Shown here: in pieces, positions 1 through 54,839 of the stretch
Numbering within the stretch: the first letter of the stretch is position 1
Layout: each line of letters starts with the position of its first letter
Assembly (NCBI GenBank): GCA_020249865.1
Contig: JADCEV010000030.1
Span: 1-54,839, forward strand
Length of the DNA stretch: 54,839 bases
Reading direction: 5' to 3'
From: Roseomonas sp.
GTDB lineage: Bacteria > Pseudomonadota > Alphaproteobacteria > Acetobacterales > Acetobacteraceae
Program-made: the position numbers and the translations under genes
The notes under the pieces: generated by a model
The model's input: the letters and a program-made list of their open reading frames with translations, nothing else
What the model was told of the DNA's origin: nothing
The model's database searches: none

Positions 1-1788
1 GTGTGGGGTGAGGGCAGCGAGCATGGCGATGACCATGTGGAAACGGAATTTGAAAGCGAAGATGGGGCGCGGCTTTGGCTGAAGGTGGGCATATCACGCA
101 TTGCGTCATGCGGCACCGAGAATGCCTGCCTCTGCATGATTGAGGATATCACAACCCGCAAGAAGCTTGAGCAGGATGTCTGGAACGGCTTGGCCGAGAC
201 CATTTCGGCCAAGGAGGCAACCGAAAATGCCGCCCGCGCCAAGGATGAATTCCTGGCAATGGTGAGCCATGAGATTCGCACGCCTCTTTCGGCTGTCATT
301 GGCATGCAAAGGCTGGCCTTGCGTGATCCTGAGTTGCGTGAAAAGACCCGCAAACATCTCGATTTGGCACGGACAAATGCCGAATTTCTGCTCGAATTGC
401 TGAATGATATCCTTGATTTTTCCAAGATCGAGGCGGGAAAGCTTATCCTTGAATCGGTGGATTTCTCGCTTCGAAACCTTGTCGGCGATAGCGTTGCCCT
501 GCTTGCCGAACGTGCGGAAGCCAAGAACATCTCCCTTGATGTTGGTATTGATGATGAAGTCCCCGATACGCTTGAAGGTGACCCGGCCCGCATTAAGCAG
601 ATTTTGCTTAACCTGATCGGCAATGGTATCAAGTTTACCGACCATGGGGGTGTGTCGCTCAAGGTCTCGCTCCATGATCGGGTGGCAGAAAAATGTCATA
701 TCCGCTTCGTGGTTTCGGATACCGGCATTGGCATTTCGCCTGACGCGCAGTCACGGCTTTTTCAGAAATTCACGCAGGGTGACATCTCCACAACCAGGCG
801 CTTCGGTGGCACGGGGCTTGGGCTTGCGATCTGCAAACAGATTGTTGATCTGATGCAGGGGAAGATTCAACTTTCAAGTGAACTCGGCAGCGGAAGCCGC
901 TTCACCTTCACAATACCCTTCAGGCTTGGGACCAATAAAGGCAAAAGCCTGAAGGTCCAACTGCAACCCCATACGCATCAGCTGCAAATCCTCTGCGCCG
1001 AGGATTTTCTGCCGAATCAGCTGATCATCCAAGGCCTGCTTGAAGAAATGGGCCATAGGGCTGAATTTGTGGAAAATGGCCGCAAGGCGCTGGAAGCGCT
1101 ACCGCTGCGCAGCTTTGATCTGATCCTGATGGATGGCCGCATGCCGGAAATGGATGGCGCAACGGCGATCCGCCTTATCCGCTCCGGGGGCGATGGCAGA
1201 TTCCATATCCCTAATCCAAGAATTCATATCATCATGCTGACCGCCAATGCCGGGGATGAAAACCGACAATACTACCTGTCCGGTGGCGCTGATGATTTTC
1301 TGGTGAAGCCAGTTGACGAAGCGCTACTTCATCAAAGTCTGACAAAGGTCATTGAAGCGCGGCTGATGGAAGGTGCGAAGCTCCTGCCGCTCTTGCGCAA
1401 TCATGATGGAGAATTGACGCGGATTTTCGGCGCAGCCCCATCAGACTCTGGCACAGCTCAAGACGCCAAATCCTCAGATCGCATCAAATCAGGGCTGGAG
1501 GACACGCTCAACCTCAAGGAACGCCTGAAACACGCTCTTCGTGAGGATCTTCCACTTCGCATCCAGGCTCTGGATGCCGCCAATGCCAAACAGGATCTGC
1601 GCGCGCTGGCACAGTTTTTCCACAGCCTGAAGGGCAGCCTTGGCTTTATTTGGCCGGAAGGTGATCTCGTCAAATTGAGCGCAGAACTGGAAATACTGGC
1701 GGACCATAACGAGTGGGACGCCATAAAACGGGAGATACCGCGTTTTCGCGCGATGCTGACGGAAATCGTGGAAGGGGCCGATACATGA
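1..1788 (+). CDS. Hybrid sensor histidine kinase with receiver and HPt domains (5' end cut off)
   Basis: The reading frame is open at the window edge, so the N-terminus is probably missing. What remains is the end of a PAS/PAC sensor domain (about residues 1-55), a short coiled coil, and a HisKA domain with the phospho-acceptor in [10 protein letters not shown] (H90). Next come an HATPase_c domain (SDTGIGIS and [10 protein letters not shown] boxes), a receiver domain ([11 protein letters not shown], acceptor D378, KPVD lysine) and a C-terminal HPt domain with [10 protein letters not shown] (H541). This gives a full His-Asp-His relay in one protein. Its TGA overlaps the ATG of the next response regulator (ATGA), so the two are translationally coupled and probably partners. 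The signal sensed is unknown. Base composition is less GC-rich than most of the window. Confidence 0.93.
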
Positions 1789-2531
1789 GAGCACTTGTCG
1801 TTGATGATGATGTCGTATCGCGCATGGCCCTTGCGGATCTGATGCGCAGCTTCATTGAACTGAAGGTCGTCGAAGCCGTGGATGGCCAGGATGCCTGGGA
1901 AAAATTGGAAATGGGGCCGGCCCCCATGATCTGCTGCTGCGATGTGCAGATGCCGCGGCTTTCCGGCATTGATTTGCTGAAGCGCGTGCGCGGCTCCTCG
2001 CGCCACAAGGACATCCCCTTTGTTCTGGTCACCGCGGCATCAGACCTTGATACCGTCAGGAAGGCCGTGACGCTTGGCATCAGCCATTACATCGTCAAGC
2101 CCTTTCATGCGCGTGAGGCACGCGGGTCACTACAAAAAATCCTCAATGCCGCGTGGGAGAGGATCGCGGAACCACCCTCCGCAACATTGAACCGGCTGAA
2201 TATCGCGCCGGATCAGCTGATGACCTATCTCTATTCGCTCCGCGGCCAATGCGCGGTTTTTGCGCGCGACCTCCGGCGGTCCAAGAACCTTCAGGATGTG
2301 CAGGATGTCGTCGGGCGGCTCAAGGGTTTGCATACGGGCTGCCTCACTCTTGGGCTGCATTATGCCGCCGGCCTGGTGATGCAAATCCCCGATGAAAAAT
2401 CCGATATCGAAAGGGTCGAACAGGCCTTGATCGAAATCGAATTGGCGATTTCCTCCCAGGAGGAAAGAGTAAGGGCGCGCCACAGCCTTGCCTCCGGCGC
2501 AGCCATCAAGCGGAGCGCCGCCCAGGCCTGA
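1785..2531 (+). CDS. Response regulator, CheY-like receiver with helical C-terminal region
   Basis: The protein has 248 residues. The receiver domain covers about residues 1-120: acidic pair at DDD 7-9, phospho-acceptor D53 in CDVQMPR, switch T83, and K105 in VKPFHAR. The remaining 130 residues are predicted mostly helical and contain no recognisable DNA-binding helix-turn-helix or GGDEF/EAL signature, so the output is probably protein interaction or phosphotransfer. The ATG at 1785 overlaps the stop of the upstream hybrid kinase, and the next upstream start in frame would lie inside that gene. The likely role is the soluble output partner of the kinase; this is inferred from the coupling. 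Confidence 0.9.
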   Translation: MRALVVDDDVVSRMALADLMRSFIELKVVEAVDGQDAWEKLEMGPAPMICCCDVQMPRLSGIDLLKRVRGSSRHKDIPFVLVTAASDLDTVRKAVTLGISHYIVKPFHAREARGSLQKILNAAWERIAEPPSATLNRLNIAPDQLMTYLYSLRGQCAVFARDLRRSKNLQDVQDVVGRLKGLHTGCLTLGLHYAAGLVMQIPDEKSDIERVEQALIEIELAISSQEERVRARHSLASGAAIKRSAAQA

Positions 2532-2594
2532 ACCGCAAGGACCGCTTTCCCCAAGGGGCCGGCCTGTGCTTGGGTGTGGTTGCAGGAGCCAATC

Positions 2595-3698
2595 ATGTCC
2601 AACGCCGAATCGCCTGGGCCAACGCCAACGCGCCATACGCAAACCGCCTTGCTCGCCGAAAGGGCGGCGGTTTTGCTGCTGCTGGCCTTGCTGCTTTATG
2701 GCGTTATTCGCGTCCTGGAGCCTTTCGGGCTTGCGATTGCTTTCGGGGCCTTTATCGCCATCGGCACCTGGCCGCTCAGGGATGCGATGGTGAACCGCGG
2801 CATCCCGCGGGGCATCGCGGCGACACTCATGCTGCTGCTGCTGGTGCTCGCCCTAGCGATTCCGGCGCTGGCGCTCACGCCGGAGCTTGGCGGGCAGATT
2901 GCCCAGGCGGCCAGGGTGGGGCGGGAGCTTTTGGCAAACCTGCCGGAAGCGCCGCCGGAATGGCTTTCCGGCTTGCCGTTTGTTGGCGGCGCCGTCAGCA
3001 ATTGGTGGCCGCAATTGCTGCAGGTGCAGGGGGATTTTTCCGAGTTGCTGGCGCCCTATGCCGGGCGCATCACCACCCTTTTGGTGGATATCGGCCAGGC
3101 GGCAGCGGCCAGCGTGGTGCAGATCCTGTTGGCCCTGATTGTCGCCACCGCTTTCTGGGTGAATGGCGACAAGCTGGCGCATGAGGTGCATGATATCGCC
3201 GGGCGCCTCGCGGGAAAGACGGGCCGCAATGCCGTGTCTTCCGCCGAAGGCGCGGTGCGCGGCGTGGCCTGGGGCATTGTGGGCACTGGCATCATCCAGG
3301 CGGCACTGATGGGCATTGGCCTCGCGATTGCGGGCGTTCCCGGTGTGGCGGTACTCTCCTTCCTCACCATGATCTTTTCCATCAGCCAGGTTCTGGGGCC
3401 ACTTGTGGTGGTTTCCTGGTTGGGCGCCGCCGCCTGGCTTTACAGTGAGGCTGAGATCGGCTGGGCCATCTTCATGGGTCTTTGGGGGCTGATCATGGTG
3501 TCGGGCAGCGACAATATCGCGCGGCCCCTATTGATCAAACGCAGCAGCGAAATGCCATTGTCACTGATCATCCTTGGCGTCTTTGGTGGGTTGATCGCCT
3601 TTGGCTTTCTCGGGCTCTTCATCGGCCCTGCCTTGCTTGCCGTGGCGCATGGGCTTCTCAAGGCCTGGCGCGCCGAGGAAGAACCCCCCAATCCCTGA
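2595..3698 (+). CDS. AI-2E family transporter (PerM/TqsA-like permease)
   Basis: This is an integral membrane protein of 367 residues. It has a pair of hydrophobic helices near the N-terminus (about 20-65), a third near 75-95, a long soluble segment, and a cluster of helices from about 150 to the end, as in the AI-2E/UPF0118 family. Members export small molecules or ions, and the substrate cannot be read from sequence. The start is the ATG at 2595, which has an AGGAG ribosome site a few bases upstream; a longer frame from 2574 lacks such a site. It is separated by 63 bases from the upstream regulator and 67 from the next gene, so it may be transcribed alone. Confidence 0.85.
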   Translation: MSNAESPGPTPTRHTQTALLAERAAVLLLLALLLYGVIRVLEPFGLAIAFGAFIAIGTWPLRDAMVNRGIPRGIAATLMLLLLVLALAIPALALTPELGGQIAQAARVGRELLANLPEAPPEWLSGLPFVGGAVSNWWPQLLQVQGDFSELLAPYAGRITTLLVDIGQAAAASVVQILLALIVATAFWVNGDKLAHEVHDIAGRLAGKTGRNAVSSAEGAVRGVAWGIVGTGIIQAALMGIGLAIAGVPGVAVLSFLTMIFSISQVLGPLVVVSWLGAAAWLYSEAEIGWAIFMGLWGLIMVSGSDNIARPLLIKRSSEMPLSLIILGVFGGLIAFGFLGLFIGPALLAVAHGLLKAWRAEEEPPNP

Positions 3699-3765
3699 CG
3701 GGCGGGGCTGGCAAACACCGCGTCCCGCGTTATGACTGACCCATAGGCAAGGGCAGGAGATCATT

Positions 3766-4839
3766 GTGGCCACACGCAAGCACCGCATCGCCGTCATCCC
3801 TGGGGATGGCATTGGCAAGGAAACCACGCCCGAAGGGCTTCGCGTGCTGGATGCCGCGGCGCGGCGCTTCGGCTTTGAATTGGAACTGACGCATTACGAT
3901 TGGTCCTGCGAAACCTACGCCAAGACCGGCAAGATGATGCCGGATGATGGCATGGATCGGCTGAAGGATAGCGACAGCATTTTCCTGGGCGCCGTGGGCT
4001 GGCCCGGCGTGCCGGATCATGTCTCGCTTTGGGGTTTGCTTATCCCGATCCGCCGCGGCTTTGACCAATATGTGAATCTGCGCCCCTGCCGGCTGCTGCC
4101 GGGGGCGACCACGCCGCTCGCGAACCGTGGCCCCAAGGATATTGATTTCATCGTGGTGCGCGAAAATACGGAAGGTGAGTATTCATCCAGCGGCGGGCGC
4201 ATGTTTGCGGGGACAGACCGCGAATTCGTCTCCCAGGAAAGCGTCTTTACGCGCATCGGCGTGGATCGTGTGCTGCGCTACGCCTTTGAATTGGCCCAGA
4301 CCCGCGCGCGCAAGAAGGTAACGAGTGCCACGAAATCCAATGGCATCACCTTCACCATGCCCTATTGGGATGAACGCTTTGCCGAAATGGCGAAGAATTA
4401 TCCGGGCATCACCACGGATCAGTTCCATATTGACATCCTCTGCGCCCATTTCGTGCAGCATCCGGATTGGTTTGATGTGGTGGTGGGGTCCAACCTGTTC
4501 GGTGATATCCTGTCAGACCTTGGGCCGGCGGTGGCGGGTTCCATCGGCATTGCGGCGAGTGCCAATATCAATCCCGAAAAGCACTTTCCTTCGATGTTTG
4601 AACCCGTGCATGGCAGTGCGCCGGATATCGCAGGCAAATTCATCTGCAACCCGATCGGGCAGATCTGGTCAGGCGCGATCATGCTGGAACATCTCGGTGA
4701 AAAGCAGGCCGCAGATGCGATCCTGGCGGTGATTGAAAAGCTGCTTGCGGAAGGTGGCCCGCGCACGCGTGACATGGGCGGGCAGGCCGGCACGGTAGAT
4801 GTTGGCCGCGCCATTGCCGAAGCGGTGGCGAAATTCTGA
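3766..4839 (+). CDS. Tartrate dehydrogenase / D-malate dehydrogenase family (decarboxylating, NAD-dependent)
   Basis: The protein has 357 residues and belongs to the isocitrate/isopropylmalate dehydrogenase superfamily. It opens with VIPGDGIGKE, carries the substrate-binding arginine stretch around YVNLRPCRLLPG, the VVRENTEGEYS segment, the metal site SNLFGDILSDLGP, and the NAD-binding loop EPVHGSAPDIAGK. The long DHVSLWGLLIPIRR insertion is typical of tartrate/D-malate dehydrogenases (TDH, DmlA) and separates it from LeuB. It probably oxidatively decarboxylates D-malate or oxidises tartrate. The start is GTG at 3766, preceded by GGCAGGAG. A strong hairpin terminator follows the stop codon. 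Confidence 0.88.
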   Translation: MATRKHRIAVIPGDGIGKETTPEGLRVLDAAARRFGFELELTHYDWSCETYAKTGKMMPDDGMDRLKDSDSIFLGAVGWPGVPDHVSLWGLLIPIRRGFDQYVNLRPCRLLPGATTPLANRGPKDIDFIVVRENTEGEYSSSGGRMFAGTDREFVSQESVFTRIGVDRVLRYAFELAQTRARKKVTSATKSNGITFTMPYWDERFAEMAKNYPGITTDQFHIDILCAHFVQHPDWFDVVVGSNLFGDILSDLGPAVAGSIGIAASANINPEKHFPSMFEPVHGSAPDIAGKFICNPIGQIWSGAIMLEHLGEKQAADAILAVIEKLLAEGGPRTRDMGGQAGTVDVGRAIAEAVAKF

Positions 4840-4865
4840 TCACGCCAAGATAGCACAAAAAAGAA

Positions 4866-4899
4866 GGGCTCGCCGGAACCATACCGGCGAGCCCTTTTT
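4866..4899. terminator. Bidirectional intrinsic terminator
   Basis: A perfect 11-bp stem (4866-4876 with 4884-4894, GC-rich) with a 7-base loop is followed by TTTTT on the plus strand. It is preceded by an A-rich run (4857-4865) that becomes a T-run on the minus strand. It lies between two converging genes, the dehydrogenase ending at 4839 and the thiolase ending at 4927, and should stop transcription from both sides. Confidence 0.93.
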
Positions 4900-4926
4900 C
4901 GTTCAGCAAAACGCGAAAAAAGCGGC

Positions 4927-6099
4927 TTACCGCTCCAGGCACATGGCAACACCCATGCCACCGCCGATGCAAAGCGTCGCCAGCGCCTTCTTCGCGCCAC
5001 GCTTTTGCATCTCAAACAACAGGGTGGTCAGCACGCGTGCGCCAGAAGCGCCAATCGGGTGGCCAAGGGCAATGGCGCCGCCATTCACATTAACCTTGCT
5101 GGTATCCCAGCCAAGATCCTTGTTCACGGCAATGGCCTGCGCGGCGAAAGCCTCATTCGCTTCAATCAAGTCCAGATCATCAATCTTCCAACCCGCCTTG
5201 GCCAAAGCCTTGCGCGATGCCGGGATGGGGCCGGTACCCATGATGGAAGGATCAACGCCCGCCGTTGCCCAGGACACGATGCGCGCCAGCGGCGTAATGC
5301 CGCGCTTGGCAGCTTCGGCTGCGGTCATCACCACCACCGCCGCCGCACCATCATTGATGCCGGAAGCATTGCCGGCAGTGACAGACCCATCCTTGGCGAA
5401 GGCTGGGCGCAGCTTGCCCAGGATTTCCAGCGTCGTATCCGGCTTCGGGTATTCGTCGCTGGAAACTACCACATCGCCCTTGCGGCCCTTCACCGTAACG
5501 GGCGCGATTTCATCGGCGAAGCGGCCTGCCGCCATCGCCTCACCCGCCTTGCGCTGCGAATTGAAGGCGAATTGATCCTGTTCATCGCGCGTGATCTGGA
5601 AGGCGCGGGCGACATTCTCGGCCGTATTGCCCATGTGATAGCCATGGAAGGCATCCATCAGCCCATCGCGCAGCATTGTGTCCATCAGGGAAAGATCGCC
5701 CATCTTCTGCCCGGCGCGCAGCTGCTGTGCATGCGGCGCCTGGGTCATGCTTTCCTGACCACCCGCCACCACAATCCGCGCATCGCCAGTCGCGATCTGC
5801 TGCGCTGCCAAGGCAACGGCGCGCAGGCCTGAGCCGCAAAGCTGATTGATGCCAAAAGCCGTGTGTTCCACCGGAATGCCGGCATTCACGGAAGCCTGAC
5901 GCGCCGGGTTCTGCCCCGCACCGGCGGCCAGGATCTGGCCCAGGATAACCTCATCCACTTCGGCACCTTCAATGCGGGCGCGTTCCATCGCGGCCTTGAT
6001 GGCAACAGTGCCCAGCGCATGCGCGGGCAGAGAGGCAAAAGCCCCGTTGAAGGCGCCAACCGGCGTGCGGGCGGCAGAGGCGATGACGATTTCAGTCAT
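4927..6099 (-). CDS. phaA: Acetyl-CoA C-acetyltransferase (beta-ketothiolase)
   Basis: The 390-residue protein is full length for a biosynthetic thiolase. It condenses two acetyl-CoA to acetoacetyl-CoA, the first step of polyhydroxybutyrate synthesis, and runs in reverse in ketone and fatty acid breakdown. The nucleophile is C88 in [11 protein letters not shown], the base is H347 in GHPIGASG, and the second cysteine is C377 in CIGGGMG, almost the same spacing as the Zoogloea enzyme. It lies 43 bases after the PHA synthase-like gene on the same strand, which supports the phaA name. No acetoacetyl-CoA reductase (phaB) is in the window. Confidence 0.93.
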
Positions 6100-6142
6100 G
6101 GGGGGTGTCCTTCCTCAAGAATGGGTCATTTGCGGCTTGGTA

Positions 6143-7276
6143 TCACAAACCGCGCATCCAGTCGCGCAAGGGCTGCCACAGGGCGGTTTCGGCCGCAATG
6201 CCGGCGACCATGCCAATATGCCCCGCCGGCGCCATATGCAGCTTGACCTGACGCAAGCGGCCGGTCAGCGCCAGGGCAGAAGCTGGCGGCACAATGCGGT
6301 CCCGATGCGGAATGGCGGCAAAGGCCGGACCCTGCCAAAGCGCTGGGTCCACCACCTGCCCGGCGACGCGCCAAGCCAGCCCGGCCGGTTCATTCCGCCC
6401 ATACCAGCCGCCAATGCATTGCCGCGCCACCGGGGCGGCCAAGGGCACGCCATCATTCAGCCAATCCTCCAGCGCCACAAAGCGCCGCGCGGCGGGGCAT
6501 GTCTGGTCAAGCCGACCAAAACCCCGGAACTTTTCAGCAATGCCAAAGGGATCAAGGCTGGCAAACAGGGTTTGCAGCACATCCACCGGCAGCGCGCCGG
6601 TCGGTTCCATGAGCGTCTCCAGCCCCGGCAGGGCAGCAGCCGCGGCGCGCGCCCGTGCTTCGCCATCCGGCCCGGCATGAAAATCCCAAGGCGTCGCGAG
6701 CAAGGCAAGGCCGCGGACCAAATCCGGCCGACGGAGCGCCAGTGCCAAGCCAAGCAAGCCCCCCATGCAATAGCCCGCCAGGATCACCGGGCCGGGGGCG
6801 GCCATCAGCGCGCGTTCCAGCCGCCCGGCGATGTAATCGGTCAGGGTGAAGTGGCGCTCCGCCTCTCCTGGCCAGCCCCAATCCAGCAAAAGGGTGCGAA
6901 ACCCCTGCCCCGGCAGCCAGCGCAGCAGCGACGCTTCCGGCATCAGATCAAGCACATAGGCGCGGTTCACCAGGGAAGGCACAAAGACCACCGTTGGCCC
7001 CTGCCCGCCATAATCCAGCAATTTGCTGTCTTCCTCGGCCCAAATGGCCGGCACCGGCGGGGCCTGACGCTCAAACGGATGGCGGCGATAGGCCGCGAGC
7101 CCCACCACCAGCGCCCGATCCGCGCGCAGCAACCGGTTCAGAACTGCGCCACGAAACGCCTCAGGCGCGTGGCCGGCGCTGGCGAGGGCGGCGCTGATTC
7201 GCGCGGCCTCCGCCTGCCCCGCTTTCGAGATCGGCCAGGCGCCGTTCCAGGGTGGCGAGCCGTTCGGCCATGGCAT
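6143..7276 (-). CDS. phaC: Class III-like PHA synthase / alpha-beta hydrolase
   Basis: From the ATG at 7276 the protein has 377 residues, close to the roughly 355 of class III PhaC. The PHA-synthase form of the lipase box, G-Y-C-M-G, places the nucleophile at C170. D326 (HRDRIVPP) and H353 (PAGHIGMV) complete a Cys-Asp-His triad with spacing near that of Allochromatium PhaC. It would polymerise hydroxyacyl-CoA into PHA at granules. The start is uncertain: 7276 and 7303 are both possible, neither has a clear ribosome site, and both lie inside the upstream gene, giving an out-of-frame overlap of at least 116 bases. The neighbours (thiolase, PhaE-like protein, divergent phaR) fit the assignment. 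Confidence 0.8.
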   Translation of the reverse strand: MPWPNGSPPWNGAWPISKAGQAEAARISAALASAGHAPEAFRGAVLNRLLRADRALVVGLAAYRRHPFERQAPPVPAIWAEEDSKLLDYGGQGPTVVFVPSLVNRAYVLDLMPEASLLRWLPGQGFRTLLLDWGWPGEAERHFTLTDYIAGRLERALMAAPGPVILAGYCMGGLLGLALALRRPDLVRGLALLATPWDFHAGPDGEARARAAAAALPGLETLMEPTGALPVDVLQTLFASLDPFGIAEKFRGFGRLDQTCPAARRFVALEDWLNDGVPLAAPVARQCIGGWYGRNEPAGLAWRVAGQVVDPALWQGPAFAAIPHRDRIVPPASALALTGRLRQVKLHMAPAGHIGMVAGIAAETALWQPLRDWMRGL

Positions 7277-7562
7277 CCCGGGCAGCGCCCCCGCTGCCGC
7301 CATGGCCCGGATCCCCGCCAGCCCCAGATGGAGCGGCAGCGGGCGCGGGCCGCGGCGGCGCAGCGGCGCTGTCATGCGGCGCGCCACCCGGCGTGAAGGG
7401 CTTGCTGAATTGCGCTGCCGCCCGGAACCAGGCCGCGCCGAGCGAGGCAAAAGCCGCCCATCTTTCGGCCAATTCCGGATCGGCGGCGAGGCCGGCAACC
7501 TCGCTCTGCCAGAGCGCGATCCAGTCTTCCGCAAGTTTTTCGAGATCCTCGGGGCCAGCCAT
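7161..7562 (-). CDS. Small PhaE-like protein, possible PHA synthase partner
   Basis: A 133-residue protein. The N-terminal half (to about 55) is helical and rich in Trp and Ala. An Ala/Pro/Gly-rich linker follows (about 58-95), then a short heptad-like coiled coil beginning MAERLATLERRLADLE, and a basic tail. Class III synthases need a second subunit, PhaE, usually far longer. Position directly upstream of the synthase and the tryptophan-rich helical start suggest a reduced PhaE-like partner, but this is inference and no family signature is decisive. Its 3' end overlaps the 5' end of the synthase gene in another frame, so translation may be coupled. It starts at 7562, facing phaR. Confidence 0.6.
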   Translation of the reverse strand: MAGPEDLEKLAEDWIALWQSEVAGLAADPELAERWAAFASLGAAWFRAAAQFSKPFTPGGAPHDSAAAPPRPAPAAAPSGAGGDPGHGGSGGAARDAMAERLATLERRLADLESGAGGGRANQRRPRQRRPRA

Positions 7563-7619
7563 CGCTTAGGCTTATAACCGCATCCGCCCAGGCGCGATAT
7601 GACCAGAAGGGCGCGTTTT

Positions 7620-7631
7620 TGCACTGCAACA
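7620..7631. promoter_or_regulatory. Candidate PhaR-binding site
   Basis: TGCACTGCAACA lies in the 137-base space between phaR and the divergent PHA genes. It contains the palindrome TTGCA-C-TGCAA (7619-7629 with flanks) and resembles the TGC-RNY-GCA type motif described for rhizobial PhaR, with one departure from the consensus as I recall it. The position would allow autoregulation of phaR and control of the PHA operon. Confidence 0.5.
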
Positions 7632-7699
7632 GGCTTTCGCTTTGCGTTATGTAACGTGCTAGGTCCAATCCAGAACCAAAGAAGCCGAGGCAAGCACCC

Positions 7700-8296
7700 A
7701 TGTCTGGTCGTCAATCCCCTGAACCCGGCGAGCAGAAGGCGCTGCCCCCGATTGTTGTCAAGAAATACGCGAATCGGCGGCTCTACAACACTGAAACCTC
7801 ATCCTATGTCACTTTGGATGATCTGGCGGCCATGGTCCGAGATGGCCGGGATTTCGTGGTTTATGATGCCAAATCAGGCGAAGACCTGACCCGCAGCGTG
7901 CTGACGCAGATCATCGTGGAACAGGAAGGCAAGGGGCAAAATATGTTGCCCACTTCGGTCCTTCGGCAATTGATCGGGCTTTATGGCGATAATCTACAAT
8001 CGCTGGTGCCGCGCTATCTGGAAGCAGCCATGGCGTCCTTCGCGCAGCAGCAGGAACAGATGCGCGATACGCTGACCAAGACCATGGGCGGCTTCATGCC
8101 CTTCCCGGCGGGTGTTCCGAATATGCAGGAAGTGGGCAAGCAGAATATCGCCATGATGGAACGCGCGATGAGTTTGTTTACCCCTTTCGCGCGACGCGAG
8201 GAAAACGCGCCGAGTGATGAAACCGAGGCGTTAAAAAAAGAAATTGAGACACTGCGCAGTGAATTGGCGGCACTAAAATCGCGTAGCAAAGGCTGA
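7700..8296 (+). CDS. phaR: Polyhydroxyalkanoate synthesis repressor PhaR
   Basis: A 198-residue protein with the PHA-accumulation regulator DNA-binding domain at about residues 18-80 (VKKYANRRLYNTETSSYVTL is characteristic), then the PHB-binding region and a C-terminal coiled coil (about 170-195). PhaR represses phasin and synthase genes and is released when it binds nascent polymer. It starts at the ATG at 7700 with GAGGC upstream. It is divergent from the PHA synthase cluster, sharing a 137-base control region with a candidate operator. There is no intrinsic terminator after it. Confidence 0.95.
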   Translation: MSGRQSPEPGEQKALPPIVVKKYANRRLYNTETSSYVTLDDLAAMVRDGRDFVVYDAKSGEDLTRSVLTQIIVEQEGKGQNMLPTSVLRQLIGLYGDNLQSLVPRYLEAAMASFAQQQEQMRDTLTKTMGGFMPFPAGVPNMQEVGKQNIAMMERAMSLFTPFARREENAPSDETEALKKEIETLRSELAALKSRSKG

Positions 8297-8357
8297 GTGC
8301 GTTGAATTTTTGAGCCACTTATTCACCGGTTGATCACCAATGCCACGCATAATCCGT

Positions 8358-8388
8358 CCTCAGTGAGGGGCATGATGCCCCGCTGAGG
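8358..8388. promoter_or_regulatory. Hairpin/palindrome covering the ribosome site of the XRE regulator
   Basis: An interrupted palindrome: outer arms CCTCAG (8358-8363) and CTGAGG (8383-8388), inner arms GGGGCAT (8367-8373) and ATGCCCC (8375-8381). The right outer arm contains the GAGG that serves as ribosome site for the start at 8399. It could be an autoregulatory operator (as DNA dyad) or a translation-limiting RNA hairpin. No T-run follows, so it is not an ordinary terminator for phaR. Confidence 0.6.
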
Positions 8389-8398
8389 AATCGGGTTG

Positions 8399-8860
8399 AT
8401 GGACAGCATCGTCGAAATTGCAGAATCCTTCCGGCAGGCTGAAACCGGCATCGCCGAAGTGGTCTCCACCCAAAGGGCCAATGCAGCCGATAAGCATGTG
8501 GGGGCGCGCATTCGCGAAAGGCGCACCATGCTTGGCCTGTCGCAGCAGCAATTGGCCAAGATGATCGGCGTCACCTATCAGCAGGCGCATAAATATGAAC
8601 GCGGGCTGAACCGCATTTCGGCCGGCCGGCTTTACGGCATTGCGCAGGTTTTGGGCGTGCCGATTTCCTGGTTCTTTGAAGGGCTGAAAGCCGAAAGCGT
8701 TGACCCTTCCATGTCTCAGCGCCAGCGCATGTGCCTGGAACTCGCGCGCAATTTCGCGCTGATTGACAATGACAAGCACCAGGAAGCGCTGAGCCAGATG
8801 GCGCGCGCCTTGGCTGCCCAGGCCCAAGCCGTGGCGCGGAGTGGCGTGGCCGGCGAATAA
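8399..8860 (+). CDS. XRE-family helix-turn-helix transcriptional regulator
   Basis: A 153-residue protein. The Cro/C1-type HTH lies at about residues 28-85: RERRTMLGLSQQQLAKMIGV, then a recognition helix around TYQQAHKYERG, ending in ISWFFEGL. The C-terminal 60 residues are helical and may dimerise. This architecture matches the small regulators common in alphaproteobacteria (PraR-like group in rhizobia). I chose ATG 8399, which has GAGGAA 8 bases upstream, over the TTG just before it. The ribosome site lies inside a strong palindrome, which suggests feedback control. The targets are unknown. Confidence 0.9.
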   Translation: MDSIVEIAESFRQAETGIAEVVSTQRANAADKHVGARIRERRTMLGLSQQQLAKMIGVTYQQAHKYERGLNRISAGRLYGIAQVLGVPISWFFEGLKAESVDPSMSQRQRMCLELARNFALIDNDKHQEALSQMARALAAQAQAVARSGVAGE

Positions 8861-8919
8861 TACCGCTTCGCCTTTGGGGGCAGATTCCATGGCCACCAGA
8901 TCCCGGCTAGATTCGGCCC

Positions 8920-10341
8920 ATGGACGAATCCCGGCCAAATAACATTCCCGAATATGGCGTCGCCGACCTGGCCGGCGCCATTCGCCGCACGCTGGAAGGC
9001 GCTTTCGGGCGGCTTCGCCTGCGCGGTGAAATCACCGAAATGAAGCGCTATCCTTCCGGGCATATCTATCTCTCGCTCAAGGATCAGGAAGCGAAGATCG
9101 AAGCGGTCATCTGGAAGGGGTCGCTCCGCAATATCGGCACCATGCCGGAAAACGGCGTGGAGATGATCGCGACGGGCCGCATTTCCACCTATGCGGATCG
9201 CTCAAAATACCAGCTGGTGATTGAAAGGCTGGAATATGCCGGCGAAGGCGCGCTGCTGGCGCGGATTGAAGCGCTGCGCAAACGCCTGCTGGAAGAAGGG
9301 CTGTTTGATGAGGCCCGCAAGCGCCCCTTGCCGGTATTGCCGCGCGTGATTGGCGTGATCACCAGCGAAAAAGGCGCGGTCATTCAGGATATTCGCACCA
9401 CCATCGCGCGGCGTTTTCCGCGCCATATCCTGTTATGGCCGGTTGCGGTGCAGGGCCAGGGCGCGGCGGAACAGATTGCCGCTGCCATCAGGGGTTTTTC
9501 GGCCCTGCCAGCCGGCGGCGCCGTGCCGCGCCCCGATGTGCTGATTGTGGCGCGCGGCGGCGGCAGCCTGGAAGACCTGATGGCCTTCAATGAGGAAATC
9601 GTCATCCGCGCTGCGGCTGAAAGCTCGATACCGCTGATTTCCGCCGTGGGGCATGAAACCGATACGACGCTGATTGATTACGCATCTGACCGTCGCGCGC
9701 CGACGCCGACCGCCGCCGCAGAACTGGCCGTGCCGGCGCGGGCAGAGCTTTCCGCCGCGCTGATGCAAACCGGCGCACGGCTTGGCCAGGCTGCTTCGGG
9801 TTTGGTGAATGCCGTGCGGCTGCGCCTGCTGCGCGCCGAACGTGGCTTGCCGGATGTGCCGGCGCGGCTCGCGCAATCGCGCCAACGCCTGGATGATTGG
9901 GGCGAAAGATTGCCGCGTGCGGCTGGCGCCAGCCTGGCGGCGCGGGCGCAGCGGCTTGGCGCGTTGCGCATCCCCCATCCTCGGGAAGGCATTCTGGCGC
10001 GCCGCGCGGCGGTTGAAGCGCTCAGCCTTAGGCTTGGCAGTGCCTGGGCGCGGCGGCGCGATCGGCTGGCGGGGGCGCCTGGCCTCTCGCGGCTCTCGGC
10101 GGCGCCGGTACTGGCGACGCTCCGCCAGCGGCGGACCCAATTGGAGGGGCTGGCTGCAAGGCTGGAAAGCGCTTCCTATACCTCGGTTTTGGCGCGCGGC
10201 TTTGCCTTGGTGCGCGATGCCAAGGGCGCGCCGGTGGTGGCGGCCGGTGCAATCTCCCCCGGCCAGCCCTTGCGCCTGACCTTCGCCGATGGCGAAGTGG
10301 GCGTCAGTGCCGATGGCACGCGCCAAGGACGCCTATTGTAA
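8920..10341 (+). CDS. xseA: Exodeoxyribonuclease VII large subunit
   Basis: A 473-residue protein, the usual length. The N-terminal OB fold (about 20-110, containing RGEITEMKRYPSGHIYLSLK) is followed by the catalytic Exonuc_VII_L domain with VIVARGGGSLEDLMAFNEE, and HETDTTLIDYASDRRAPTPTA. A long coiled-coil region and the C-terminal TSVLARGFALV motif complete it. With XseB (not in this window) it degrades single-stranded DNA to oligonucleotides in the cytoplasm. Its stop overlaps the ATG of the M23 peptidase gene (TAATG). No convincing ribosome site precedes the ATG at 8920. Confidence 0.96.
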   Translation: MDESRPNNIPEYGVADLAGAIRRTLEGAFGRLRLRGEITEMKRYPSGHIYLSLKDQEAKIEAVIWKGSLRNIGTMPENGVEMIATGRISTYADRSKYQLVIERLEYAGEGALLARIEALRKRLLEEGLFDEARKRPLPVLPRVIGVITSEKGAVIQDIRTTIARRFPRHILLWPVAVQGQGAAEQIAAAIRGFSALPAGGAVPRPDVLIVARGGGSLEDLMAFNEEIVIRAAAESSIPLISAVGHETDTTLIDYASDRRAPTPTAAAELAVPARAELSAALMQTGARLGQAASGLVNAVRLRLLRAERGLPDVPARLAQSRQRLDDWGERLPRAAGASLAARAQRLGALRIPHPREGILARRAAVEALSLRLGSAWARRRDRLAGAPGLSRLSAAPVLATLRQRRTQLEGLAARLESASYTSVLARGFALVRDAKGAPVVAAGAISPGQPLRLTFADGEVGVSADGTRQGRLL

Positions 10342-11153
10342 TGAATGCCCTGCCTCGTCGGCTGCTATTGGCCGCACCTGCCCTGCTGCTGGCCGCACCC
10401 GCCCGCGCTGTAACCTTGAATGAGGCCGCGCTGACCCAGGGTGGCTTTGTGCTGGGCCGTGCCGCGCCGGGGACCAGGCTGGCGCTGGATGGAAAAGCGG
10501 TCAGGGTCTCGCCTGCCGGGCAATTCGCCTTCGGTTTTGGGCGGGATCATGCGGCCCAGGCGCGGCTGGTCATCACGCCCCCCTCAGGTGCGGCTGAAAC
10601 ACGCGTGCTGAACATCACCAAGCGGGCTTGGCCGACCGAGAGCATTTCCGGCCTGCCCCCGGCGCAGGTGACACCGGATGCCGAAACCCTGGCGCGCATT
10701 GCCCGCGAAAGGGAAAAACTGGGCGCGGTGCGGGCGGTTGAAACCAACCTGACCGGCTTTGCCGAGGGTTTTGTGCGCCCCGCCCCTGGACGGATTTCGG
10801 GCGTGTTTGGCAGCCAGAGGATCTTGAACGGCCAGCCGCGCCAGCCCCATTACGGGCTGGATTTCGCTGCCCCCACCGGCACACCGGTGCTGGCCTGCGC
10901 CGCCGGCCGCGTCACCCTGGCCGATGAATTTCATTTCTTTGGCAAATTGATCGTGCTGGATCACGGCCATGGGGTGAATTCACTCTATGCCCATCTGTCC
11001 GAGATCTCGGTGCGGGAGGGTGAGAGCATCGCCAAGGCGCAAAGGATCGGCGCCATTGGCATGACCGGGCGCGTCACCGGGCCGCATTTGCATTTCAGCC
11101 TGTCCTGGTTCCAGCAATGGCTGGACCCGCAGCCGGTCGTGCTGCCCGCCTGA
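10341..11153 (+). CDS. M23-family (LytM) metallopeptidase, exported
   Basis: A 270-residue protein. The signal peptide is clear: basic start, hydrophobic core, and a likely cut after ARA at about 23. The C-terminal peptidase_M23 domain has its zinc ligands in view: H170 and D174 (HYGLDFA) and H251 of the PHLHFS motif, with H249 as catalytic residue. Such enzymes cleave peptidoglycan cross-bridges in the periplasm. All ligands are present, so it should be active, unlike EnvC/NlpD-type degenerate members. It is translationally coupled to xseA by a TAATG overlap. It ends 67 bases before the SrfB operon; that gap has no clear terminator or promoter that I could identify. Confidence 0.93.
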   Translation: MNALPRRLLLAAPALLLAAPARAVTLNEAALTQGGFVLGRAAPGTRLALDGKAVRVSPAGQFAFGFGRDHAAQARLVITPPSGAAETRVLNITKRAWPTESISGLPPAQVTPDAETLARIAREREKLGAVRAVETNLTGFAEGFVRPAPGRISGVFGSQRILNGQPRQPHYGLDFAAPTGTPVLACAAGRVTLADEFHFFGKLIVLDHGHGVNSLYAHLSEISVREGESIAKAQRIGAIGMTGRVTGPHLHFSLSWFQQWLDPQPVVLPA

Positions 11154-11220
11154 AGTTGCGCCCGGTACGGGTGGGCGGCATATTGCGGCAAAGCACACTC
11201 TAATCTCAGGATTTTCGGGA

Positions 11221-14196
11221 ATGCAGGGCCTGCCGCAGATCATCAGCCTGGTGCCGCAGACCGGTCTGCAATTCATTGACATCCGGTTCAATCTGGACCG
11301 CCTGCCGCGCGCGCCGCGTTCCTTCTGGGAACAGCCGCTGCCCCCCGGTGCTGAACCGGCGAGCGGCGAGTCGGTTAATCTGCGGCGCCTCACGGAAAAC
11401 GGCGAAGGCGCGCTGCTGGACCCGATCAGTGGCCGCAGCCCGCCAGATGAGGAAATCTATCAGATCGGTCGCGGCCAGGCTTTGGAATTCATCCTGGGGC
11501 GCTGGTTGCCGCTGCCCTATTTCCGCGTGGCTGCGGTGGGTGCCTCGGGCCAGGAAGTTTATGACAAGGGGCCGACCAATTGGGCGCGGCTGCGCATCAC
11601 CGCGCTTTCCGCACCTGATGAGGAAGGCCATACGCATCACGCGGTGCTGGCCTTCGATACGGCGTTGCGCGCGCGTGAAGAAGGCCGCCCCTATACCGCG
11701 ATTTCGCCAGCCGATAGCGAACGCGCCGGCGAATTCACCTTTGTGTCAGACCGGGAACAGACAAGCTGGTTCATGAATGAACCCTGGCTGATCCAATGGC
11801 TGGAAGAAGTCTTGCAGGAAATGCGCTTGGCCAGTGGCCGGCGCCCGCGCCCCGAGGATGAACAACGCGCCTGCGAACATTGGGCGCGCTATATCACGCT
11901 GCTGGAATTGCTGACCGAAGCGCGCATTCTACCGCGCGTGAAGCTGGTGGATGTAGTGTCCAACAGCAAATCCTATGAACCGATCAATGTTGATCTGGTG
12001 CTGGATATCGGCAATGCGCGCACCTGCGGCATTCTGGTGGAAGATGAACGCGACAGCAGGCTCAATCTGAACAATAGTTATCCTTTGAAGCTGCGGGATT
12101 TGAGTGCGCCGGAATTGGGTTATGCCTTTCCCTTCGAAAGCCGCGTGGAGTTTGCGCGCGCGAGTTTCGGCAAGGATGCGCTGAGCCGCCGTTCCGGGCG
12201 TGGCAATGCCTTTCAATGGCTGAGCCCGGTGCGCATCGGCCCGGAGGCAGTGCGGCTTTCCGCCGCCGCGCGCGGCAATGAAGGCGCGACAGGGCTTTCA
12301 TCGCCCAAGCGCTATTTGTGGGATGAAAGGGCCACAACGCAGGTCTGGCGCTTCAATGGCATGGCCGCTGATGGCGTGACGACCGAACCGCCCGTCAGTG
12401 GCAGCTTCATGGCCTGGGTGACAGAAGAAGGCGAAGTGCTGCGCGCCAAGCCGCGGGGCCGAGGTGGTGCGCCGCGCCAACCCGCCGTGCGTGCGCGCTT
12501 CAGCCGTTCATCGCTGATGAGCTTCCTGCTCGCGGAAATCCTGTTGCAGGCACTGTCACAAATCAATTCGGTTGAAACGCGCTATGCGCGGAGCTTCCCG
12601 GATGTGCCGCGACGGCTGCGGCGGATTTTGCTGACCATGCCGCCGGCCACGGCATTGGCGGAACAGCGGATTTTCCGCCATCGCGCCGAAGCGGCAGTGC
12701 GCCTGGCTTGGGATATGATGGGCTGGGGCAATGCGGCACCTGGCGCCGCCGCGCCTCCGCCGGAACCGCGCATCATCGCCAATTTGGATGAGGCGACGGC
12801 GACGCAGCTTGTGTTTCTTTATACGGAAGCAAGCCAGCGCTTACGGGGCGATCCCGCTAGTTTCTTCGCACTGACCGGGCGCGCGCGCGAAGGCTATGGC
12901 AAGGCGCCATCGCTGCGCGTGGCGAGCATTGATATTGGTGGCGGCACCACGGATTTGATGATCTGCACCTATTCCGCCGAAGCCGGGCAGGAAATTGAAC
13001 CGCATCAGAATTTCCGCGAAGGCTTCCGCATTGCGGGTGATGAGGTGTTGCAGGAAGTAATCCAAAGCATCGTCCTGCCGCAGCTTGAAGAAAGCCTGCG
13101 TGCGGCCGGGGCGCGCGACCCCAAGGCGTTGCTGCGTGAGGTGCTGGGCGGAGATCGCGGGGCGCAAAGCGAATTGGAACGGCATTTGCGCCGGCAATTC
13201 GTGACCCAAGTGCTGGAACCGACCGGGCTTGCGATCCTGCATGGCTACGAAAAAATAGACGAACGCGCGTCCGGCGAATTTCTCCGTGAGAGACTGGCGT
13301 CCATCCTGCATGGGCGCGATGTGGCCGCGCCCTTGCGCTATTTTGAACAACAGGCGGCGCGCGCCGGGGCGGCGGGTTTCCAATTGCTGGAAGCGGAAAT
13401 GGCGGCAGCCGCGGGCAGTGTGGATGCGATTGTGCAGGCAGCACTTGGCCAGGTGATCGCTGATCTCTGCGAAGTGGTCTATGCCTTTGATTGCGATTGG
13501 CTGCTGCTGTCTGGCCGGCCATCCAGGCTGCGCGCGATATTTGATATGGTGCTGGCCAAGATGCCGGTGCCGCCGCATCGCATTGTGGGGATGCATCGCT
13601 ACCGCGCCGGAAGCTGGTATCCGTTCCGTGATTCCGCCGGGCGCGTGGATGATCCCAAAACCACGGCGGCGGTCGGTGCCATGCTCTGCGCCGTGGCTGA
13701 AGGGCGTTTGGAGAGCTTCCTGATGCGCACAAGCCGGCTTGCGATGCGCTCCACCGCCAAATACCTCGGCCGGATGGAGATTTCGGGGCAAATCCTTCGG
13801 CAGAACGTGCTGCTGCAAGACCCGGATGCGGCGCTGTCCAAGGCGCCGGGTGCTTCGCAAGATGTGAAATTCTCCATGGAATTCCGCGCACCAGTGTTTC
13901 TTGGCTTTCGCCAATTGGATCTGGAACGCTGGACCGCGAGCCGGCTTTACATTCTGGAATATGCCAATCCTGATAACGTGCCGCGGCTGAAACTGCCACT
14001 CAAGCTTGCCATCCAGCGCGCGGAAATAGACCCCGAAAGCGCGGACGCGGAGGAATTGCGGGAGGATTTCACCATAGACGAAATCCTGGATGCCGAGGGC
14101 GATCCGCAGCATCGCGGCATTGTACGACTGCGCCTGCAAACCGAACGCAGCGAGGCCGGCTATTGGCGCGATACCGGCGCGCTTTCGGTGCCGTGA
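11221..14196 (+). CDS. srfB: SrfB family protein, actin/Hsp70-like ATPase fold
   Basis: A 991-residue protein matching the family named after the Salmonella SsrB-regulated factor SrfB. Motifs of the actin/Hsp70 nucleotide-binding fold are visible: a phosphate-1 loop LDIGNARTCG (D262-G270), a phosphate-2 loop SIDIGGGTTDLM (D571-D578), and an adenosine-type motif LLLSGRPSRL (761-770). The two phosphate loops are about 300 residues apart, so there is a large insertion. The N-terminal 250 residues and C-terminal 150 are outside the ATPase core and not recognised. No signal peptide or membrane helix is seen, so it is probably cytoplasmic. It is the first gene of a seven-gene operon with gaps of 26 bases or less. 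The family's biochemical role is not established. Confidence 0.88.
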   Translation: MQGLPQIISLVPQTGLQFIDIRFNLDRLPRAPRSFWEQPLPPGAEPASGESVNLRRLTENGEGALLDPISGRSPPDEEIYQIGRGQALEFILGRWLPLPYFRVAAVGASGQEVYDKGPTNWARLRITALSAPDEEGHTHHAVLAFDTALRAREEGRPYTAISPADSERAGEFTFVSDREQTSWFMNEPWLIQWLEEVLQEMRLASGRRPRPEDEQRACEHWARYITLLELLTEARILPRVKLVDVVSNSKSYEPINVDLVLDIGNARTCGILVEDERDSRLNLNNSYPLKLRDLSAPELGYAFPFESRVEFARASFGKDALSRRSGRGNAFQWLSPVRIGPEAVRLSAAARGNEGATGLSSPKRYLWDERATTQVWRFNGMAADGVTTEPPVSGSFMAWVTEEGEVLRAKPRGRGGAPRQPAVRARFSRSSLMSFLLAEILLQALSQINSVETRYARSFPDVPRRLRRILLTMPPATALAEQRIFRHRAEAAVRLAWDMMGWGNAAPGAAAPPPEPRIIANLDEATATQLVFLYTEASQRLRGDPASFFALTGRAREGYGKAPSLRVASIDIGGGTTDLMICTYSAEAGQEIEPHQNFREGFRIAGDEVLQEVIQSIVLPQLEESLRAAGARDPKALLREVLGGDRGAQSELERHLRRQFVTQVLEPTGLAILHGYEKIDERASGEFLRERLASILHGRDVAAPLRYFEQQAARAGAAGFQLLEAEMAAAAGSVDAIVQAALGQVIADLCEVVYAFDCDWLLLSGRPSRLRAIFDMVLAKMPVPPHRIVGMHRYRAGSWYPFRDSAGRVDDPKTTAAVGAMLCAVAEGRLESFLMRTSRLAMRSTAKYLGRMEISGQILRQNVLLQDPDAALSKAPGASQDVKFSMEFRAPVFLGFRQLDLERWTASRLYILEYANPDNVPRLKLPLKLAIQRAEIDPESADAEELREDFTIDEILDAEGDPQHRGIVRLRLQTERSEAGYWRDTGALSVP

Positions 14197-14206
14197 GGAT
14201 CAGGCA

Positions 14207-16837
14207 ATGACAACACCGAATGCCGAAAACGAGGCCCTGGCGCAAAGCTGCGATGCGGTGGCGGATGCCGCGCATGGGGCCATTGAATGGATCGCCCAGG
14301 CCGGCGATGTGGTGCGCGAAGAAGGCCCTGCCTTGGCGCGTGATTTCCGCCGTGAAGGCCTGCGCGCACGCAAGCTTGCCAATGCCGCGCGCAGGCCGAT
14401 GTGCGTTTCCGTCTTTGGCCCAAGCCAACAGGGGAAAAGCTATCTGATCGCCTCCCTGGCGCGGAAGGAAGGCAAGCCCACCACGATCCGCTTCGGGGAA
14501 GAACTCCGCGGCTTCAACCGCGATATCAACCCCGATGGCGGCAAGGAATCAACCGGCCTTGTTACGCGCTTCACGACGCGCCCGGTGACCGGCCTGCCGG
14601 GCATGCCTGTGGTCTGCCGCATGCTGTCCGAAACGGACATCGTGAAAATCATGGCCAATGCCTTCATGGAGGATTTCGACCGTGACACGGTTGTGCCGCT
14701 TGAAAGCGCCGTAATTGAAGCGAGCATTGCTAAAGCGCGCGCGAAGGCCGCACCGGCGGCGTTGGGTCGGCTGAATGAAGATGATATCTATGATCTGTTC
14801 GAGTATTTCGAACGCTATTTCCTGAATCACCCGACGCATCTGGCGCTGAAGCCAGGTGCCTGGCGGGAAATTGAAAGCCTGGCGCCGCGTCTTGCCATTG
14901 CCGATCGGGTAGAGCTTTACGGGCTGCTTTGGAACACTACGCCAACCATGACGGCAACGGCGCTGAAATTGATTCAAGCTCTGGCGCAGCTCGATTTTCC
15001 GGAAGAAGCCTGCTGTCCCATGCTGGCGATTGAGCCCAAGGCGCAGAGCATCATTGATGTTGAGACCATGTCGCATCTCGGCAAGGGCGATGGCGATCCT
15101 GTGCCAGTAGCGACCCGCGCTGGTCGCCGCGCAGAATTGCCGCGCGCGGTGCTGACGGCGGTGGTGGCCGAATTGCAGTTGCAACTTGAAGACAAGCCCT
15201 TCGATTTCTTTGACTATACCGATCTGCTCGATTTTCCTGGTGCGCGCGGACGCGAGAAATACAATGCCGCAAAGGCCGAGGAAGTGGCGCAGAGCGATCT
15301 TTTCATGCTGCTAAGGCGTGGCAAGGTTGCCTATCTTTATCAGCGTTATCTGGCGGAACAGGAACTGACTTCCATGTTGCTCTGCCTGAAGCACAGCAAT
15401 CAGGAAGTGCGCACCGTGCCCGCCATGGTGCGGAACTGGATTGATGGCACGCATGGCGCCACGCCAGAGGCACGGAAGGGCCAGGATGTCGCCTTGTTTC
15501 TGGTGCTCACTATGTTCGACATGGAATTTGAGATCAAAGGCGGCGCCGAAGACAATGTGGAACGCTGGTCCACCAGGTTGAAGACGACGATTTTCGAATT
15601 CCTGGGTCTTGGCCATGATTGGCCATCGGAATGGGTGCCGGGCCAGCCTTTCAATAATACGTTTTGGCTGCGAAACCCTGAAGTGCTGAACAAGGGGCTA
15701 TTGGATTATGACGCCAATGGGCGCGAGGCGAGCTTCCGCGATCCGGCGCGGGTAGCGCAATTGAAAGCGAATTTCCTTGCCAATCCGGATGTGCAAAAGC
15801 ATTTCGCCGATCCCGAACGCGCCTGGGAAGCGGGCATGGCGTTGAATGATGGCGGCATTGGCTATCTTTCCGAAAAGCTCCGCCCGGTCTGCAATCCCGC
15901 GCTCAAGCGCCGTCAGGTGCAGGGACAATTGGGTGATCTTGCCAAGCGCATGGCAGGAAGGCTGGAAGGCTATCATGTCTCCGGCGATCTGGACGCCGAA
16001 TTGGCCAAGCGTCGGGCGGAAGCGCGGCTGGTCGGGCGGCAACTACTCGCTTGCGCGGAAGCTCAGGCTTTTGGGTTGTTGCTGCGCGAATTGCAGGTGC
16101 AGGGCGAAACCCTGGCCGAGCTGTTCCGCCGCCAGCAATTGGCCGCGGTCGAGACCCCGTCTGCCGTAACCGCGCCAGTCGGGCGCAAGACCACGGCGCG
16201 GGAATTGCGTAGCGAATTTGAAGCACTGTTTGAAGATGATCCCGCGCCCGCTGCCCCGGTTGAAGAAGCGGAAGAAGGCCCGCGCGATCAGGCTGATCTT
16301 TTTGCGGAGGCTGCGGTGGCGGAATGGTTGCAGAACATGCACCGCTTTGCCGCGCGCAATGACAGCCCTGAATTGTTCCGCATGGACCGCGAAGCCATTG
16401 CGACATTGGTTGCGCAGCTTGCTGCCGCCGCACGTCGCCTGAAGCTGCGCGAAAACATCGCCACGCGCATGCGGACCGAAGCGGCCTATAATGAATCCAT
16501 GGCCAATCGGCTGCTGAAACCGGTGATGATTGCCGAACGCGCGATCAATGATTTCGTCACCTGGATGGGTTTTGACAGGATGCCGATTGAAGCCCGCCCC
16601 AAGGCCGGGCGTGAAGGGCGCAGTATTTTCATTCGCCCGCCAGCGCCTGCGGATGACATGCCGCAGCTTTCCCAAACGCCCATCGCCTATGATGCTGCGT
16701 TCTATGTCGATTGGGCGGTCGCCTTTGTGCGCCTAGTGGAAGACAATGTGCGCGGGGCGGGCGGTGCGATGGTGGATGAAAAATCCAATGCCCGGCTTGG
16801 CAGCTTGCTGAGTCGCCTGCGCAAGGCAGCCGCCTGA
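14207..16837 (+). CDS. srfC: SrfC family protein, P-loop NTPase
   Basis: An 876-residue protein. A Walker A motif GPSQQGKS lies at 71-78 after a helical N-terminus. A switch-type DFPG motif lies at 342-345, followed by GREKYNAAKAEEVAQSD, as in dynamin-like or septin-like GTPases. The remainder is largely helical with an acidic segment near 685-705. No membrane helix is seen. The SrfC family is always described together with SrfB; nucleotide preference is unproven. The start is the ATG at 14207, ten bases after the SrfB stop with AGGAT upstream; an earlier in-frame ATG lies inside srfB and is unlikely. Confidence 0.85.
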   Translation: MTTPNAENEALAQSCDAVADAAHGAIEWIAQAGDVVREEGPALARDFRREGLRARKLANAARRPMCVSVFGPSQQGKSYLIASLARKEGKPTTIRFGEELRGFNRDINPDGGKESTGLVTRFTTRPVTGLPGMPVVCRMLSETDIVKIMANAFMEDFDRDTVVPLESAVIEASIAKARAKAAPAALGRLNEDDIYDLFEYFERYFLNHPTHLALKPGAWREIESLAPRLAIADRVELYGLLWNTTPTMTATALKLIQALAQLDFPEEACCPMLAIEPKAQSIIDVETMSHLGKGDGDPVPVATRAGRRAELPRAVLTAVVAELQLQLEDKPFDFFDYTDLLDFPGARGREKYNAAKAEEVAQSDLFMLLRRGKVAYLYQRYLAEQELTSMLLCLKHSNQEVRTVPAMVRNWIDGTHGATPEARKGQDVALFLVLTMFDMEFEIKGGAEDNVERWSTRLKTTIFEFLGLGHDWPSEWVPGQPFNNTFWLRNPEVLNKGLLDYDANGREASFRDPARVAQLKANFLANPDVQKHFADPERAWEAGMALNDGGIGYLSEKLRPVCNPALKRRQVQGQLGDLAKRMAGRLEGYHVSGDLDAELAKRRAEARLVGRQLLACAEAQAFGLLLRELQVQGETLAELFRRQQLAAVETPSAVTAPVGRKTTARELRSEFEALFEDDPAPAAPVEEAEEGPRDQADLFAEAAVAEWLQNMHRFAARNDSPELFRMDREAIATLVAQLAAAARRLKLRENIATRMRTEAAYNESMANRLLKPVMIAERAINDFVTWMGFDRMPIEARPKAGREGRSIFIRPPAPADDMPQLSQTPIAYDAAFYVDWAVAFVRLVEDNVRGAGGAMVDEKSNARLGSLLSRLRKAAA

Positions 16838-16863
16838 GACATGAAGCACAAAGGCCGCACCCC

Positions 16864-17883
16864 ATGATGCTGCGTGTTGAAAATGATCGACGCTTTTCGT
16901 TGGGCCATGCGCGTATCACGCTTGAAGGCGTGCAGGCGCCGACCGATGGCGGATTTCGTATTGTTCGCGAAGGCTATGCTGCGGCCAATCTGGGCCGGCG
17001 CGGCTGGCAGGTGCAGGAAGAAAAACTAGTCCCGGTCGAAATCCGACAGGAAGGCCGCGATACTATCCTGGTGATTGGGCCAAGGCTGACGCGGCATCTG
17101 GAACCGGGCCCCTTGGTGTTTTTGCTGCCGGCTGTTGGTTTGGAAGCAAGCCTTTTCTGGCCTGATGATATTGATGTGTTCGATGGCGACCTGCCGCCGG
17201 AAACGGTGATGCCGCGCGAACCAGAGGTAGCGCCAGCGCCAGCGCCGATTGCTCCCGCGCCTCCGGCGCAAGCGCCCTCACCCGCGCCACCGCCGCCGCG
17301 CGAGGAGATTGCGGCACCTGCAATGCAGGAAGGTGCCTCTCGCACGCCCTTGTTTGCTGGTATCGGCTTGCTGTTGCTGGTGGCGGTTGGTGGCGCTGCC
17401 TGGTGGTTCACCGGTTCCTCCCCCGCACCATCACCGGCACCCGTCGCAACACCGGCACCACCAGCACCGCCACCAGCACCAGTCACCGCGGAACGCCCCT
17501 GGCTGGAACGCAGCGATGGAATGAACCTGCGAGATCTGGTGCAATCCGCCCCCGATGTCGCTGCCATTCATGCTGCCGCGCTCAGGCGCCAGGCCGCCGC
17601 GCGGTATGATGATGCGTTGGTGCTGTTCGAAGAAGCAGGCGAACGCGGCCATGCGCCAGCACTGACAGCCGTGGCGCGGCTTTATGACCCGATTGGGTTT
17701 GTCGCCGGGCGTCCCTTCCGCGCGCCTGATCCGCGCGCCGCAGCGCGCTATTACCGCGATGCGGTGCAGAAGGGTGATGCGGCGGCAGCAGCGCCGCGGG
17801 CTGCGCTGAAGACCTGGTTGGAAGAACAGGCACGCGCAGGAAATGGGACGGCAGAAACCGCGCTGAAGGAATTCTGGCCATGA
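16864..17883 (+). CDS. Single-pass membrane protein with Pro-rich linkers and Sel1-like C-terminus
   Basis: A 339-residue protein I cannot assign to a named family. The N-terminal domain (1-115) is beta-rich and soluble, with no signal peptide. A Pro/Ala-rich linker follows (about 120-155), then one membrane helix (about 161-183, FAGIGLLLLVAVGGAAWWF), a second Pro/Ala linker, and a C-terminal domain (about 205-335) with Sel1/TPR-like helical repeats. The expected topology is N-in, C-out, which would join the cytoplasmic SrfB/SrfC side to the periplasm. It lies 26 bases after srfC, and its TGA overlaps the next ATG. Confidence 0.75.
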   Translation: MMLRVENDRRFSLGHARITLEGVQAPTDGGFRIVREGYAAANLGRRGWQVQEEKLVPVEIRQEGRDTILVIGPRLTRHLEPGPLVFLLPAVGLEASLFWPDDIDVFDGDLPPETVMPREPEVAPAPAPIAPAPPAQAPSPAPPPPREEIAAPAMQEGASRTPLFAGIGLLLLVAVGGAAWWFTGSSPAPSPAPVATPAPPAPPPAPVTAERPWLERSDGMNLRDLVQSAPDVAAIHAAALRRQAAARYDDALVLFEEAGERGHAPALTAVARLYDPIGFVAGRPFRAPDPRAAARYYRDAVQKGDAAAAAPRAALKTWLEEQARAGNGTAETALKEFWP

Positions 17884-19829
17884 TGGTGCGTCGCGCGCTT
17901 TGGGCTCTTGCACTGGGTTTATTCTGCGCCTTGCCGGTTGCGGATATCAGCGCGCAACAGCCGGTGCGGCAGCCGCTGCTGATGGAAGGGCGCGCAACGC
18001 TATTCCAACGCGTGATCCTGCGACCCGGTGCACGCCTTGCCGAACGCCCGGATGCGAATGCCCCTGCGCAGCCAACGCCGGGTTTTGGTATTTTCTATGT
18101 CTACGCGCGCCAGGGCAGCGGTGCGGATGCCTGGCTTGAAATTGGCGCCGCGCAGGATGGTCGCACGCAAGGTTGGGTGCCGGCAGACCGCACGATTGAT
18201 TGGAAGCAGACCATGGTGCTTGCTTTCAACAACCCAGCCGGCCGCGAACGGGCGATGTTCTTCCGCGATGCCGAAACTCCGCGCGCGCTTTGGCTGAATA
18301 CGCGCGGTGGCGCGGCGGAAGCCACACGGCTGCGCGAAGCGGCCCGCGCCAATGCCGAAGGGCCGGTGATTGCGCTGGAGCCTGAGAATTTTATCGACAT
18401 TACAAGGCAATTCTATCTGCTGCCCATCATCTCGGCCCAGCGCGTGGAAAATGAGGCGGCGCAGGAAGCGCGCTTGCTGGAGGTGATTTCCGCCCCCGCC
18501 CAGGCTGCGCCGCCGCCGCCTGCTGATCCCGATGCACTGCGCAATTATCGCGGCGCGGTAGTTTTTGTAGTGGATACCACCATCAGCATGGGTCCCTATA
18601 TTGACCGCACGCGTGAAGCGCTGAAGCGCGTGGTGGATCGCATTCGCGACACGGCGGTGCGCGATAATTTCCGCTTCGGCATGGTGGCCTTCCGCGATCA
18701 TATGGGCGGCAATCCCAGGCTTGAATATGTCACGCGTATGTTCTCTCTGCCTGATCTGGCCGAGGCTTCGGATGCGATCCTGCCGCGCTTGTCTCAATTG
18801 GCAGAAGCCCGCGAAAGCAATGAAGGCTTTGATGAGGATTCCCTCGCCGGCATCAAGCTCGCCTTGGATGAGGTGCCGTGGCAGCAATATGGCGGGCGCT
18901 TTGTCATCCTAGTGACCGATGCCGGCGCGCGCGATGCCAAGGACCCTCGTAGTCAGACGCAAATGGGCCCGGAAGAAATGCGCCAATTTGCGCAATCCGA
19001 GGCAAAGCAGGTCGCGATTTACGCCATCCATCTGAAAACACCGGAAGGCCGCAACAATCATGCGCGCGCCGAGAGGCAATACCGTGAACTCACGCGCTTT
19101 GGCGCGGCGGGAGATCTCTATTACCCAATCAATGAAGGCAATATGGGCCAATTCGGCCAGACCGTTGATGCGCTGACCGATGCGCTGCTCGCGCAAGTTG
19201 CCGCTGCCGTCGGGCGACCCATCGCCGGTATCAGGGCGCCGCAAAGCGCGGCTGAACGGCGTATCGCCGAGCAGGCGGAAATTGTCGGCACCGCCATGCG
19301 GCTTTCCCATCTCGGGCGCGAAAGGCAGCAGACCGCGCCCGATGTTGTGCGAAGCTTTGTGCTGGATCAGGAATTGAACCCGGCCGATCCGCGCCCCGAA
19401 AGGCGCCCCCTGGATGTGCGTGTGCTGCTCACGCGCAATCAGCTTTCCGATTTGGCGAATACGTTACGCAGTATCATCCAAGCTCAGGCGGCCGCGCGCC
19501 TTTCGCCCGAGACATTCTTCGAACGCGTGCGCGCTGCCGCTGCTGCCACAGCCCGCGACCCACGCCGCATGGCGGAATTCCAACGCCTAGGCGGTGCCTT
19601 TGGCGAGTTCCTGCAGGACCTGCCCTATCAAAGCCAGATCATGGAATTCACGCAGGAAGAATGGAACAGCATGGGCGCCGGGCGGCGCACTGAAATCGTC
19701 AATGCGCTGGAAGCGAAGCTGCGCCTTTATGAGGAATTCAACCGCCAGCCATCGCTTTGGGTGAGTTTCGATGGCGGGCGCAATCCCGGTGAGGCGATGT
19801 ATCCTGTGCCGCTGGATGCGCTGCCCTGA
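17880..19829 (+). CDS. Exported VWA-domain protein
   Basis: A 649-residue protein. A signal peptide ends near ADISA (25). Residues about 35-110 look like an SH3-type domain (ending WLEIGAAQDGRTQGWVPADR). A von Willebrand A domain (about 222-440) has the metal site D232-T-T-I-S236, a later FRDH segment, and VILVTDAGARD. The C-terminal 200 residues are helical with no recognised family. VWA domains bind protein partners through a divalent metal, so this is likely a periplasmic scaffold of the Srf system. The start at 17880 overlaps the previous stop (ATGA). A second ATG at 17883 is equally possible. Confidence 0.85.
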   Translation: MMVRRALWALALGLFCALPVADISAQQPVRQPLLMEGRATLFQRVILRPGARLAERPDANAPAQPTPGFGIFYVYARQGSGADAWLEIGAAQDGRTQGWVPADRTIDWKQTMVLAFNNPAGRERAMFFRDAETPRALWLNTRGGAAEATRLREAARANAEGPVIALEPENFIDITRQFYLLPIISAQRVENEAAQEARLLEVISAPAQAAPPPPADPDALRNYRGAVVFVVDTTISMGPYIDRTREALKRVVDRIRDTAVRDNFRFGMVAFRDHMGGNPRLEYVTRMFSLPDLAEASDAILPRLSQLAEARESNEGFDEDSLAGIKLALDEVPWQQYGGRFVILVTDAGARDAKDPRSQTQMGPEEMRQFAQSEAKQVAIYAIHLKTPEGRNNHARAERQYRELTRFGAAGDLYYPINEGNMGQFGQTVDALTDALLAQVAAAVGRPIAGIRAPQSAAERRIAEQAEIVGTAMRLSHLGRERQQTAPDVVRSFVLDQELNPADPRPERRPLDVRVLLTRNQLSDLANTLRSIIQAQAAARLSPETFFERVRAAAAATARDPRRMAEFQRLGGAFGEFLQDLPYQSQIMEFTQEEWNSMGAGRRTEIVNALEAKLRLYEEFNRQPSLWVSFDGGRNPGEAMYPVPLDALP

Positions 19830-19837
19830 GGGCGTGC

Positions 19838-20593
19838 ATGAACCGGTCCGCACCAACCCTGTTGCTGCAAGATGTGATCATTCGCCATCAGGCACCAAGC
19901 GGCGCGCCAGGCTTTGAACTCACCATCGAGGAATTTGCCATCGCACGAGGCGAAGCCGTTGCACTGATTGGCCCATCCGGGTCGGGCAAATCTACCCTGC
20001 TTGATTTGCTGGCCTTGGCGCGGCGCCCGGCGGCTGCCGCGCAATTTCTCCTGACACCGCGCGATGGCAAGGCAATAGACCTTGCCGCGCTGTGGCGCGC
20101 CCGCGACGAAAGCCGCCTGACCGCCATTCGTGCCGCGCATTTCGGCTATATCCTGCAAACAGGTGGGCTGCTGCCGTTTCTTTCCGTCCGGCGCAATATC
20201 GCTCTCAGCCAGGCTGTGCTTGGCCGGCCTGATCCCGCGCATATCGAAGCCTTGGCGGCGCGGCTTGAGATTGCTTCCTTGCTGGACCGTATGCCTGCCT
20301 CGCTTTCTGTTGGGCAAAGACAGCGTGTCGCGATTGCGCGCGCCTTGGCGCATCGGCCTGAAATCCTCCTGGCAGATGAACCAACCGCGAGTGTTCACCC
20401 TGCCCTGGCCGATACGGTGATGGCGCTGCTGCTGGAACAGGCGCGTGAACAGGATACCGCGCTGATCCTGGCCACACATGATCCGGATCGCGCGGCGCGC
20501 CATGGTTTTGCGCTGCTGCCAATCCGCACGGAAGCGAGCCAAGGCACAGGGCGTTCCTGGCTTGGCCGCGCAACCACAGGCGCGCCGGCGTGA
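19838..20593 (+). CDS. LolD/MacB-like ABC transporter ATP-binding protein
   Basis: A 251-residue protein with Walker A GPSGSGKST, Q-loop ILQTGGLLPFLSVRRNI, signature LSVGQRQRVAIARAL, Walker B ILLADEPT and switch histidine in ATHDPD. The order and the Q-loop context match the LolD/FtsE/MacB group. Two departures: the signature is LSVGQ rather than LSGGE/Q, and the D-loop reads ASVHP where SALD or NLD is usual. ATP-binding residues are intact. It pairs with the FtsX-like permease that follows (GTGA overlap). GAGGG precedes the ATG at 19838. The likely role is driving a periplasmic conformational cycle for the operon's exported proteins; this is inferred from context. Confidence 0.9.
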   Translation: MNRSAPTLLLQDVIIRHQAPSGAPGFELTIEEFAIARGEAVALIGPSGSGKSTLLDLLALARRPAAAAQFLLTPRDGKAIDLAALWRARDESRLTAIRAAHFGYILQTGGLLPFLSVRRNIALSQAVLGRPDPAHIEALAARLEIASLLDRMPASLSVGQRQRVAIARALAHRPEILLADEPTASVHPALADTVMALLLEQAREQDTALILATHDPDRAARHGFALLPIRTEASQGTGRSWLGRATTGAPA

Positions 20594-21813
20594 GCAGAAG
20601 CCCCTCTCACACCGGGCTGCTGTGCGGGCTTTCGCTGCGTGATCTTTTGTATGAACGCACGCTCGCACTTTGTTCGCTGATTGGTCTGGCGGCGGTGCTG
20701 GCACCGCTGATTGTGCTGTTTGGCTTGAAGCAGGGCGTGATTGATGGGCTGCGGGCGGAGCTGATTGATAATCCGCGCAGCCGCATGATTGTGAACGCGG
20801 CCAATCGCAATTTCGATGCGGCGTTCCTCACACGCCTTGCCGCGCGGCCTGATATCGCTTTTGTGATTCCACGCATCCGCAGCCTGAATACCGAAGCGCG
20901 GTTCGAAAACCCGGCGCGCCCGGGCACGGTGCTGCGTGCGGAATTGCTCGCCACCGCCGCGGGTGATCCCCTGCTGCATGGCCTGCCCAGCATTGTACCT
21001 ACCCAGATTATCCCCAGCGCTTCCTTCGCCGCACGGCTCGATCTGCAACCGGGCATGCAGGTGACGTTACGCGCCATTCGCGGTGATGCCGGCGCGCGTG
21101 AGGTATTGAATCTCACCGTAACTGTCGCTGCCATCGCACCGCCAAGCGCCTTTGGGCGAGACGGCGTCTTTGTGGACCTCAAGACACTGTTGTTGGTGGA
21201 TGGTTTCACCGATGGCACGCTGGCCCCCAGCACAAGCCCCACCGATATCGCGGATGATCCGACGCGGATTTTCGCCGGCTTTCGCGCCCATGCGCGGCGG
21301 CTGGAAGATGTCACGCGCATTGACCATGATCTTCGGCGCGAGGGCGTGGATGTTGAAACGCTCGCGGAACAGGTTGCAAGCCTGCTCAGCCTTGATCGTA
21401 GTCTCACGCTGCTATTTGCCTTGCTCGCGGGCTTGGGCGGCGTTGGGTATCTCGTGTCACTTGGGGTTGGGCTTTATGCCAATGTGGAACGCAAGCAACG
21501 TGATCTCTCGTTGCTGCGGCTGATCGGGCTCTCGCGCCGCGATCTGGTAGTGTTTCCACTGATCCAGGCGCTGATCATCGCCGCTGCCGGCGCTGCCTTG
21601 GCAAGCCTGCTCGCACTGACCGTGGCAGGGTTGGTGAATCGCCTGCCTTTGGGTGGCGCCAATCCCGCCGGTGGGCACGCCATTTGCGCCATTGCGCCGG
21701 AACATCTTCTGCTGGCCTTGCTGGTCAGTCTTTTTGGCGCGGCGCTGTCAGCCGCTTTTGCCGGGTATCGCGCCGCCCGGATCGAACCTGCAGAGGGGCT
21801 TCGCGATGCGTAA
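20590..21813 (+). CDS. FtsX/LolC-like ABC transporter permease
   Basis: A 407-residue protein with the four-helix layout of type VII ABC permeases. One helix lies near 27-50, followed by a large periplasmic domain (about 55-265), then three C-terminal helices (about 270-295, 315-345, 365-390) with the FtsX-domain coupling segment ERKQRDLSLLRLIGLSRRDL between the second and third. It ends in the usual ARIEPAEGLRDA. The GTG start overlaps the upstream TGA. A single permease gene implies a homodimer, as in MacB, rather than a LolC/LolE heterodimer. Confidence 0.9.
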   Translation: MSRSPSHTGLLCGLSLRDLLYERTLALCSLIGLAAVLAPLIVLFGLKQGVIDGLRAELIDNPRSRMIVNAANRNFDAAFLTRLAARPDIAFVIPRIRSLNTEARFENPARPGTVLRAELLATAAGDPLLHGLPSIVPTQIIPSASFAARLDLQPGMQVTLRAIRGDAGAREVLNLTVTVAAIAPPSAFGRDGVFVDLKTLLLVDGFTDGTLAPSTSPTDIADDPTRIFAGFRAHARRLEDVTRIDHDLRREGVDVETLAEQVASLLSLDRSLTLLFALLAGLGGVGYLVSLGVGLYANVERKQRDLSLLRLIGLSRRDLVVFPLIQALIIAAAGAALASLLALTVAGLVNRLPLGGANPAGGHAICAIAPEHLLLALLVSLFGAALSAAFAGYRAARIEPAEGLRDA

Positions 21814-23485
21814 GGTATTCATCGCCTTGATCGCCATGGCGGCAAGCTTGCCTCAGGCAGCGCGGGCGCAGGAAAGATGGGCGGTGGAATTCTGGAATCC
21901 AAAACCTCAACCCGATGATCTGATCCTGCCCATGCCTTGCGGTGGTGCCATGGCGTTTCGCCCAGTGCCCACACCGCTTGGCCAAGGGCTGCTCGCGGAT
22001 CGGCCGGCCATGCTGGGTCAGGCCGATGCCGCGACGAATTACAGTGAATTCCTGCGCCAAAGCTTCATCGCCGGCCCGTTTATCGGCGCCGATGCCGCAG
22101 CACCGCCGCGCTACTATATCGGCAAATATGAAGTAACGCGCGACCAATACAGCGCCTTCACCAGCGAAACCTGCCCGACACCTGCAACCGCCGGACGCCT
22201 GCCACAAGCGGATATCGCTTGGCATGAGGCGATTGGCTTCACGCTGCGTTATTCCGCCTGGCTTGCGCGCAATGCGCGTGATGCCTTGCCGATGCGCGAT
22301 GATGCGCGCGCCTTTGTCCGCCTGCCCACCGAAGATGAATGGGAATTCGCCGCGCGCGGCGGGGCTGCGGTATCAGAAGCGGATTTCAGCGCGCGTGTAT
22401 TTCCAATGCCGGAAGGCATGCAGCGCCATGTCTGGTTTCAGGGCACAAGATCCTCGGGCGGGCGGGTGCGGCCCATCGGCATGCTAGAACCCAATCCACT
22501 TGGGATATTCGACATTCTCGGTAATGTCGCGGAATGGGTTCTGGAACCCTATCGGCTCAATCGCGTTGGCCGGCCGCATGGTCAGGCCGGCGGCATGGTG
22601 GCGCGCGGCGGGGATTTCCTGACACCGGAAGATCAAATCCGCTCAAGCCTGCGCGTTGAATTGCCGCCGCTTGATCGCAATGGTGAAGCGCTTCGCCTGC
22701 GCAGCCTTGGCTTTCGCCCCGTGCTTGCCTTGGTTGCGACCAGCAGCGACCAGCGCCCGGCACAATTGCGCGCCGCGTTTGAAGCTGAGGCTCAATCACG
22801 CGGCAGCGCCAGTGAAGACCCGGCGCGGCTGTTGGAAGTGCTCAAGAATGACACGCCAGACCCAGCGCTGCGCCAGGGAATTGATCGTGTGGGCGCCGCG
22901 CTGCGCACCGCGCAGCGTGAACGCAATGATCAGGAAATGCAGGCGATCCAAAGCCAAATCGCCGCCGCGGCGCAAATTGGCCGACAGATCCTGCTCGCAC
23001 AGGGTTTTGGCGAATTGCTTGGCGCCTTTGCCCGTGTACAGGCGGAAACCGTGCAGGCGCAACGCACACTCGCGGAAGACCAGGGCCGCATCGCCGCCGC
23101 CACGCAGGCGGAGGTTCAGGCGGCGCTGCGTCGGCAACAGGAACGCACGCAGCAAATTACCAATACCATGGCGCGCATTGAAGCGGCACTGCGCAGCCAG
23201 GCGGAAGGCCAACCTGCGCGTACTCAGGAATTGGCCGCAAGCTATCTGCGGACTGTGCTGTCGGTTGGGCGCAGCGCGGATCGGCTGCGCATTGCGGATG
23301 CCGGCAATGTGGTGCAGCAGGAATTGCAGGGGCAGAATGTGCAGTATTTGCCGGAGCTCGCGCGTATTGCGGCGCGGCACATGGTCGCTGTCAGCAATGG
23401 CAATCCGCCCAGCCGCGAACAGGCGCTGGCCGATCTTACGGCAGTGTTGCAGCCCCCGGCCTCGCCACCGCCTTCGCGGCGCTAG
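21806..23485 (+). CDS. Exported FGE-sulfatase (SUMF1-fold) protein with coiled-coil tail
   Basis: A 559-residue protein. A signal peptide ends at about ARA-Q (22). The FGE-sulfatase fold covers about 95-310: YYIGKYEVTRDQYSAF, VRLPTEDEWEFAARGG, GIFDILGNVAEWV, and GMVARGGDF ending in SLGFRPVL. In true formylglycine-generating enzymes a pair of cysteines sits in the segment before GFRPV; here that segment has none, so it is probably a non-catalytic binding module. Residues about 320-500 are long heptad-rich helices with many Gln and Ala. The start is the ATG at 21806 (AGGGGC upstream), overlapping the permease stop by 8 bases. It is the last gene of the Srf operon. Confidence 0.87.
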   Translation: MRKVFIALIAMAASLPQAARAQERWAVEFWNPKPQPDDLILPMPCGGAMAFRPVPTPLGQGLLADRPAMLGQADAATNYSEFLRQSFIAGPFIGADAAAPPRYYIGKYEVTRDQYSAFTSETCPTPATAGRLPQADIAWHEAIGFTLRYSAWLARNARDALPMRDDARAFVRLPTEDEWEFAARGGAAVSEADFSARVFPMPEGMQRHVWFQGTRSSGGRVRPIGMLEPNPLGIFDILGNVAEWVLEPYRLNRVGRPHGQAGGMVARGGDFLTPEDQIRSSLRVELPPLDRNGEALRLRSLGFRPVLALVATSSDQRPAQLRAAFEAEAQSRGSASEDPARLLEVLKNDTPDPALRQGIDRVGAALRTAQRERNDQEMQAIQSQIAAAAQIGRQILLAQGFGELLGAFARVQAETVQAQRTLAEDQGRIAAATQAEVQAALRRQQERTQQITNTMARIEAALRSQAEGQPARTQELAASYLRTVLSVGRSADRLRIADAGNVVQQELQGQNVQYLPELARIAARHMVAVSNGNPPSREQALADLTAVLQPPASPPPSRR

Positions 23486-23689
23486 CCTTTGGCGCCCTGC
23501 CAAAGCAGGCGACGGTTGGGCCATTGTTACGGGGGATCATCATCACAGCGGCAACCGCAGGGGCTTTGGCCGCACCGCTCGACACCTGACAAGCGACATC
23601 ACCACCCCATCACACGGCGCATCCTGATCGGCAGGACCCAGCATGCCTCTTTCATACCATCCGGCGGCGATCTGCGCTAAGCTTACGCT
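23486..23689 (+). other. Intergenic gap after the Srf operon, with a weak hairpin
   Basis: These 204 bases contain no supported gene. Just after the stop, GCGCCCTGC (23492-23500) and GCAGGCG (23505-23511) can pair with one bulge around a CAAA loop. No T-run follows, so it could only be a weak or Rho-dependent stop site. The rest shows nothing recognisable. Confidence 0.35.
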
Positions 23690-24535
23690 ATGCAGGAAGC
23701 GCCGCGTACCATCGAAACTTCTGGCTTAAGCCAGACCAATGCCACGCAAGGCCCCCTGCTCCGCGCCCGCGCCGTCATCCTCGGCGAAAGGCTCGATCAT
23801 CGCGGCCTTGGCCCCGGCGGCACTGCCATGGCGGACCCCGTACCCATCGCCGCCCCCTCCCCCATCTGCGCCTTTGCCTTCCGCTGGGGTGCGGTGGTGG
23901 TCTTCGGCGCCGATCCTGTCGAGGAAGCCGCATTACTGGCAGCGCTTGCCCCGCGCATCACCAACCCCGCCGATAGCCCCGCTGAGGAAACCGCGCTGAT
24001 AGCGCTCGGCGCCGAACGTGACGGCGTTGATGCCGAAGGCGTGATCCAGCTTTGCGATGCGGCGCCGGAACGCCTCGCCGTGGTCGCGGATGCCTTGGCG
24101 AAAAGCGCTGCCCTCGCCCAGCAGGAAGCCCGCATTGCCGAGGCTTTGGACCGGCTGGAACCCGCCGTCGCAGACCTGCGCGCGGCAGGCCGGCTGCGCT
24201 TTTCCTCTCGCGCCTTGCATCGGCAGATTGGCCATGCGCTTTCCGCCCATAGCCGCAACCTGGCGCGGGTAGAGGCCGCAGATAAGCCCGAAGTGCTTTG
24301 GGATCATCCGGAACTGGAACGACTCCATGCCCGGCTTTCGGATGAATATGAGCTCCGCGAAAGGGGCGCCGCGCTGGAACGCAAGCTCGGCTGGATCGGC
24401 AATACCATCCAGACGCTGCTGTCCCTGATCCAGGCGCGGCGCGCACTTGGGCTGGAAGCCGCCGTGGTGGCGCTGGTTGGGATCGAGGTCGCCTTCACGC
24501 TGTATGAACACGTGATCCGTCCACTTTGGCCCTGA
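23690..24535 (+). CDS. RMND1/Sif2 family (DUF155) protein
   Basis: A 281-residue protein. The N-terminal region begins the conserved RMD1 domain with LRARAVILGERLDHRGL and continues with FRWGAVVVFGAD. The middle is helical, and near the C-terminus a predicted membrane segment (about 255-276, GLEAAVVALVGIEVAFTLYEHV) anchors the protein. The WDHPELERLHARLSDEYELRER stretch is typical of the family. Mitochondrial RMND1 supports translation of mitochondrial proteins; bacterial members are uncharacterised. The start at 23690 keeps the conserved LGERLD motif. It may have its own promoter, given the 204-base gap upstream. Confidence 0.88.
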   Translation: MQEAPRTIETSGLSQTNATQGPLLRARAVILGERLDHRGLGPGGTAMADPVPIAAPSPICAFAFRWGAVVVFGADPVEEAALLAALAPRITNPADSPAEETALIALGAERDGVDAEGVIQLCDAAPERLAVVADALAKSAALAQQEARIAEALDRLEPAVADLRAAGRLRFSSRALHRQIGHALSAHSRNLARVEAADKPEVLWDHPELERLHARLSDEYELRERGAALERKLGWIGNTIQTLLSLIQARRALGLEAAVVALVGIEVAFTLYEHVIRPLWP

Positions 24536-24614
24536 AATCATCCCCCCCGGGCTGGCCTGCCGCGCAATTCCGCGCAATAAAAGCACCGAGACATGCCAGT
24601 CCAAGGAAATTTAC

Positions 24615-25847
24615 ATGACGGCGAATTCGCCCGAATGGGCCCAGGCGCCCACCGCCCCGCTCAACCTCAGCCAGACCCGGCCACCGCCCCCACCCGCTTC
24701 CGTGCGCCGCTACCTCAGCCTGCCGGATTTTGAAGCGGCTGCGGCGCGCTATCTGCCGCGCAGCATAGGTGGCTTCGTCTCGGGCGCGGTTGAGACCGAT
24801 GCATCGCTGCGCGACAATCGCGAAGCCTTTCAGGAATGGGGCTTTGTGCCGCGCGTGCTGCGTGACACGCGCGGGCGCAATCTGAAGACAACGCTGTTTG
24901 GCAAAGAGTATGACGCGCCCTTTGGCCTGCCGCCCATGGGCGCTTCCGCGCTGGTCGCCTATCGCGGTGATCTGGTGCTGACGCAAGCCGCCCGCGCGCG
25001 CAATGTGCCGATGATCATGAGCGCTTCTTCGCTGATCCCGCTGGAAGATGTCGCGAAGGCCAATCCCGATGCCTGGTATCAGGCCTATCTGCCGGGCGAA
25101 GCTGAACGCATTGAACCGCTGGTGGACCGCGTGGCCGCCGCCGGCTTCAAGACCTTTGTGCTGACGGTGGATGTGCAGGTTTCATCCAACCGCGAAAACA
25201 ACGTGCGCAATGGCTATTCCATTCCGCTGAAGCCCACGCCGCAATTGCTTTGGGATGGCATCACGCATCCGGGCTGGGTGTTGAACACCTTCTTCAAGAC
25301 CATGCTGAAGCACGGCATGCCGCATTTTGAAAACATGGATGCCGGCCGTGGGCCGCCCATCGTCTCCCGTACGCTGATGCGCGCTTTTGGCGCGCGTGAT
25401 GGTCTGGCGTGGGAACATCTGGAACTGATCCGCAAGCGCTGGAAAGGCAAGCTCGTGGTGAAGGGCATCATCTCCCCCGAAGATGCGCGCATGTGCCGGG
25501 ATGCGGGGGCGGATGGCATCATGGTGTCCAACCATGGCGGCCGGCAATTGGATGGCACGATTTCCGGCCTGCGCAGCCTGGCCGAAATCGCCCGCGATGC
25601 CGGCGGCATGACGGTGATGTATGATGGTGGCGTGCGCCGCGGTAGTGATGTGCTGAAGGCGCTGGCGCTTGGTGCTTCCTTCGTCTTCGTCGGCCGCCCC
25701 ATGCTTTGTGCCGCCGCGGTGGCCGGTGAGGAAGGCGTCAAGCACGCGATTGGGCTTCTGTCCGAGGAGATTGATCGCAACATGGCGATGATGGGCATTC
25801 AGAACCCATCGCAAATGTCCATGGAATATATGCGCCCGATGCGCTGA
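24615..25847 (+). CDS. FMN-dependent alpha-hydroxy-acid dehydrogenase (LldD-like)
   Basis: A 410-residue protein with the TIM-barrel fold of L-lactate dehydrogenase, glycolate oxidase and mandelate dehydrogenase. Visible: PMGASALVAYRGDL (the start of the FMN pocket), AYLPGEAERIEPLVDR, TVDVQVSSNRENNVRNG, and VVKGIISPEDA with the FMN-contacting lysine. Then come the catalytic base H307 in SNHGGRQLDG and the phosphate-binding end MYDGGVRRGSDVLKALALGASFVFVGRP. It oxidises a 2-hydroxyacid to a 2-oxoacid; the exact substrate is not clear. AAGGA precedes the ATG at 24615. It is upstream of a GMC oxidoreductase and Fe-S proteins, which may form one redox unit. Confidence 0.92.
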   Translation: MTANSPEWAQAPTAPLNLSQTRPPPPPASVRRYLSLPDFEAAAARYLPRSIGGFVSGAVETDASLRDNREAFQEWGFVPRVLRDTRGRNLKTTLFGKEYDAPFGLPPMGASALVAYRGDLVLTQAARARNVPMIMSASSLIPLEDVAKANPDAWYQAYLPGEAERIEPLVDRVAAAGFKTFVLTVDVQVSSNRENNVRNGYSIPLKPTPQLLWDGITHPGWVLNTFFKTMLKHGMPHFENMDAGRGPPIVSRTLMRAFGARDGLAWEHLELIRKRWKGKLVVKGIISPEDARMCRDAGADGIMVSNHGGRQLDGTISGLRSLAEIARDAGGMTVMYDGGVRRGSDVLKALALGASFVFVGRPMLCAAAVAGEEGVKHAIGLLSEEIDRNMAMMGIQNPSQMSMEYMRPMR

Positions 25848-25848
25848 G

Positions 25849-25866
25849 CATGCCGCTGCTGGCATG
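25849..25866 (+). other. Small hairpin between two oxidoreductase genes
   Basis: CATGCC (25849-25854) and GGCATG (25861-25866) form a perfect 6-bp stem with a 6-base loop directly after the upstream stop codon. There is no T-run. It may modulate transcript stability or Rho-dependent ending; the role is not established. Confidence 0.35.
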
Positions 25867-25933
25867 AACTGCCAGACCTTGCCCTGAAGCGCATTGCATG
25901 GATTGATGGACATGCTCGGGAAAGGGGAAGGTC

Positions 25934-27547
25934 ATGGCGGAATATGACTACATCATCATCGGCGCCGGTTCAGCCGGCGCGGTGGTGGCCAATCGCCTTT
26001 CCGCCGATCCGCGCAACAAGGTGCTGCTGCTGGAAGCGGGCCCGGCCAGCTATCGCTGGACGCGCATTCCCGTCGGCTATGCGCGCATGATCAATAATCC
26101 TGCGGTGAATTGGCTCTACACATCCGAACCGGAAGCTACCACTAATGGTCGGCGCCTGCCGGTGCCGCGCGGGCGCATTCTGGGCGGGTCGAGTGCGATC
26201 AATGGCCTCGCTTTCGTGCGCGGCCAGGCGCAGGATTTCGATACCTGGGCGCAAATGGGCAATCGCGGCTGGAGCTACGCGGATGTGCTGCCCTTCTTCA
26301 AGCGGATCGAGTGCTATCAGGGCGATGGTGATGCCACCTATCGCGGCAAGGATGGCCCGCTGCGCGTCACCAATCCCGAACCGCGTGAGGCGATTTTTCA
26401 GGCGCTGATCAAGGCCGCCGGTGAAGTCGGCATTCGTCACAACCCGGATTACAATGGCGCGCGCCAGGATGGCATTGCCATGAGCCAGGCGAGCATCTCA
26501 GGCGGCCGGCGCATGAGCACGGCTGCTTGTTACCTGGACCCGATCCGTGGCCGCGCCAATCTGCATATCGAAACCGAGGCGCTGGCAGAGAGGCTGATTT
26601 TCCAAGGCCGGCGCTGCATTGGCGTACGCTACCGCAAGGGCGACCAGGCGCAGGAAGCGCGCGCGGGGCGAGAGGTCATCATCAGCGGCGGTGCAATCAA
26701 TTCGCCGCAATTGCTGGAACTGTCAGGGATTGGTCAGCCGGAACGCTTGCAGGCGCTTGGCATTGAAACACTGCATGCGCTGCCCGGCGTTGGTGAGAAT
26801 CTGCGCGACCATTACGCACCGCGCACACGCTGGGCCGTGGGTGCCAAGGGCTATACGCTGAATGATCGCGGGCGCGGGCTTGGCCTGGTGGGGCAGGCTT
26901 TGCGCTATGCCCTGACCGGCCAGGGCATATTGGGTTCGGTGGCAGCCCCGATCCGCGCCTTTGTATTCTCCCGCGAAGGGCTGGAAGCGCCTGATCTTTT
27001 GCTGGGCTGGGTGCCGGCCTTCACCGAACCAGGGCGGAATGGTCCGCGCATTGCCGCGCAATCGGGCATGACCTGCTACGCCCATGTCATGCGGCCTGAA
27101 AGCAAGGGGCATATCCACATCACCTCTGCCGATCCCAAGGCGCCGCCCGCGATCCATTTCAATTTCCTCTCGGCACCCGTGGATGCGGCGCTCACGGTGC
27201 GCGCGATCCAAATTGCGCGATCCATCATGTATGCCCCGGCCATGGCGCCCCTGCGCTTGACCGAATTGGCCCCCGGACCGGCGCGGCAAAGCGATTCGGA
27301 GATCATCGAATGGGTGAAGCAGGTGGGCGAGACCACCTATCACCCCGTTGGCACCTGCAAAATGGGCAGCGACCCGATGGCGGTTGTGGATGCCGCGCTT
27401 CGTGTGCATGGCATTGGCGGGCTGCGCATCGCGGATGCTTCCATCATGCCGGCGCTGACTTCCGGCAATACCAATGTGCCCTGCATCATGATTGGTGAAA
27501 AAGCCGCCGACATGGTGCTGAACGATGCAAGGGCGATGGCAGCATGA
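25934..27547 (+). CDS. GMC-family FAD oxidoreductase (choline dehydrogenase-like)
   Basis: A 537-residue protein. The N-terminal FAD-binding motif DYIIIGAGSAGAVVANRL and LLLEAGP are followed by the GMC signature region PVPRGRILGGSSAINGL. The C-terminal GMC domain has the catalytic pair H470 (YHPVGTCKMG) and N514 (SGNTNVPCIMIGEKAADM), 44 residues apart as in choline oxidase. It oxidises an alcohol group and passes electrons to an acceptor. The substrate cannot be named from sequence. GGGGAAGG precedes the start. Its stop overlaps a tiny downstream frame, and an Fe-S protein pair follows on the same strand. Confidence 0.93.
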   Translation: MAEYDYIIIGAGSAGAVVANRLSADPRNKVLLLEAGPASYRWTRIPVGYARMINNPAVNWLYTSEPEATTNGRRLPVPRGRILGGSSAINGLAFVRGQAQDFDTWAQMGNRGWSYADVLPFFKRIECYQGDGDATYRGKDGPLRVTNPEPREAIFQALIKAAGEVGIRHNPDYNGARQDGIAMSQASISGGRRMSTAACYLDPIRGRANLHIETEALAERLIFQGRRCIGVRYRKGDQAQEARAGREVIISGGAINSPQLLELSGIGQPERLQALGIETLHALPGVGENLRDHYAPRTRWAVGAKGYTLNDRGRGLGLVGQALRYALTGQGILGSVAAPIRAFVFSREGLEAPDLLLGWVPAFTEPGRNGPRIAAQSGMTCYAHVMRPESKGHIHITSADPKAPPAIHFNFLSAPVDAALTVRAIQIARSIMYAPAMAPLRLTELAPGPARQSDSEIIEWVKQVGETTYHPVGTCKMGSDPMAVVDAALRVHGIGGLRIADASIMPALTSGNTNVPCIMIGEKAADMVLNDARAMAA

Positions 27548-27690
27548 CATCGGATGAGGCAATAGCGGTGCAAAAGCCGGTGTATGGCGTGGCGGCGATT
27601 GATGCAGACCCGCTTGGCATCAAGCGTTACGCCTGTCGGCGTGCTGAAGAAGGTCTCTCTGCTCGATACCACCGAGAAGCCAAAGCATGA
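27544..27690 (+). CDS. Possible 48-residue coupled microprotein or gene remnant
   Basis: An ATG at 27544 overlaps the GMC stop (ATGA) and opens a 48-codon frame that ends 22 bases before the Fe-S protein start. The product would be soluble, with mixed charge and two basic clusters, and has no recognised motif. The coupling and the otherwise empty space favour translation, but a decayed 5' segment of the next gene is equally possible. Confidence 0.3.
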   Translation: MTSDEAIAVQKPVYGVAAIDADPLGIKRYACRRAEEGLSARYHREAKA

Positions 27691-27712
27691 TCGCAGATGG
27701 AGACAACCACGC

Positions 27713-28120
27713 ATGAGCCTCGCCGCGCGCATCGCAACCGAAGGTGCCCGCATGGCGGAAGCCTGCACCGCCTGCGGCGCTTGCGTGCAAGCCTGCCCAA
27801 TGACTCGCTTTGCCGCAGGGGTTGCGGAAGCCGATCCGGCCGAGGTTGCAACCGGGATGCGCGCCTTGCTGCGCGGTAAAGAAACATCGCCCCTTGCACT
27901 CGCCTGGATTGGCGCCTGTACGCGAAGTGCCGCTTGCAACAGCGCCTGTCCCGAAAAGCTGGATGTCGCGCTGATGATGCGCTTCGCCGGCATGCGCGCC
28001 CGCGGCGCCTTGGATGGCGTGCCGCTGGTGCCGGTGAAGACCGATAGCGGCTGGTCCGCACGCGTAAAGGGCTTTGCGCGGCTTGGCCTGACGGAACAGG
28101 AGCAAGCGGAATGGCTGTAA
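27713..28120 (+). CDS. 4Fe-4S ferredoxin-type protein (HdrC/GlpC-like)
   Basis: A 135-residue protein with two cysteine clusters, CTACGACVQACP (about 19-30) and CTRSAACNSACPEKL (about 65-79), spaced as in the two-cluster ferredoxin domain of HdrC, GlpC and GlcF. It would carry electrons between a flavoenzyme and a second redox protein. The start at 27713 has GGAG upstream; longer in-frame versions lack this. It overlaps the following CCG-domain gene by 10 bases, a typical HdrC-HdrB style pair. Confidence 0.85.
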   Translation: MSLAARIATEGARMAEACTACGACVQACPMTRFAAGVAEADPAEVATGMRALLRGKETSPLALAWIGACTRSAACNSACPEKLDVALMMRFAGMRARGALDGVPLVPVKTDSGWSARVKGFARLGLTEQEQAEWL

Positions 28121-28968
28121 CGCGCAACCCCTTGCCCGCAGAGCGCGCGGTATTCTGGTATGGCTGCAATCTGCTGCGCCATGGCGATATGTTGCGCCTG
28201 ACCGCACGCTTCCTGGAAGCCGTTGGCGTGGATGCGGCACCACGCGGCGGGCCTTCGCATTGCTGCGGTTCAACCACGGAACATAATGCGCGCATCACGG
28301 AAGGCATGGGCCGGCGCACCGTTGCGGCCTTTAATGCGACCGGGCGCGATAGGGTGATCACCTGGTGCCCTTCCTGCCACATGAACATGGCTGATCTGAT
28401 GGCGCCGGAAACACCGGCCCAGTTCGAAACGGCGCATGTGACAGAGGTTCTCTGGGAACGCCGCACTGCCTTGCAGAAACTGCTTGTGCGCCCAGTGCCG
28501 GTGCGGGTTTTGCTGCATCGCCATGCCGGGTTTCAGCCGCGCGTGGCGGTGAATGATCTGGTCCCCGGTTTGTTGCGCCTGATCCCTGGGCTGGAGTTGA
28601 AGCAGGAAGATGAAGCACTGCCCGGCCATATGTGTTCCTCATTGGCCGCCGTGCCCGGTGCCTTGGCCGCGGCGCAGGAGGCAAATCTGGCAGCCATGGC
28701 GCGGCATGGGGCGGATACGCTCTGCACCATTTTCCATTCCTGCCATCGGGAAGCCGTGGCGCTGGAACGTGGCCGAGACATCAGCGTCATGAACTGGGTG
28801 CATCTGCTGGCGCGATCCGCGGGCTGGGAATTTCGTGACGACTACAAGCATCTGCGCAATGCGGAAGACTCACGCGCCGCCTTGGATGACGGCGCCCTGG
28901 AACGCGTGGGTGCGGATGTCTTCACGCAATTGCTGGAACCGGAATTGCGCCGCAAGCCGGCGGTTTAG
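28111..28968 (+). CDS. CCG-domain (HdrB/LldE-like) heterodisulfide reductase-type protein
   Basis: A 285-residue protein. The first cysteine-rich CCG motif is complete: YGC near 19, HCCGSTTEHN near 52, and CPSCHMN near 87. The second copy is degenerate: it keeps MCSS near 173 and HSC near 211 but lacks the CC-G pair. CCG domains hold a non-cubane or conventional Fe-S cluster and accept electrons in HdrB, GlpC, GlcF and LldE. With the adjacent Fe-S protein it probably forms an electron acceptor for the upstream flavoenzymes. The start overlaps the previous gene by 10 bases; phnN begins 3 bases after its stop. Confidence 0.82.
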   Translation: MAVTRNPLPAERAVFWYGCNLLRHGDMLRLTARFLEAVGVDAAPRGGPSHCCGSTTEHNARITEGMGRRTVAAFNATGRDRVITWCPSCHMNMADLMAPETPAQFETAHVTEVLWERRTALQKLLVRPVPVRVLLHRHAGFQPRVAVNDLVPGLLRLIPGLELKQEDEALPGHMCSSLAAVPGALAAAQEANLAAMARHGADTLCTIFHSCHREAVALERGRDISVMNWVHLLARSAGWEFRDDYKHLRNAEDSRAALDDGALERVGADVFTQLLEPELRRKPAV

Positions 28969-28971
28969 ATA

Positions 28972-29523
28972 ATGCTGATTGCCGTAGTGGGACCTTCCGG
29001 CGCGGGCAAGGATACGCTGATGGCTGGCGCGCGCTTGGCGCTGGTACAGGATGCCCGCTTTCGCTTCGTGCGCCGCGCCATCACCCGCCCCGCCGAGGCC
29101 GGTGGTGAGGATCATCAGGCGTTGACCGAAGCTGATTTCATTACTCGGCGCGATGCCGGTGGCTTCGCGTTGAACTGGCAAGCGCATGGGCTGCATTATG
29201 GCATTCCGCGCGACATTGAAGCGGATATGGCGGCACGGCGAGTGGTGATCGCCAATCTTTCCCGTGCGGTGCTGCCGGAAGCCAATGCGCGGTATCACCT
29301 GCGCGTCCTGAACATTTCTGCACCAATCGAGATTCTGTCGGCGCGCCTTGCCGCGCGGGGCCGCGAAACAGCCACCGATATCGCCGCGCGCTTGGCGCGT
29401 GAGGTCGTATTACCGGATGGGCTGGATATTGAGCGTGTGATGAATGATGCCGATGTGACAGAAGGTGTCGCGCGCGTGCTGGCCGCGCTCAACCGCGCAG
29501 CGTCAGACGCTCAAGGATTGTGA
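28972..29523 (+). CDS. phnN: Ribose 1,5-bisphosphate phosphokinase
   Basis: A 183-residue guanylate-kinase-fold protein with P-loop GPSGAGKD (7-14), then RRAITRPAEAGGEDH, the family's substrate loop. PhnN makes PRPP from ribose 1,5-bisphosphate, the last step that returns the C-P lyase product to nucleotide metabolism. It is on the plus strand and converges on the minus-strand phn operon; its last 35 bases overlap the end of the 2H-phosphoesterase gene. It follows the CCG protein gene by 3 bases, so it may be transcribed with the redox genes rather than with phnG-M. Confidence 0.93.
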   Translation: MLIAVVGPSGAGKDTLMAGARLALVQDARFRFVRRAITRPAEAGGEDHQALTEADFITRRDAGGFALNWQAHGLHYGIPRDIEADMAARRVVIANLSRAVLPEANARYHLRVLNISAPIEILSARLAARGRETATDIAARLAREVVLPDGLDIERVMNDADVTEGVARVLAALNRAASDAQGL

Positions 29524-30169
29524 AGGGTGCGCCCGGCGCGGCTTGCGCAAAAACACAGATATCAGCAACGCTGCGGGCCAAGCCCGGCGCATCGCCCAGC
29601 GCTTCCGTCACCGCTGGCAGGATGATAGCTTTTTCATCCGGCGTCAGGCGCCGCGTCAACGTCATGTGAAAGCGCCATTCGGCGAAGACGTAAGGGTAGC
29701 CCCAGGCTGCCAGGTATTCGCGCTGACGCGGGCTGAGAGTTTCCGGCTTGCGGCGCGCAATCTCAGCCTCGGTCGGGGGCGCGCGATGCGCATCAAGCGC
29801 AGTAACAGCGCCATCGGCGACGGCTTGCAAGGCAGGGCAGGGTGTGGCCTCGCGCAGTGCCAGAAAGCCATCAAGATCGGTAATGTGCAGCGGCGGCAGG
29901 GCGAAGGCCGCAGTGCGTGCTGCGAAATCCCGCGCGGCTTCCAAGGCTGCCGGCACATCACCTTGCAGGCGAAACGGCGGCTTCAGCGTGGCGTGAAAGC
30001 CATAACCACGCGCATCGGCGGTGATTTCTGCGATATCAATGCCAGCAACGGTTTTTTGCGGCAGCGCTGCCCCAGTGACCGCATCGCGCCCCAACCAGGC
30101 TGAGGCGCATTGATGCAAGGGATCATGCGCCTCAGGTGCGTAGTAAAGCGCAATGCGGAAGGGCGTCAC
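29489..30169 (-). CDS. Phosphonate-operon 2H phosphoesterase (DUF1045)
   Basis: A 226-residue protein of the DUF1045 family found in C-P lyase operons. Both catalytic H-x-T motifs of the 2H phosphoesterase fold are present: HATLKPP in the N-terminal half and HMTLTRR in the C-terminal half. Members likely act on cyclic phosphates; processing of ribose 1,2-cyclic phosphate 5-phosphate (a PhnP-like step) is a reasonable guess, because no phnP is seen here. The GTG start at 30169 overlaps the phnM stop (GTGA), placing it last in the phnG-M operon. An upstream ATG at 30193 would extend into phnM. Confidence 0.85.
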   Translation of the reverse strand: MTPFRIALYYAPEAHDPLHQCASAWLGRDAVTGAALPQKTVAGIDIAEITADARGYGFHATLKPPFRLQGDVPAALEAARDFAARTAAFALPPLHITDLDGFLALREATPCPALQAVADGAVTALDAHRAPPTEAEIARRKPETLSPRQREYLAAWGYPYVFAEWRFHMTLTRRLTPDEKAIILPAVTEALGDAPGLARSVADICVFAQAAPGAPFTILERLTLRG

Positions 30170-31308
30170 GCAATCCGTTCCCCCGCGCGCCAAACCCCGC
30201 GCACCAGCGGCATATCGCCAAGGCTGCGCACGCGAACCAGATCCGCCTTAAGGCCAGGCGCGAGCCGCCCACGATCAGCAAGCCTTGCCATACGCGCAGG
30301 CGTATCCGTCACCATGGCAATCGCTTGCGGTAGGGTGATCCCCCCCGCCTCCACCGCGCGCCAGGCGGCTTCCAGCATGGAAGCGGGCACGTAGTCTGAC
30401 GCGAAAGCATGTGCCAAGCCTTCGCGCACCAGATCAGCCGCGGCGACATTGCCGGAATGGCTGCCGCCCCGCACAATATTGGGCGCGCCGGCAATCACCT
30501 CAACGCGCAAATCCCGCGCGGCGCGGGCAGCTTCCATGGTGACGGGAAATTCCGAAATCGTGATGCCATCAGCAAGGTTGCGCGCCATTTCGGTGGGCGT
30601 GTCGTCGTCATGAGACGCAAGCGGAAGGTTGCGATGGCGAATCCGGTCCAGCAGCCAAGCGCGCTGCTTTTCCCGCAGCTCCGCACGCTGCGCAAGCAAG
30701 CTGTCAATCCGCGCCTGCACCTGCGCATCACTCCACTGCGTCTGGCGCTTGCGCATGGCGGCGTAGCGCGGAATGTCCCGGTATTGTCCAACGCCCGGCG
30801 AGTGATCCATCAGGCTGACCATCACCACGCGCGGATGATCCGCGACCGGGTCAAGCGCCGGCGGCATGTCACGCGCGGGCAATTCGCAGCGCAGATGCAG
30901 GAAATGCTCGCCCTTCAGCGCGCCAAGATCAGCAAGTTCATCCAGATCACGCACACCATCCAGAAAAGTCTGGCCGCGTTCCGTATCAAAGCCAAGATCA
31001 CCCAGGCAAAGCGCATCCAGAATGGTGGTGACGCCAGCCGCGACACATTGCGCATCATGCGCAATCATGGCGGAACGCGACGGCCACCGCGCATTGGCGC
31101 GCGGCAGCACCTGGCGTTCCAGATTATCGGTATGCACATCAACAATGCCGGGGATCAGATGATCCCCTTCCAGATCAAGCGCGCCTGGTGCCTGGCTGCG
31201 GCCAGATTGGATATCGGCAATCAGCCCATCGCGCAGCACCAGCGTGCCATCCAGCACCGCATCGGGCAGGACAACCCTGGCATTGGTCAGAATAATCTCA
31301 GCGCTCAT
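30166..31308 (-). CDS. phnM: Alpha-D-ribose 1-methylphosphonate 5-triphosphate diphosphatase
   Basis: A 380-residue amidohydrolase-fold protein. Metal-site segments visible are DVHTDNLERQ near the N-terminus, SLMDHSPGVGQY, SHDDDTPTE, and the ASDYVPASML region with the late catalytic aspartate. It releases pyrophosphate from the triphosphate made by PhnGHIL to give the substrate of PhnJ. It overlaps phnL by 4 bases upstream and the phosphoesterase gene by 4 bases downstream. A second, more distant PhnM-type gene lies at 36540-37679. Confidence 0.95.
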   Translation of the reverse strand: MSAEIILTNARVVLPDAVLDGTLVLRDGLIADIQSGRSQAPGALDLEGDHLIPGIVDVHTDNLERQVLPRANARWPSRSAMIAHDAQCVAAGVTTILDALCLGDLGFDTERGQTFLDGVRDLDELADLGALKGEHFLHLRCELPARDMPPALDPVADHPRVVMVSLMDHSPGVGQYRDIPRYAAMRKRQTQWSDAQVQARIDSLLAQRAELREKQRAWLLDRIRHRNLPLASHDDDTPTEMARNLADGITISEFPVTMEAARAARDLRVEVIAGAPNIVRGGSHSGNVAAADLVREGLAHAFASDYVPASMLEAAWRAVEAGGITLPQAIAMVTDTPARMARLADRGRLAPGLKADLVRVRSLGDMPLVRGVWRAGERIA

Positions 31309-32003
31309 GCGGCATCCTGCATGGGTTCAACGGTGAAAACACGATCCGCCACGGCTTCGCGCACTTCGGCATCGTGGAAAATACCGACAATGGCAGTGCC
31401 GGCCTGTTTCGCCTCATGGATCAGGCCGATCACGATAGCGCGATTGGCGGCATCAAGGCTGGCGGTGGGTTCATCCAGCAGCAGCACCGGATAGCGCGGC
31501 CCAAACCCGCGCGCGACGTTGACGCGCTGCTGTTCGCCCCCCGAAAACGTCGCCGGCGGCAGGCCGTGCAAGCGTTCTGGCAGGTTCAAGCGATCAAGCA
31601 GTGCGGAGGCACGGGAAAGCGCATCACTTGGCCTCATGCCGCGCGCGACCATGGGTTCGGCGACAATATCGCGCGTGCTGACGCGCGGGATGACACGCAG
31701 AAATTGGGATACATAGCCAATACTCTCCCGCCGCGCTTCGATCACCGCGCGCGGATCAGCGCTGGCAAGGTCAAGCTCTGCCCCGCGATGCGCAAGCCAT
31801 ATCCGCCCCACGCCCGCGCCGTAATTGCCGTAAAGGCAGCGCATGAGCGTGGATTTACCCGCGCCTGATGGACCGGAAAGCGCGACACATTCGCCGGCCC
31901 GCACCGCAAGATCAACGCCAGCAAGCACAGGAATGCGCGTACCACCCTGCAGATGCAGCGTGAAGCTTTTGCCCAAGCCTTCAGTACGCAGAAGAATGCT
32001 CAT
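31305..32003 (-). CDS. phnL: C-P lyase ABC-type ATPase PhnL
   Basis: A 232-residue protein with Walker A GPSGAGKST, signature FSGGEQQRVNVARGF, Walker B VLLLDEPTASLD and switch GIFHD. The ending and the YGNYGAGVGRIW segment are typical of PhnL. PhnL works with PhnG, PhnH and PhnI to displace adenine of ATP by a phosphonate. It is not a transporter, despite its ABC fold. It has 4-base overlaps with phnK and phnM. Confidence 0.95.
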   Translation of the reverse strand: MSILLRTEGLGKSFTLHLQGGTRIPVLAGVDLAVRAGECVALSGPSGAGKSTLMRCLYGNYGAGVGRIWLAHRGAELDLASADPRAVIEARRESIGYVSQFLRVIPRVSTRDIVAEPMVARGMRPSDALSRASALLDRLNLPERLHGLPPATFSGGEQQRVNVARGFGPRYPVLLLDEPTASLDAANRAIVIGLIHEAKQAGTAIVGIFHDAEVREAVADRVFTVEPMQDAA

Positions 32004-32755
32004 GCCGCCAGCACCGATGATACCAGAAGCTGCGTATAAGGATGCTGCGGATCATCCAGCACACGATCCGTGAGGCCCTGTTCCACCACCTGCCCGCGCC
32101 GCATCACCAAAATCCGATCTGCCAGCAAGCGCGCGGCGGCGATATCATGCGTCACGATCAGCACGGAAAGCCCCAATTCGCGCACCAGCGCGCGGATCAA
32201 ATCCAAGAGTCGCGCCTGGACCGAAACATCCAAGCCACCGGTTGGTTCATCCATGAACACCAGCTTCGGGCGCGTGACCAGGGTGCGTGCGATTTGCAGG
32301 CGCTGCTGCATGCCGCCTGAAAAATGCCGGGGCAGATCATCAATCCGCGCCGCATCAATTTCCACACGTTGCAGCCAAGCCTTAGCCTCATCGCGGATAT
32401 TGCCGTAATGCCGCGCGCCAAGTGCCATCAGCCTTTCGCCGACATTCCCACCGGCAGAAACACCCATACGCAGCCCATCGCGTGGGTTCTGGTGCACAAA
32501 GCCCCAATCGCTTCGCATCAAGCGGCGCTGTTCCGCTTCCGTCATGCCAAGCACATCACGGCCAAGGTAATGCACGGCGCCGGCATCAGGCACCATTTGG
32601 CCGGCCAGCACACGCAGCAAGGTGGTCTTGCCCGAACCGCTTTCACCGACAATGGCGACAACTTCTCCAGCCGTGACATCAAGTGCCACATCATCCAGCG
32701 CGGCGATGGCACCGAATTTCAAGTGTAGCCCTTGGGCCTTCAGGAGCAAATTCAT
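32000..32755 (-). CDS. phnK: C-P lyase ABC-type ATPase PhnK
   Basis: A 251-residue protein with Walker A GESGSGKTT, signature FSGGMQQRLQIARTL, Walker B LVFMDEPTGGLDVSVQ and switch IVTHD. It resembles oligopeptide-type ABC ATPases but belongs to PhnK by context and by the DWGFVHQNPRDGLRM Q-loop. PhnK binds the PhnGHIJ core next to PhnJ and is needed for phosphonate use in vivo. It has 4-base overlaps on both sides. Confidence 0.95.
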   Translation of the reverse strand: MNLLLKAQGLHLKFGAIAALDDVALDVTAGEVVAIVGESGSGKTTLLRVLAGQMVPDAGAVHYLGRDVLGMTEAEQRRLMRSDWGFVHQNPRDGLRMGVSAGGNVGERLMALGARHYGNIRDEAKAWLQRVEIDAARIDDLPRHFSGGMQQRLQIARTLVTRPKLVFMDEPTGGLDVSVQARLLDLIRALVRELGLSVLIVTHDIAAARLLADRILVMRRGQVVEQGLTDRVLDDPQHPYTQLLVSSVLAA

Positions 32756-33603
32756 TCGGCAGCCGCCTTTGGCACTGGCTGCCGTTCCTGGCAGTAATCC
32801 GTATCGGAACAGATGAAGGCGCGCCCGCCCGCATCATCTGTCACCAACTCATCCAAATAGCTGGTCTTGCTGCCACAAATCGCGCAGGCATGCGGCGCGC
32901 GGATGGGGCGGAAGGGGTGATCTTCGAAATCGAGGCTCCGCACCGGCGTATAGGGCGGCACGGCATAGATGCGCTTTTCCCGCCCCGCGCCAAAAAGCTG
33001 CAAGGCGGCCATATGGTGCATTTTCGGATTGTCAAAGGCCGGGATGGGCGATGGCGACATCAAATAGCGTTCATTCACCATCACCGGATAATCATAGGCT
33101 TTCGCAATATGGCCAAGCCGCGCGATATCCTCATAAAGCCGTACATGCATCAGCCCGTAATCTGCCAGCGCATGCAGTCGCCGCGTTTCTGCCCGGCGTG
33201 GTTCCAGCTTGAACAGCGGTTCCGGTTGCGGCACCTGATAGACCAGGATCTGGTTTTCAGTCAGCGGCTTTTCCGGAATGCGATGGCGTGTCTGGATGAT
33301 GGTTGCCTCACCCGTCGCTTCAGTGGTCGCAATGTCGGCCACGCGCGTGAAAAAGCGACGGATGGAAACGGCATTGGTCGTATCATCGGCGCCCTGGTCA
33401 ATCACCTTCAGCACGTCCTGGGGCCCGAGGATGGATGCCGTGACCTGAATACCGCCCGTCCCCCAACCATAGGGCAGCGGCATTTCACGCGCGCCAAAGG
33501 GAATTTGGTGGCCCGGAATGGCCACTGCTTTCAGGATGGCGCGGCGGATCATGCGCTTTGTCGCCTCATCCAGATAGGCGAAATTATAGCCGGCTTCGGT
33601 CAT
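32752..33603 (-). CDS. phnJ: Radical-SAM C-P lyase PhnJ
   Basis: A 283-residue protein. The four conserved cysteines are C240, C243 (CAICG), C265 and C271 (CSDTDYC), the same pattern as C241/C244/C266/C272 of the E. coli enzyme. Three hold the 4Fe-4S cluster that cleaves S-adenosylmethionine; the other is the catalytic thiyl residue. The enzyme breaks the carbon-phosphorus bond of ribose 1-alkylphosphonate 5-phosphate, releasing the alkane. The sequence begins YNFAYLDEATKRMIRRAILK, as in the family. It has 4-base overlaps with phnI and phnK. Confidence 0.97.
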   Translation of the reverse strand: MTEAGYNFAYLDEATKRMIRRAILKAVAIPGHQIPFGAREMPLPYGWGTGGIQVTASILGPQDVLKVIDQGADDTTNAVSIRRFFTRVADIATTEATGEATIIQTRHRIPEKPLTENQILVYQVPQPEPLFKLEPRRAETRRLHALADYGLMHVRLYEDIARLGHIAKAYDYPVMVNERYLMSPSPIPAFDNPKMHHMAALQLFGAGREKRIYAVPPYTPVRSLDFEDHPFRPIRAPHACAICGSKTSYLDELVTDDAGGRAFICSDTDYCQERQPVPKAAAE

Positions 33604-34685
33604 TCCGCGGCCTCCTGCCGCTCGGCCTCGGCGGCGCGGCGAATGGTGCGCAGATTTTCAAGCTCGCTCTGGAAATCCACGTAGTGCGGCAGCTTCAGAT
33701 GCTCCACAAAGCCGGTCGCTTCGATATTGTCTGAATGATAAAGAACGAATTCTTCCTGCTGCGCCGGGGCATCCGCATCTTCGCCCAATTCGCGTGCGCG
33801 CAAGCCCCGATCCACCAAAGCCATGGCCATGGCGCGGCGCTCCCCATGGCCGAAAACCAGGCCATAGCCGCGGGTGAATTGCGCGGGTTCCGTGCGGCTG
33901 CCCTTGAACTGATTGACCATCTGGCATTCGGTGATGCCGATATCGCCGATATCAATCGCAAAGCCCAATTCCGGCGGCGTGATTTCAACGCCGATATGGC
34001 CTACACGAATCTCGCCCACAAAGGGATGCGCATTGCCATAACCACGCTGCGTGGAATAACCAAGCGCCAACAAAAATCCCTCATCACCGCGCGCCAGGTT
34101 TTGTAGCCGCACCGGGCGCGGCGCAGGAAAGCTGAGCGGCTCACGCGTCAGATCACCAGGTTCGGCCCCCGTCGCGGCTTCACGCTGCATCAAGCCTTCA
34201 CGCGCCAGGATTTCTGTCACGCGCGGCACATCGCCCATATCCGCGTGCGCTTCCGGTGTCGCAGGTGCTTCCCGCCCTTCTGCGGCAAGCGCGAAATCAA
34301 GCAGGCGATGCGTATAATCAAAGGTCGGCCCCAGCACCTGCCCGCCCGGCAAATCCTTATAGGTGGCGCTGATCCGCCGACGCAGCCGCATGCGGCTGGT
34401 CTCAAGCGGTTGCGAGGCTCCAAAGCGCGGCAAGGTGGTACGATAGGCGCGCAGCAAAAACGCGGCTTCGATCAGATCACCCTTGGCCTGCTTGATCGCA
34501 AGCGCCGCAAGGAAGCGATCATGGCAGGATCCCTCCGCCATGACGCGATCAACGGCAAGCGCCATTTGCTGTTCAATCTGCGCGACGCTCAGTTCCGGCA
34601 GGGCGGTATCGCCACGGCGCGTTTCATCAAGCCAGGCATGGGCAGCGCTGATCGCCTTCTCGCCGCCCTTGACCGCGACATACAT
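33600..34685 (-). CDS. phnI: C-P lyase core subunit PhnI
   Basis: A 361-residue protein, near the usual length. It opens MYVAVKGGEKAISAAHAWL and carries DLTREPLSFPAPRPVRLQ and LALGYSTQRGYGNAHPFVGE, all typical of PhnI. PhnI is the nucleosidase that, with PhnG, PhnH and PhnL, transfers phosphonate to ATP. It starts two bases after the phnH stop and overlaps phnJ by 4 bases. Confidence 0.96.
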   Translation of the reverse strand: MYVAVKGGEKAISAAHAWLDETRRGDTALPELSVAQIEQQMALAVDRVMAEGSCHDRFLAALAIKQAKGDLIEAAFLLRAYRTTLPRFGASQPLETSRMRLRRRISATYKDLPGGQVLGPTFDYTHRLLDFALAAEGREAPATPEAHADMGDVPRVTEILAREGLMQREAATGAEPGDLTREPLSFPAPRPVRLQNLARGDEGFLLALGYSTQRGYGNAHPFVGEIRVGHIGVEITPPELGFAIDIGDIGITECQMVNQFKGSRTEPAQFTRGYGLVFGHGERRAMAMALVDRGLRARELGEDADAPAQQEEFVLYHSDNIEATGFVEHLKLPHYVDFQSELENLRTIRRAAEAERQEAAE

Positions 34686-34687
34686 GA

Positions 34688-35263
34688 TCAGTCCTCCGCA
34701 ATCATGACGCTACGCGGCAATGCAGCGATACTGTCACCGGCACAAAGCAGCACATCCAAACCGCGCGGGAAGAACGCCTGGTTCCGCGCCCATGCCGCAA
34801 CGAAACCAGCGGGCGCACCAAGCACGCCAAGGCGGTGTTCATGCTGAATGCCTGGCCCCGTCAGGCGCCAGCCATCACCCGCCACCAACCCGGCCACTTG
34901 CAGGATAAGTGTGGCGCCAAGCTGTGGGTCCTCATCCGTGCCGATATCAAGCGCGTCAAGCGACGGCGCAGCACCGCAAGCAAGCACAAAACGCGCGGCG
35001 CCGATATCGGGCGTGATGGGCGCACCGCAATGAAAGCGCAGCCATGCGCCCACCGCATCGCCCGCATCCAACCAAAGCGGCGTATCGGCATCGGCAAGGC
35101 TGAGCATAGCCGCCCCGGCAGCAGAGCATAGCGGTGCGGGTGGGCTGATGCGCGCTGCGATCGTTTGAATGCGCCCAGGTCGGCTCATCGCTTCCAGAAT
35201 GGCACGGAAGCTTGCCTGCGCATCCAGAACGGGATCGGCAAAGCCTGGGGTCAAGCGCGTCAT
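34688..35263 (-). CDS. phnH: C-P lyase core subunit PhnH
   Basis: A 191-residue protein with the family start TPGFADPVLDAQASFRAILEAMSRPGR and an ending that contains FPRGLDVLLCAGDSIAALPRS. PhnH forms part of the PhnGHIJ core and has a fold related to PLP-dependent transferases without the cofactor. It overlaps phnG by 4 bases (ATGA). Confidence 0.94.
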   Translation of the reverse strand: MTRLTPGFADPVLDAQASFRAILEAMSRPGRIQTIAARISPPAPLCSAAGAAMLSLADADTPLWLDAGDAVGAWLRFHCGAPITPDIGAARFVLACGAAPSLDALDIGTDEDPQLGATLILQVAGLVAGDGWRLTGPGIQHEHRLGVLGAPAGFVAAWARNQAFFPRGLDVLLCAGDSIAALPRSVMIAED

Positions 35264-35718
35264 CGCATGGTCGCCATGGTGAAGAAATCAACGCGTGTTG
35301 CGGCCGCCTTGCGTGCTTCAGCGCTACGTGCGGCCTGCTGCGCGGCAGCGAGGGGCTCCACGACTGCCTGCATCAACGCATCATGCAGCGCTGCATCCTG
35401 CAAGGCTGCATCAACCAAAGCGGCAAGCCTGGCCTTGGCATGATCGCGCCCTGCGACATAGGCATGGCCGATATGCGAACCAAGGCGGATCGCGCAGCGT
35501 GTCACGGTCATTTCACCAAGGTTGAAGGCATCGCCATCACCGCCCGCGCGGCCACGCACCATCACCAAGCCGGTTTCCGGCGCGCGCAGCACCTCCGCTT
35601 CCGGCAGTGCTGGCAGTACCGCAAGCCCTGCGGCCAATTCGTCTGCTGAGGCGCGTGCAAGCACGGCCATCCATTTCTGCCGCGCGGCCTGGGGGGAGAG
35701 GGTGTCTGTCGGGTTCAT
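35260..35718 (-). CDS. phnG: C-P lyase core subunit PhnG
   Basis: A 152-residue protein. RQKWMAVLARA near the start, then EVLRAPETGLVMVRGRAGG, FNLGEMTVTRCAIRL and GHAYVAGRDHAKARLAALVDA are all hallmarks of PhnG, which forms the dimeric heart of the C-P lyase core with PhnI. It is the first gene of the minus-strand phnGHIJKLM-phosphoesterase operon and is divergent from phnF. There is no strong ribosome site before its ATG. Confidence 0.94.
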   Translation of the reverse strand: MNPTDTLSPQAARQKWMAVLARASADELAAGLAVLPALPEAEVLRAPETGLVMVRGRAGGDGDAFNLGEMTVTRCAIRLGSHIGHAYVAGRDHAKARLAALVDAALQDAALHDALMQAVVEPLAAAQQAARSAEARKAAATRVDFFTMATMR

Positions 35719-35769
35719 GTCACTTGACTAGACCTATAGACAGGAAGCGCCACCCCATGCAATACGGAT
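35719..35769. promoter_or_regulatory. Divergent phn control region with candidate PhnF and Pho sites
   Basis: About 50-90 bases separate phnG and phnF. TGACTAGACC (35725-35734) differs by one base from the GT-N-TA-N-AC core used by HutC-type GntR proteins, and a second TAGAC lies just downstream around the palindrome CTATAG (35734-35739). Two loosely matching Pho-box halves, CTGTCGG (35706-35712) and ATGTCAC (35717-35723), sit exactly 11 bases apart. A minus-strand promoter TTGCAT-18-TATAGG (35762 down to 35733) would serve phnG. Confidence 0.4.
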
Positions 35770-35805
35770 ATGTCATGGATTTGCGCAGTCATGGTTGAAA
35801 CTTTG

Positions 35806-36537
35806 ATGACAAACCCCGCCCTGGCACGCGGGGCGGGTGTTGCGCTCTGGCGTCAGATCGCCTCGGCGCTGGAAGCCGATATCTCGGGCGGCAAGCGCCA
35901 GCCGGGCGAAAGGCTGCCAACAGAAGCGGCGCTGACTGAACGCTTCGCCGTCAACCGCCATACCGTGCGCCGCGCTTTGGAAGAATTGGAAGCGCGCGGC
36001 ATCATTCGTGTGGAACAGGGGCGCGGCGCCTTTGTGGCGGAAGATGTGCTGGATTATCCGCTTGGCCCGCGCACACGATTTTCGGAAACCATTCGCCGCC
36101 AGAATCGCGAAGCAGCGGGGCATGTTTTGCACATCACCGAAATCCCCGCTGATGCGCAGGTGGCGGCGGGCTTGCACATCAGGCGGGGCAAGGCGGTGCT
36201 GCGTGTGGCACGGTTGGGCTTGGCCAATGGCCGCCCTCTGGTGCTGGGGCTGCACCACTTTCCCCTGCCGCGCTTTGCGGCCGCGGCGCAATCACTCGCG
36301 CAGCAGGCTTCCATCACCGTGGCTCTCGCGGCCTGCGGCGTGCCCGATTACCGGCGCCATTCCACGCGCATCACGGCGCGCCTTCCCAGCCCCGAAGAAG
36401 CGAAGCATCTGATGCAATCGCGTTCCCGCCCCGTGATTGTGGCGGAGGCCTTGAATACCGATCCGGAAGGCACGCCCGTGGATTGGACCCTTTCCTGTTA
36501 CGCTGCCGCGCGCGTGCAATTGGTGATGGAGAGTTGA
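35806..36537 (+). CDS. phnF: GntR/HutC-family regulator of phosphonate use
   Basis: 243 residues from the ATG at 35806, close to 241 in E. coli PhnF. The N-terminal winged helix-turn-helix includes GERLPTEAALTERFAVNRHT and ARGIIRVEQGRGAFV. The C-terminal UTRA ligand domain has YPLGPRTRFSETIRRQNRE at its start and a final WTLSCYAAARVQLV. It probably represses the divergent phnG operon and its own transcript until a phosphonate or phosphate signal releases it. Earlier in-frame ATGs exist at 35770 and 35791, and none of the three has a good ribosome site. The second PhnM-type gene follows 2 bases after its stop. Confidence 0.9.
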   Translation: MTNPALARGAGVALWRQIASALEADISGGKRQPGERLPTEAALTERFAVNRHTVRRALEELEARGIIRVEQGRGAFVAEDVLDYPLGPRTRFSETIRRQNREAAGHVLHITEIPADAQVAAGLHIRRGKAVLRVARLGLANGRPLVLGLHHFPLPRFAAAAQSLAQQASITVALAACGVPDYRRHSTRITARLPSPEEAKHLMQSRSRPVIVAEALNTDPEGTPVDWTLSCYAAARVQLVMES

Positions 36538-36539
36538 GC

Positions 36540-37679
36540 ATGGCCTGGATCATTCAAGGCGGCCAGGTGCTGCGCGATACGGCATTGGCGAAAGATGAGC
36601 TCTGCCTTGCGGAAGGCGTCATCACCGAAAATCCCACGCGCGCTGCAAGACGCTTCGATGCTTCTGATTTGCTGGTTTTGCCCGGCCTGGTGGATATCCA
36701 TGGCGATGCGCATGAACGGCAATTCCAGCCGCGCCCCGGCATTGGCTTTCCCGCCGCGCTCGCCTTGCGTGATTCGGCGGCGCAATTGATTTCATGCGGC
36801 ATCACCACCGCCTATCTTGGCGTGACGCTTTCCTGGGAACCTGGCTTGCGCTCGCTCGATGCCTGGCGTGGCATGAAGGCGGCCTTGCGGGACATGAAGG
36901 GCAGCACCGCGACCGATCTTCGCGTCCATCTGCGTTTTGAGGCTGATAATCTGGATGCGCTGGATGATGCGCTGGCTGATATTGCGGCTGGCGATGTGCA
37001 TTTGCTGGGCTTTAATGATCACACGCCGGCCATTGTAAAAAAACTCGATCACCCCATCGAAGTTGCGAAATACGCCGGACGCGCAGGCATGCAGGCGGAT
37101 GCCTTCACGGCACTCGCGAAAACTGTCTATGCACGGCGTGATCAGGTGCCGGTGGCGCGCGCGCGCCTTGCAGAAGCAGCCGCAACCGCCGGCATTCCCA
37201 TGCTGAGCCATGATGATGACAGCATTGAACGCCGTGCATTGTTCCGCGCGCATGGTGCGCAGATTTGCGAATTCCCAATGAAGGAAGAAGTGGCCGCCGA
37301 AGCCCGCGCCGCAGGCGAAGCGGTGGTGATGGGTGCGCCCAATGTGGTACGTGGCGGCAGCCATTTGGGCTGGGCATCTGCCGCACCGCTTGCGGAACGC
37401 GGTTTGGTAAATGTGCTGGCGTCTGACTATTTCTGGCCTGCCATGCTGGAAGCGGCCTTCATCATGGCTCAGCGCGGCGTGCTGGATTTGCCCCGTGCCT
37501 GGGCGCTGGTTTCCGCCAATCCGGCCGAGGCTTGTGGCCTGCATGATCGCGGCCGGCTTGCGGCCGGGCTGCGCGGCGATGTGGTGGTGGTGGATGCAGC
37601 ACGCCGCGCACCGGTCGCGGTATTCGCGGAAGGCAGGCTGGCCTGGTTGGCGGCGGAAGCAGCGGGACGGATGGGTTAG
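36540..37679 (+). CDS. Second PhnM-type amidohydrolase
   Basis: A 379-residue protein of the PhnM/amidohydrolase family. It has DIHGDAHERQFQPRPG at the first metal site, FNDHTPAIVKKL, SHDDDSIERR, and ASDYFWPAMLEAAF near the late aspartate. It differs clearly from the operon PhnM (for example HGDAHERQ against HTDNLERQ, and PAIVKKL against PGVGQYR), so it is a paralogous subfamily rather than a recent copy. It could act on a different ribosyl phosphonate triphosphate or repair a side product. It starts 2 bases after phnF and ends before a 114-base gap in which I see nothing. Confidence 0.85.
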   Translation: MAWIIQGGQVLRDTALAKDELCLAEGVITENPTRAARRFDASDLLVLPGLVDIHGDAHERQFQPRPGIGFPAALALRDSAAQLISCGITTAYLGVTLSWEPGLRSLDAWRGMKAALRDMKGSTATDLRVHLRFEADNLDALDDALADIAAGDVHLLGFNDHTPAIVKKLDHPIEVAKYAGRAGMQADAFTALAKTVYARRDQVPVARARLAEAAATAGIPMLSHDDDSIERRALFRAHGAQICEFPMKEEVAAEARAAGEAVVMGAPNVVRGGSHLGWASAAPLAERGLVNVLASDYFWPAMLEAAFIMAQRGVLDLPRAWALVSANPAEACGLHDRGRLAAGLRGDVVVVDAARRAPVAVFAEGRLAWLAAEAAGRMG

Positions 37680-37793
37680 GCTATTTTCGACGCTTTCCGT
37701 TGATGGCTGCTTCGGCAGGAAAGTTTCGACAAGCCTCACCATCTGCGATCATGGGTGGCTTCCGGTCGATAAAGCCTCAAGCGGCATCCTATC

Positions 37794-38180
37794 TCATGCC
37801 TTGGCGCCGATCACCGCAATGGCTTCGATTTCAATGCGCGTCAGCGGTGTGGTGAAGCTGGCCCCGCCCACACAGGTGCTGGCGGGCGGCACGGCAAGCG
37901 GCGCCAGGATGCGCCGACGCACCGCATCAAAGCCGGCATAATCGCGCATATCCGAAAGATAGGTATTCAGCTTCAGCACATCGGCGAAACTGCCGCCTTC
38001 CTGTGCCAAGGCGCGGGTCAGGCGCGCGAAACATTCCTCTGCTTGCGCTTCCACACCCTGCGCCTCAGCCGCACTCCCGCGCGCGGTGACACCGGAACAA
38101 AAAACCAGCTTAGCACCGCCCGGCAAAGGCAGGCTGCGCGTGGGCGCAAAGGCGGGTTTGGATGGGGCGGCTTCAGCCAT
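37794..38180 (-). CDS. RidA family protein (YjgF/YER057c/UK114)
   Basis: A 128-residue protein of the Rid fold. LKLNTYLSDMRDYAGFDAVRRR, VPPASTCVGGASFTTPLTRIEIEAIAVI and LVFCSGVTA are family landmarks. The arginine that binds the carboxylate of 2-aminoacrylate in true RidA would be expected before the C-terminal T-C-V-G block; here the residues are PPAST, so it may belong to a Rid subfamily rather than be an archetypal deaminase. ATG 38180 has GGGAA upstream. It is on the same strand as the MFS gene, 57 bases after its stop. Confidence 0.85.
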   Translation of the reverse strand: MAEAAPSKPAFAPTRSLPLPGGAKLVFCSGVTARGSAAEAQGVEAQAEECFARLTRALAQEGGSFADVLKLNTYLSDMRDYAGFDAVRRRILAPLAVPPASTCVGGASFTTPLTRIEIEAIAVIGAKA

Positions 38181-38237
38181 GGTTCTATTCCCTGAAAACG
38201 GCACCAGCTTGCCCCGCCCTGCCCGCCCGACACAAGC

Positions 38238-39722
38238 TCAATAACGGCGGAGCGGCACGCGCCACGCCATGACAGAAGCAGCGCCCACCAACACGGCGAC
38301 AATGATGAAAAGGCCACGGAAGGGCTCGGCCAAGGCAGCGCGCAATTGCGCCACGCCATCGCCGCCCAAACGCGTGCCCAAACCGCCAAGGTCGGTAACG
38401 AGTGCGGCAAAACCTTCGCTCAGTGCCGGCGTGAACAGGGCCATGGCACCGAAAATCGCCGCCGCCGCCACAGCCGCACCAAGGGCTGCGCCGAAATTGC
38501 GTGAGAAAGCGACACCCGCCGCCGCAATGCCAAGCCGCCCCTGCCCCGCCGCTGCCTGCACGGTGGTCTGCACCACCGGATAGGATGTGCCAGACCCAAA
38601 GGTTGCCACCCCCAACAGCGCCAACATCAGCCATAGCGGCATGGCCGCTGCATAGATCGCAAGCAGGCTCCAGATCAGTGCCGCCACCGGCAGGCCAATG
38701 CTCGGCCAGAGCATCGCCTGCCCGGTGCGCGCCACCATCTTGCCGGAGAAAAACGCGCCAAAGGAGGAGCCAATGGAAATCGCAAGCAGCACCAGCCCGG
38801 CGGAAGCCGGATCATAGCCGCGCACCACTTGCAGCCATAAGGGCAGGAAGGAAATCAAGCCAACCTGCGCCGCCACCACCAGGATGGAGAGCATCAGCAG
38901 GCGCCAGATGCTTGCCTCGGCAAACAAGGGCAGCGGCAAAAGCGGTTCGGGCTGGCGGCGTTCAACCCGTAGCAGCGCGACACCCGCGAAAAGCGCCATG
39001 GCAACCAAGCCGATAATCAGCGGCAGATAGGCCGCATCAAAACGCCGCGCGCGATCCAGCGCGACCAAGGCCGCACCCATGGTCAGCACAAAAAGCGCGA
39101 GGCCCAGCCAATCAAAACGCCAGCGTCGCCCGGCATGGTCCGGCACAATATCGGGCAGCCGGCGCGCGATATAGGCACAGACCAAGGGCAAGGGCAGCAG
39201 GAACCAGAAAATCCAGCGCCAGCCGAAAGCCTGGGTGATGAAGCCCCCGGCCACCGGCCCGAAGGCCGAGGCAAAGCCATAAGCCCCCGCAATCCAGGCC
39301 TGGAATTTGCCGCGTTCACGTGGCGGCACGATCTCCCCGATCAGGGCCTGGGTTAGCGTCAGCAATGCGCCACCGCCAAAGCCCTGGATCACGCGTGCGG
39401 CGATCAGGCTTGGCAGATTTGGCGCCAGCGCGCAGCCGGCGCAGCCCACGAAAAAAATCGCCAGCGCCACAAACAGCAAGCGCCGCCGGCCAAAGAAATC
39501 ACCAAGCTGACCAAACACAGGTGCGGCACAGGTGGCCGCCACCAGATAGGCAATCAGGATCCAGGAAACCCGCTCGATCCCGCCCATATCGGTTGCGATA
39601 TCGGCCAGCGCGGTGGCGACAATCGTCTGATCCACCGCGGAGAGGAAAATCACCAGCGCAATCGCCGGAAAGCCGCGCAGGAAACGGGCGCGAAGCTCGG
39701 CGGTGGGGTCATCCACCCTCAT
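38238..39722 (-). CDS. MFS transporter, DHA2/EmrB-like drug exporter
   Basis: A 494-residue integral membrane protein with about 14 hydrophobic helices. The first carries ALVIFLSAVDQTIVATALADIA, motif D1 of 14-helix drug exporters. Motif A follows as GQLGDFFGRRRL, and motif C lies near GPVAGGFITQAFGWRWIFWF. It likely exports hydrophobic compounds using the proton gradient; substrates cannot be predicted. ATG 39722 lies 19 bases after accA; a longer frame would run into accA. Confidence 0.88.
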   Translation of the reverse strand: MRVDDPTAELRARFLRGFPAIALVIFLSAVDQTIVATALADIATDMGGIERVSWILIAYLVAATCAAPVFGQLGDFFGRRRLLFVALAIFFVGCAGCALAPNLPSLIAARVIQGFGGGALLTLTQALIGEIVPPRERGKFQAWIAGAYGFASAFGPVAGGFITQAFGWRWIFWFLLPLPLVCAYIARRLPDIVPDHAGRRWRFDWLGLALFVLTMGAALVALDRARRFDAAYLPLIIGLVAMALFAGVALLRVERRQPEPLLPLPLFAEASIWRLLMLSILVVAAQVGLISFLPLWLQVVRGYDPASAGLVLLAISIGSSFGAFFSGKMVARTGQAMLWPSIGLPVAALIWSLLAIYAAAMPLWLMLALLGVATFGSGTSYPVVQTTVQAAAGQGRLGIAAAGVAFSRNFGAALGAAVAAAAIFGAMALFTPALSEGFAALVTDLGGLGTRLGGDGVAQLRAALAEPFRGLFIIVAVLVGAASVMAWRVPLRRY

Positions 39723-39741
39723 TTGGTGCCGCCCAAGCGGT

Positions 39742-40692
39742 TCAGGCACTCCGCCCCATTTCCAGGAATTTGTCGCGTCGGCGGGCGCGCAAGGTGGTGG
39801 CATCAAGCGCCAGCAAGGGCGTCAAAAGCGTTTCGATCTTGTCGCCAAGCGCTGCAATCACCGTCGCAGCATCGCGATGCGCGCCGCCCAAAGGTTCCGG
39901 CACCACAACATCCACCAGGCCAAGCTTGCGCAAATCATCCGCCGTCAGCTTCAGCGCTTCCGCGGCAGTGCTGGCCTGCGCCGCATCGCGCCACAGGATG
40001 GAAGCGCAGCCTTCCGGGCTGATCACGGAATAGATCGCGTGTTCCAGCATGATGATGCGATCCGCCGCCGCCAGCGCAATCGCGCCGCCCGACCCGCCTT
40101 CACCAATAATGGTCGCAATGAAAGGCACCGGCGCATCCAGCCCAGCTTCAATGGACCGCGCAATGGCCTCTGCTTGCCCGCGCGCTTCCGCATCAATCCC
40201 CGGAAAGGCGCCGGATGTGTCAACAAAGGACAGAATCGGCAGACCAAAACGCCCGGCCAAATCCATCAGGCGACGCGCCTTACGGTAGCCCTCGGGCCGC
40301 GCCATACCGAAATTATGTTTCACGCGGCTTTCAGTGTCATGGCCGCGTTCGGTGCCCAGCACCATCACGGCGCGCCCGCGAAAGCGCCCCATGCCGCCCA
40401 CCACCGCCGCGTCATCGGCAAAGGCGCGGTCACCGGCAAGCGGCGTGAAATCCTGGATCAGGGCCGCGATATAATCTGTCGCATGCGGTCGGTCAGGATG
40501 CCGCGCCACCTGCGCCTTCTGCCAGGGCGACAGCTTGGCATAGGTGGTCTTCAACAGCGCTTGGGCTTTTTCGCCTAGGCGGCCGATCTCCTCAGCCACA
40601 TCAATGCCGCCGGCATCGGTGGTCCGACGCAGCTCCTCGATCTTGCCTTCAAGCTCGGCGATGGGTTTTTCGAAATCCAGGAAGTGACGCAT
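39742..40692 (-). CDS. accA: Acetyl-CoA carboxylase carboxyltransferase subunit alpha
   Basis: 316 residues, full length. Opens MRHFLDFEKPIAELEGKIEELR and carries GRAVMVLGTERGHDTESRVKHNFGMARPEGYRKA, FVDTSGAFPGIDAEARGQ and the oxyanion segment IGEGGSGGAIALA. With AccD it transfers carboxyl from biotin to acetyl-CoA to start fatty acid synthesis. It lies 9 bases downstream of xerD on the same strand and is followed by the MFS exporter. Confidence 0.97.
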   Translation of the reverse strand: MRHFLDFEKPIAELEGKIEELRRTTDAGGIDVAEEIGRLGEKAQALLKTTYAKLSPWQKAQVARHPDRPHATDYIAALIQDFTPLAGDRAFADDAAVVGGMGRFRGRAVMVLGTERGHDTESRVKHNFGMARPEGYRKARRLMDLAGRFGLPILSFVDTSGAFPGIDAEARGQAEAIARSIEAGLDAPVPFIATIIGEGGSGGAIALAAADRIIMLEHAIYSVISPEGCASILWRDAAQASTAAEALKLTADDLRKLGLVDVVVPEPLGGAHRDAATVIAALGDKIETLLTPLLALDATTLRARRRDKFLEMGRSA

Positions 40693-40701
40693 GGCGGGGG
40701 G

Positions 40702-41655
40702 TTAGCCCAAATCCGCCTGGGATGCGACCCCTGGTCTTGCAAGCGGGTGATGTTCCGCCACCAGGGCGCGCAGCCGCTCCTCCAACACCTTGGTGTAAAT
40801 CTGCGTGGTGCCGATATCCGCGTGCCCCAGCAGCATTTGCAGGCTGCGCAAATCCGCCCCCCGTTGCAGCAAATGGGACGCAAAGGAATGGCGCAGCACA
40901 TGCGGGCTGACCCGGGCGGGATCCAGCCCGGCGGCCAGCGCCACTTCCTTCAACATCAAGCCCAAGGCCTGGCGTGTGAGGTGCCCCGACGCCCCGCGAG
41001 AGGGGAAAAGATGGCGGCTGGCCTTGCCCTTTTCCTCCGGCCGCGCGGCCAGGGCCAATTCCCGGGCGCGTTCGGAGATCGGCACCAGCCTTTCCCGCCC
41101 GCCCTTGCCGCGCACCGCAATCAAGGGTGCGCCGGGGCGGAGCGCCGCCGCCGGCAGGCTGACCAACTCAGAAACACGGAGCCCGCTGCAATAGAGCATT
41201 TCGACCACCGCCGCGGCGACCGGCCCCCTTTTGCCGGGCAGCGCGGCGGCGGCGGCGATCAGCGCCTCTACCTCCTCCTCGCGCAGCGCCTTGGGCAGGC
41301 TTTGCGGCAGGCGGGGGGCTTCCAGCAATTCGGAGGGATCGTCAGGACGAACCCCCTCCCGCAGCAGGAATTGATGGAATTGGCGAATGGCGGAAAGCCG
41401 CCTGGCCTGGGTGCGGGCGGCCAGGCCCAGGGCCGCGAGGCCCGCCAGCCAGGCGCGGAGCAAGTCGCTATCCGCCCCATGCAGCGCCACGCCCTTGGCG
41501 GCGGCAAAAGCCGCGAAATCCTGCAAATCCGCCTGATAGGCCGCGAGCGTATTGCGCGCGGCGCCGCGTTCAGCCGCCAGCATTTCCAAGAACGCCTCGG
41601 CATGGCGGGACAGCCCCATCTGGGCCGATTGGTTAGCGCCCTCGGAAGCGGTCAT
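40702..41655 (-). CDS. xerD: Tyrosine recombinase XerD
   Basis: A 317-residue protein. The SAM-like N-terminal core-binding domain is at about 15-105. The catalytic domain has the full set of residues: R160 (SGLRVSEL), K184 (RGKGGRER), H252 and R255 (HVLRHSFASHLL), H278 (LGHADIGTTQIYTKV) and the nucleophile Y287. It resolves chromosome dimers at dif with XerC. The location next to accA and upstream of aroK is a housekeeping setting in alphaproteobacteria, not an integrative element. Its start overlaps the end of the 48-residue membrane gene by 23 bases; Met13 (41619) is an alternative. Confidence 0.95.
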   Translation of the reverse strand: MTASEGANQSAQMGLSRHAEAFLEMLAAERGAARNTLAAYQADLQDFAAFAAAKGVALHGADSDLLRAWLAGLAALGLAARTQARRLSAIRQFHQFLLREGVRPDDPSELLEAPRLPQSLPKALREEEVEALIAAAAALPGKRGPVAAAVVEMLYCSGLRVSELVSLPAAALRPGAPLIAVRGKGGRERLVPISERARELALAARPEEKGKASRHLFPSRGASGHLTRQALGLMLKEVALAAGLDPARVSPHVLRHSFASHLLQRGADLRSLQMLLGHADIGTTQIYTKVLEERLRALVAEHHPLARPGVASQADLG

Positions 41656-41779
41656 TCGGGATGGTGCGCTCCACGGCCTGGGGGGTCACGCTGGGCGGAA
41701 AGGCGCCAATCAGGATCAGGCCCAGGGCAAAAAGGCCAAGCACCACGGCAGCAACCAGCAGAATCGGGTTACGGAACAT
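41633..41779 (-). CDS. 48-residue single-pass membrane protein
   Basis: The frame begins MFRNPILLVAAVVLGLFALG: an N-terminal membrane helix (about 5-26), then FPPSVTPQAVERTIPNDRF, a conserved-looking proline-rich tail. I recall similar tiny proteins beside aroK in related bacteria, but have no functional name for them. It lies head-to-head with aroKB across 57 bases and overlaps xerD by 23 bases, so it is probably translated with xerD. It is easy to miss because of its length. Confidence 0.7.
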   Translation of the reverse strand: MFRNPILLVAAVVLGLFALGLILIGAFPPSVTPQAVERTIPNDRFRGR

Positions 41780-41836
41780 GCGGGTAGCTTGGCTCCCTCT
41801 CGCGAAGATGAAATCGTGCTAACGCTGCTCCTCAAG

Positions 41837-43531
41837 ATGCGCAACTCTCTCTTTGATGATGCCCTGCCGGGCCTGCCCGAACCCGCCGCAGGGCGCGATC
41901 CGGCACGGCCCAGCATTGTGCTGGTCGGGCTGCCGGGGGCCGGGAAATCCGCGCTCGGGCGGCGGCTGGCAGGGCTTTTGGGCCTGCCTTTTCGAGACGC
42001 CGACACGGAAATCGAAAACGCCGCCGGCATGCCGATTACGGAAATCTTCGCCCGCTATGGCGAGCCGCATTTCCGCGATGGTGAACGCCGCGTGATTTCC
42101 CGCCTGCTGGCCGGCCCGCCCTTGGTGCTGGCAACCGGTGGCGGCGCCTTTGCCGATGCCGCCACGCGCGCTGCGATTCGCGCGAGTGGCGCCATTTCCA
42201 TCTGGCTGAAATGCCCGCTTTCGGTGCTGATCCGCCGTGTCGCGGGGCGCGAACATCGCCCCATGTTCCTGAATGCCGACCCGGCCGAGGTGCTGCAACG
42301 CCTGATGAATACGCGCCACCCGCTTTATGCCGAAGCCGACATCACCCTGCCCTGCAATGATGAAAGCCTGGAAAACACCACCCGCCGCCTGGAGCATGCC
42401 TTGAAGACCTATCACCCGCCCGAACGCGTGCCTGTCGGTCTTGGGGAACGCGCCTATGAGGTACTGGTCGGGCAGGGCTTGCTGGCGCGTGCCGGCGGCC
42501 TGCTGGCCCCCGTGCTGCCCGCCAAGCGTGTCGCGATCATCTCAGACGCCACGGTGGCGCCCTTGCATCTGCCTGCCTTGCGCGCCGGGTTGCAGGAAGC
42601 GGGCTTCGCGATTGCGGCAGAACTGACCGTGCCCCCCGGCGAAGCGAGCAAGGATTTCGGCCGGCTGCATGGGCTATTGGATGATTTGCTTTCGGCCGGC
42701 GTGGATCGGCGCACGGCGGTGATCGCGCTGGGTGGTGGTGTAGTGGGGGATTTGGCCGGCTTTGCGGCGGCGATTGCCATGCGCGGCCTGCCCTTCGTGC
42801 AAATCCCGACCACGCTTTTGGCTCAGGTTGATAGCAGTGTTGGCGGCAAGACCGGGGTGAATTTGAAGGCCGGGAAGAATCTCGCGGGCGCATTTCATCA
42901 GCCGAGGATCGTGCTGGCGGATACGGATACGCTCAGCACCCTGCCGCCGCGCGAATTACGCGCAGGCTATGCGGAAGTGGCCAAGCACGGCTTGTTGCAA
43001 GGCGAATTCTGGCATTGGTGCGAAGCCAATGGCAGCGCCGTTGTCGCTGGTGATGCGGGCGCGCTTGCGGTTGCGGTGATTGAATCCTGCAAGCTGAAAG
43101 CGGCAGTCGTGGCCGCGGATGAGCGTGAGGAAAGTGCCGAAGGCGGGCGCGCCTTGCTCAATCTTGGGCACACCTTCGGGCACGCTTTGGAAGCGGAAGC
43201 GCGCTTTGATGGGAGCGTTTTGCATGGGGAGGCGGTGGCGGTTGGGCTTGGCCTGGCAGCGTCACTTTCCGCGCGGCTTGGCCATTGCAGCCAGGAATGG
43301 CCTTCGCGCGTGATTGCGCATTTGGCTGCTTGCGGCCTGCCCGCGCGCATCACCGATCTGCCGCGCCGATTCACAGTAGATGCGCTGCTTGGGCGCATGG
43401 CGAAGGACAAGAAAAACCGCGATGGCAAGATGCGCTTTGTGCTGCTGCGGGCCCCAGGTGACTGCTTCACCAGCAGCGATGTGCCGGCGGAGATGGTGGA
43501 GAAGCTGTTGCGGGATGAGGGGGCGGGTTAG
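41837..43531 (+). CDS. aroKB: Bifunctional shikimate kinase / 3-dehydroquinate synthase
   Basis: One continuous 564-residue frame. Residues about 20-185 are shikimate kinase: P-loop GLPGAGKS (31-38), DADTEIE substrate site, HFRDGERRVI, ATGGGAF. Residues about 198-560 are 3-dehydroquinate synthase: ALGGGVVGDLAGFAAA, IPTTLLAQVDSSVGGKTGVN, GYAEVAKHGLL, the metal histidines in LNLGHTFGHALEA and HGEAVAVG, and KDKKNRDGKMRFVLL. It catalyses steps 2 and 5 of aromatic amino acid synthesis. No stop or frameshift interrupts the junction near residue 195. The start may be ATG 41837 or GTG 41816; neither has a strong ribosome site. Confidence 0.95.
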   Translation: MRNSLFDDALPGLPEPAAGRDPARPSIVLVGLPGAGKSALGRRLAGLLGLPFRDADTEIENAAGMPITEIFARYGEPHFRDGERRVISRLLAGPPLVLATGGGAFADAATRAAIRASGAISIWLKCPLSVLIRRVAGREHRPMFLNADPAEVLQRLMNTRHPLYAEADITLPCNDESLENTTRRLEHALKTYHPPERVPVGLGERAYEVLVGQGLLARAGGLLAPVLPAKRVAIISDATVAPLHLPALRAGLQEAGFAIAAELTVPPGEASKDFGRLHGLLDDLLSAGVDRRTAVIALGGGVVGDLAGFAAAIAMRGLPFVQIPTTLLAQVDSSVGGKTGVNLKAGKNLAGAFHQPRIVLADTDTLSTLPPRELRAGYAEVAKHGLLQGEFWHWCEANGSAVVAGDAGALAVAVIESCKLKAAVVAADEREESAEGGRALLNLGHTFGHALEAEARFDGSVLHGEAVAVGLGLAASLSARLGHCSQEWPSRVIAHLAACGLPARITDLPRRFTVDALLGRMAKDKKNRDGKMRFVLLRAPGDCFTSSDVPAEMVEKLLRDEGAG

Positions 43532-43558
43532 GCAGGCGGGCAGGTTTACTCCCCCCAT

Positions 43559-43602
43559 GTCACCCTACGGTAATTAGCTGACATAGGCCGCCGAAGGGTG
43601 AC
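43559..43602. repeat. Long inverted repeat between aroKB and addA
   Basis: GTCACCCTACGG (43559-43570) and CCGAAGGGTGAC (43591-43602) are inverted copies with one mismatch in 12, separated by 20 AT-richer bases. The element sits in the 153-base gap where aroKB and addA converge; the rest of that gap holds no gene. It could be a bidirectional transcription stop without a T-run, or a small dispersed palindromic repeat. Confidence 0.55.
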
Positions 43603-43684
43603 AAGAAGCCCGATGCTACAACTCCGCGGCCGCATGGAATGCCGCGTCCAAATCTGCCGCCGACAGTAATGGTTGTTGCGCTGA

Positions 43685-46600
43685 TTACGACCTTGCCTCC
43701 CCCGGCGCATGCGGATCAAGCACCGCATCCGGCAATGCCATAAACCGCGCGCCGTAAGTCCAGACCAGCGCACATTCAACAACACGCCCCGGAAAGGCTG
43801 CGCCCAGCAGCGCGCGATAGGCCGCCATTTGCCGCAGATAGAGCGGTGCGACATCCGCCACCTGCTCTGGCGGCGGGCGATTGGTCTTGTAATCCAGCAC
43901 CAGCACGCGAGCAGCTTCCACCTTCAGCCGGTCCACCTGGCCCGCGATCAGCCGGCCATTCACCTCACCCGCCAAGGGCGCCTCCGCCAGGCTGCCGGCG
44001 CCAAGGGCTTCGCGCATCCACCCCTGGCGGAGCAGGTCCAAAACCTCCTGCAAGGTGGCTTCCTGTTCTGCCGTTGTTAGCCCCGGCGCGCGGCGTGCGA
44101 GGAAGCGGCGCGAGAGTTCTTCCCACCCTGCCTCAGGATGTTCGGGCAGGCTTTGCAGCAGCGCATGCACCAGGCGCCCACGCCGGAAGCGCATCCCAAG
44201 CGGGTCCTGCGCCGGGCGCGGCACGGCGGCGGGGGTTTCCTGTTCACCGGGCAGGGCCGAGGGTGCAAGGCTGCCCGCCGGCGCTTCCTCGGCCAGTTTC
44301 TGCCAAGCCCAGGCGGGCGGGCGCGCCTCCGCCGCACGTGTCACCATGGGGTCTTCCACGCGCGGCGGTGCGGTTTGCGCTGCGCTGAAGCGCAACAATT
44401 TGGGCTCGGCGCCGAAAGCATCGGCGGGCGCGCCAAGGGTGGCGGGGTCAAAGGCACACGCCTCAACGCCCGGCAGGCGCGCAAACCCCTGCGCCACCAG
44501 ATCATACCAACAACCTTCGCGCAGCTTCTGCGCACCATTCCAGCCGCAAATGATCAGCCGATCCTCGGCACGCGTCAGCGCCACATAAAGCAGCCGATGT
44601 TCTTCTTCTGCCTCTCGCGCCTGATCTGCCTGACGCTGCGCGGTCAAAGCCGGCGCTTCAAAGCCCTTCACTTGCGGCGCCCATACCGGCAGGGCTTCTT
44701 CGCCATCTTCAAACCAGCGGAGCGTCTTGCGGTCCTGCCCCTTGCCTGTTGTGTCGAGCAAAATGACGATCGGCGCCTGCAAGCCCTTGGCGCCATGCAC
44801 GGTCATGATGCGCACCACATCGCCCGCGGCTTCCGCTTCGCGCTTGATCTCCGCACCCCCTTGCCTGAGCCAATGCACAAAGCCCTGCAAGGATGGCGGG
44901 TTGAGCTTTTCATGTTCCAGCGCGGCATTGAGCAATTCATCGAGCGGATCGCCCGCATCCGGCCCCAGCCGCGCCAGCATGCGCGCGCGCCCCGCGCGGG
45001 GATCGAGCGGGCCAGGCGCGCCGAGCACATCGGCGAACAGGCCATAGGGCGTGATGAAATCAAGCTGTGCCGCTTGCGCCGCCAACCAATCCGCCACGCG
45101 CCCGAAATCCGAGGTGCTGCCACGATGCGCCATCAGCGCCGCATGCAGGCTGCCCTGACGCCCATGCGCCAGCGTGAACAGCGCATCCTCATCCAGCCCG
45201 ATCAGCGGAGATTTCAGCAGCGCCGCCAGGTTCAAATCATCATCCGGCAGCAGCAGCCAGGCAGCGAGCGCGAGCATATCCTGCACCGGCAATTCATTCG
45301 CCAGCACCATGCGATCAATCCCGCCAACGGGGATGGCGCGGTTTTTCAATGCGCGCACAAGGGCGGGCGCGAAGCCGCCGCGCTTGCGCCCACGGAGCAG
45401 CACGAGAATATCGCCGGGGCGAATGCGCCTGCCCTGGGGTTGCGCGTCTTCCTTGCCCTTTTCAACACGCGCCGGCAGGGTTTCGTGCCTGATCAGATGT
45501 TCAATGCGCGCAGCAATCGCCGCGGCAAGCTGCGGTGCTGCGCCTTCTGCCGCAACGGCCTGTTCCGGCGGCGCCCAATCGGGCGGCGCTTCGGCCTTTG
45601 CGGTTTGCAGGATCGGCCAAAGCTCCACACTGCCGGCATGGCCCGCGCGGTCCGCATAATGGCGCAAGGGCGCATCAGGCGCGACACCATCACGCGCCGG
45701 CGCATCGGCGAAGACTGCATCCACCAGCGCGAGCACGGGTTCGGTGGAACGGAAGGAAACATCCAAAGGAACAGGGCGAAATTCCTGCCCGGCTGCTGTC
45801 ACGATAGCTTGATAATGCTGTTTCGCTTCCGTGAAGCGCTCAACCTCGGCACCCTGGAAAGCATAGATGGATTGCTTCTGATCGCCCACGGCGAAGATGC
45901 TGCGCTGTTCATCGCGTGCGCCAAGACCCGCGAAGAATTCCGCTGATAACGCGCGCACAATGCCCCATTGTTCCGGGTTGGAATCCTGCGCCTCATCCAA
46001 CAGGATATGATCCAACCCATCATCCAGCTTGTACAAAACCCAGGCGCTGCCAGGGTTATCGAGCAATTTGCGCGCGCCCGAGATCAGATCATCGTAATCA
46101 AGCAGGCCGGCATTTTCCTTCGCCGCCTGATAGCGGCGCAGTACTGGCGTGCCGATGGCGAAAAGCGCCATGCTGGCGGAAAGGACGCGCGCGGCGGCGC
46201 GTTTGCCATCCAGCACCAATTGGCGTTCGCCCTCGCGCCGCATAAGGTTATTGATTTCATGCTGCCGTGCGCCGAGCTTTTGGGTGGCAAGTTTGGATCG
46301 AACCGCGTTTTCCGTGGTGATGAAAATGGAGCGCCAATCAGCGTACCTTGCGATACGCTGCTCCATGGGCAACGCGAACCAAGCCGCCAGTTTTTCGCCA
46401 TGGCCAAAATCCTGCTTGCCGCCTGCCAAAAGCAGGGGCGCTGCCGCGCGCAGCGCATCGGCTTCGGGCGCTTCAATGACGGCCGCGTCAATCGCCGCTT
46501 CATCTTCCTCGCCGGGGACGATACGAAGCTTCCGCGCCAGCGCCGCCCGCAGCCCCGCCATGCCTTGGCGCTTCTGCACGACATCCAACAATTTACTGCT

Positions 46601-47188
46601 GGCGCCTGCCATGGTGCCGATCACCTCGGCAAAGCGTGTTGGCGCCTGATGTTTCGCCAATACTGCCAGCGCATCCTGCGCCGCCTCACCCGCCAACAGC
46701 GCATCACGTTCGCGCGCGAGCAGCGCCCGGCCATCCTGTTCCTGCATCACCGCGAATTGCGGCGCCAAGCCCGCTTCCAAAGGAAAGCCGCGCAGCAGGG
46801 ATTGCGCGAAACCATGCAGCGTTGAAATCCGCATCCCGCCTGGCTGTTCCAAGACCTCCACAAAAAGGCGCCGCGCTGCTGCCAGTCCCTCGCGCCCTGG
46901 TGCGGTGCCGGTCAGTTTCTGTAATGTCTCCGCAAGCTTCGCATCATCCGCGACCGCCCATTCACCAAGGCGCAGCGCCAAGCGCGTTGCCATTTCCGCC
47001 GCTGCCGCCTTGGTGAAAGTCAGGCACAGGATGCGCCCCGGCGGCACGCCGGCCAGCAATAACCTCAGCAACCTATCCGTCAGCAGCTTGGTTTTGCCCG
47101 AACCGGCAGAAGCCTCCACCCAGGCTGAAGCCGCGGGATCGGCAGCGAGGTTTTGCGCGGCTTCGGCGCGTTGACGAGCCTCGCTCAT
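43685..47188 (-). CDS. addA: Double-strand break repair helicase-nuclease AddA
   Basis: An 1167-residue UvrD/RecB-type protein. Walker A ASAGSGKTKLL (about 26-36), LCLTFTKAAAAEMATRL, Walker B region LLDEAQDSNPEQWGIV, VGDQKQSIYAFQGA, the late helicase motif TVHGAKGLQAPIVIL and LLYVALTRAEDRLII are all present. The C-terminal RecB-family nuclease has GEVNGRLIAGQVDRL and VLVLDYKTNRPPPEQ. With AddB it resects broken DNA ends for recombination. Start ATG 47188 overlaps the addB stop (ATGA). A trxA gene, common after addA in relatives, is not found. Confidence 0.96.
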   Translation of the reverse strand: MSEARQRAEAAQNLAADPAASAWVEASAGSGKTKLLTDRLLRLLLAGVPPGRILCLTFTKAAAAEMATRLALRLGEWAVADDAKLAETLQKLTGTAPGREGLAAARRLFVEVLEQPGGMRISTLHGFAQSLLRGFPLEAGLAPQFAVMQEQDGRALLARERDALLAGEAAQDALAVLAKHQAPTRFAEVIGTMAGASSKLLDVVQKRQGMAGLRAALARKLRIVPGEEDEAAIDAAVIEAPEADALRAAAPLLLAGGKQDFGHGEKLAAWFALPMEQRIARYADWRSIFITTENAVRSKLATQKLGARQHEINNLMRREGERQLVLDGKRAAARVLSASMALFAIGTPVLRRYQAAKENAGLLDYDDLISGARKLLDNPGSAWVLYKLDDGLDHILLDEAQDSNPEQWGIVRALSAEFFAGLGARDEQRSIFAVGDQKQSIYAFQGAEVERFTEAKQHYQAIVTAAGQEFRPVPLDVSFRSTEPVLALVDAVFADAPARDGVAPDAPLRHYADRAGHAGSVELWPILQTAKAEAPPDWAPPEQAVAAEGAAPQLAAAIAARIEHLIRHETLPARVEKGKEDAQPQGRRIRPGDILVLLRGRKRGGFAPALVRALKNRAIPVGGIDRMVLANELPVQDMLALAAWLLLPDDDLNLAALLKSPLIGLDEDALFTLAHGRQGSLHAALMAHRGSTSDFGRVADWLAAQAAQLDFITPYGLFADVLGAPGPLDPRAGRARMLARLGPDAGDPLDELLNAALEHEKLNPPSLQGFVHWLRQGGAEIKREAEAAGDVVRIMTVHGAKGLQAPIVILLDTTGKGQDRKTLRWFEDGEEALPVWAPQVKGFEAPALTAQRQADQAREAEEEHRLLYVALTRAEDRLIICGWNGAQKLREGCWYDLVAQGFARLPGVEACAFDPATLGAPADAFGAEPKLLRFSAAQTAPPRVEDPMVTRAAEARPPAWAWQKLAEEAPAGSLAPSALPGEQETPAAVPRPAQDPLGMRFRRGRLVHALLQSLPEHPEAGWEELSRRFLARRAPGLTTAEQEATLQEVLDLLRQGWMREALGAGSLAEAPLAGEVNGRLIAGQVDRLKVEAARVLVLDYKTNRPPPEQVADVAPLYLRQMAAYRALLGAAFPGRVVECALVWTYGARFMALPDAVLDPHAPGEARS

Positions 47189-50100
47189 TCGGCATCCCCT
47201 TCGCCCGAGGCCCATTCAGCCACCCGCGCCAAGTGATCATAATCATCGCCGGGTGTGCCGCGTGTCGGGTGCGGGCGGCTTTCGAAGAGCGCGTCACCAA
47301 GCAACATGCGCTCCGCCAGCGCTGTAATGCGTGTGCGCGCGAGATCGGCGTAGGGCGTCCCATCTTTCGTGGCTGCGCCAAGATCCACCGCGTCGCCCGG
47401 CTTCTCGCCACCACTCAATTTCCAATAGACCAGCGCGGCGGCCTTGGCGTCCGCGCTGATGGTCGGATAGCCGCCGGCTTCCAAAATCATCGCCTCCAAA
47501 GCCAATTGCGGCGCAGCGCCTGCAATAACCTGGGAGGCACCCGGCACCTGGCCTGTCTTGTAATCCAGAATGCGCCAGCCGCCGCCGGCCAATTCATCCA
47601 AGCGATCCGCCTTGGCAAGGATTTCAATATCCCCGCCCGCCAGTGCCAGCGTCACACGGCCTTCATGTTCCGTGAGGCAACGCAGCAGCCCGTTTTGCGC
47701 ACGCAGCTTTTCTTCCTCGGCAATCACGAAATCGCCCATGCGCGCCATGCGCGGCCCCCAAAAGGCGAGCACACCGGGATGCACGGATTCCTTCCGCAAC
47801 GCCTCCGCACAGGCCCGCGCCCATAACGCACGCGCATCGGCAATGCCCGGCCAGCCTGTGCCAAGCCCGGTCAGGAAAAACCGCATCGCGTGATGCACCA
47901 GCGTGCCATATTCCCGCGCGCCGATATCCGCATCCAGATCATCAAGCGCTTGCAGGCGCAGGATGCGCTTGGCGTAGAAGGCGTAAGGATCGGCGATCAA
48001 TTGCGTCGCGTCCGAAACACTCAAGCGGCGCGGGCGGACTTCCACGGGCGGGCTATAGGCAGCGCGCTTGCAGGGCATCGCCTCCCCTTCCGGTTCATCC
48101 AAGGCAGCGGCCCAGCCCGCGGCGTCACTGGCGGTGATCTTGATCTCGCCCTGGCCTTTCAGGAAGGTTTCCAGCCGTGTCAGCCAACGTGTCGGCACGC
48201 TTGGCGCGCCGCCACGTTTCTTCGCGGTGGACAGCACCAATTCGCCGGCCTGCGCTGCGGCGTGAAAGAAATCCGCCGCCACGCGGCCAATGCGCGCTTC
48301 CGGTGCCGGCAGGCCGAAACGCGCGCGCATCGGGCGGCTCATCCAGGGGCCGGGTTCGGTTGCTTGTGGCCAGATGTTTTCTTCAAGTGCGCCAAGGATC
48401 ACGCGATCAAAATGCTGCAAGCGCGCTTCCAAAAGGCCGAGGATCGCAATACGCGGATGCGCCGCCGCATCGCGCCGCGCGCGGAAGGGTGGCGTAATCG
48501 GCCCGGCCAACATGGCATCGAAAGCGCCGGGCCATTCAGCGGGTGCGATAGGTGGCATTTCAACCAGCGCCTCGGCCAGTGCGGCCAAATGCCGCGCCAA
48601 GGCTTCCCCTTCCTCACCAGCGTAAAGCCTGAGGCCGCCGGGCAGTTCCGGTGTTGCGGCAAGCGCTTCTGCGGCCGCCAGATGCAACGCCAGTAGATCA
48701 GCGGGCGGGCGCGCGGGGCTTGGCGGCAAGGCAGAGAAATCGCCAAGCGCCGATTGCAGGGCATCCACCAGCCCAAGCAAGGCGATATCGCCGGCGGGCA
48801 GAGCTGCGCGCAGCCCTTCAAGCCCTGCCGCCGGGCGCGGCCCGCGCAAGCATTTCCGCTCAAGGGCCCGCACCGCTTCAAGCCAAGTGCCGCGTTCCAT
48901 GCCGGCGCTGCACAGCGGATGCTTCAAAACGGCAAGCAAGGGCGCAGGCGCGAAGCCATCCGCCACCATGCGCGCAATCAGCCGCAGAAATGCCGCTGCT
49001 GGCGCATCGGCCAAGGGCGCACCGGCGCTGTCATCCGCGGTAATGCCATGGCGCGCGAGTTCTGCCGCGACACGCCGCGCCAAATCGCGATCAGGCGTGA
49101 TCAATGCGGCGCGCTTGCCCGGAACATTCATCGCTTCGCGCAACAACAGCGCAATGGCAGCGGCTTCCTGCTGCGCTTCGGCGGCCTGCAAGCGGCTGGT
49201 GCCGGCAAGGGCTGCCTGCCAGCGCGGTGCATCGCGTTCGGTCCAAATATCCAAACCCTCTGCCGGGCGAAGGCTGCGCGCCAGCATCACGGCGCGATCT
49301 GCCGGCGCGCCGCGATGATAGGCATTGGTCCAAGGGCGCGGCGTATTGGGCTCCACGCCAAGATCAGCCAGCAGCTTCAATTGCCCGGCAAAGGGATGGC
49401 TCGGCGCGCGGCGAATGGCCTCAGCCAGGCTTGGCGTGATGGGCTCTGCCATGCCTTGCAGCACCAGCGCGCCATTGGGCAGGTTCGCGATGCAGCGGAG
49501 CAAAGCGGTCGCGGCGGGGATGGTACCGCCCGCGCCAATGCCGGCGGCGATCAGCTTTTCGCGGGGTGGTGCCGCTTCCAGGGCGCGGCGTTGCGCAATC
49601 AATGCGCGCACACGCGCCAGGCCAAGATCCATCAGGCGCTGATTTTGCAGCCAGCCATTCCAATCGCGCACCACCGCCTGCAAAAGCTTCGTGGTGATTT
49701 GCCAATGCACCGCCAATTTATCCGGCACCAGCCCATCCAGGCGCGAAAGCCAGCTTGCCGCGAAATCCACCGGGTCCGCGGTTTCGATCAAATCAAGATC
49801 GGCTTCTTCAAAGGCAATTTCATCAAAAAGCGTTGCAAGCTCCCCAGCCAATAGCCACGCCTGCTCAGTGCCAAGCGGCCCGCCGAAGCGGCGCGGAATG
49901 CCAAGCACAATGCCTGACAGCACCGCTTGGCGCGTGAGTGGCGCCACCGCCGGCGGCAGATCAAGCAAAGCTGGCAGCGCCAATTCATCAGCCTCTTCCA
50001 CCGAAAGGCCTGGAAGGGCGCGCATGCGTGGCAGCAATAGTGCGCGGCCGCCGGCCGCTGTCAGGAAGGCTTCACGCAAGGCACGCGCGGCACGCCGCGT

Positions 50101-50220
50101 TGGCAGCAGCAGCGTAAAAGTGGCGAGTGCGGCGGGATCATCGCGCGGTATTTGTGCAAGCAACCCCTCGGCCAGCGCGGGCAGAAAGCGCTGATCGGCG
50201 GGGATCGTGAAAACGCGCAA
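47185..50220 (-). CDS. addB: Double-strand break repair protein AddB
   Basis: A 1011-residue protein of the alphaproteobacterial AddB type. It begins MRVFTIPADQRFLPALAEGL, with a degenerate helicase-like front (TLLLPTRRAARALREAFL, where a Walker A would be in AddA). The C-terminal PD-(D/E)XK nuclease is visible in VTLALAGGDIEILAKADRLDELAGGGWRILDYKTGQVPG. It forms the second subunit of the AddAB end-processing complex. It starts 10 bases after the murU stop. Confidence 0.95.
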   Translation of the reverse strand: MRVFTIPADQRFLPALAEGLLAQIPRDDPAALATFTLLLPTRRAARALREAFLTAAGGRALLLPRMRALPGLSVEEADELALPALLDLPPAVAPLTRQAVLSGIVLGIPRRFGGPLGTEQAWLLAGELATLFDEIAFEEADLDLIETADPVDFAASWLSRLDGLVPDKLAVHWQITTKLLQAVVRDWNGWLQNQRLMDLGLARVRALIAQRRALEAAPPREKLIAAGIGAGGTIPAATALLRCIANLPNGALVLQGMAEPITPSLAEAIRRAPSHPFAGQLKLLADLGVEPNTPRPWTNAYHRGAPADRAVMLARSLRPAEGLDIWTERDAPRWQAALAGTSRLQAAEAQQEAAAIALLLREAMNVPGKRAALITPDRDLARRVAAELARHGITADDSAGAPLADAPAAAFLRLIARMVADGFAPAPLLAVLKHPLCSAGMERGTWLEAVRALERKCLRGPRPAAGLEGLRAALPAGDIALLGLVDALQSALGDFSALPPSPARPPADLLALHLAAAEALAATPELPGGLRLYAGEEGEALARHLAALAEALVEMPPIAPAEWPGAFDAMLAGPITPPFRARRDAAAHPRIAILGLLEARLQHFDRVILGALEENIWPQATEPGPWMSRPMRARFGLPAPEARIGRVAADFFHAAAQAGELVLSTAKKRGGAPSVPTRWLTRLETFLKGQGEIKITASDAAGWAAALDEPEGEAMPCKRAAYSPPVEVRPRRLSVSDATQLIADPYAFYAKRILRLQALDDLDADIGAREYGTLVHHAMRFFLTGLGTGWPGIADARALWARACAEALRKESVHPGVLAFWGPRMARMGDFVIAEEEKLRAQNGLLRCLTEHEGRVTLALAGGDIEILAKADRLDELAGGGWRILDYKTGQVPGASQVIAGAAPQLALEAMILEAGGYPTISADAKAAALVYWKLSGGEKPGDAVDLGAATKDGTPYADLARTRITALAERMLLGDALFESRPHPTRGTPGDDYDHLARVAEWASGEGDAE

Positions 50221-50230
50221 GGGCAGCGCT

Positions 50231-50959
50231 TCAGAACAGCGCGCGGATCACGCCGCTGCGCAAGACATCTTCGGCATGTTCCAGATCAGCAGGGGTGGAT
50301 AAGTGAAACCACACGCCATCATGCACCAGCCCGTAAAGCCGCCCGGCTGCAATCGCGCGATTGTAAAGCCTGTTCAGGCTGAAGGCGCCGCTTGGCGCCC
50401 CTTCAAACAACGCAGGCGACAGGATTTGCACGCCGCCGAAAAGATAGGGCGAAACCTCGCCTTCTTCCGGCCGGCGAACGGCGCCCAGCGGATCGAGCAT
50501 GAAATCCCCGCGCCCGACTTCACCGGCGATTTGCGCAGTGCGGATCAGCAACAAAAGCCCATCCATGCGTTCGGGATCGAAGGCAGCGGCCAGGCGCTTG
50601 AGCGCAGGGTGCGGGCCATCCAGCCAAAAGGCATCGCCATTCACCACCGCAAAGGGCGCATCACCAAGCGCGGGCAAGGCGCGCGCCACACCGCCGCCGG
50701 TCTCAAGCAGGGTTTCTTCGCGTTGCAGGGTAATGCGCGGCGCGCTGCGTGCTGCGACACAGGCCGCGACCTGATCCGCCAGCCAATGCGCATTCACCAC
50801 CGCATCCGTGACACCCGCATCAGTCAGGCGATCCAGCGCATGATCAAGAAGGCTCCGCCCCGCCAAGGGCAAAAGCGGTTTGGGCATGGCTTCCGACAGG
50901 GGGCGCATGCGCGTGCCAAGGCCGGCCGCCAGCACCATGGCGCGGGAGAGGGTGTTCAT
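50231..50959 (-). CDS. murU: MurNAc-1-phosphate uridylyltransferase-like nucleotidyltransferase
   Basis: A 242-residue nucleotidyltransferase with the signature MVLAAGLGTRMRPLSEAMPKPLLPLAGR (residues 8-35), VVNAHWLADQV, and FAVVNGDAFW with the metal-binding aspartate. It fits MurU, which makes UDP-MurNAc from MurNAc 1-phosphate in the cell wall recycling route that bypasses de novo (fosfomycin-sensitive) synthesis. The name rests on pairing with the AmgK-like kinase gene, whose stop overlaps its ATG at 50959. Start codons further upstream would lie inside that gene. Confidence 0.88.
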   Translation of the reverse strand: MNTLSRAMVLAAGLGTRMRPLSEAMPKPLLPLAGRSLLDHALDRLTDAGVTDAVVNAHWLADQVAACVAARSAPRITLQREETLLETGGGVARALPALGDAPFAVVNGDAFWLDGPHPALKRLAAAFDPERMDGLLLLIRTAQIAGEVGRGDFMLDPLGAVRRPEEGEVSPYLFGGVQILSPALFEGAPSGAFSLNRLYNRAIAAGRLYGLVHDGVWFHLSTPADLEHAEDVLRSGVIRALF

Positions 50960-51939
50960 GCAGGCTCCTTCGCCGGATCGGGATTGCGGCGCAAGTGGCG
51001 CGGCAGGGCAGCATCCAACCATAGGCGCAGCGGCGCGGCGGCAGGGTGTTCGAGCGCTTCGGCCAAAAGCCGCCAGCAGCGCGGCCCATGGACAAGATAA
51101 TGATGCTTGTTGTCGCGGCGCGAGAGCCGCACCCATAGTGCCGCCACCCGCAAATGGCGCTGCGCGGCACAGGCGGCCATGGCGGCGGTGAAATCCTCGC
51201 GCGCCACGCCGGGGCGTGCGGCGAAGTAGCGTTCAATCGCGGCATCGCGCGCTGCCGGCGCCACATCGCGCCGCGCATCCTGCACCAAGGAAACCAGATC
51301 GTAAGCGGGATGCCCCAGCCCGGCATCCTGGAAATCGAGCAAACCTGTGCGCCGCGCGCCCGTGCGCGCTTCAAGCCGCATCAGATTGGCCGGGAAGTAA
51401 TCGCGATGCACAAAGCCTTGCGTGGCGGCGAAGGGTGCCAGCATGGCGCGCAACGCATCATCAAGCCCCGCGCGCAGCGCGTCACTCGGCGCTTGCCCCA
51501 TCATCGCCGGCCACCACCAATCAAGGAAGGTCGCCGCCGTCGCCCGCGCCATGGCCGCCGCATCCCAGGCGGGTAGGCCGGGCGGGGGTGGTGCTTCGTG
51601 AAGTGCGGCAAGGGTCTCAGCCGCTTCGGCGTAAAGTTCGGGCGCATCCGCCCCACTATCCAGCAAAGCCGCATGGGTGGCATCGCCGAAATCCTCCAGC
51701 AGCACCAAGCCGGCTTCCGGATCGGCGGCGATGATCTCGGGCGCGGAAAGCCCCACCCCCAGGATGTGCCCCGCAATGGCGATGAAGGGGCGGGTGTTTT
51801 CCGGCGGTGGCGCTTCCATCAGCAGCGCCGGGCGCGGCCCGCCCAGCAGCCGCGTATAGCGCCGGGCAGAGGCGTCAGAGGGAAGCGGGTCCAGCCGCGC
51901 CGCGCCAAACCCGGCAGCCTGCAGAAAAGCGGCGGTCAT
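50956..51939 (-). CDS. amgK: AmgK-like anomeric sugar kinase (aminoglycoside phosphotransferase fold)
   Basis: A 327-residue protein. Residues LDPLPSDASARRYTRL near the start, VLLEDFGDATHAALL, the Brenner motif HRDYFPANLM with catalytic aspartate, and LLDFQDAGLGHPAYDLVSLVQDARRDV match AmgK, which phosphorylates MurNAc and GlcNAc at C1. It feeds MurU in peptidoglycan recycling. ATG 51939 overlaps the tsaE stop, and its own stop overlaps murU, so the three are translated together. Confidence 0.9.
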   Translation of the reverse strand: MTAAFLQAAGFGAARLDPLPSDASARRYTRLLGGPRPALLMEAPPPENTRPFIAIAGHILGVGLSAPEIIAADPEAGLVLLEDFGDATHAALLDSGADAPELYAEAAETLAALHEAPPPPGLPAWDAAAMARATAATFLDWWWPAMMGQAPSDALRAGLDDALRAMLAPFAATQGFVHRDYFPANLMRLEARTGARRTGLLDFQDAGLGHPAYDLVSLVQDARRDVAPAARDAAIERYFAARPGVAREDFTAAMAACAAQRHLRVAALWVRLSRRDNKHHYLVHGPRCWRLLAEALEHPAAAPLRLWLDAALPRHLRRNPDPAKEPA

Positions 51940-52388
51940 GGGCGCAAACCCTCCAGCCGGGTATCCCAACCGCGCAGCACCACGCGGCGCGCTTCTTCTG
52001 CCGCGCCGGGGGTCAGATGGATGCGGAGTGCATCGCGGGGCGCCAGAGGCCCTAGCCGTTCCGGCCATTCCACCAGCACGATCCCCTCCCGCGCTTCTTC
52101 CCAGCCGAGTTCCGCCAGGCCCTCAGGGCCGGAAAGCCGATAAAGGTCGAAATGATGCGCGGGGCAGGCCGGCAAATCATAGCTCTGCACCAAAGTGAAG
52201 GTCGGGCTTGGCACTTCAAGCCTGGGGTCTCCGGTCGCGGCCCGCAGCAGCGCCCGGGCAAAGGCGCTTTTGCCGGCGCCGAGGGGCCCATTGAGCAGCA
52301 CCGCATCACCGGGGCGGAGCATTGGCGCAAGCCGCGCGGCGAGTGCTTCCGTCGCGGCCAGATCGGGCAGATCCAAGGCAATTTCCAC
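51936..52388 (-). CDS. tsaE: tRNA threonylcarbamoyladenosine biosynthesis ATPase TsaE
   Basis: A 150-residue protein, the normal length. P-loop GPLGAGKS (34-41), SPTFTLVQSYDLP, HHFDLYRL and the Walker-B-like VLVEWPERLG are all present. TsaE helps TsaB and TsaD place t6A on tRNAs that read ANN codons. I chose GTG 52388, which has GGAGG 3 bases upstream and gives the family length; GTG 52430 would add 14 residues. It is the first gene of a five-gene minus operon and is divergent from the ferredoxin-NADP reductase gene. Confidence 0.93.
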   Translation of the reverse strand: MEIALDLPDLAATEALAARLAPMLRPGDAVLLNGPLGAGKSAFARALLRAATGDPRLEVPSPTFTLVQSYDLPACPAHHFDLYRLSGPEGLAELGWEEAREGIVLVEWPERLGPLAPRDALRIHLTPGAAEEARRVVLRGWDTRLEGLRP

Positions 52389-52473
52389 TGGCCTCCGCCC
52401 CCCCTTTTCCTGAAAAATTTTGAACCCCACGCAGTTCCGTCTATCACGCCCCCCTGGATTCGGGGGAGAGCCC

Positions 52474-53493
52474 ATGCCGGCCGAGATTGAAACCGATGTC
52501 GCGATTATTGGCGCGGGCCCTGTCGGGCTTTTCGCAGTGTTTGAATGCGGCATGCTGCGCATGAAATCTGTGGTGATTGATGCGCTGGAAGCGATCGGCG
52601 GGCAATGCACGGCGCTTTATCCGGAAAAGCCGATTTTCGACATTCCCGCCCATCCGCAAATCGCCGCCGCTGATCTGATCAGCCAGTTGGAAGCCCAGGC
52701 CGCGCCCTTCGCGCCGCAATATCTGTTTGGCCGCCGCGTTGAAACGCTGCGCCAGGAAGGCGGCACTTTGGTGCTGGGCACTTCGGCGGGCGACACTATT
52801 CGCGCCAAGGCCGTGATCCTGGCCGCAGGTGCCGGTGCCTTCGGCCCCAATCGCCCGCCCTTGGCAGGGCTTGCCGGCTACGAAGCCTCCGGCGCGGTGC
52901 GCTACATGGTCGCGAAGCGCGAAGAATTTCGCGGCAAGCGCGTGGTGATTGCGGGCGGCGGTGATTCTGCCGTGGATTGGGCGCTGTCGCTCAAGGATGT
53001 CGCGGCCAAGGTTGTGGTGGTGCATCGCCGCGCAAAGTTCCGCGCGGCACCCGAGACCGCTGCGCAATTGGAAGCCGCCGCTGCGCGTGGCGAGGTGGAA
53101 ATGGCCATCCCCTATCAGCTGCACGGGCTGAAGGGTGATGGCGCCAGGCTGGAAGCGGTGGAATTGGCAACGCTGCAAGGCGAAACCCGCGATATCCCGG
53201 CGGATCATTTGCTGGCGTTTTTCGGCCTTTCCATGGATTTGGGCCCCATCGCCGATTGGGGGCTTGGGCTGGAACGCAGCCATGTCAGCGTGACACCTGC
53301 AACCTGCGAGACCAATATCCCCGGCGTCTATGCCATTGGCGATATCGCGACCTATCCCGGCAAACTTAAGTTGATCCTGCAAGGTTTCTCTGAGGCGGCC
53401 ATGGCAGCACACGCCATCCATCCGCGCGTCTTTCCCGATACCGCGCTGCATTTCGAATATTCCACCAGCAAAGGCGTGCCCGGCGCGGCCTGA
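52474..53493 (+). CDS. Thioredoxin-reductase-like ferredoxin--NADP+ reductase
   Basis: A 339-residue flavoprotein. The FAD site is IIGAGPVGLFAVFECGM (G13, G15, G18). GGQCTALYPEKPIFDIPAHPQI is the hallmark of the YumC/TrxR-like ferredoxin-NADP reductases. The NADPH site is VVIAGGGDSAVDWALSL with VVVHRRAKFRA, and the C-terminal FAD end is GVYAIGDIATYPGKLKLILQGFSEAAMAAH. The redox-active CxxC of thioredoxin reductase is absent, as expected for this type. The enzyme passes electrons between NADPH and ferredoxin. Start ATG 52474 follows GGGGAGAG. Confidence 0.93.
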   Translation: MPAEIETDVAIIGAGPVGLFAVFECGMLRMKSVVIDALEAIGGQCTALYPEKPIFDIPAHPQIAAADLISQLEAQAAPFAPQYLFGRRVETLRQEGGTLVLGTSAGDTIRAKAVILAAGAGAFGPNRPPLAGLAGYEASGAVRYMVAKREEFRGKRVVIAGGGDSAVDWALSLKDVAAKVVVVHRRAKFRAAPETAAQLEAAAARGEVEMAIPYQLHGLKGDGARLEAVELATLQGETRDIPADHLLAFFGLSMDLGPIADWGLGLERSHVSVTPATCETNIPGVYAIGDIATYPGKLKLILQGFSEAAMAAHAIHPRVFPDTALHFEYSTSKGVPGAA

Positions 53494-53503
53494 GCGCATC
53501 GCA

Positions 53504-53524
53504 GGGCGCCCCTTGCAGGCGCCC
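53504..53524 (+). other. GC-rich hairpin after the reductase gene
   Basis: GGGCGCC (53504-53510) and GGCGCCC (53518-53524) form a perfect 7-bp stem with a 7-base loop, 10 bases after the stop and 26 before the SCO gene. There is no T-run. It may be a partial terminator or a transcript-stability hairpin. Confidence 0.4.
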
Positions 53525-53550
53525 CGCCGCAATCCCCACTTGGAAGCATC

Positions 53551-54225
53551 ATGCTGAAAATGATCCGCATTTTCGCCTTTCTGCTGCTTGCCATTCTTGG
53601 CGGGCTTTGGGGGCTCGCCTGGTATGTGCGCGCCCCGAATGAGGCGATGGGCGATGCCTTCCTCCGGCAATTGGCGCAATTTGGTGGGGCGGATATGCCG
53701 GCCCCTTCGGCAGGCGGCGTGCAATTGCCGCAAGGCATCGCGCTTGGTGGCGCCTTCAGCCTGCAGGACCATACCGGCCAGCGCGTGACGGAACGCGCCT
53801 TCGCCGGCAAGCTTGGCCTGATCTATTTCGGCTTCACCTATTGCCCGGATGTCTGCCCGACCGAGCTTGGCATCATGGCCTCAGCGCTTGACCTATTGGG
53901 GCCCGATGCGGCGCGCGTGCTGCCGGCACTGATCACCATTGACCCGGGCCGCGATACGCCAGCCGCGCTTGCCGATTACGTTTCCCGCTTTCACCCTTCC
54001 ATGATCGGTTTGACCGGTACGGATGAGGAAATCGCCACCGCCGCCCGGGCCTTTCGCGTCTATTACCGCAAGGTCAATCCGCCCACGGCCAGCGAATACC
54101 TGATGGATCATTCATCCTTCATCTATCTGGTCGGTCCCGATGGCCGTGTGCGCCAGCTTTTCCGCCCGAATACGCCACCCGAGACCATCGCCGCCGCCAT
54201 CAGGGGGCAATTGCGCCAGCTTTGA
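53551..54225 (+). CDS. SCO1/SenC family copper chaperone
   Basis: A 224-residue protein with one N-terminal membrane helix (about 7-26) and a thioredoxin fold outside the membrane. The copper ligands are C98 and C102 in FTYCPDVCPTE and H187 in MDHSSFIYLV. SCO proteins deliver copper to the CuA site of cytochrome c oxidase or act as thiol reductases for it. No oxidase subunit genes are in the window. It ends TGA at 54225, followed by an AT-rich gap. Confidence 0.95.
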   Translation: MLKMIRIFAFLLLAILGGLWGLAWYVRAPNEAMGDAFLRQLAQFGGADMPAPSAGGVQLPQGIALGGAFSLQDHTGQRVTERAFAGKLGLIYFGFTYCPDVCPTELGIMASALDLLGPDAARVLPALITIDPGRDTPAALADYVSRFHPSMIGLTGTDEEIATAARAFRVYYRKVNPPTASEYLMDHSSFIYLVGPDGRVRQLFRPNTPPETIAAAIRGQLRQL

Positions 54226-54314
54226 CCGCCCACGGCTTTCATTCCGAAAATTTTTTTGCTAATGACTCAGTAGCCGTCAAGCCGAAAAAAATTCGGAGCA
54301 AAAAGGGATGCTCG
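54226..54314 (+). promoter_or_regulatory. AT-rich leader of the small unknown gene, with a short hairpin
   Basis: This gap is markedly AT-rich against its neighbours, with T and A runs (54249-54258, 54285-54293). CCGAA (54282-54286) and TTCGG (54292-54296) pair around an A5 loop. AAGGG just upstream of 54315 is the ribosome site. It probably contains the promoter of the next gene; exact -35 and -10 boxes are not certain. Confidence 0.4.
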
Positions 54315-54596
54315 ATGGAAAACGACTTCAACGACAGGGACCTGGGCGCCGAGCGTGGTGCGGCGGGAATTCCGAAGCATACCAGAAGGTTGTCGGATAA
54401 GGTTCTGATCGCCTTTCACCACGCCTGTGATCAGGCGGATTTCGATGTCGCCAATGATCTGCTGGTCATTCTTGAAAAAATGCTGAAACGGCCGAATGCT
54501 GGTTCGGATACCAATCGCCGCAAGAGCATTGAAAGCTTGGTCGCCGCGCATGAAAGGCTGTGGCTGCTGCGCCACCCGGAGGCGCGCGAAAACTAA
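54315..54596 (+). CDS. Small helical protein of unknown function
   Basis: A 93-residue protein I do not recognise. It is hydrophilic at the start, then largely helical: LSDKVLIAFHHACDQADFDV, ANDLLVILEKMLKR and SIESLVAAHERLWLLRHPEA suggest two or three helical hairpins of a TPR-like kind. There is no signal peptide or membrane helix. Start ATG 54315 has AAGGG upstream, and no good alternative start is seen. It is a monocistronic-looking gene between the SCO gene and an insertion sequence end. Confidence 0.65.
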   Translation: MENDFNDRDLGAERGAAGIPKHTRRLSDKVLIAFHHACDQADFDVANDLLVILEKMLKRPNAGSDTNRRKSIESLVAAHERLWLLRHPEAREN

Positions 54597-54644
54597 TCGG
54601 GTTCGAGCGATTGCCGTTCACTTCCGTTCACGGGAACCGCTTTA

Positions 54645-54839
54645 GCAGGCTGCTGAAAAGCTGTCATTGAACATCGCAATTTTGTCTCGCGCGGATGTTT
54701 TTAACGCTGCCCGCGCTTGGACCTGGCCAATTTCAGCGATTTTTTGGCCCAGTCGGTACGCTCGGGACAGACTCCCGGCATCATGCCGCCACCACCAGCA
54801 ACTTCGGCAGGCACACCAGGTTGTACGCTGCCATTGCCA
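54645..54839 (-). mobile_element. Right-hand end of an IS5-like insertion sequence (cut by window edge)
   Basis: On the minus strand the last codons of a transposase are visible from 54837 to the TGA at 54781-54783: an AMAAYNLVCLPKLL-type ending, typical of IS5-family DDE transposases. About 120 bases beyond it lies GCAGGCTGCTGAAAAG (54645-54660), which looks like an IS terminal repeat. The other end is outside the window, so neither the paired repeat nor a target duplication can be confirmed. Confidence 0.6.

Follow-up and report, generated by a model that had tools for sequence, protein, structure and literature searches.

A seven-gene srf operon of Roseomonas sp. that may be the T6SS threonine-phosphorylation sensor rewired without its kinase

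Analysis of a 54,839-nucleotide stretch of Roseomonas sp. DNA (contig JADCEV010000030.1; hereafter the window) led us to favour, by a modest degree, the view that a seven-gene operon represents the sensor of the T6SS threonine-phosphorylation pathway, rewired and without a kinase, a view that concerns the route of the signal rather than its final role. The operon starts at 11221 with the gene for SrfB and ends at 23485 with the gene for an FGE-fold protein. Its features are as follows.

11221-14196, + strand: SrfB, 991 aa, cytoplasmic, actin/Hsp70-fold (ASKHA) ATPase by motif (PF07520, E 2.1e-288)
14207-16837, + strand: SrfC, 876 aa, cytoplasmic P-loop protein, most likely a GTPase (PF10139, E 4.7e-232)
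16864-17883, + strand: bitopic linker, 339 aa, no Pfam family
about aa 1-108 of the linker, + strand: LinkN, its cytosolic part, followed by a Pro-rich stretch (topology inferred from hydropathy and flanking charges)
about 17350-17406, + strand: transmembrane segment of the linker (inferred from hydropathy and flanking charges)
about 17479-17880, + strand: LinkC, periplasmic Sel1-like domain of the linker (Sel1-like against PDB, E 1e-8)
17880-19829, + strand: VWA protein, 649 aa, probably exported (PF25106, E 3.8e-7; PF00092, E 7.9e-6)
19838-20593, + strand: TagT-like ABC ATPase, 251 aa (PF00005, E 1.4e-25)
20590-21813, + strand: TagS-like FtsX-family permease, 407 aa (PF02687, E 2.7e-9)
21803-23485, + strand: TagR-like FGE-fold protein, 560 aa, probably exported, probably not catalytic (PF03781, E 1.7e-27)

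The first-pass annotation had described seven co-directional genes forming one uncharacterised envelope-spanning machine. All seven do lie on the + strand, three of the junctions overlap and the widest gap is 26 bases. Promoter-like sites showed no excess (2 versus a mean of 2.9 in shuffles), and terminator-like sites numbered 23 versus a mean of 15.3. The gene order recurs in Acetobacteraceae, in other alpha- and gammaproteobacteria and on plasmids, and the co-occurrence search suggested with that annotation placed SrfC next to SrfB in all 62 mapped loci and found linker plus VWA in 44 of them; one envelope-spanning system encoded by the seven genes is therefore supported rather than refuted. 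The word 'uncharacterised' holds for SrfB and SrfC. It does not hold for the last four genes, which correspond to the known PpkA-VWA/TagT/TagS/TagR block of T6SS loci, nor for the neighbourhood, srf-tag co-location having been in print in 2013 (PMC3608642).

Judged from their sequences and order, these four genes almost certainly represent the envelope-sensing part of the T6SS threonine-phosphorylation pathway. In Tistrella mobilis pTM1, where kinase and VWA protein are encoded separately, the annotated T6SS cluster has these four genes in this order; so do six more genomes, alongside TagH, TssK, TssM, TagF and PppA and an ORF in which kinase and VWA are fused. By alignment, the VWA protein is homologous to PpkA's periplasmic half, being 37-38% identical, across 632-683 aa, to the split Tistrella gene and to the six fused PpkA ORFs (E-values 4e-123 to 3e-129). 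Compared with their counterparts in the seven T6SS loci, the ABC ATPase is 50-54% identical (against 32% and 38% to two further ABC ATPases encoded in the window), the FtsX permease 35-38% identical over about 400 aa, and the FGE-fold protein 33-38% identical (two counterparts being cut by the fetched stretch). A D-x-T-x-S MIDAS-like motif was detected in most of 21 VWA proteins, and 20 of the 21 VWA-bearing genomes of the phylum sample had all four sensor genes. The VWA/TagT/TagS/TagR order is likewise shared with the pathway as known from the P. aeruginosa H1-T6SS (TagQ, TagR, TagS, TagT, PpkA, PppA and Fha/TagH).

Catalytic FGE enzymes carry copper-site cysteines after an RGG motif. In the window protein the RGG motif (RGGDFLTPEDQIRSSLR) is without a following Cys, and none of 53 motifs caught in FGE-fold proteins had Cys within 22 residues, in a survey where several rows caught another RGG and 5 of 58 lacked one altogether; the TagR-like protein is probably non-catalytic. 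With GldK/PorK and other FGE-fold structural proteins it shares the fold, the catalytic cysteines being absent from the window protein, but its similarity to them is weak (GldK, 39.6 of 350 bits).

The first-pass annotation had the ABC pair drive a VWA-FGE complex in the manner of LolCDE or MacB, and the block might on that account be a transporter or mechanotransducer for moving or sorting some envelope component, SrfB and SrfC providing extra drive. The ATPase and permease do fall within the LolD/FtsX superfamily, and the system has parts on either side of the membrane. By gene order and identity, however, the closest relatives are TagT/TagS/TagR genes, whose P. aeruginosa counterparts have been described as a module for signal transmission (PMC6657622), and the NCBIfam scores for LolC (29.4 of 473 bits) and LolD (113.4 of 307.75 bits) fell far short of the cut-offs. 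Because the VWA-ABC-FtsX-FGE set matches the PpkA-VWA/TagT/TagS/TagR block, sensing is likelier than cargo movement, and we regard the transporter as improbable.

Relative to the sensor block, the linker occupies the place of the kinase, and it was found in all 44 Srf loci having the VWA gene. Exactly one strongly hydrophobic window was present in 37 of 39 linker ORFs examined, and two in the other 2. In a search of 11,042 ORFs, LinkC matched the C-terminus of the Tistrella T6SS Ser/Thr kinase (E 1.4e-14), a likeness that depends on this one kinase, LinkC-type domains being found in none of the six fused PpkA ORFs. LinkN gave no match to the Tistrella kinase, and the cytosolic domain of the linker is not a kinase. 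A periplasmic domain common to the linker and a T6SS kinase speaks for the earlier suggestion that the linker is a coupling element, and a domain swap at the linker appears highly likely. A VWA tree did not reveal the direction of the swap. Sel1-like repeats are a generic fold, and weaker LinkC matches ranged from E 6e-5 to 4e-3. Identity of the linker with SrfA was ruled out by lack of profile similarity (8.7%), and an apparent VWA2-linker match was due to the Pro-rich/TM stretch.

The distribution of the genes bears on the relation to T6SS. Among 397 phylum genomes, SrfB exceeded the cut-off in 26 and the VWA model in 21; the two coincided in 13 (Fisher p 2e-12, related genomes not being independent), with VWA beside SrfB on one contig in 12 of the 13. 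No match to the T6SS sheath protein TssC/VipB was found in the window genome (G000, completeness 100), nor was VipB found in 7 of the 13 genomes with both SrfB and VWA; the sensor block thus needs no T6SS. VipB was present in 18 of 26 SrfB genomes of the phylum sample versus 85 of 371 others (p 2e-6), 13 of those 18 belonging to a single family (f52), and within the window's own family no association was seen (9/18 versus 49/102, p 1). A Ser/Thr kinase model matched in none of the 62 Srf loci, to which that search was limited. Some 9 kb beyond one Srf operon (L125), the other strand carries a Hanks-type kinase ORF. PppA, TagH, TagF, TssK and TssM had no match in the Srf stretches, and PppA together with TagH was found in all seven T6SS loci and in no other stretch. 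Unlike the T6SS pathway, the Srf loci examined are without the kinase, the PP2C phosphatase PppA and the FHA substrate TagH, and have SrfA, SrfB and SrfC instead.

A srfABC-tagQRST-ppkA neighbourhood was reported in 2013 from host-associated Deltaproteobacteria (PMC3608642). It resembles the present loci in the co-location of srf and tag genes, and differs in listing a ppkA kinase. In CP061360.1, however, the 655 aa VWA gene of a Srf operon is annotated as a 'serine/threonine protein kinase', so that the ppkA listed in PMC3608642 may be the VWA gene.

SrfB (PF07520) adjoins SrfC (PF10139) in the operon, as expected of SrfABC. In SrfB, the motifs DxGNxxxCG, D(I/V)GGGT(T/S)D and GRP(S/A) are invariant or nearly so at each position across 33 aligned proteins. 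In ASKHA ATPases such as actin, Hsp70 and FtsA, the corresponding motifs are named phosphate-1, phosphate-2 and adenosine. All three are present in SrfB, an assignment made by motif alone, as comparison with PDB profiles gave no significant match (top, FtsA, E 0.37). For SrfC, the start was set at 14207, common to close relatives (the longest ORF begins at 14090). The motifs G1 (GxSQxGKS), G3 (DLLDFPG) and a G4-like TKFD/TMFD, found in most of 38 aligned proteins, suggest that SrfC is most likely a GTPase. These G-motifs also raised the possibility of a bacterial dynamin, which profile comparison did not support: against 27 dynamin-type ORFs, 24 columns aligned with 4% probability and spanned the P-loop alone, no better than Era-type ORFs (15 ORFs, 56%) or ABC ATPases (25, 55%), both of which ranked higher. 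PDB profile matches to Drp1/GBP had E 0.45-2. An AlphaFold model of SrfC, built from 13 sequences, of which 11 were the window protein itself or shared at least 90% identity with it, had a mean pLDDT of 46 and pTM of 0.36. In viral contigs, 41 pattern matches included no true SrfC relatives. The label 'virulence factor' is carried by SrfB and SrfC without known function.

SrfABC could be effectors of a weapon or toxin whose export is governed by the Tag block; Xenorhabdus SrfABC co-expressed in E. coli was reported to be cytotoxic (PMC6950479), and export of SrfC was suggested in PMC3608642. Yet SrfB and SrfC retain nucleotide-binding motifs of cytosolic NTPases, the operon is without a secretion apparatus, the window genome gave no sheath match, as above, and the sole matches of PADLOC models were generic ones to the ABC ATPase. 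A weapon is accordingly very unlikely.

The system is bigger than the seven operon genes. Contig C81 of the same genome carries three SrfA-family genes, one of whose products bears a trypsin domain, a second lipoprotein gene and the following.

C81, 7704-8414: TagQ-like lipoprotein gene (lipobox by eye, weak glycine-zipper match)

In the window genome, the TGA flagged within the TagQ match is the stop codon of the gene itself. The FGE gene is followed by one for a TagQ-like lipoprotein in four T6SS clusters and many Srf loci, a further likeness to the T6SS pathway, although in the window genome the TagQ-like gene lies on another contig. The TagQ model is unspecific at low scores, matching 37 of 120 family genomes at 1e-10, at least 19 of them without SrfB. 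SrfA was present in exactly 18 of the 120, the same 18 as SrfB, and in some of these the two are on different contigs. An operon-only view would leave out the five likely system parts at the C81 locus.

The VWA gene was absent in 18 of 62 Srf loci (3 of these being short or split contigs), which implies that SrfB and SrfC can act without the sensor. In 11 of the 62, the fetched stretch contained SrfA-SrfB-SrfC but neither linker nor sensor. The enterobacterial srfABC of Salmonella and Xenorhabdus share the SrfA, SrfB and SrfC families and are of this short type, with no nearby linker or sensor block, unlike the window operon, whose genome also differs in having its three SrfA-type genes on another contig. 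A Salmonella srfC mutant swarms poorly and swims normally, and srfC is under FlhDC (PMC4219756). Together with the 11 short loci, these observations would fit modulation of surface behaviour such as swarming through envelope change, the Tag block being a secondary input in some lineages. In the window's family, however, L095 is the only mapped locus of sufficient sequence that does not carry at least the VWA gene, and we give this explanation the same low probability as the transporter.

In the kinase-free rewiring that we favour, TagQ-TagR-TagST-VWA would sense outer-membrane damage, which the TagQRST-PpkA pathway reports in P. aeruginosa (PMC11881912). The signal would be relayed via the linker to SrfC, a probable GTPase, and SrfB, an actin/Hsp70-fold ATPase, and we consider this direction, from sensor to SrfB/C, reasonably likely. 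At the membrane, SrfC and SrfB would assemble or undergo a switch and, working via the cytosolic domains of bitopic SrfA proteins, would place or activate the periplasmic parts of the latter (in this genome, a trypsin-like protease plus two others); SrfA as the output is a tentative assignment. The end result would likely be local envelope remodelling, repair or defence, a repair or defence role as such being somewhat unlikely. More speculatively, and with some doubt, TagQRST plus VWA could be an interchangeable sensor that plugs either into the kinase that fires the T6SS or, via a kinase-like receptor with LinkN in place of the catalytic domain, into a GTPase/ASKHA pair gathering bitopic SrfA at the site of damage. 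SrfA proteins would then have a common cytosolic domain and differing periplasmic tools (trypsin-like protease, VWA, others). If this is true, the kinase-free machine would provide one and the same alarm with a second branch of output.

The TagQRST sensor is portable and not bound to the T6SS, which alters the reading of tag genes, and of 'ppkA' labels, in genomes. Placing SrfB and SrfC behind a sensor with a known trigger, outer-membrane damage, makes their function testable.

The first-pass annotation described seven co-directional genes at 11221..23485, and the window, contig C79 in an assembly of 3.65 Mb, was confirmed to carry them. Lying on the + strand and nowhere more than 26 bases apart, they encode SrfB, SrfC, a linker, a VWA protein, an ATPase of the LolD superfamily, a permease of FtsX type and an FGE-fold protein. 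SrfB was carried by all 35 genomes of the window's genus, by 18/120 in the family sample and, in the phylum sample, by 26/397 over its cut-off (27/397 at E 0.001). Half of the named loci encoding close relatives of the VWA protein (10/20) bore the Roseomonas label. Among plasmid records, the VWA protein and the permease of the window each matched 125, and the tallies per organism name agreed between the two; SrfB matched 142. Klebsiella plasmids accounted for 114 records matching both the VWA protein and the permease; the SrfB-SrfC-linker-VWA-ABC-permease-FGE operon was read in a single one of these, CP061360.1.

That the last four genes belong to a sensor of the T6SS TagQRST–PpkA type is well supported. 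Plasmid pTM1 of Tistrella mobilis is annotated with tssH, tagH, tssJ, tssK, icmH, tssM, tagF, a PP2C phosphatase and a Ser/Thr kinase, after which the record lists genes for vWA, ABC, FtsX and SUMF1/FGE proteins, then a hypothetical gene and vgrG. Six phylum-sample genomes encode TagH, TssK, TssM, TagF, PppA and a 1017-1189 aa kinase-VWA ORF with the VWA protein as its C-terminal part, after which come ABC, FtsX and FGE genes. Five of these fused ORFs and the Tistrella kinase were the rows of our kinase model, which matched the sixth at E 1e-146. In BLASTP comparisons with the seven T6SS loci, the window VWA protein was 37-38% identical across 632-683 aa, its ATPase 50-54%, its permease 35-38% and its FGE protein 33-38%. 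The VWA model matched 21/397 phylum genomes, and all four sensor genes were present in 20 of the 21. Of the 21 occurrences, 13 were with SrfB, six in T6SS clusters with the fused kinase, and two (genomes G498 and G166) adjacent to neither. In these two, a VWA-ABC-FtsX-FGE block with a TagQ-like gene was found without SrfB or an adjoining T6SS; at the G498 locus a TIR-domain ORF precedes the block and a trypsin gene follows it, and the G166 locus has an S41 peptidase near the block. These neighbours may be additional outputs of this sensor.

As to independence from T6SS, the sheath protein VipB had no match in the window genome. In the family sample VipB was independent of SrfB (present in 9/18 SrfB-positive versus 49/102 SrfB-negative genomes); in the phylum sample (18/26 versus 85/371) the two were associated (p 2e-6), with one family, f52, supplying 13 of the 18 doubly positive genomes. 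VipB was absent from 7/13 phylum genomes carrying both SrfB and VWA. Phmmer searches at E 1e-4 matched PppA, TagF, TagH, TssK and TssM in all seven T6SS loci; the remaining stretches gave no match.

The linker stands in the kinase's place. Its most hydrophobic segment lay mid-protein in 39 linker ORFs and was the only such segment in 37 of them. The periplasmic C-terminal domain, LinkC, is Sel1-like and matched Sel1 proteins of the PDB at E 1e-8. Used as query, the Tistrella kinase matched linker proteins across the TM and C-terminal part, and a LinkC profile retrieved this kinase from 11,042 ORFs at E 1.4e-14. The cytosolic domain, LinkN, gave no match to the Tistrella kinase. Because LinkC matches the kinase and LinkN does not, the linker and one known kinase have the periplasmic half in common and differ in the cytosolic half, and a domain swap at the kinase position is fairly well supported. 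A LinkC-type domain was absent from the six fused kinase-VWA ORFs (0/6); the sharing, seen with one kinase, is the strongest hint of how the system was rewired. Outside T6SS loci the kinase model matched only once, at locus L125 (G493), where a Hanks-type kinase ORF, truncated by the edge of the fetched stretch, lies ~9 kb past the FGE gene of the Srf operon and runs opposite to it.

We mapped 62 SrfB loci (stretches around SrfB from selected genomes, named plasmid regions and two loci from the VWA-relative set) with profiles built within this analysis. SrfC was present in 62/62 loci and VWA with the linker in 44/62, the linker being found in every VWA-bearing locus (44/44), while 18/62 lacked VWA. 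Of these, 11 were SrfA-SrfB-SrfC, with linker and sensor absent from the stretch, and four were SrfA-SrfB-SrfC-linker (L095, L103, L148 and L149). Two were short contigs (L085, L096), and L067 (G265) stops at a contig edge, a second G265 contig (L176) opening the VWA block with the linker at its edge. Some of the 44 VWA-bearing stretches end before the last genes. Among uncut stretches, L100 had no ABC match, L124 neither a permease nor an FGE match, and G525 (L053/L127) no FGE match. Locus L078 (G027) has two VWA genes in tandem. The VWA protein of L124, a Nitrosovibrio-labelled contig, is 73% identical to the window's; at a guess, this contig is perhaps mis-binned.

Three motifs of actin/Hsp70-fold ATPases (phosphate-1, phosphate-2 and adenosine) are retained in SrfB, and SrfC retains G1, G3 and a G4-like motif (TKFD in many members, TMFD in the window). 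Retention of these nucleotide-binding motifs suggests that SrfB is an ATPase and SrfC a GTPase. A dynamin relationship for SrfC was unsupported by profile comparison, and its structure model was of poor quality.

Models of SrfA and the TagQ-like lipoprotein located a second locus in the window's genome, on contig C81:

3342-5111, SrfA-type protein, 589 aa, with a trypsin domain
5127-6389, second SrfA-type protein
6396-7616, third SrfA-type protein
7704-8414, TagQ-like lipoprotein
8421-8930, second lipoprotein

An N-terminal domain of ~130 aa is common to the SrfA-type proteins; after it come a hydrophobic stretch and a variable C-terminal part, trypsin-like in some and VWA in one relative. SrfA (E 1e-8) occurred in 18/120 family genomes, exactly the 18 with SrfB (p 9e-22, uncorrected for relatedness, part of the model's rows being drawn from the genomes counted), and at E 0.001 in 34/35 genomes of the window's genus. 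SrfA and SrfB lie on separate contigs in the window's genome and in G143, and ~25 kb apart in G070. This co-occurrence, which holds even across contigs, is good evidence that the C81 locus and the operon are parts of one system.

Elsewhere on the window, a DUF155 (RMND1/Sif2 family) gene follows the operon at 23690-24535; DUF155 matched six ORFs of the mapped loci, all from the window's genus. PhnI, an amidohydrolase and two ABC ATPases lie together at 30166-34685 (- strand) and so probably serve phosphonate degradation. Adjoining UvrD-type helicase and PD-(D/E)XK nuclease genes, AddAB-like, occupy 43685-50220 (- strand).

In P. aeruginosa, according to the portions consulted of three sources, TagQ is an outer-membrane lipoprotein, TagR is periplasmic, TagS and TagT form an ABC pair, and outer-membrane damage is answered through TagQRST–PpkA (PMC11881912; PMC6657622; PMC11323562). 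Excerpts of PMC3608642 place srfB, srfC, tagQ, ppkA and mostly also tagR/S/T in one neighbourhood in host-associated Deltaproteobacteria; genes for T6SS machinery are reported in one of these bacteria. Excerpts of two further papers report T6SS control genes adjoining srfABC in Xenorhabdus (PMC6950479) and a Salmonella swarming phenotype (PMC4219756). The 655 aa VWA gene of the Klebsiella operon (CP061360.1) is annotated 'serine/threonine protein kinase', and a label of this kind may explain the 'ppkA' in the excerpted 2013 report (PMC3608642). Among the matches listed from open-licence PubMed Central literature, none described a kinase-free version, the domain shared by linker and kinase, or the architecture of SrfA. 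Flow of signal from the sensor to SrfB, SrfC and SrfA is our inference, drawn from gene order, co-occurrence and what is known to trigger the sensor; the output of the system is testable.
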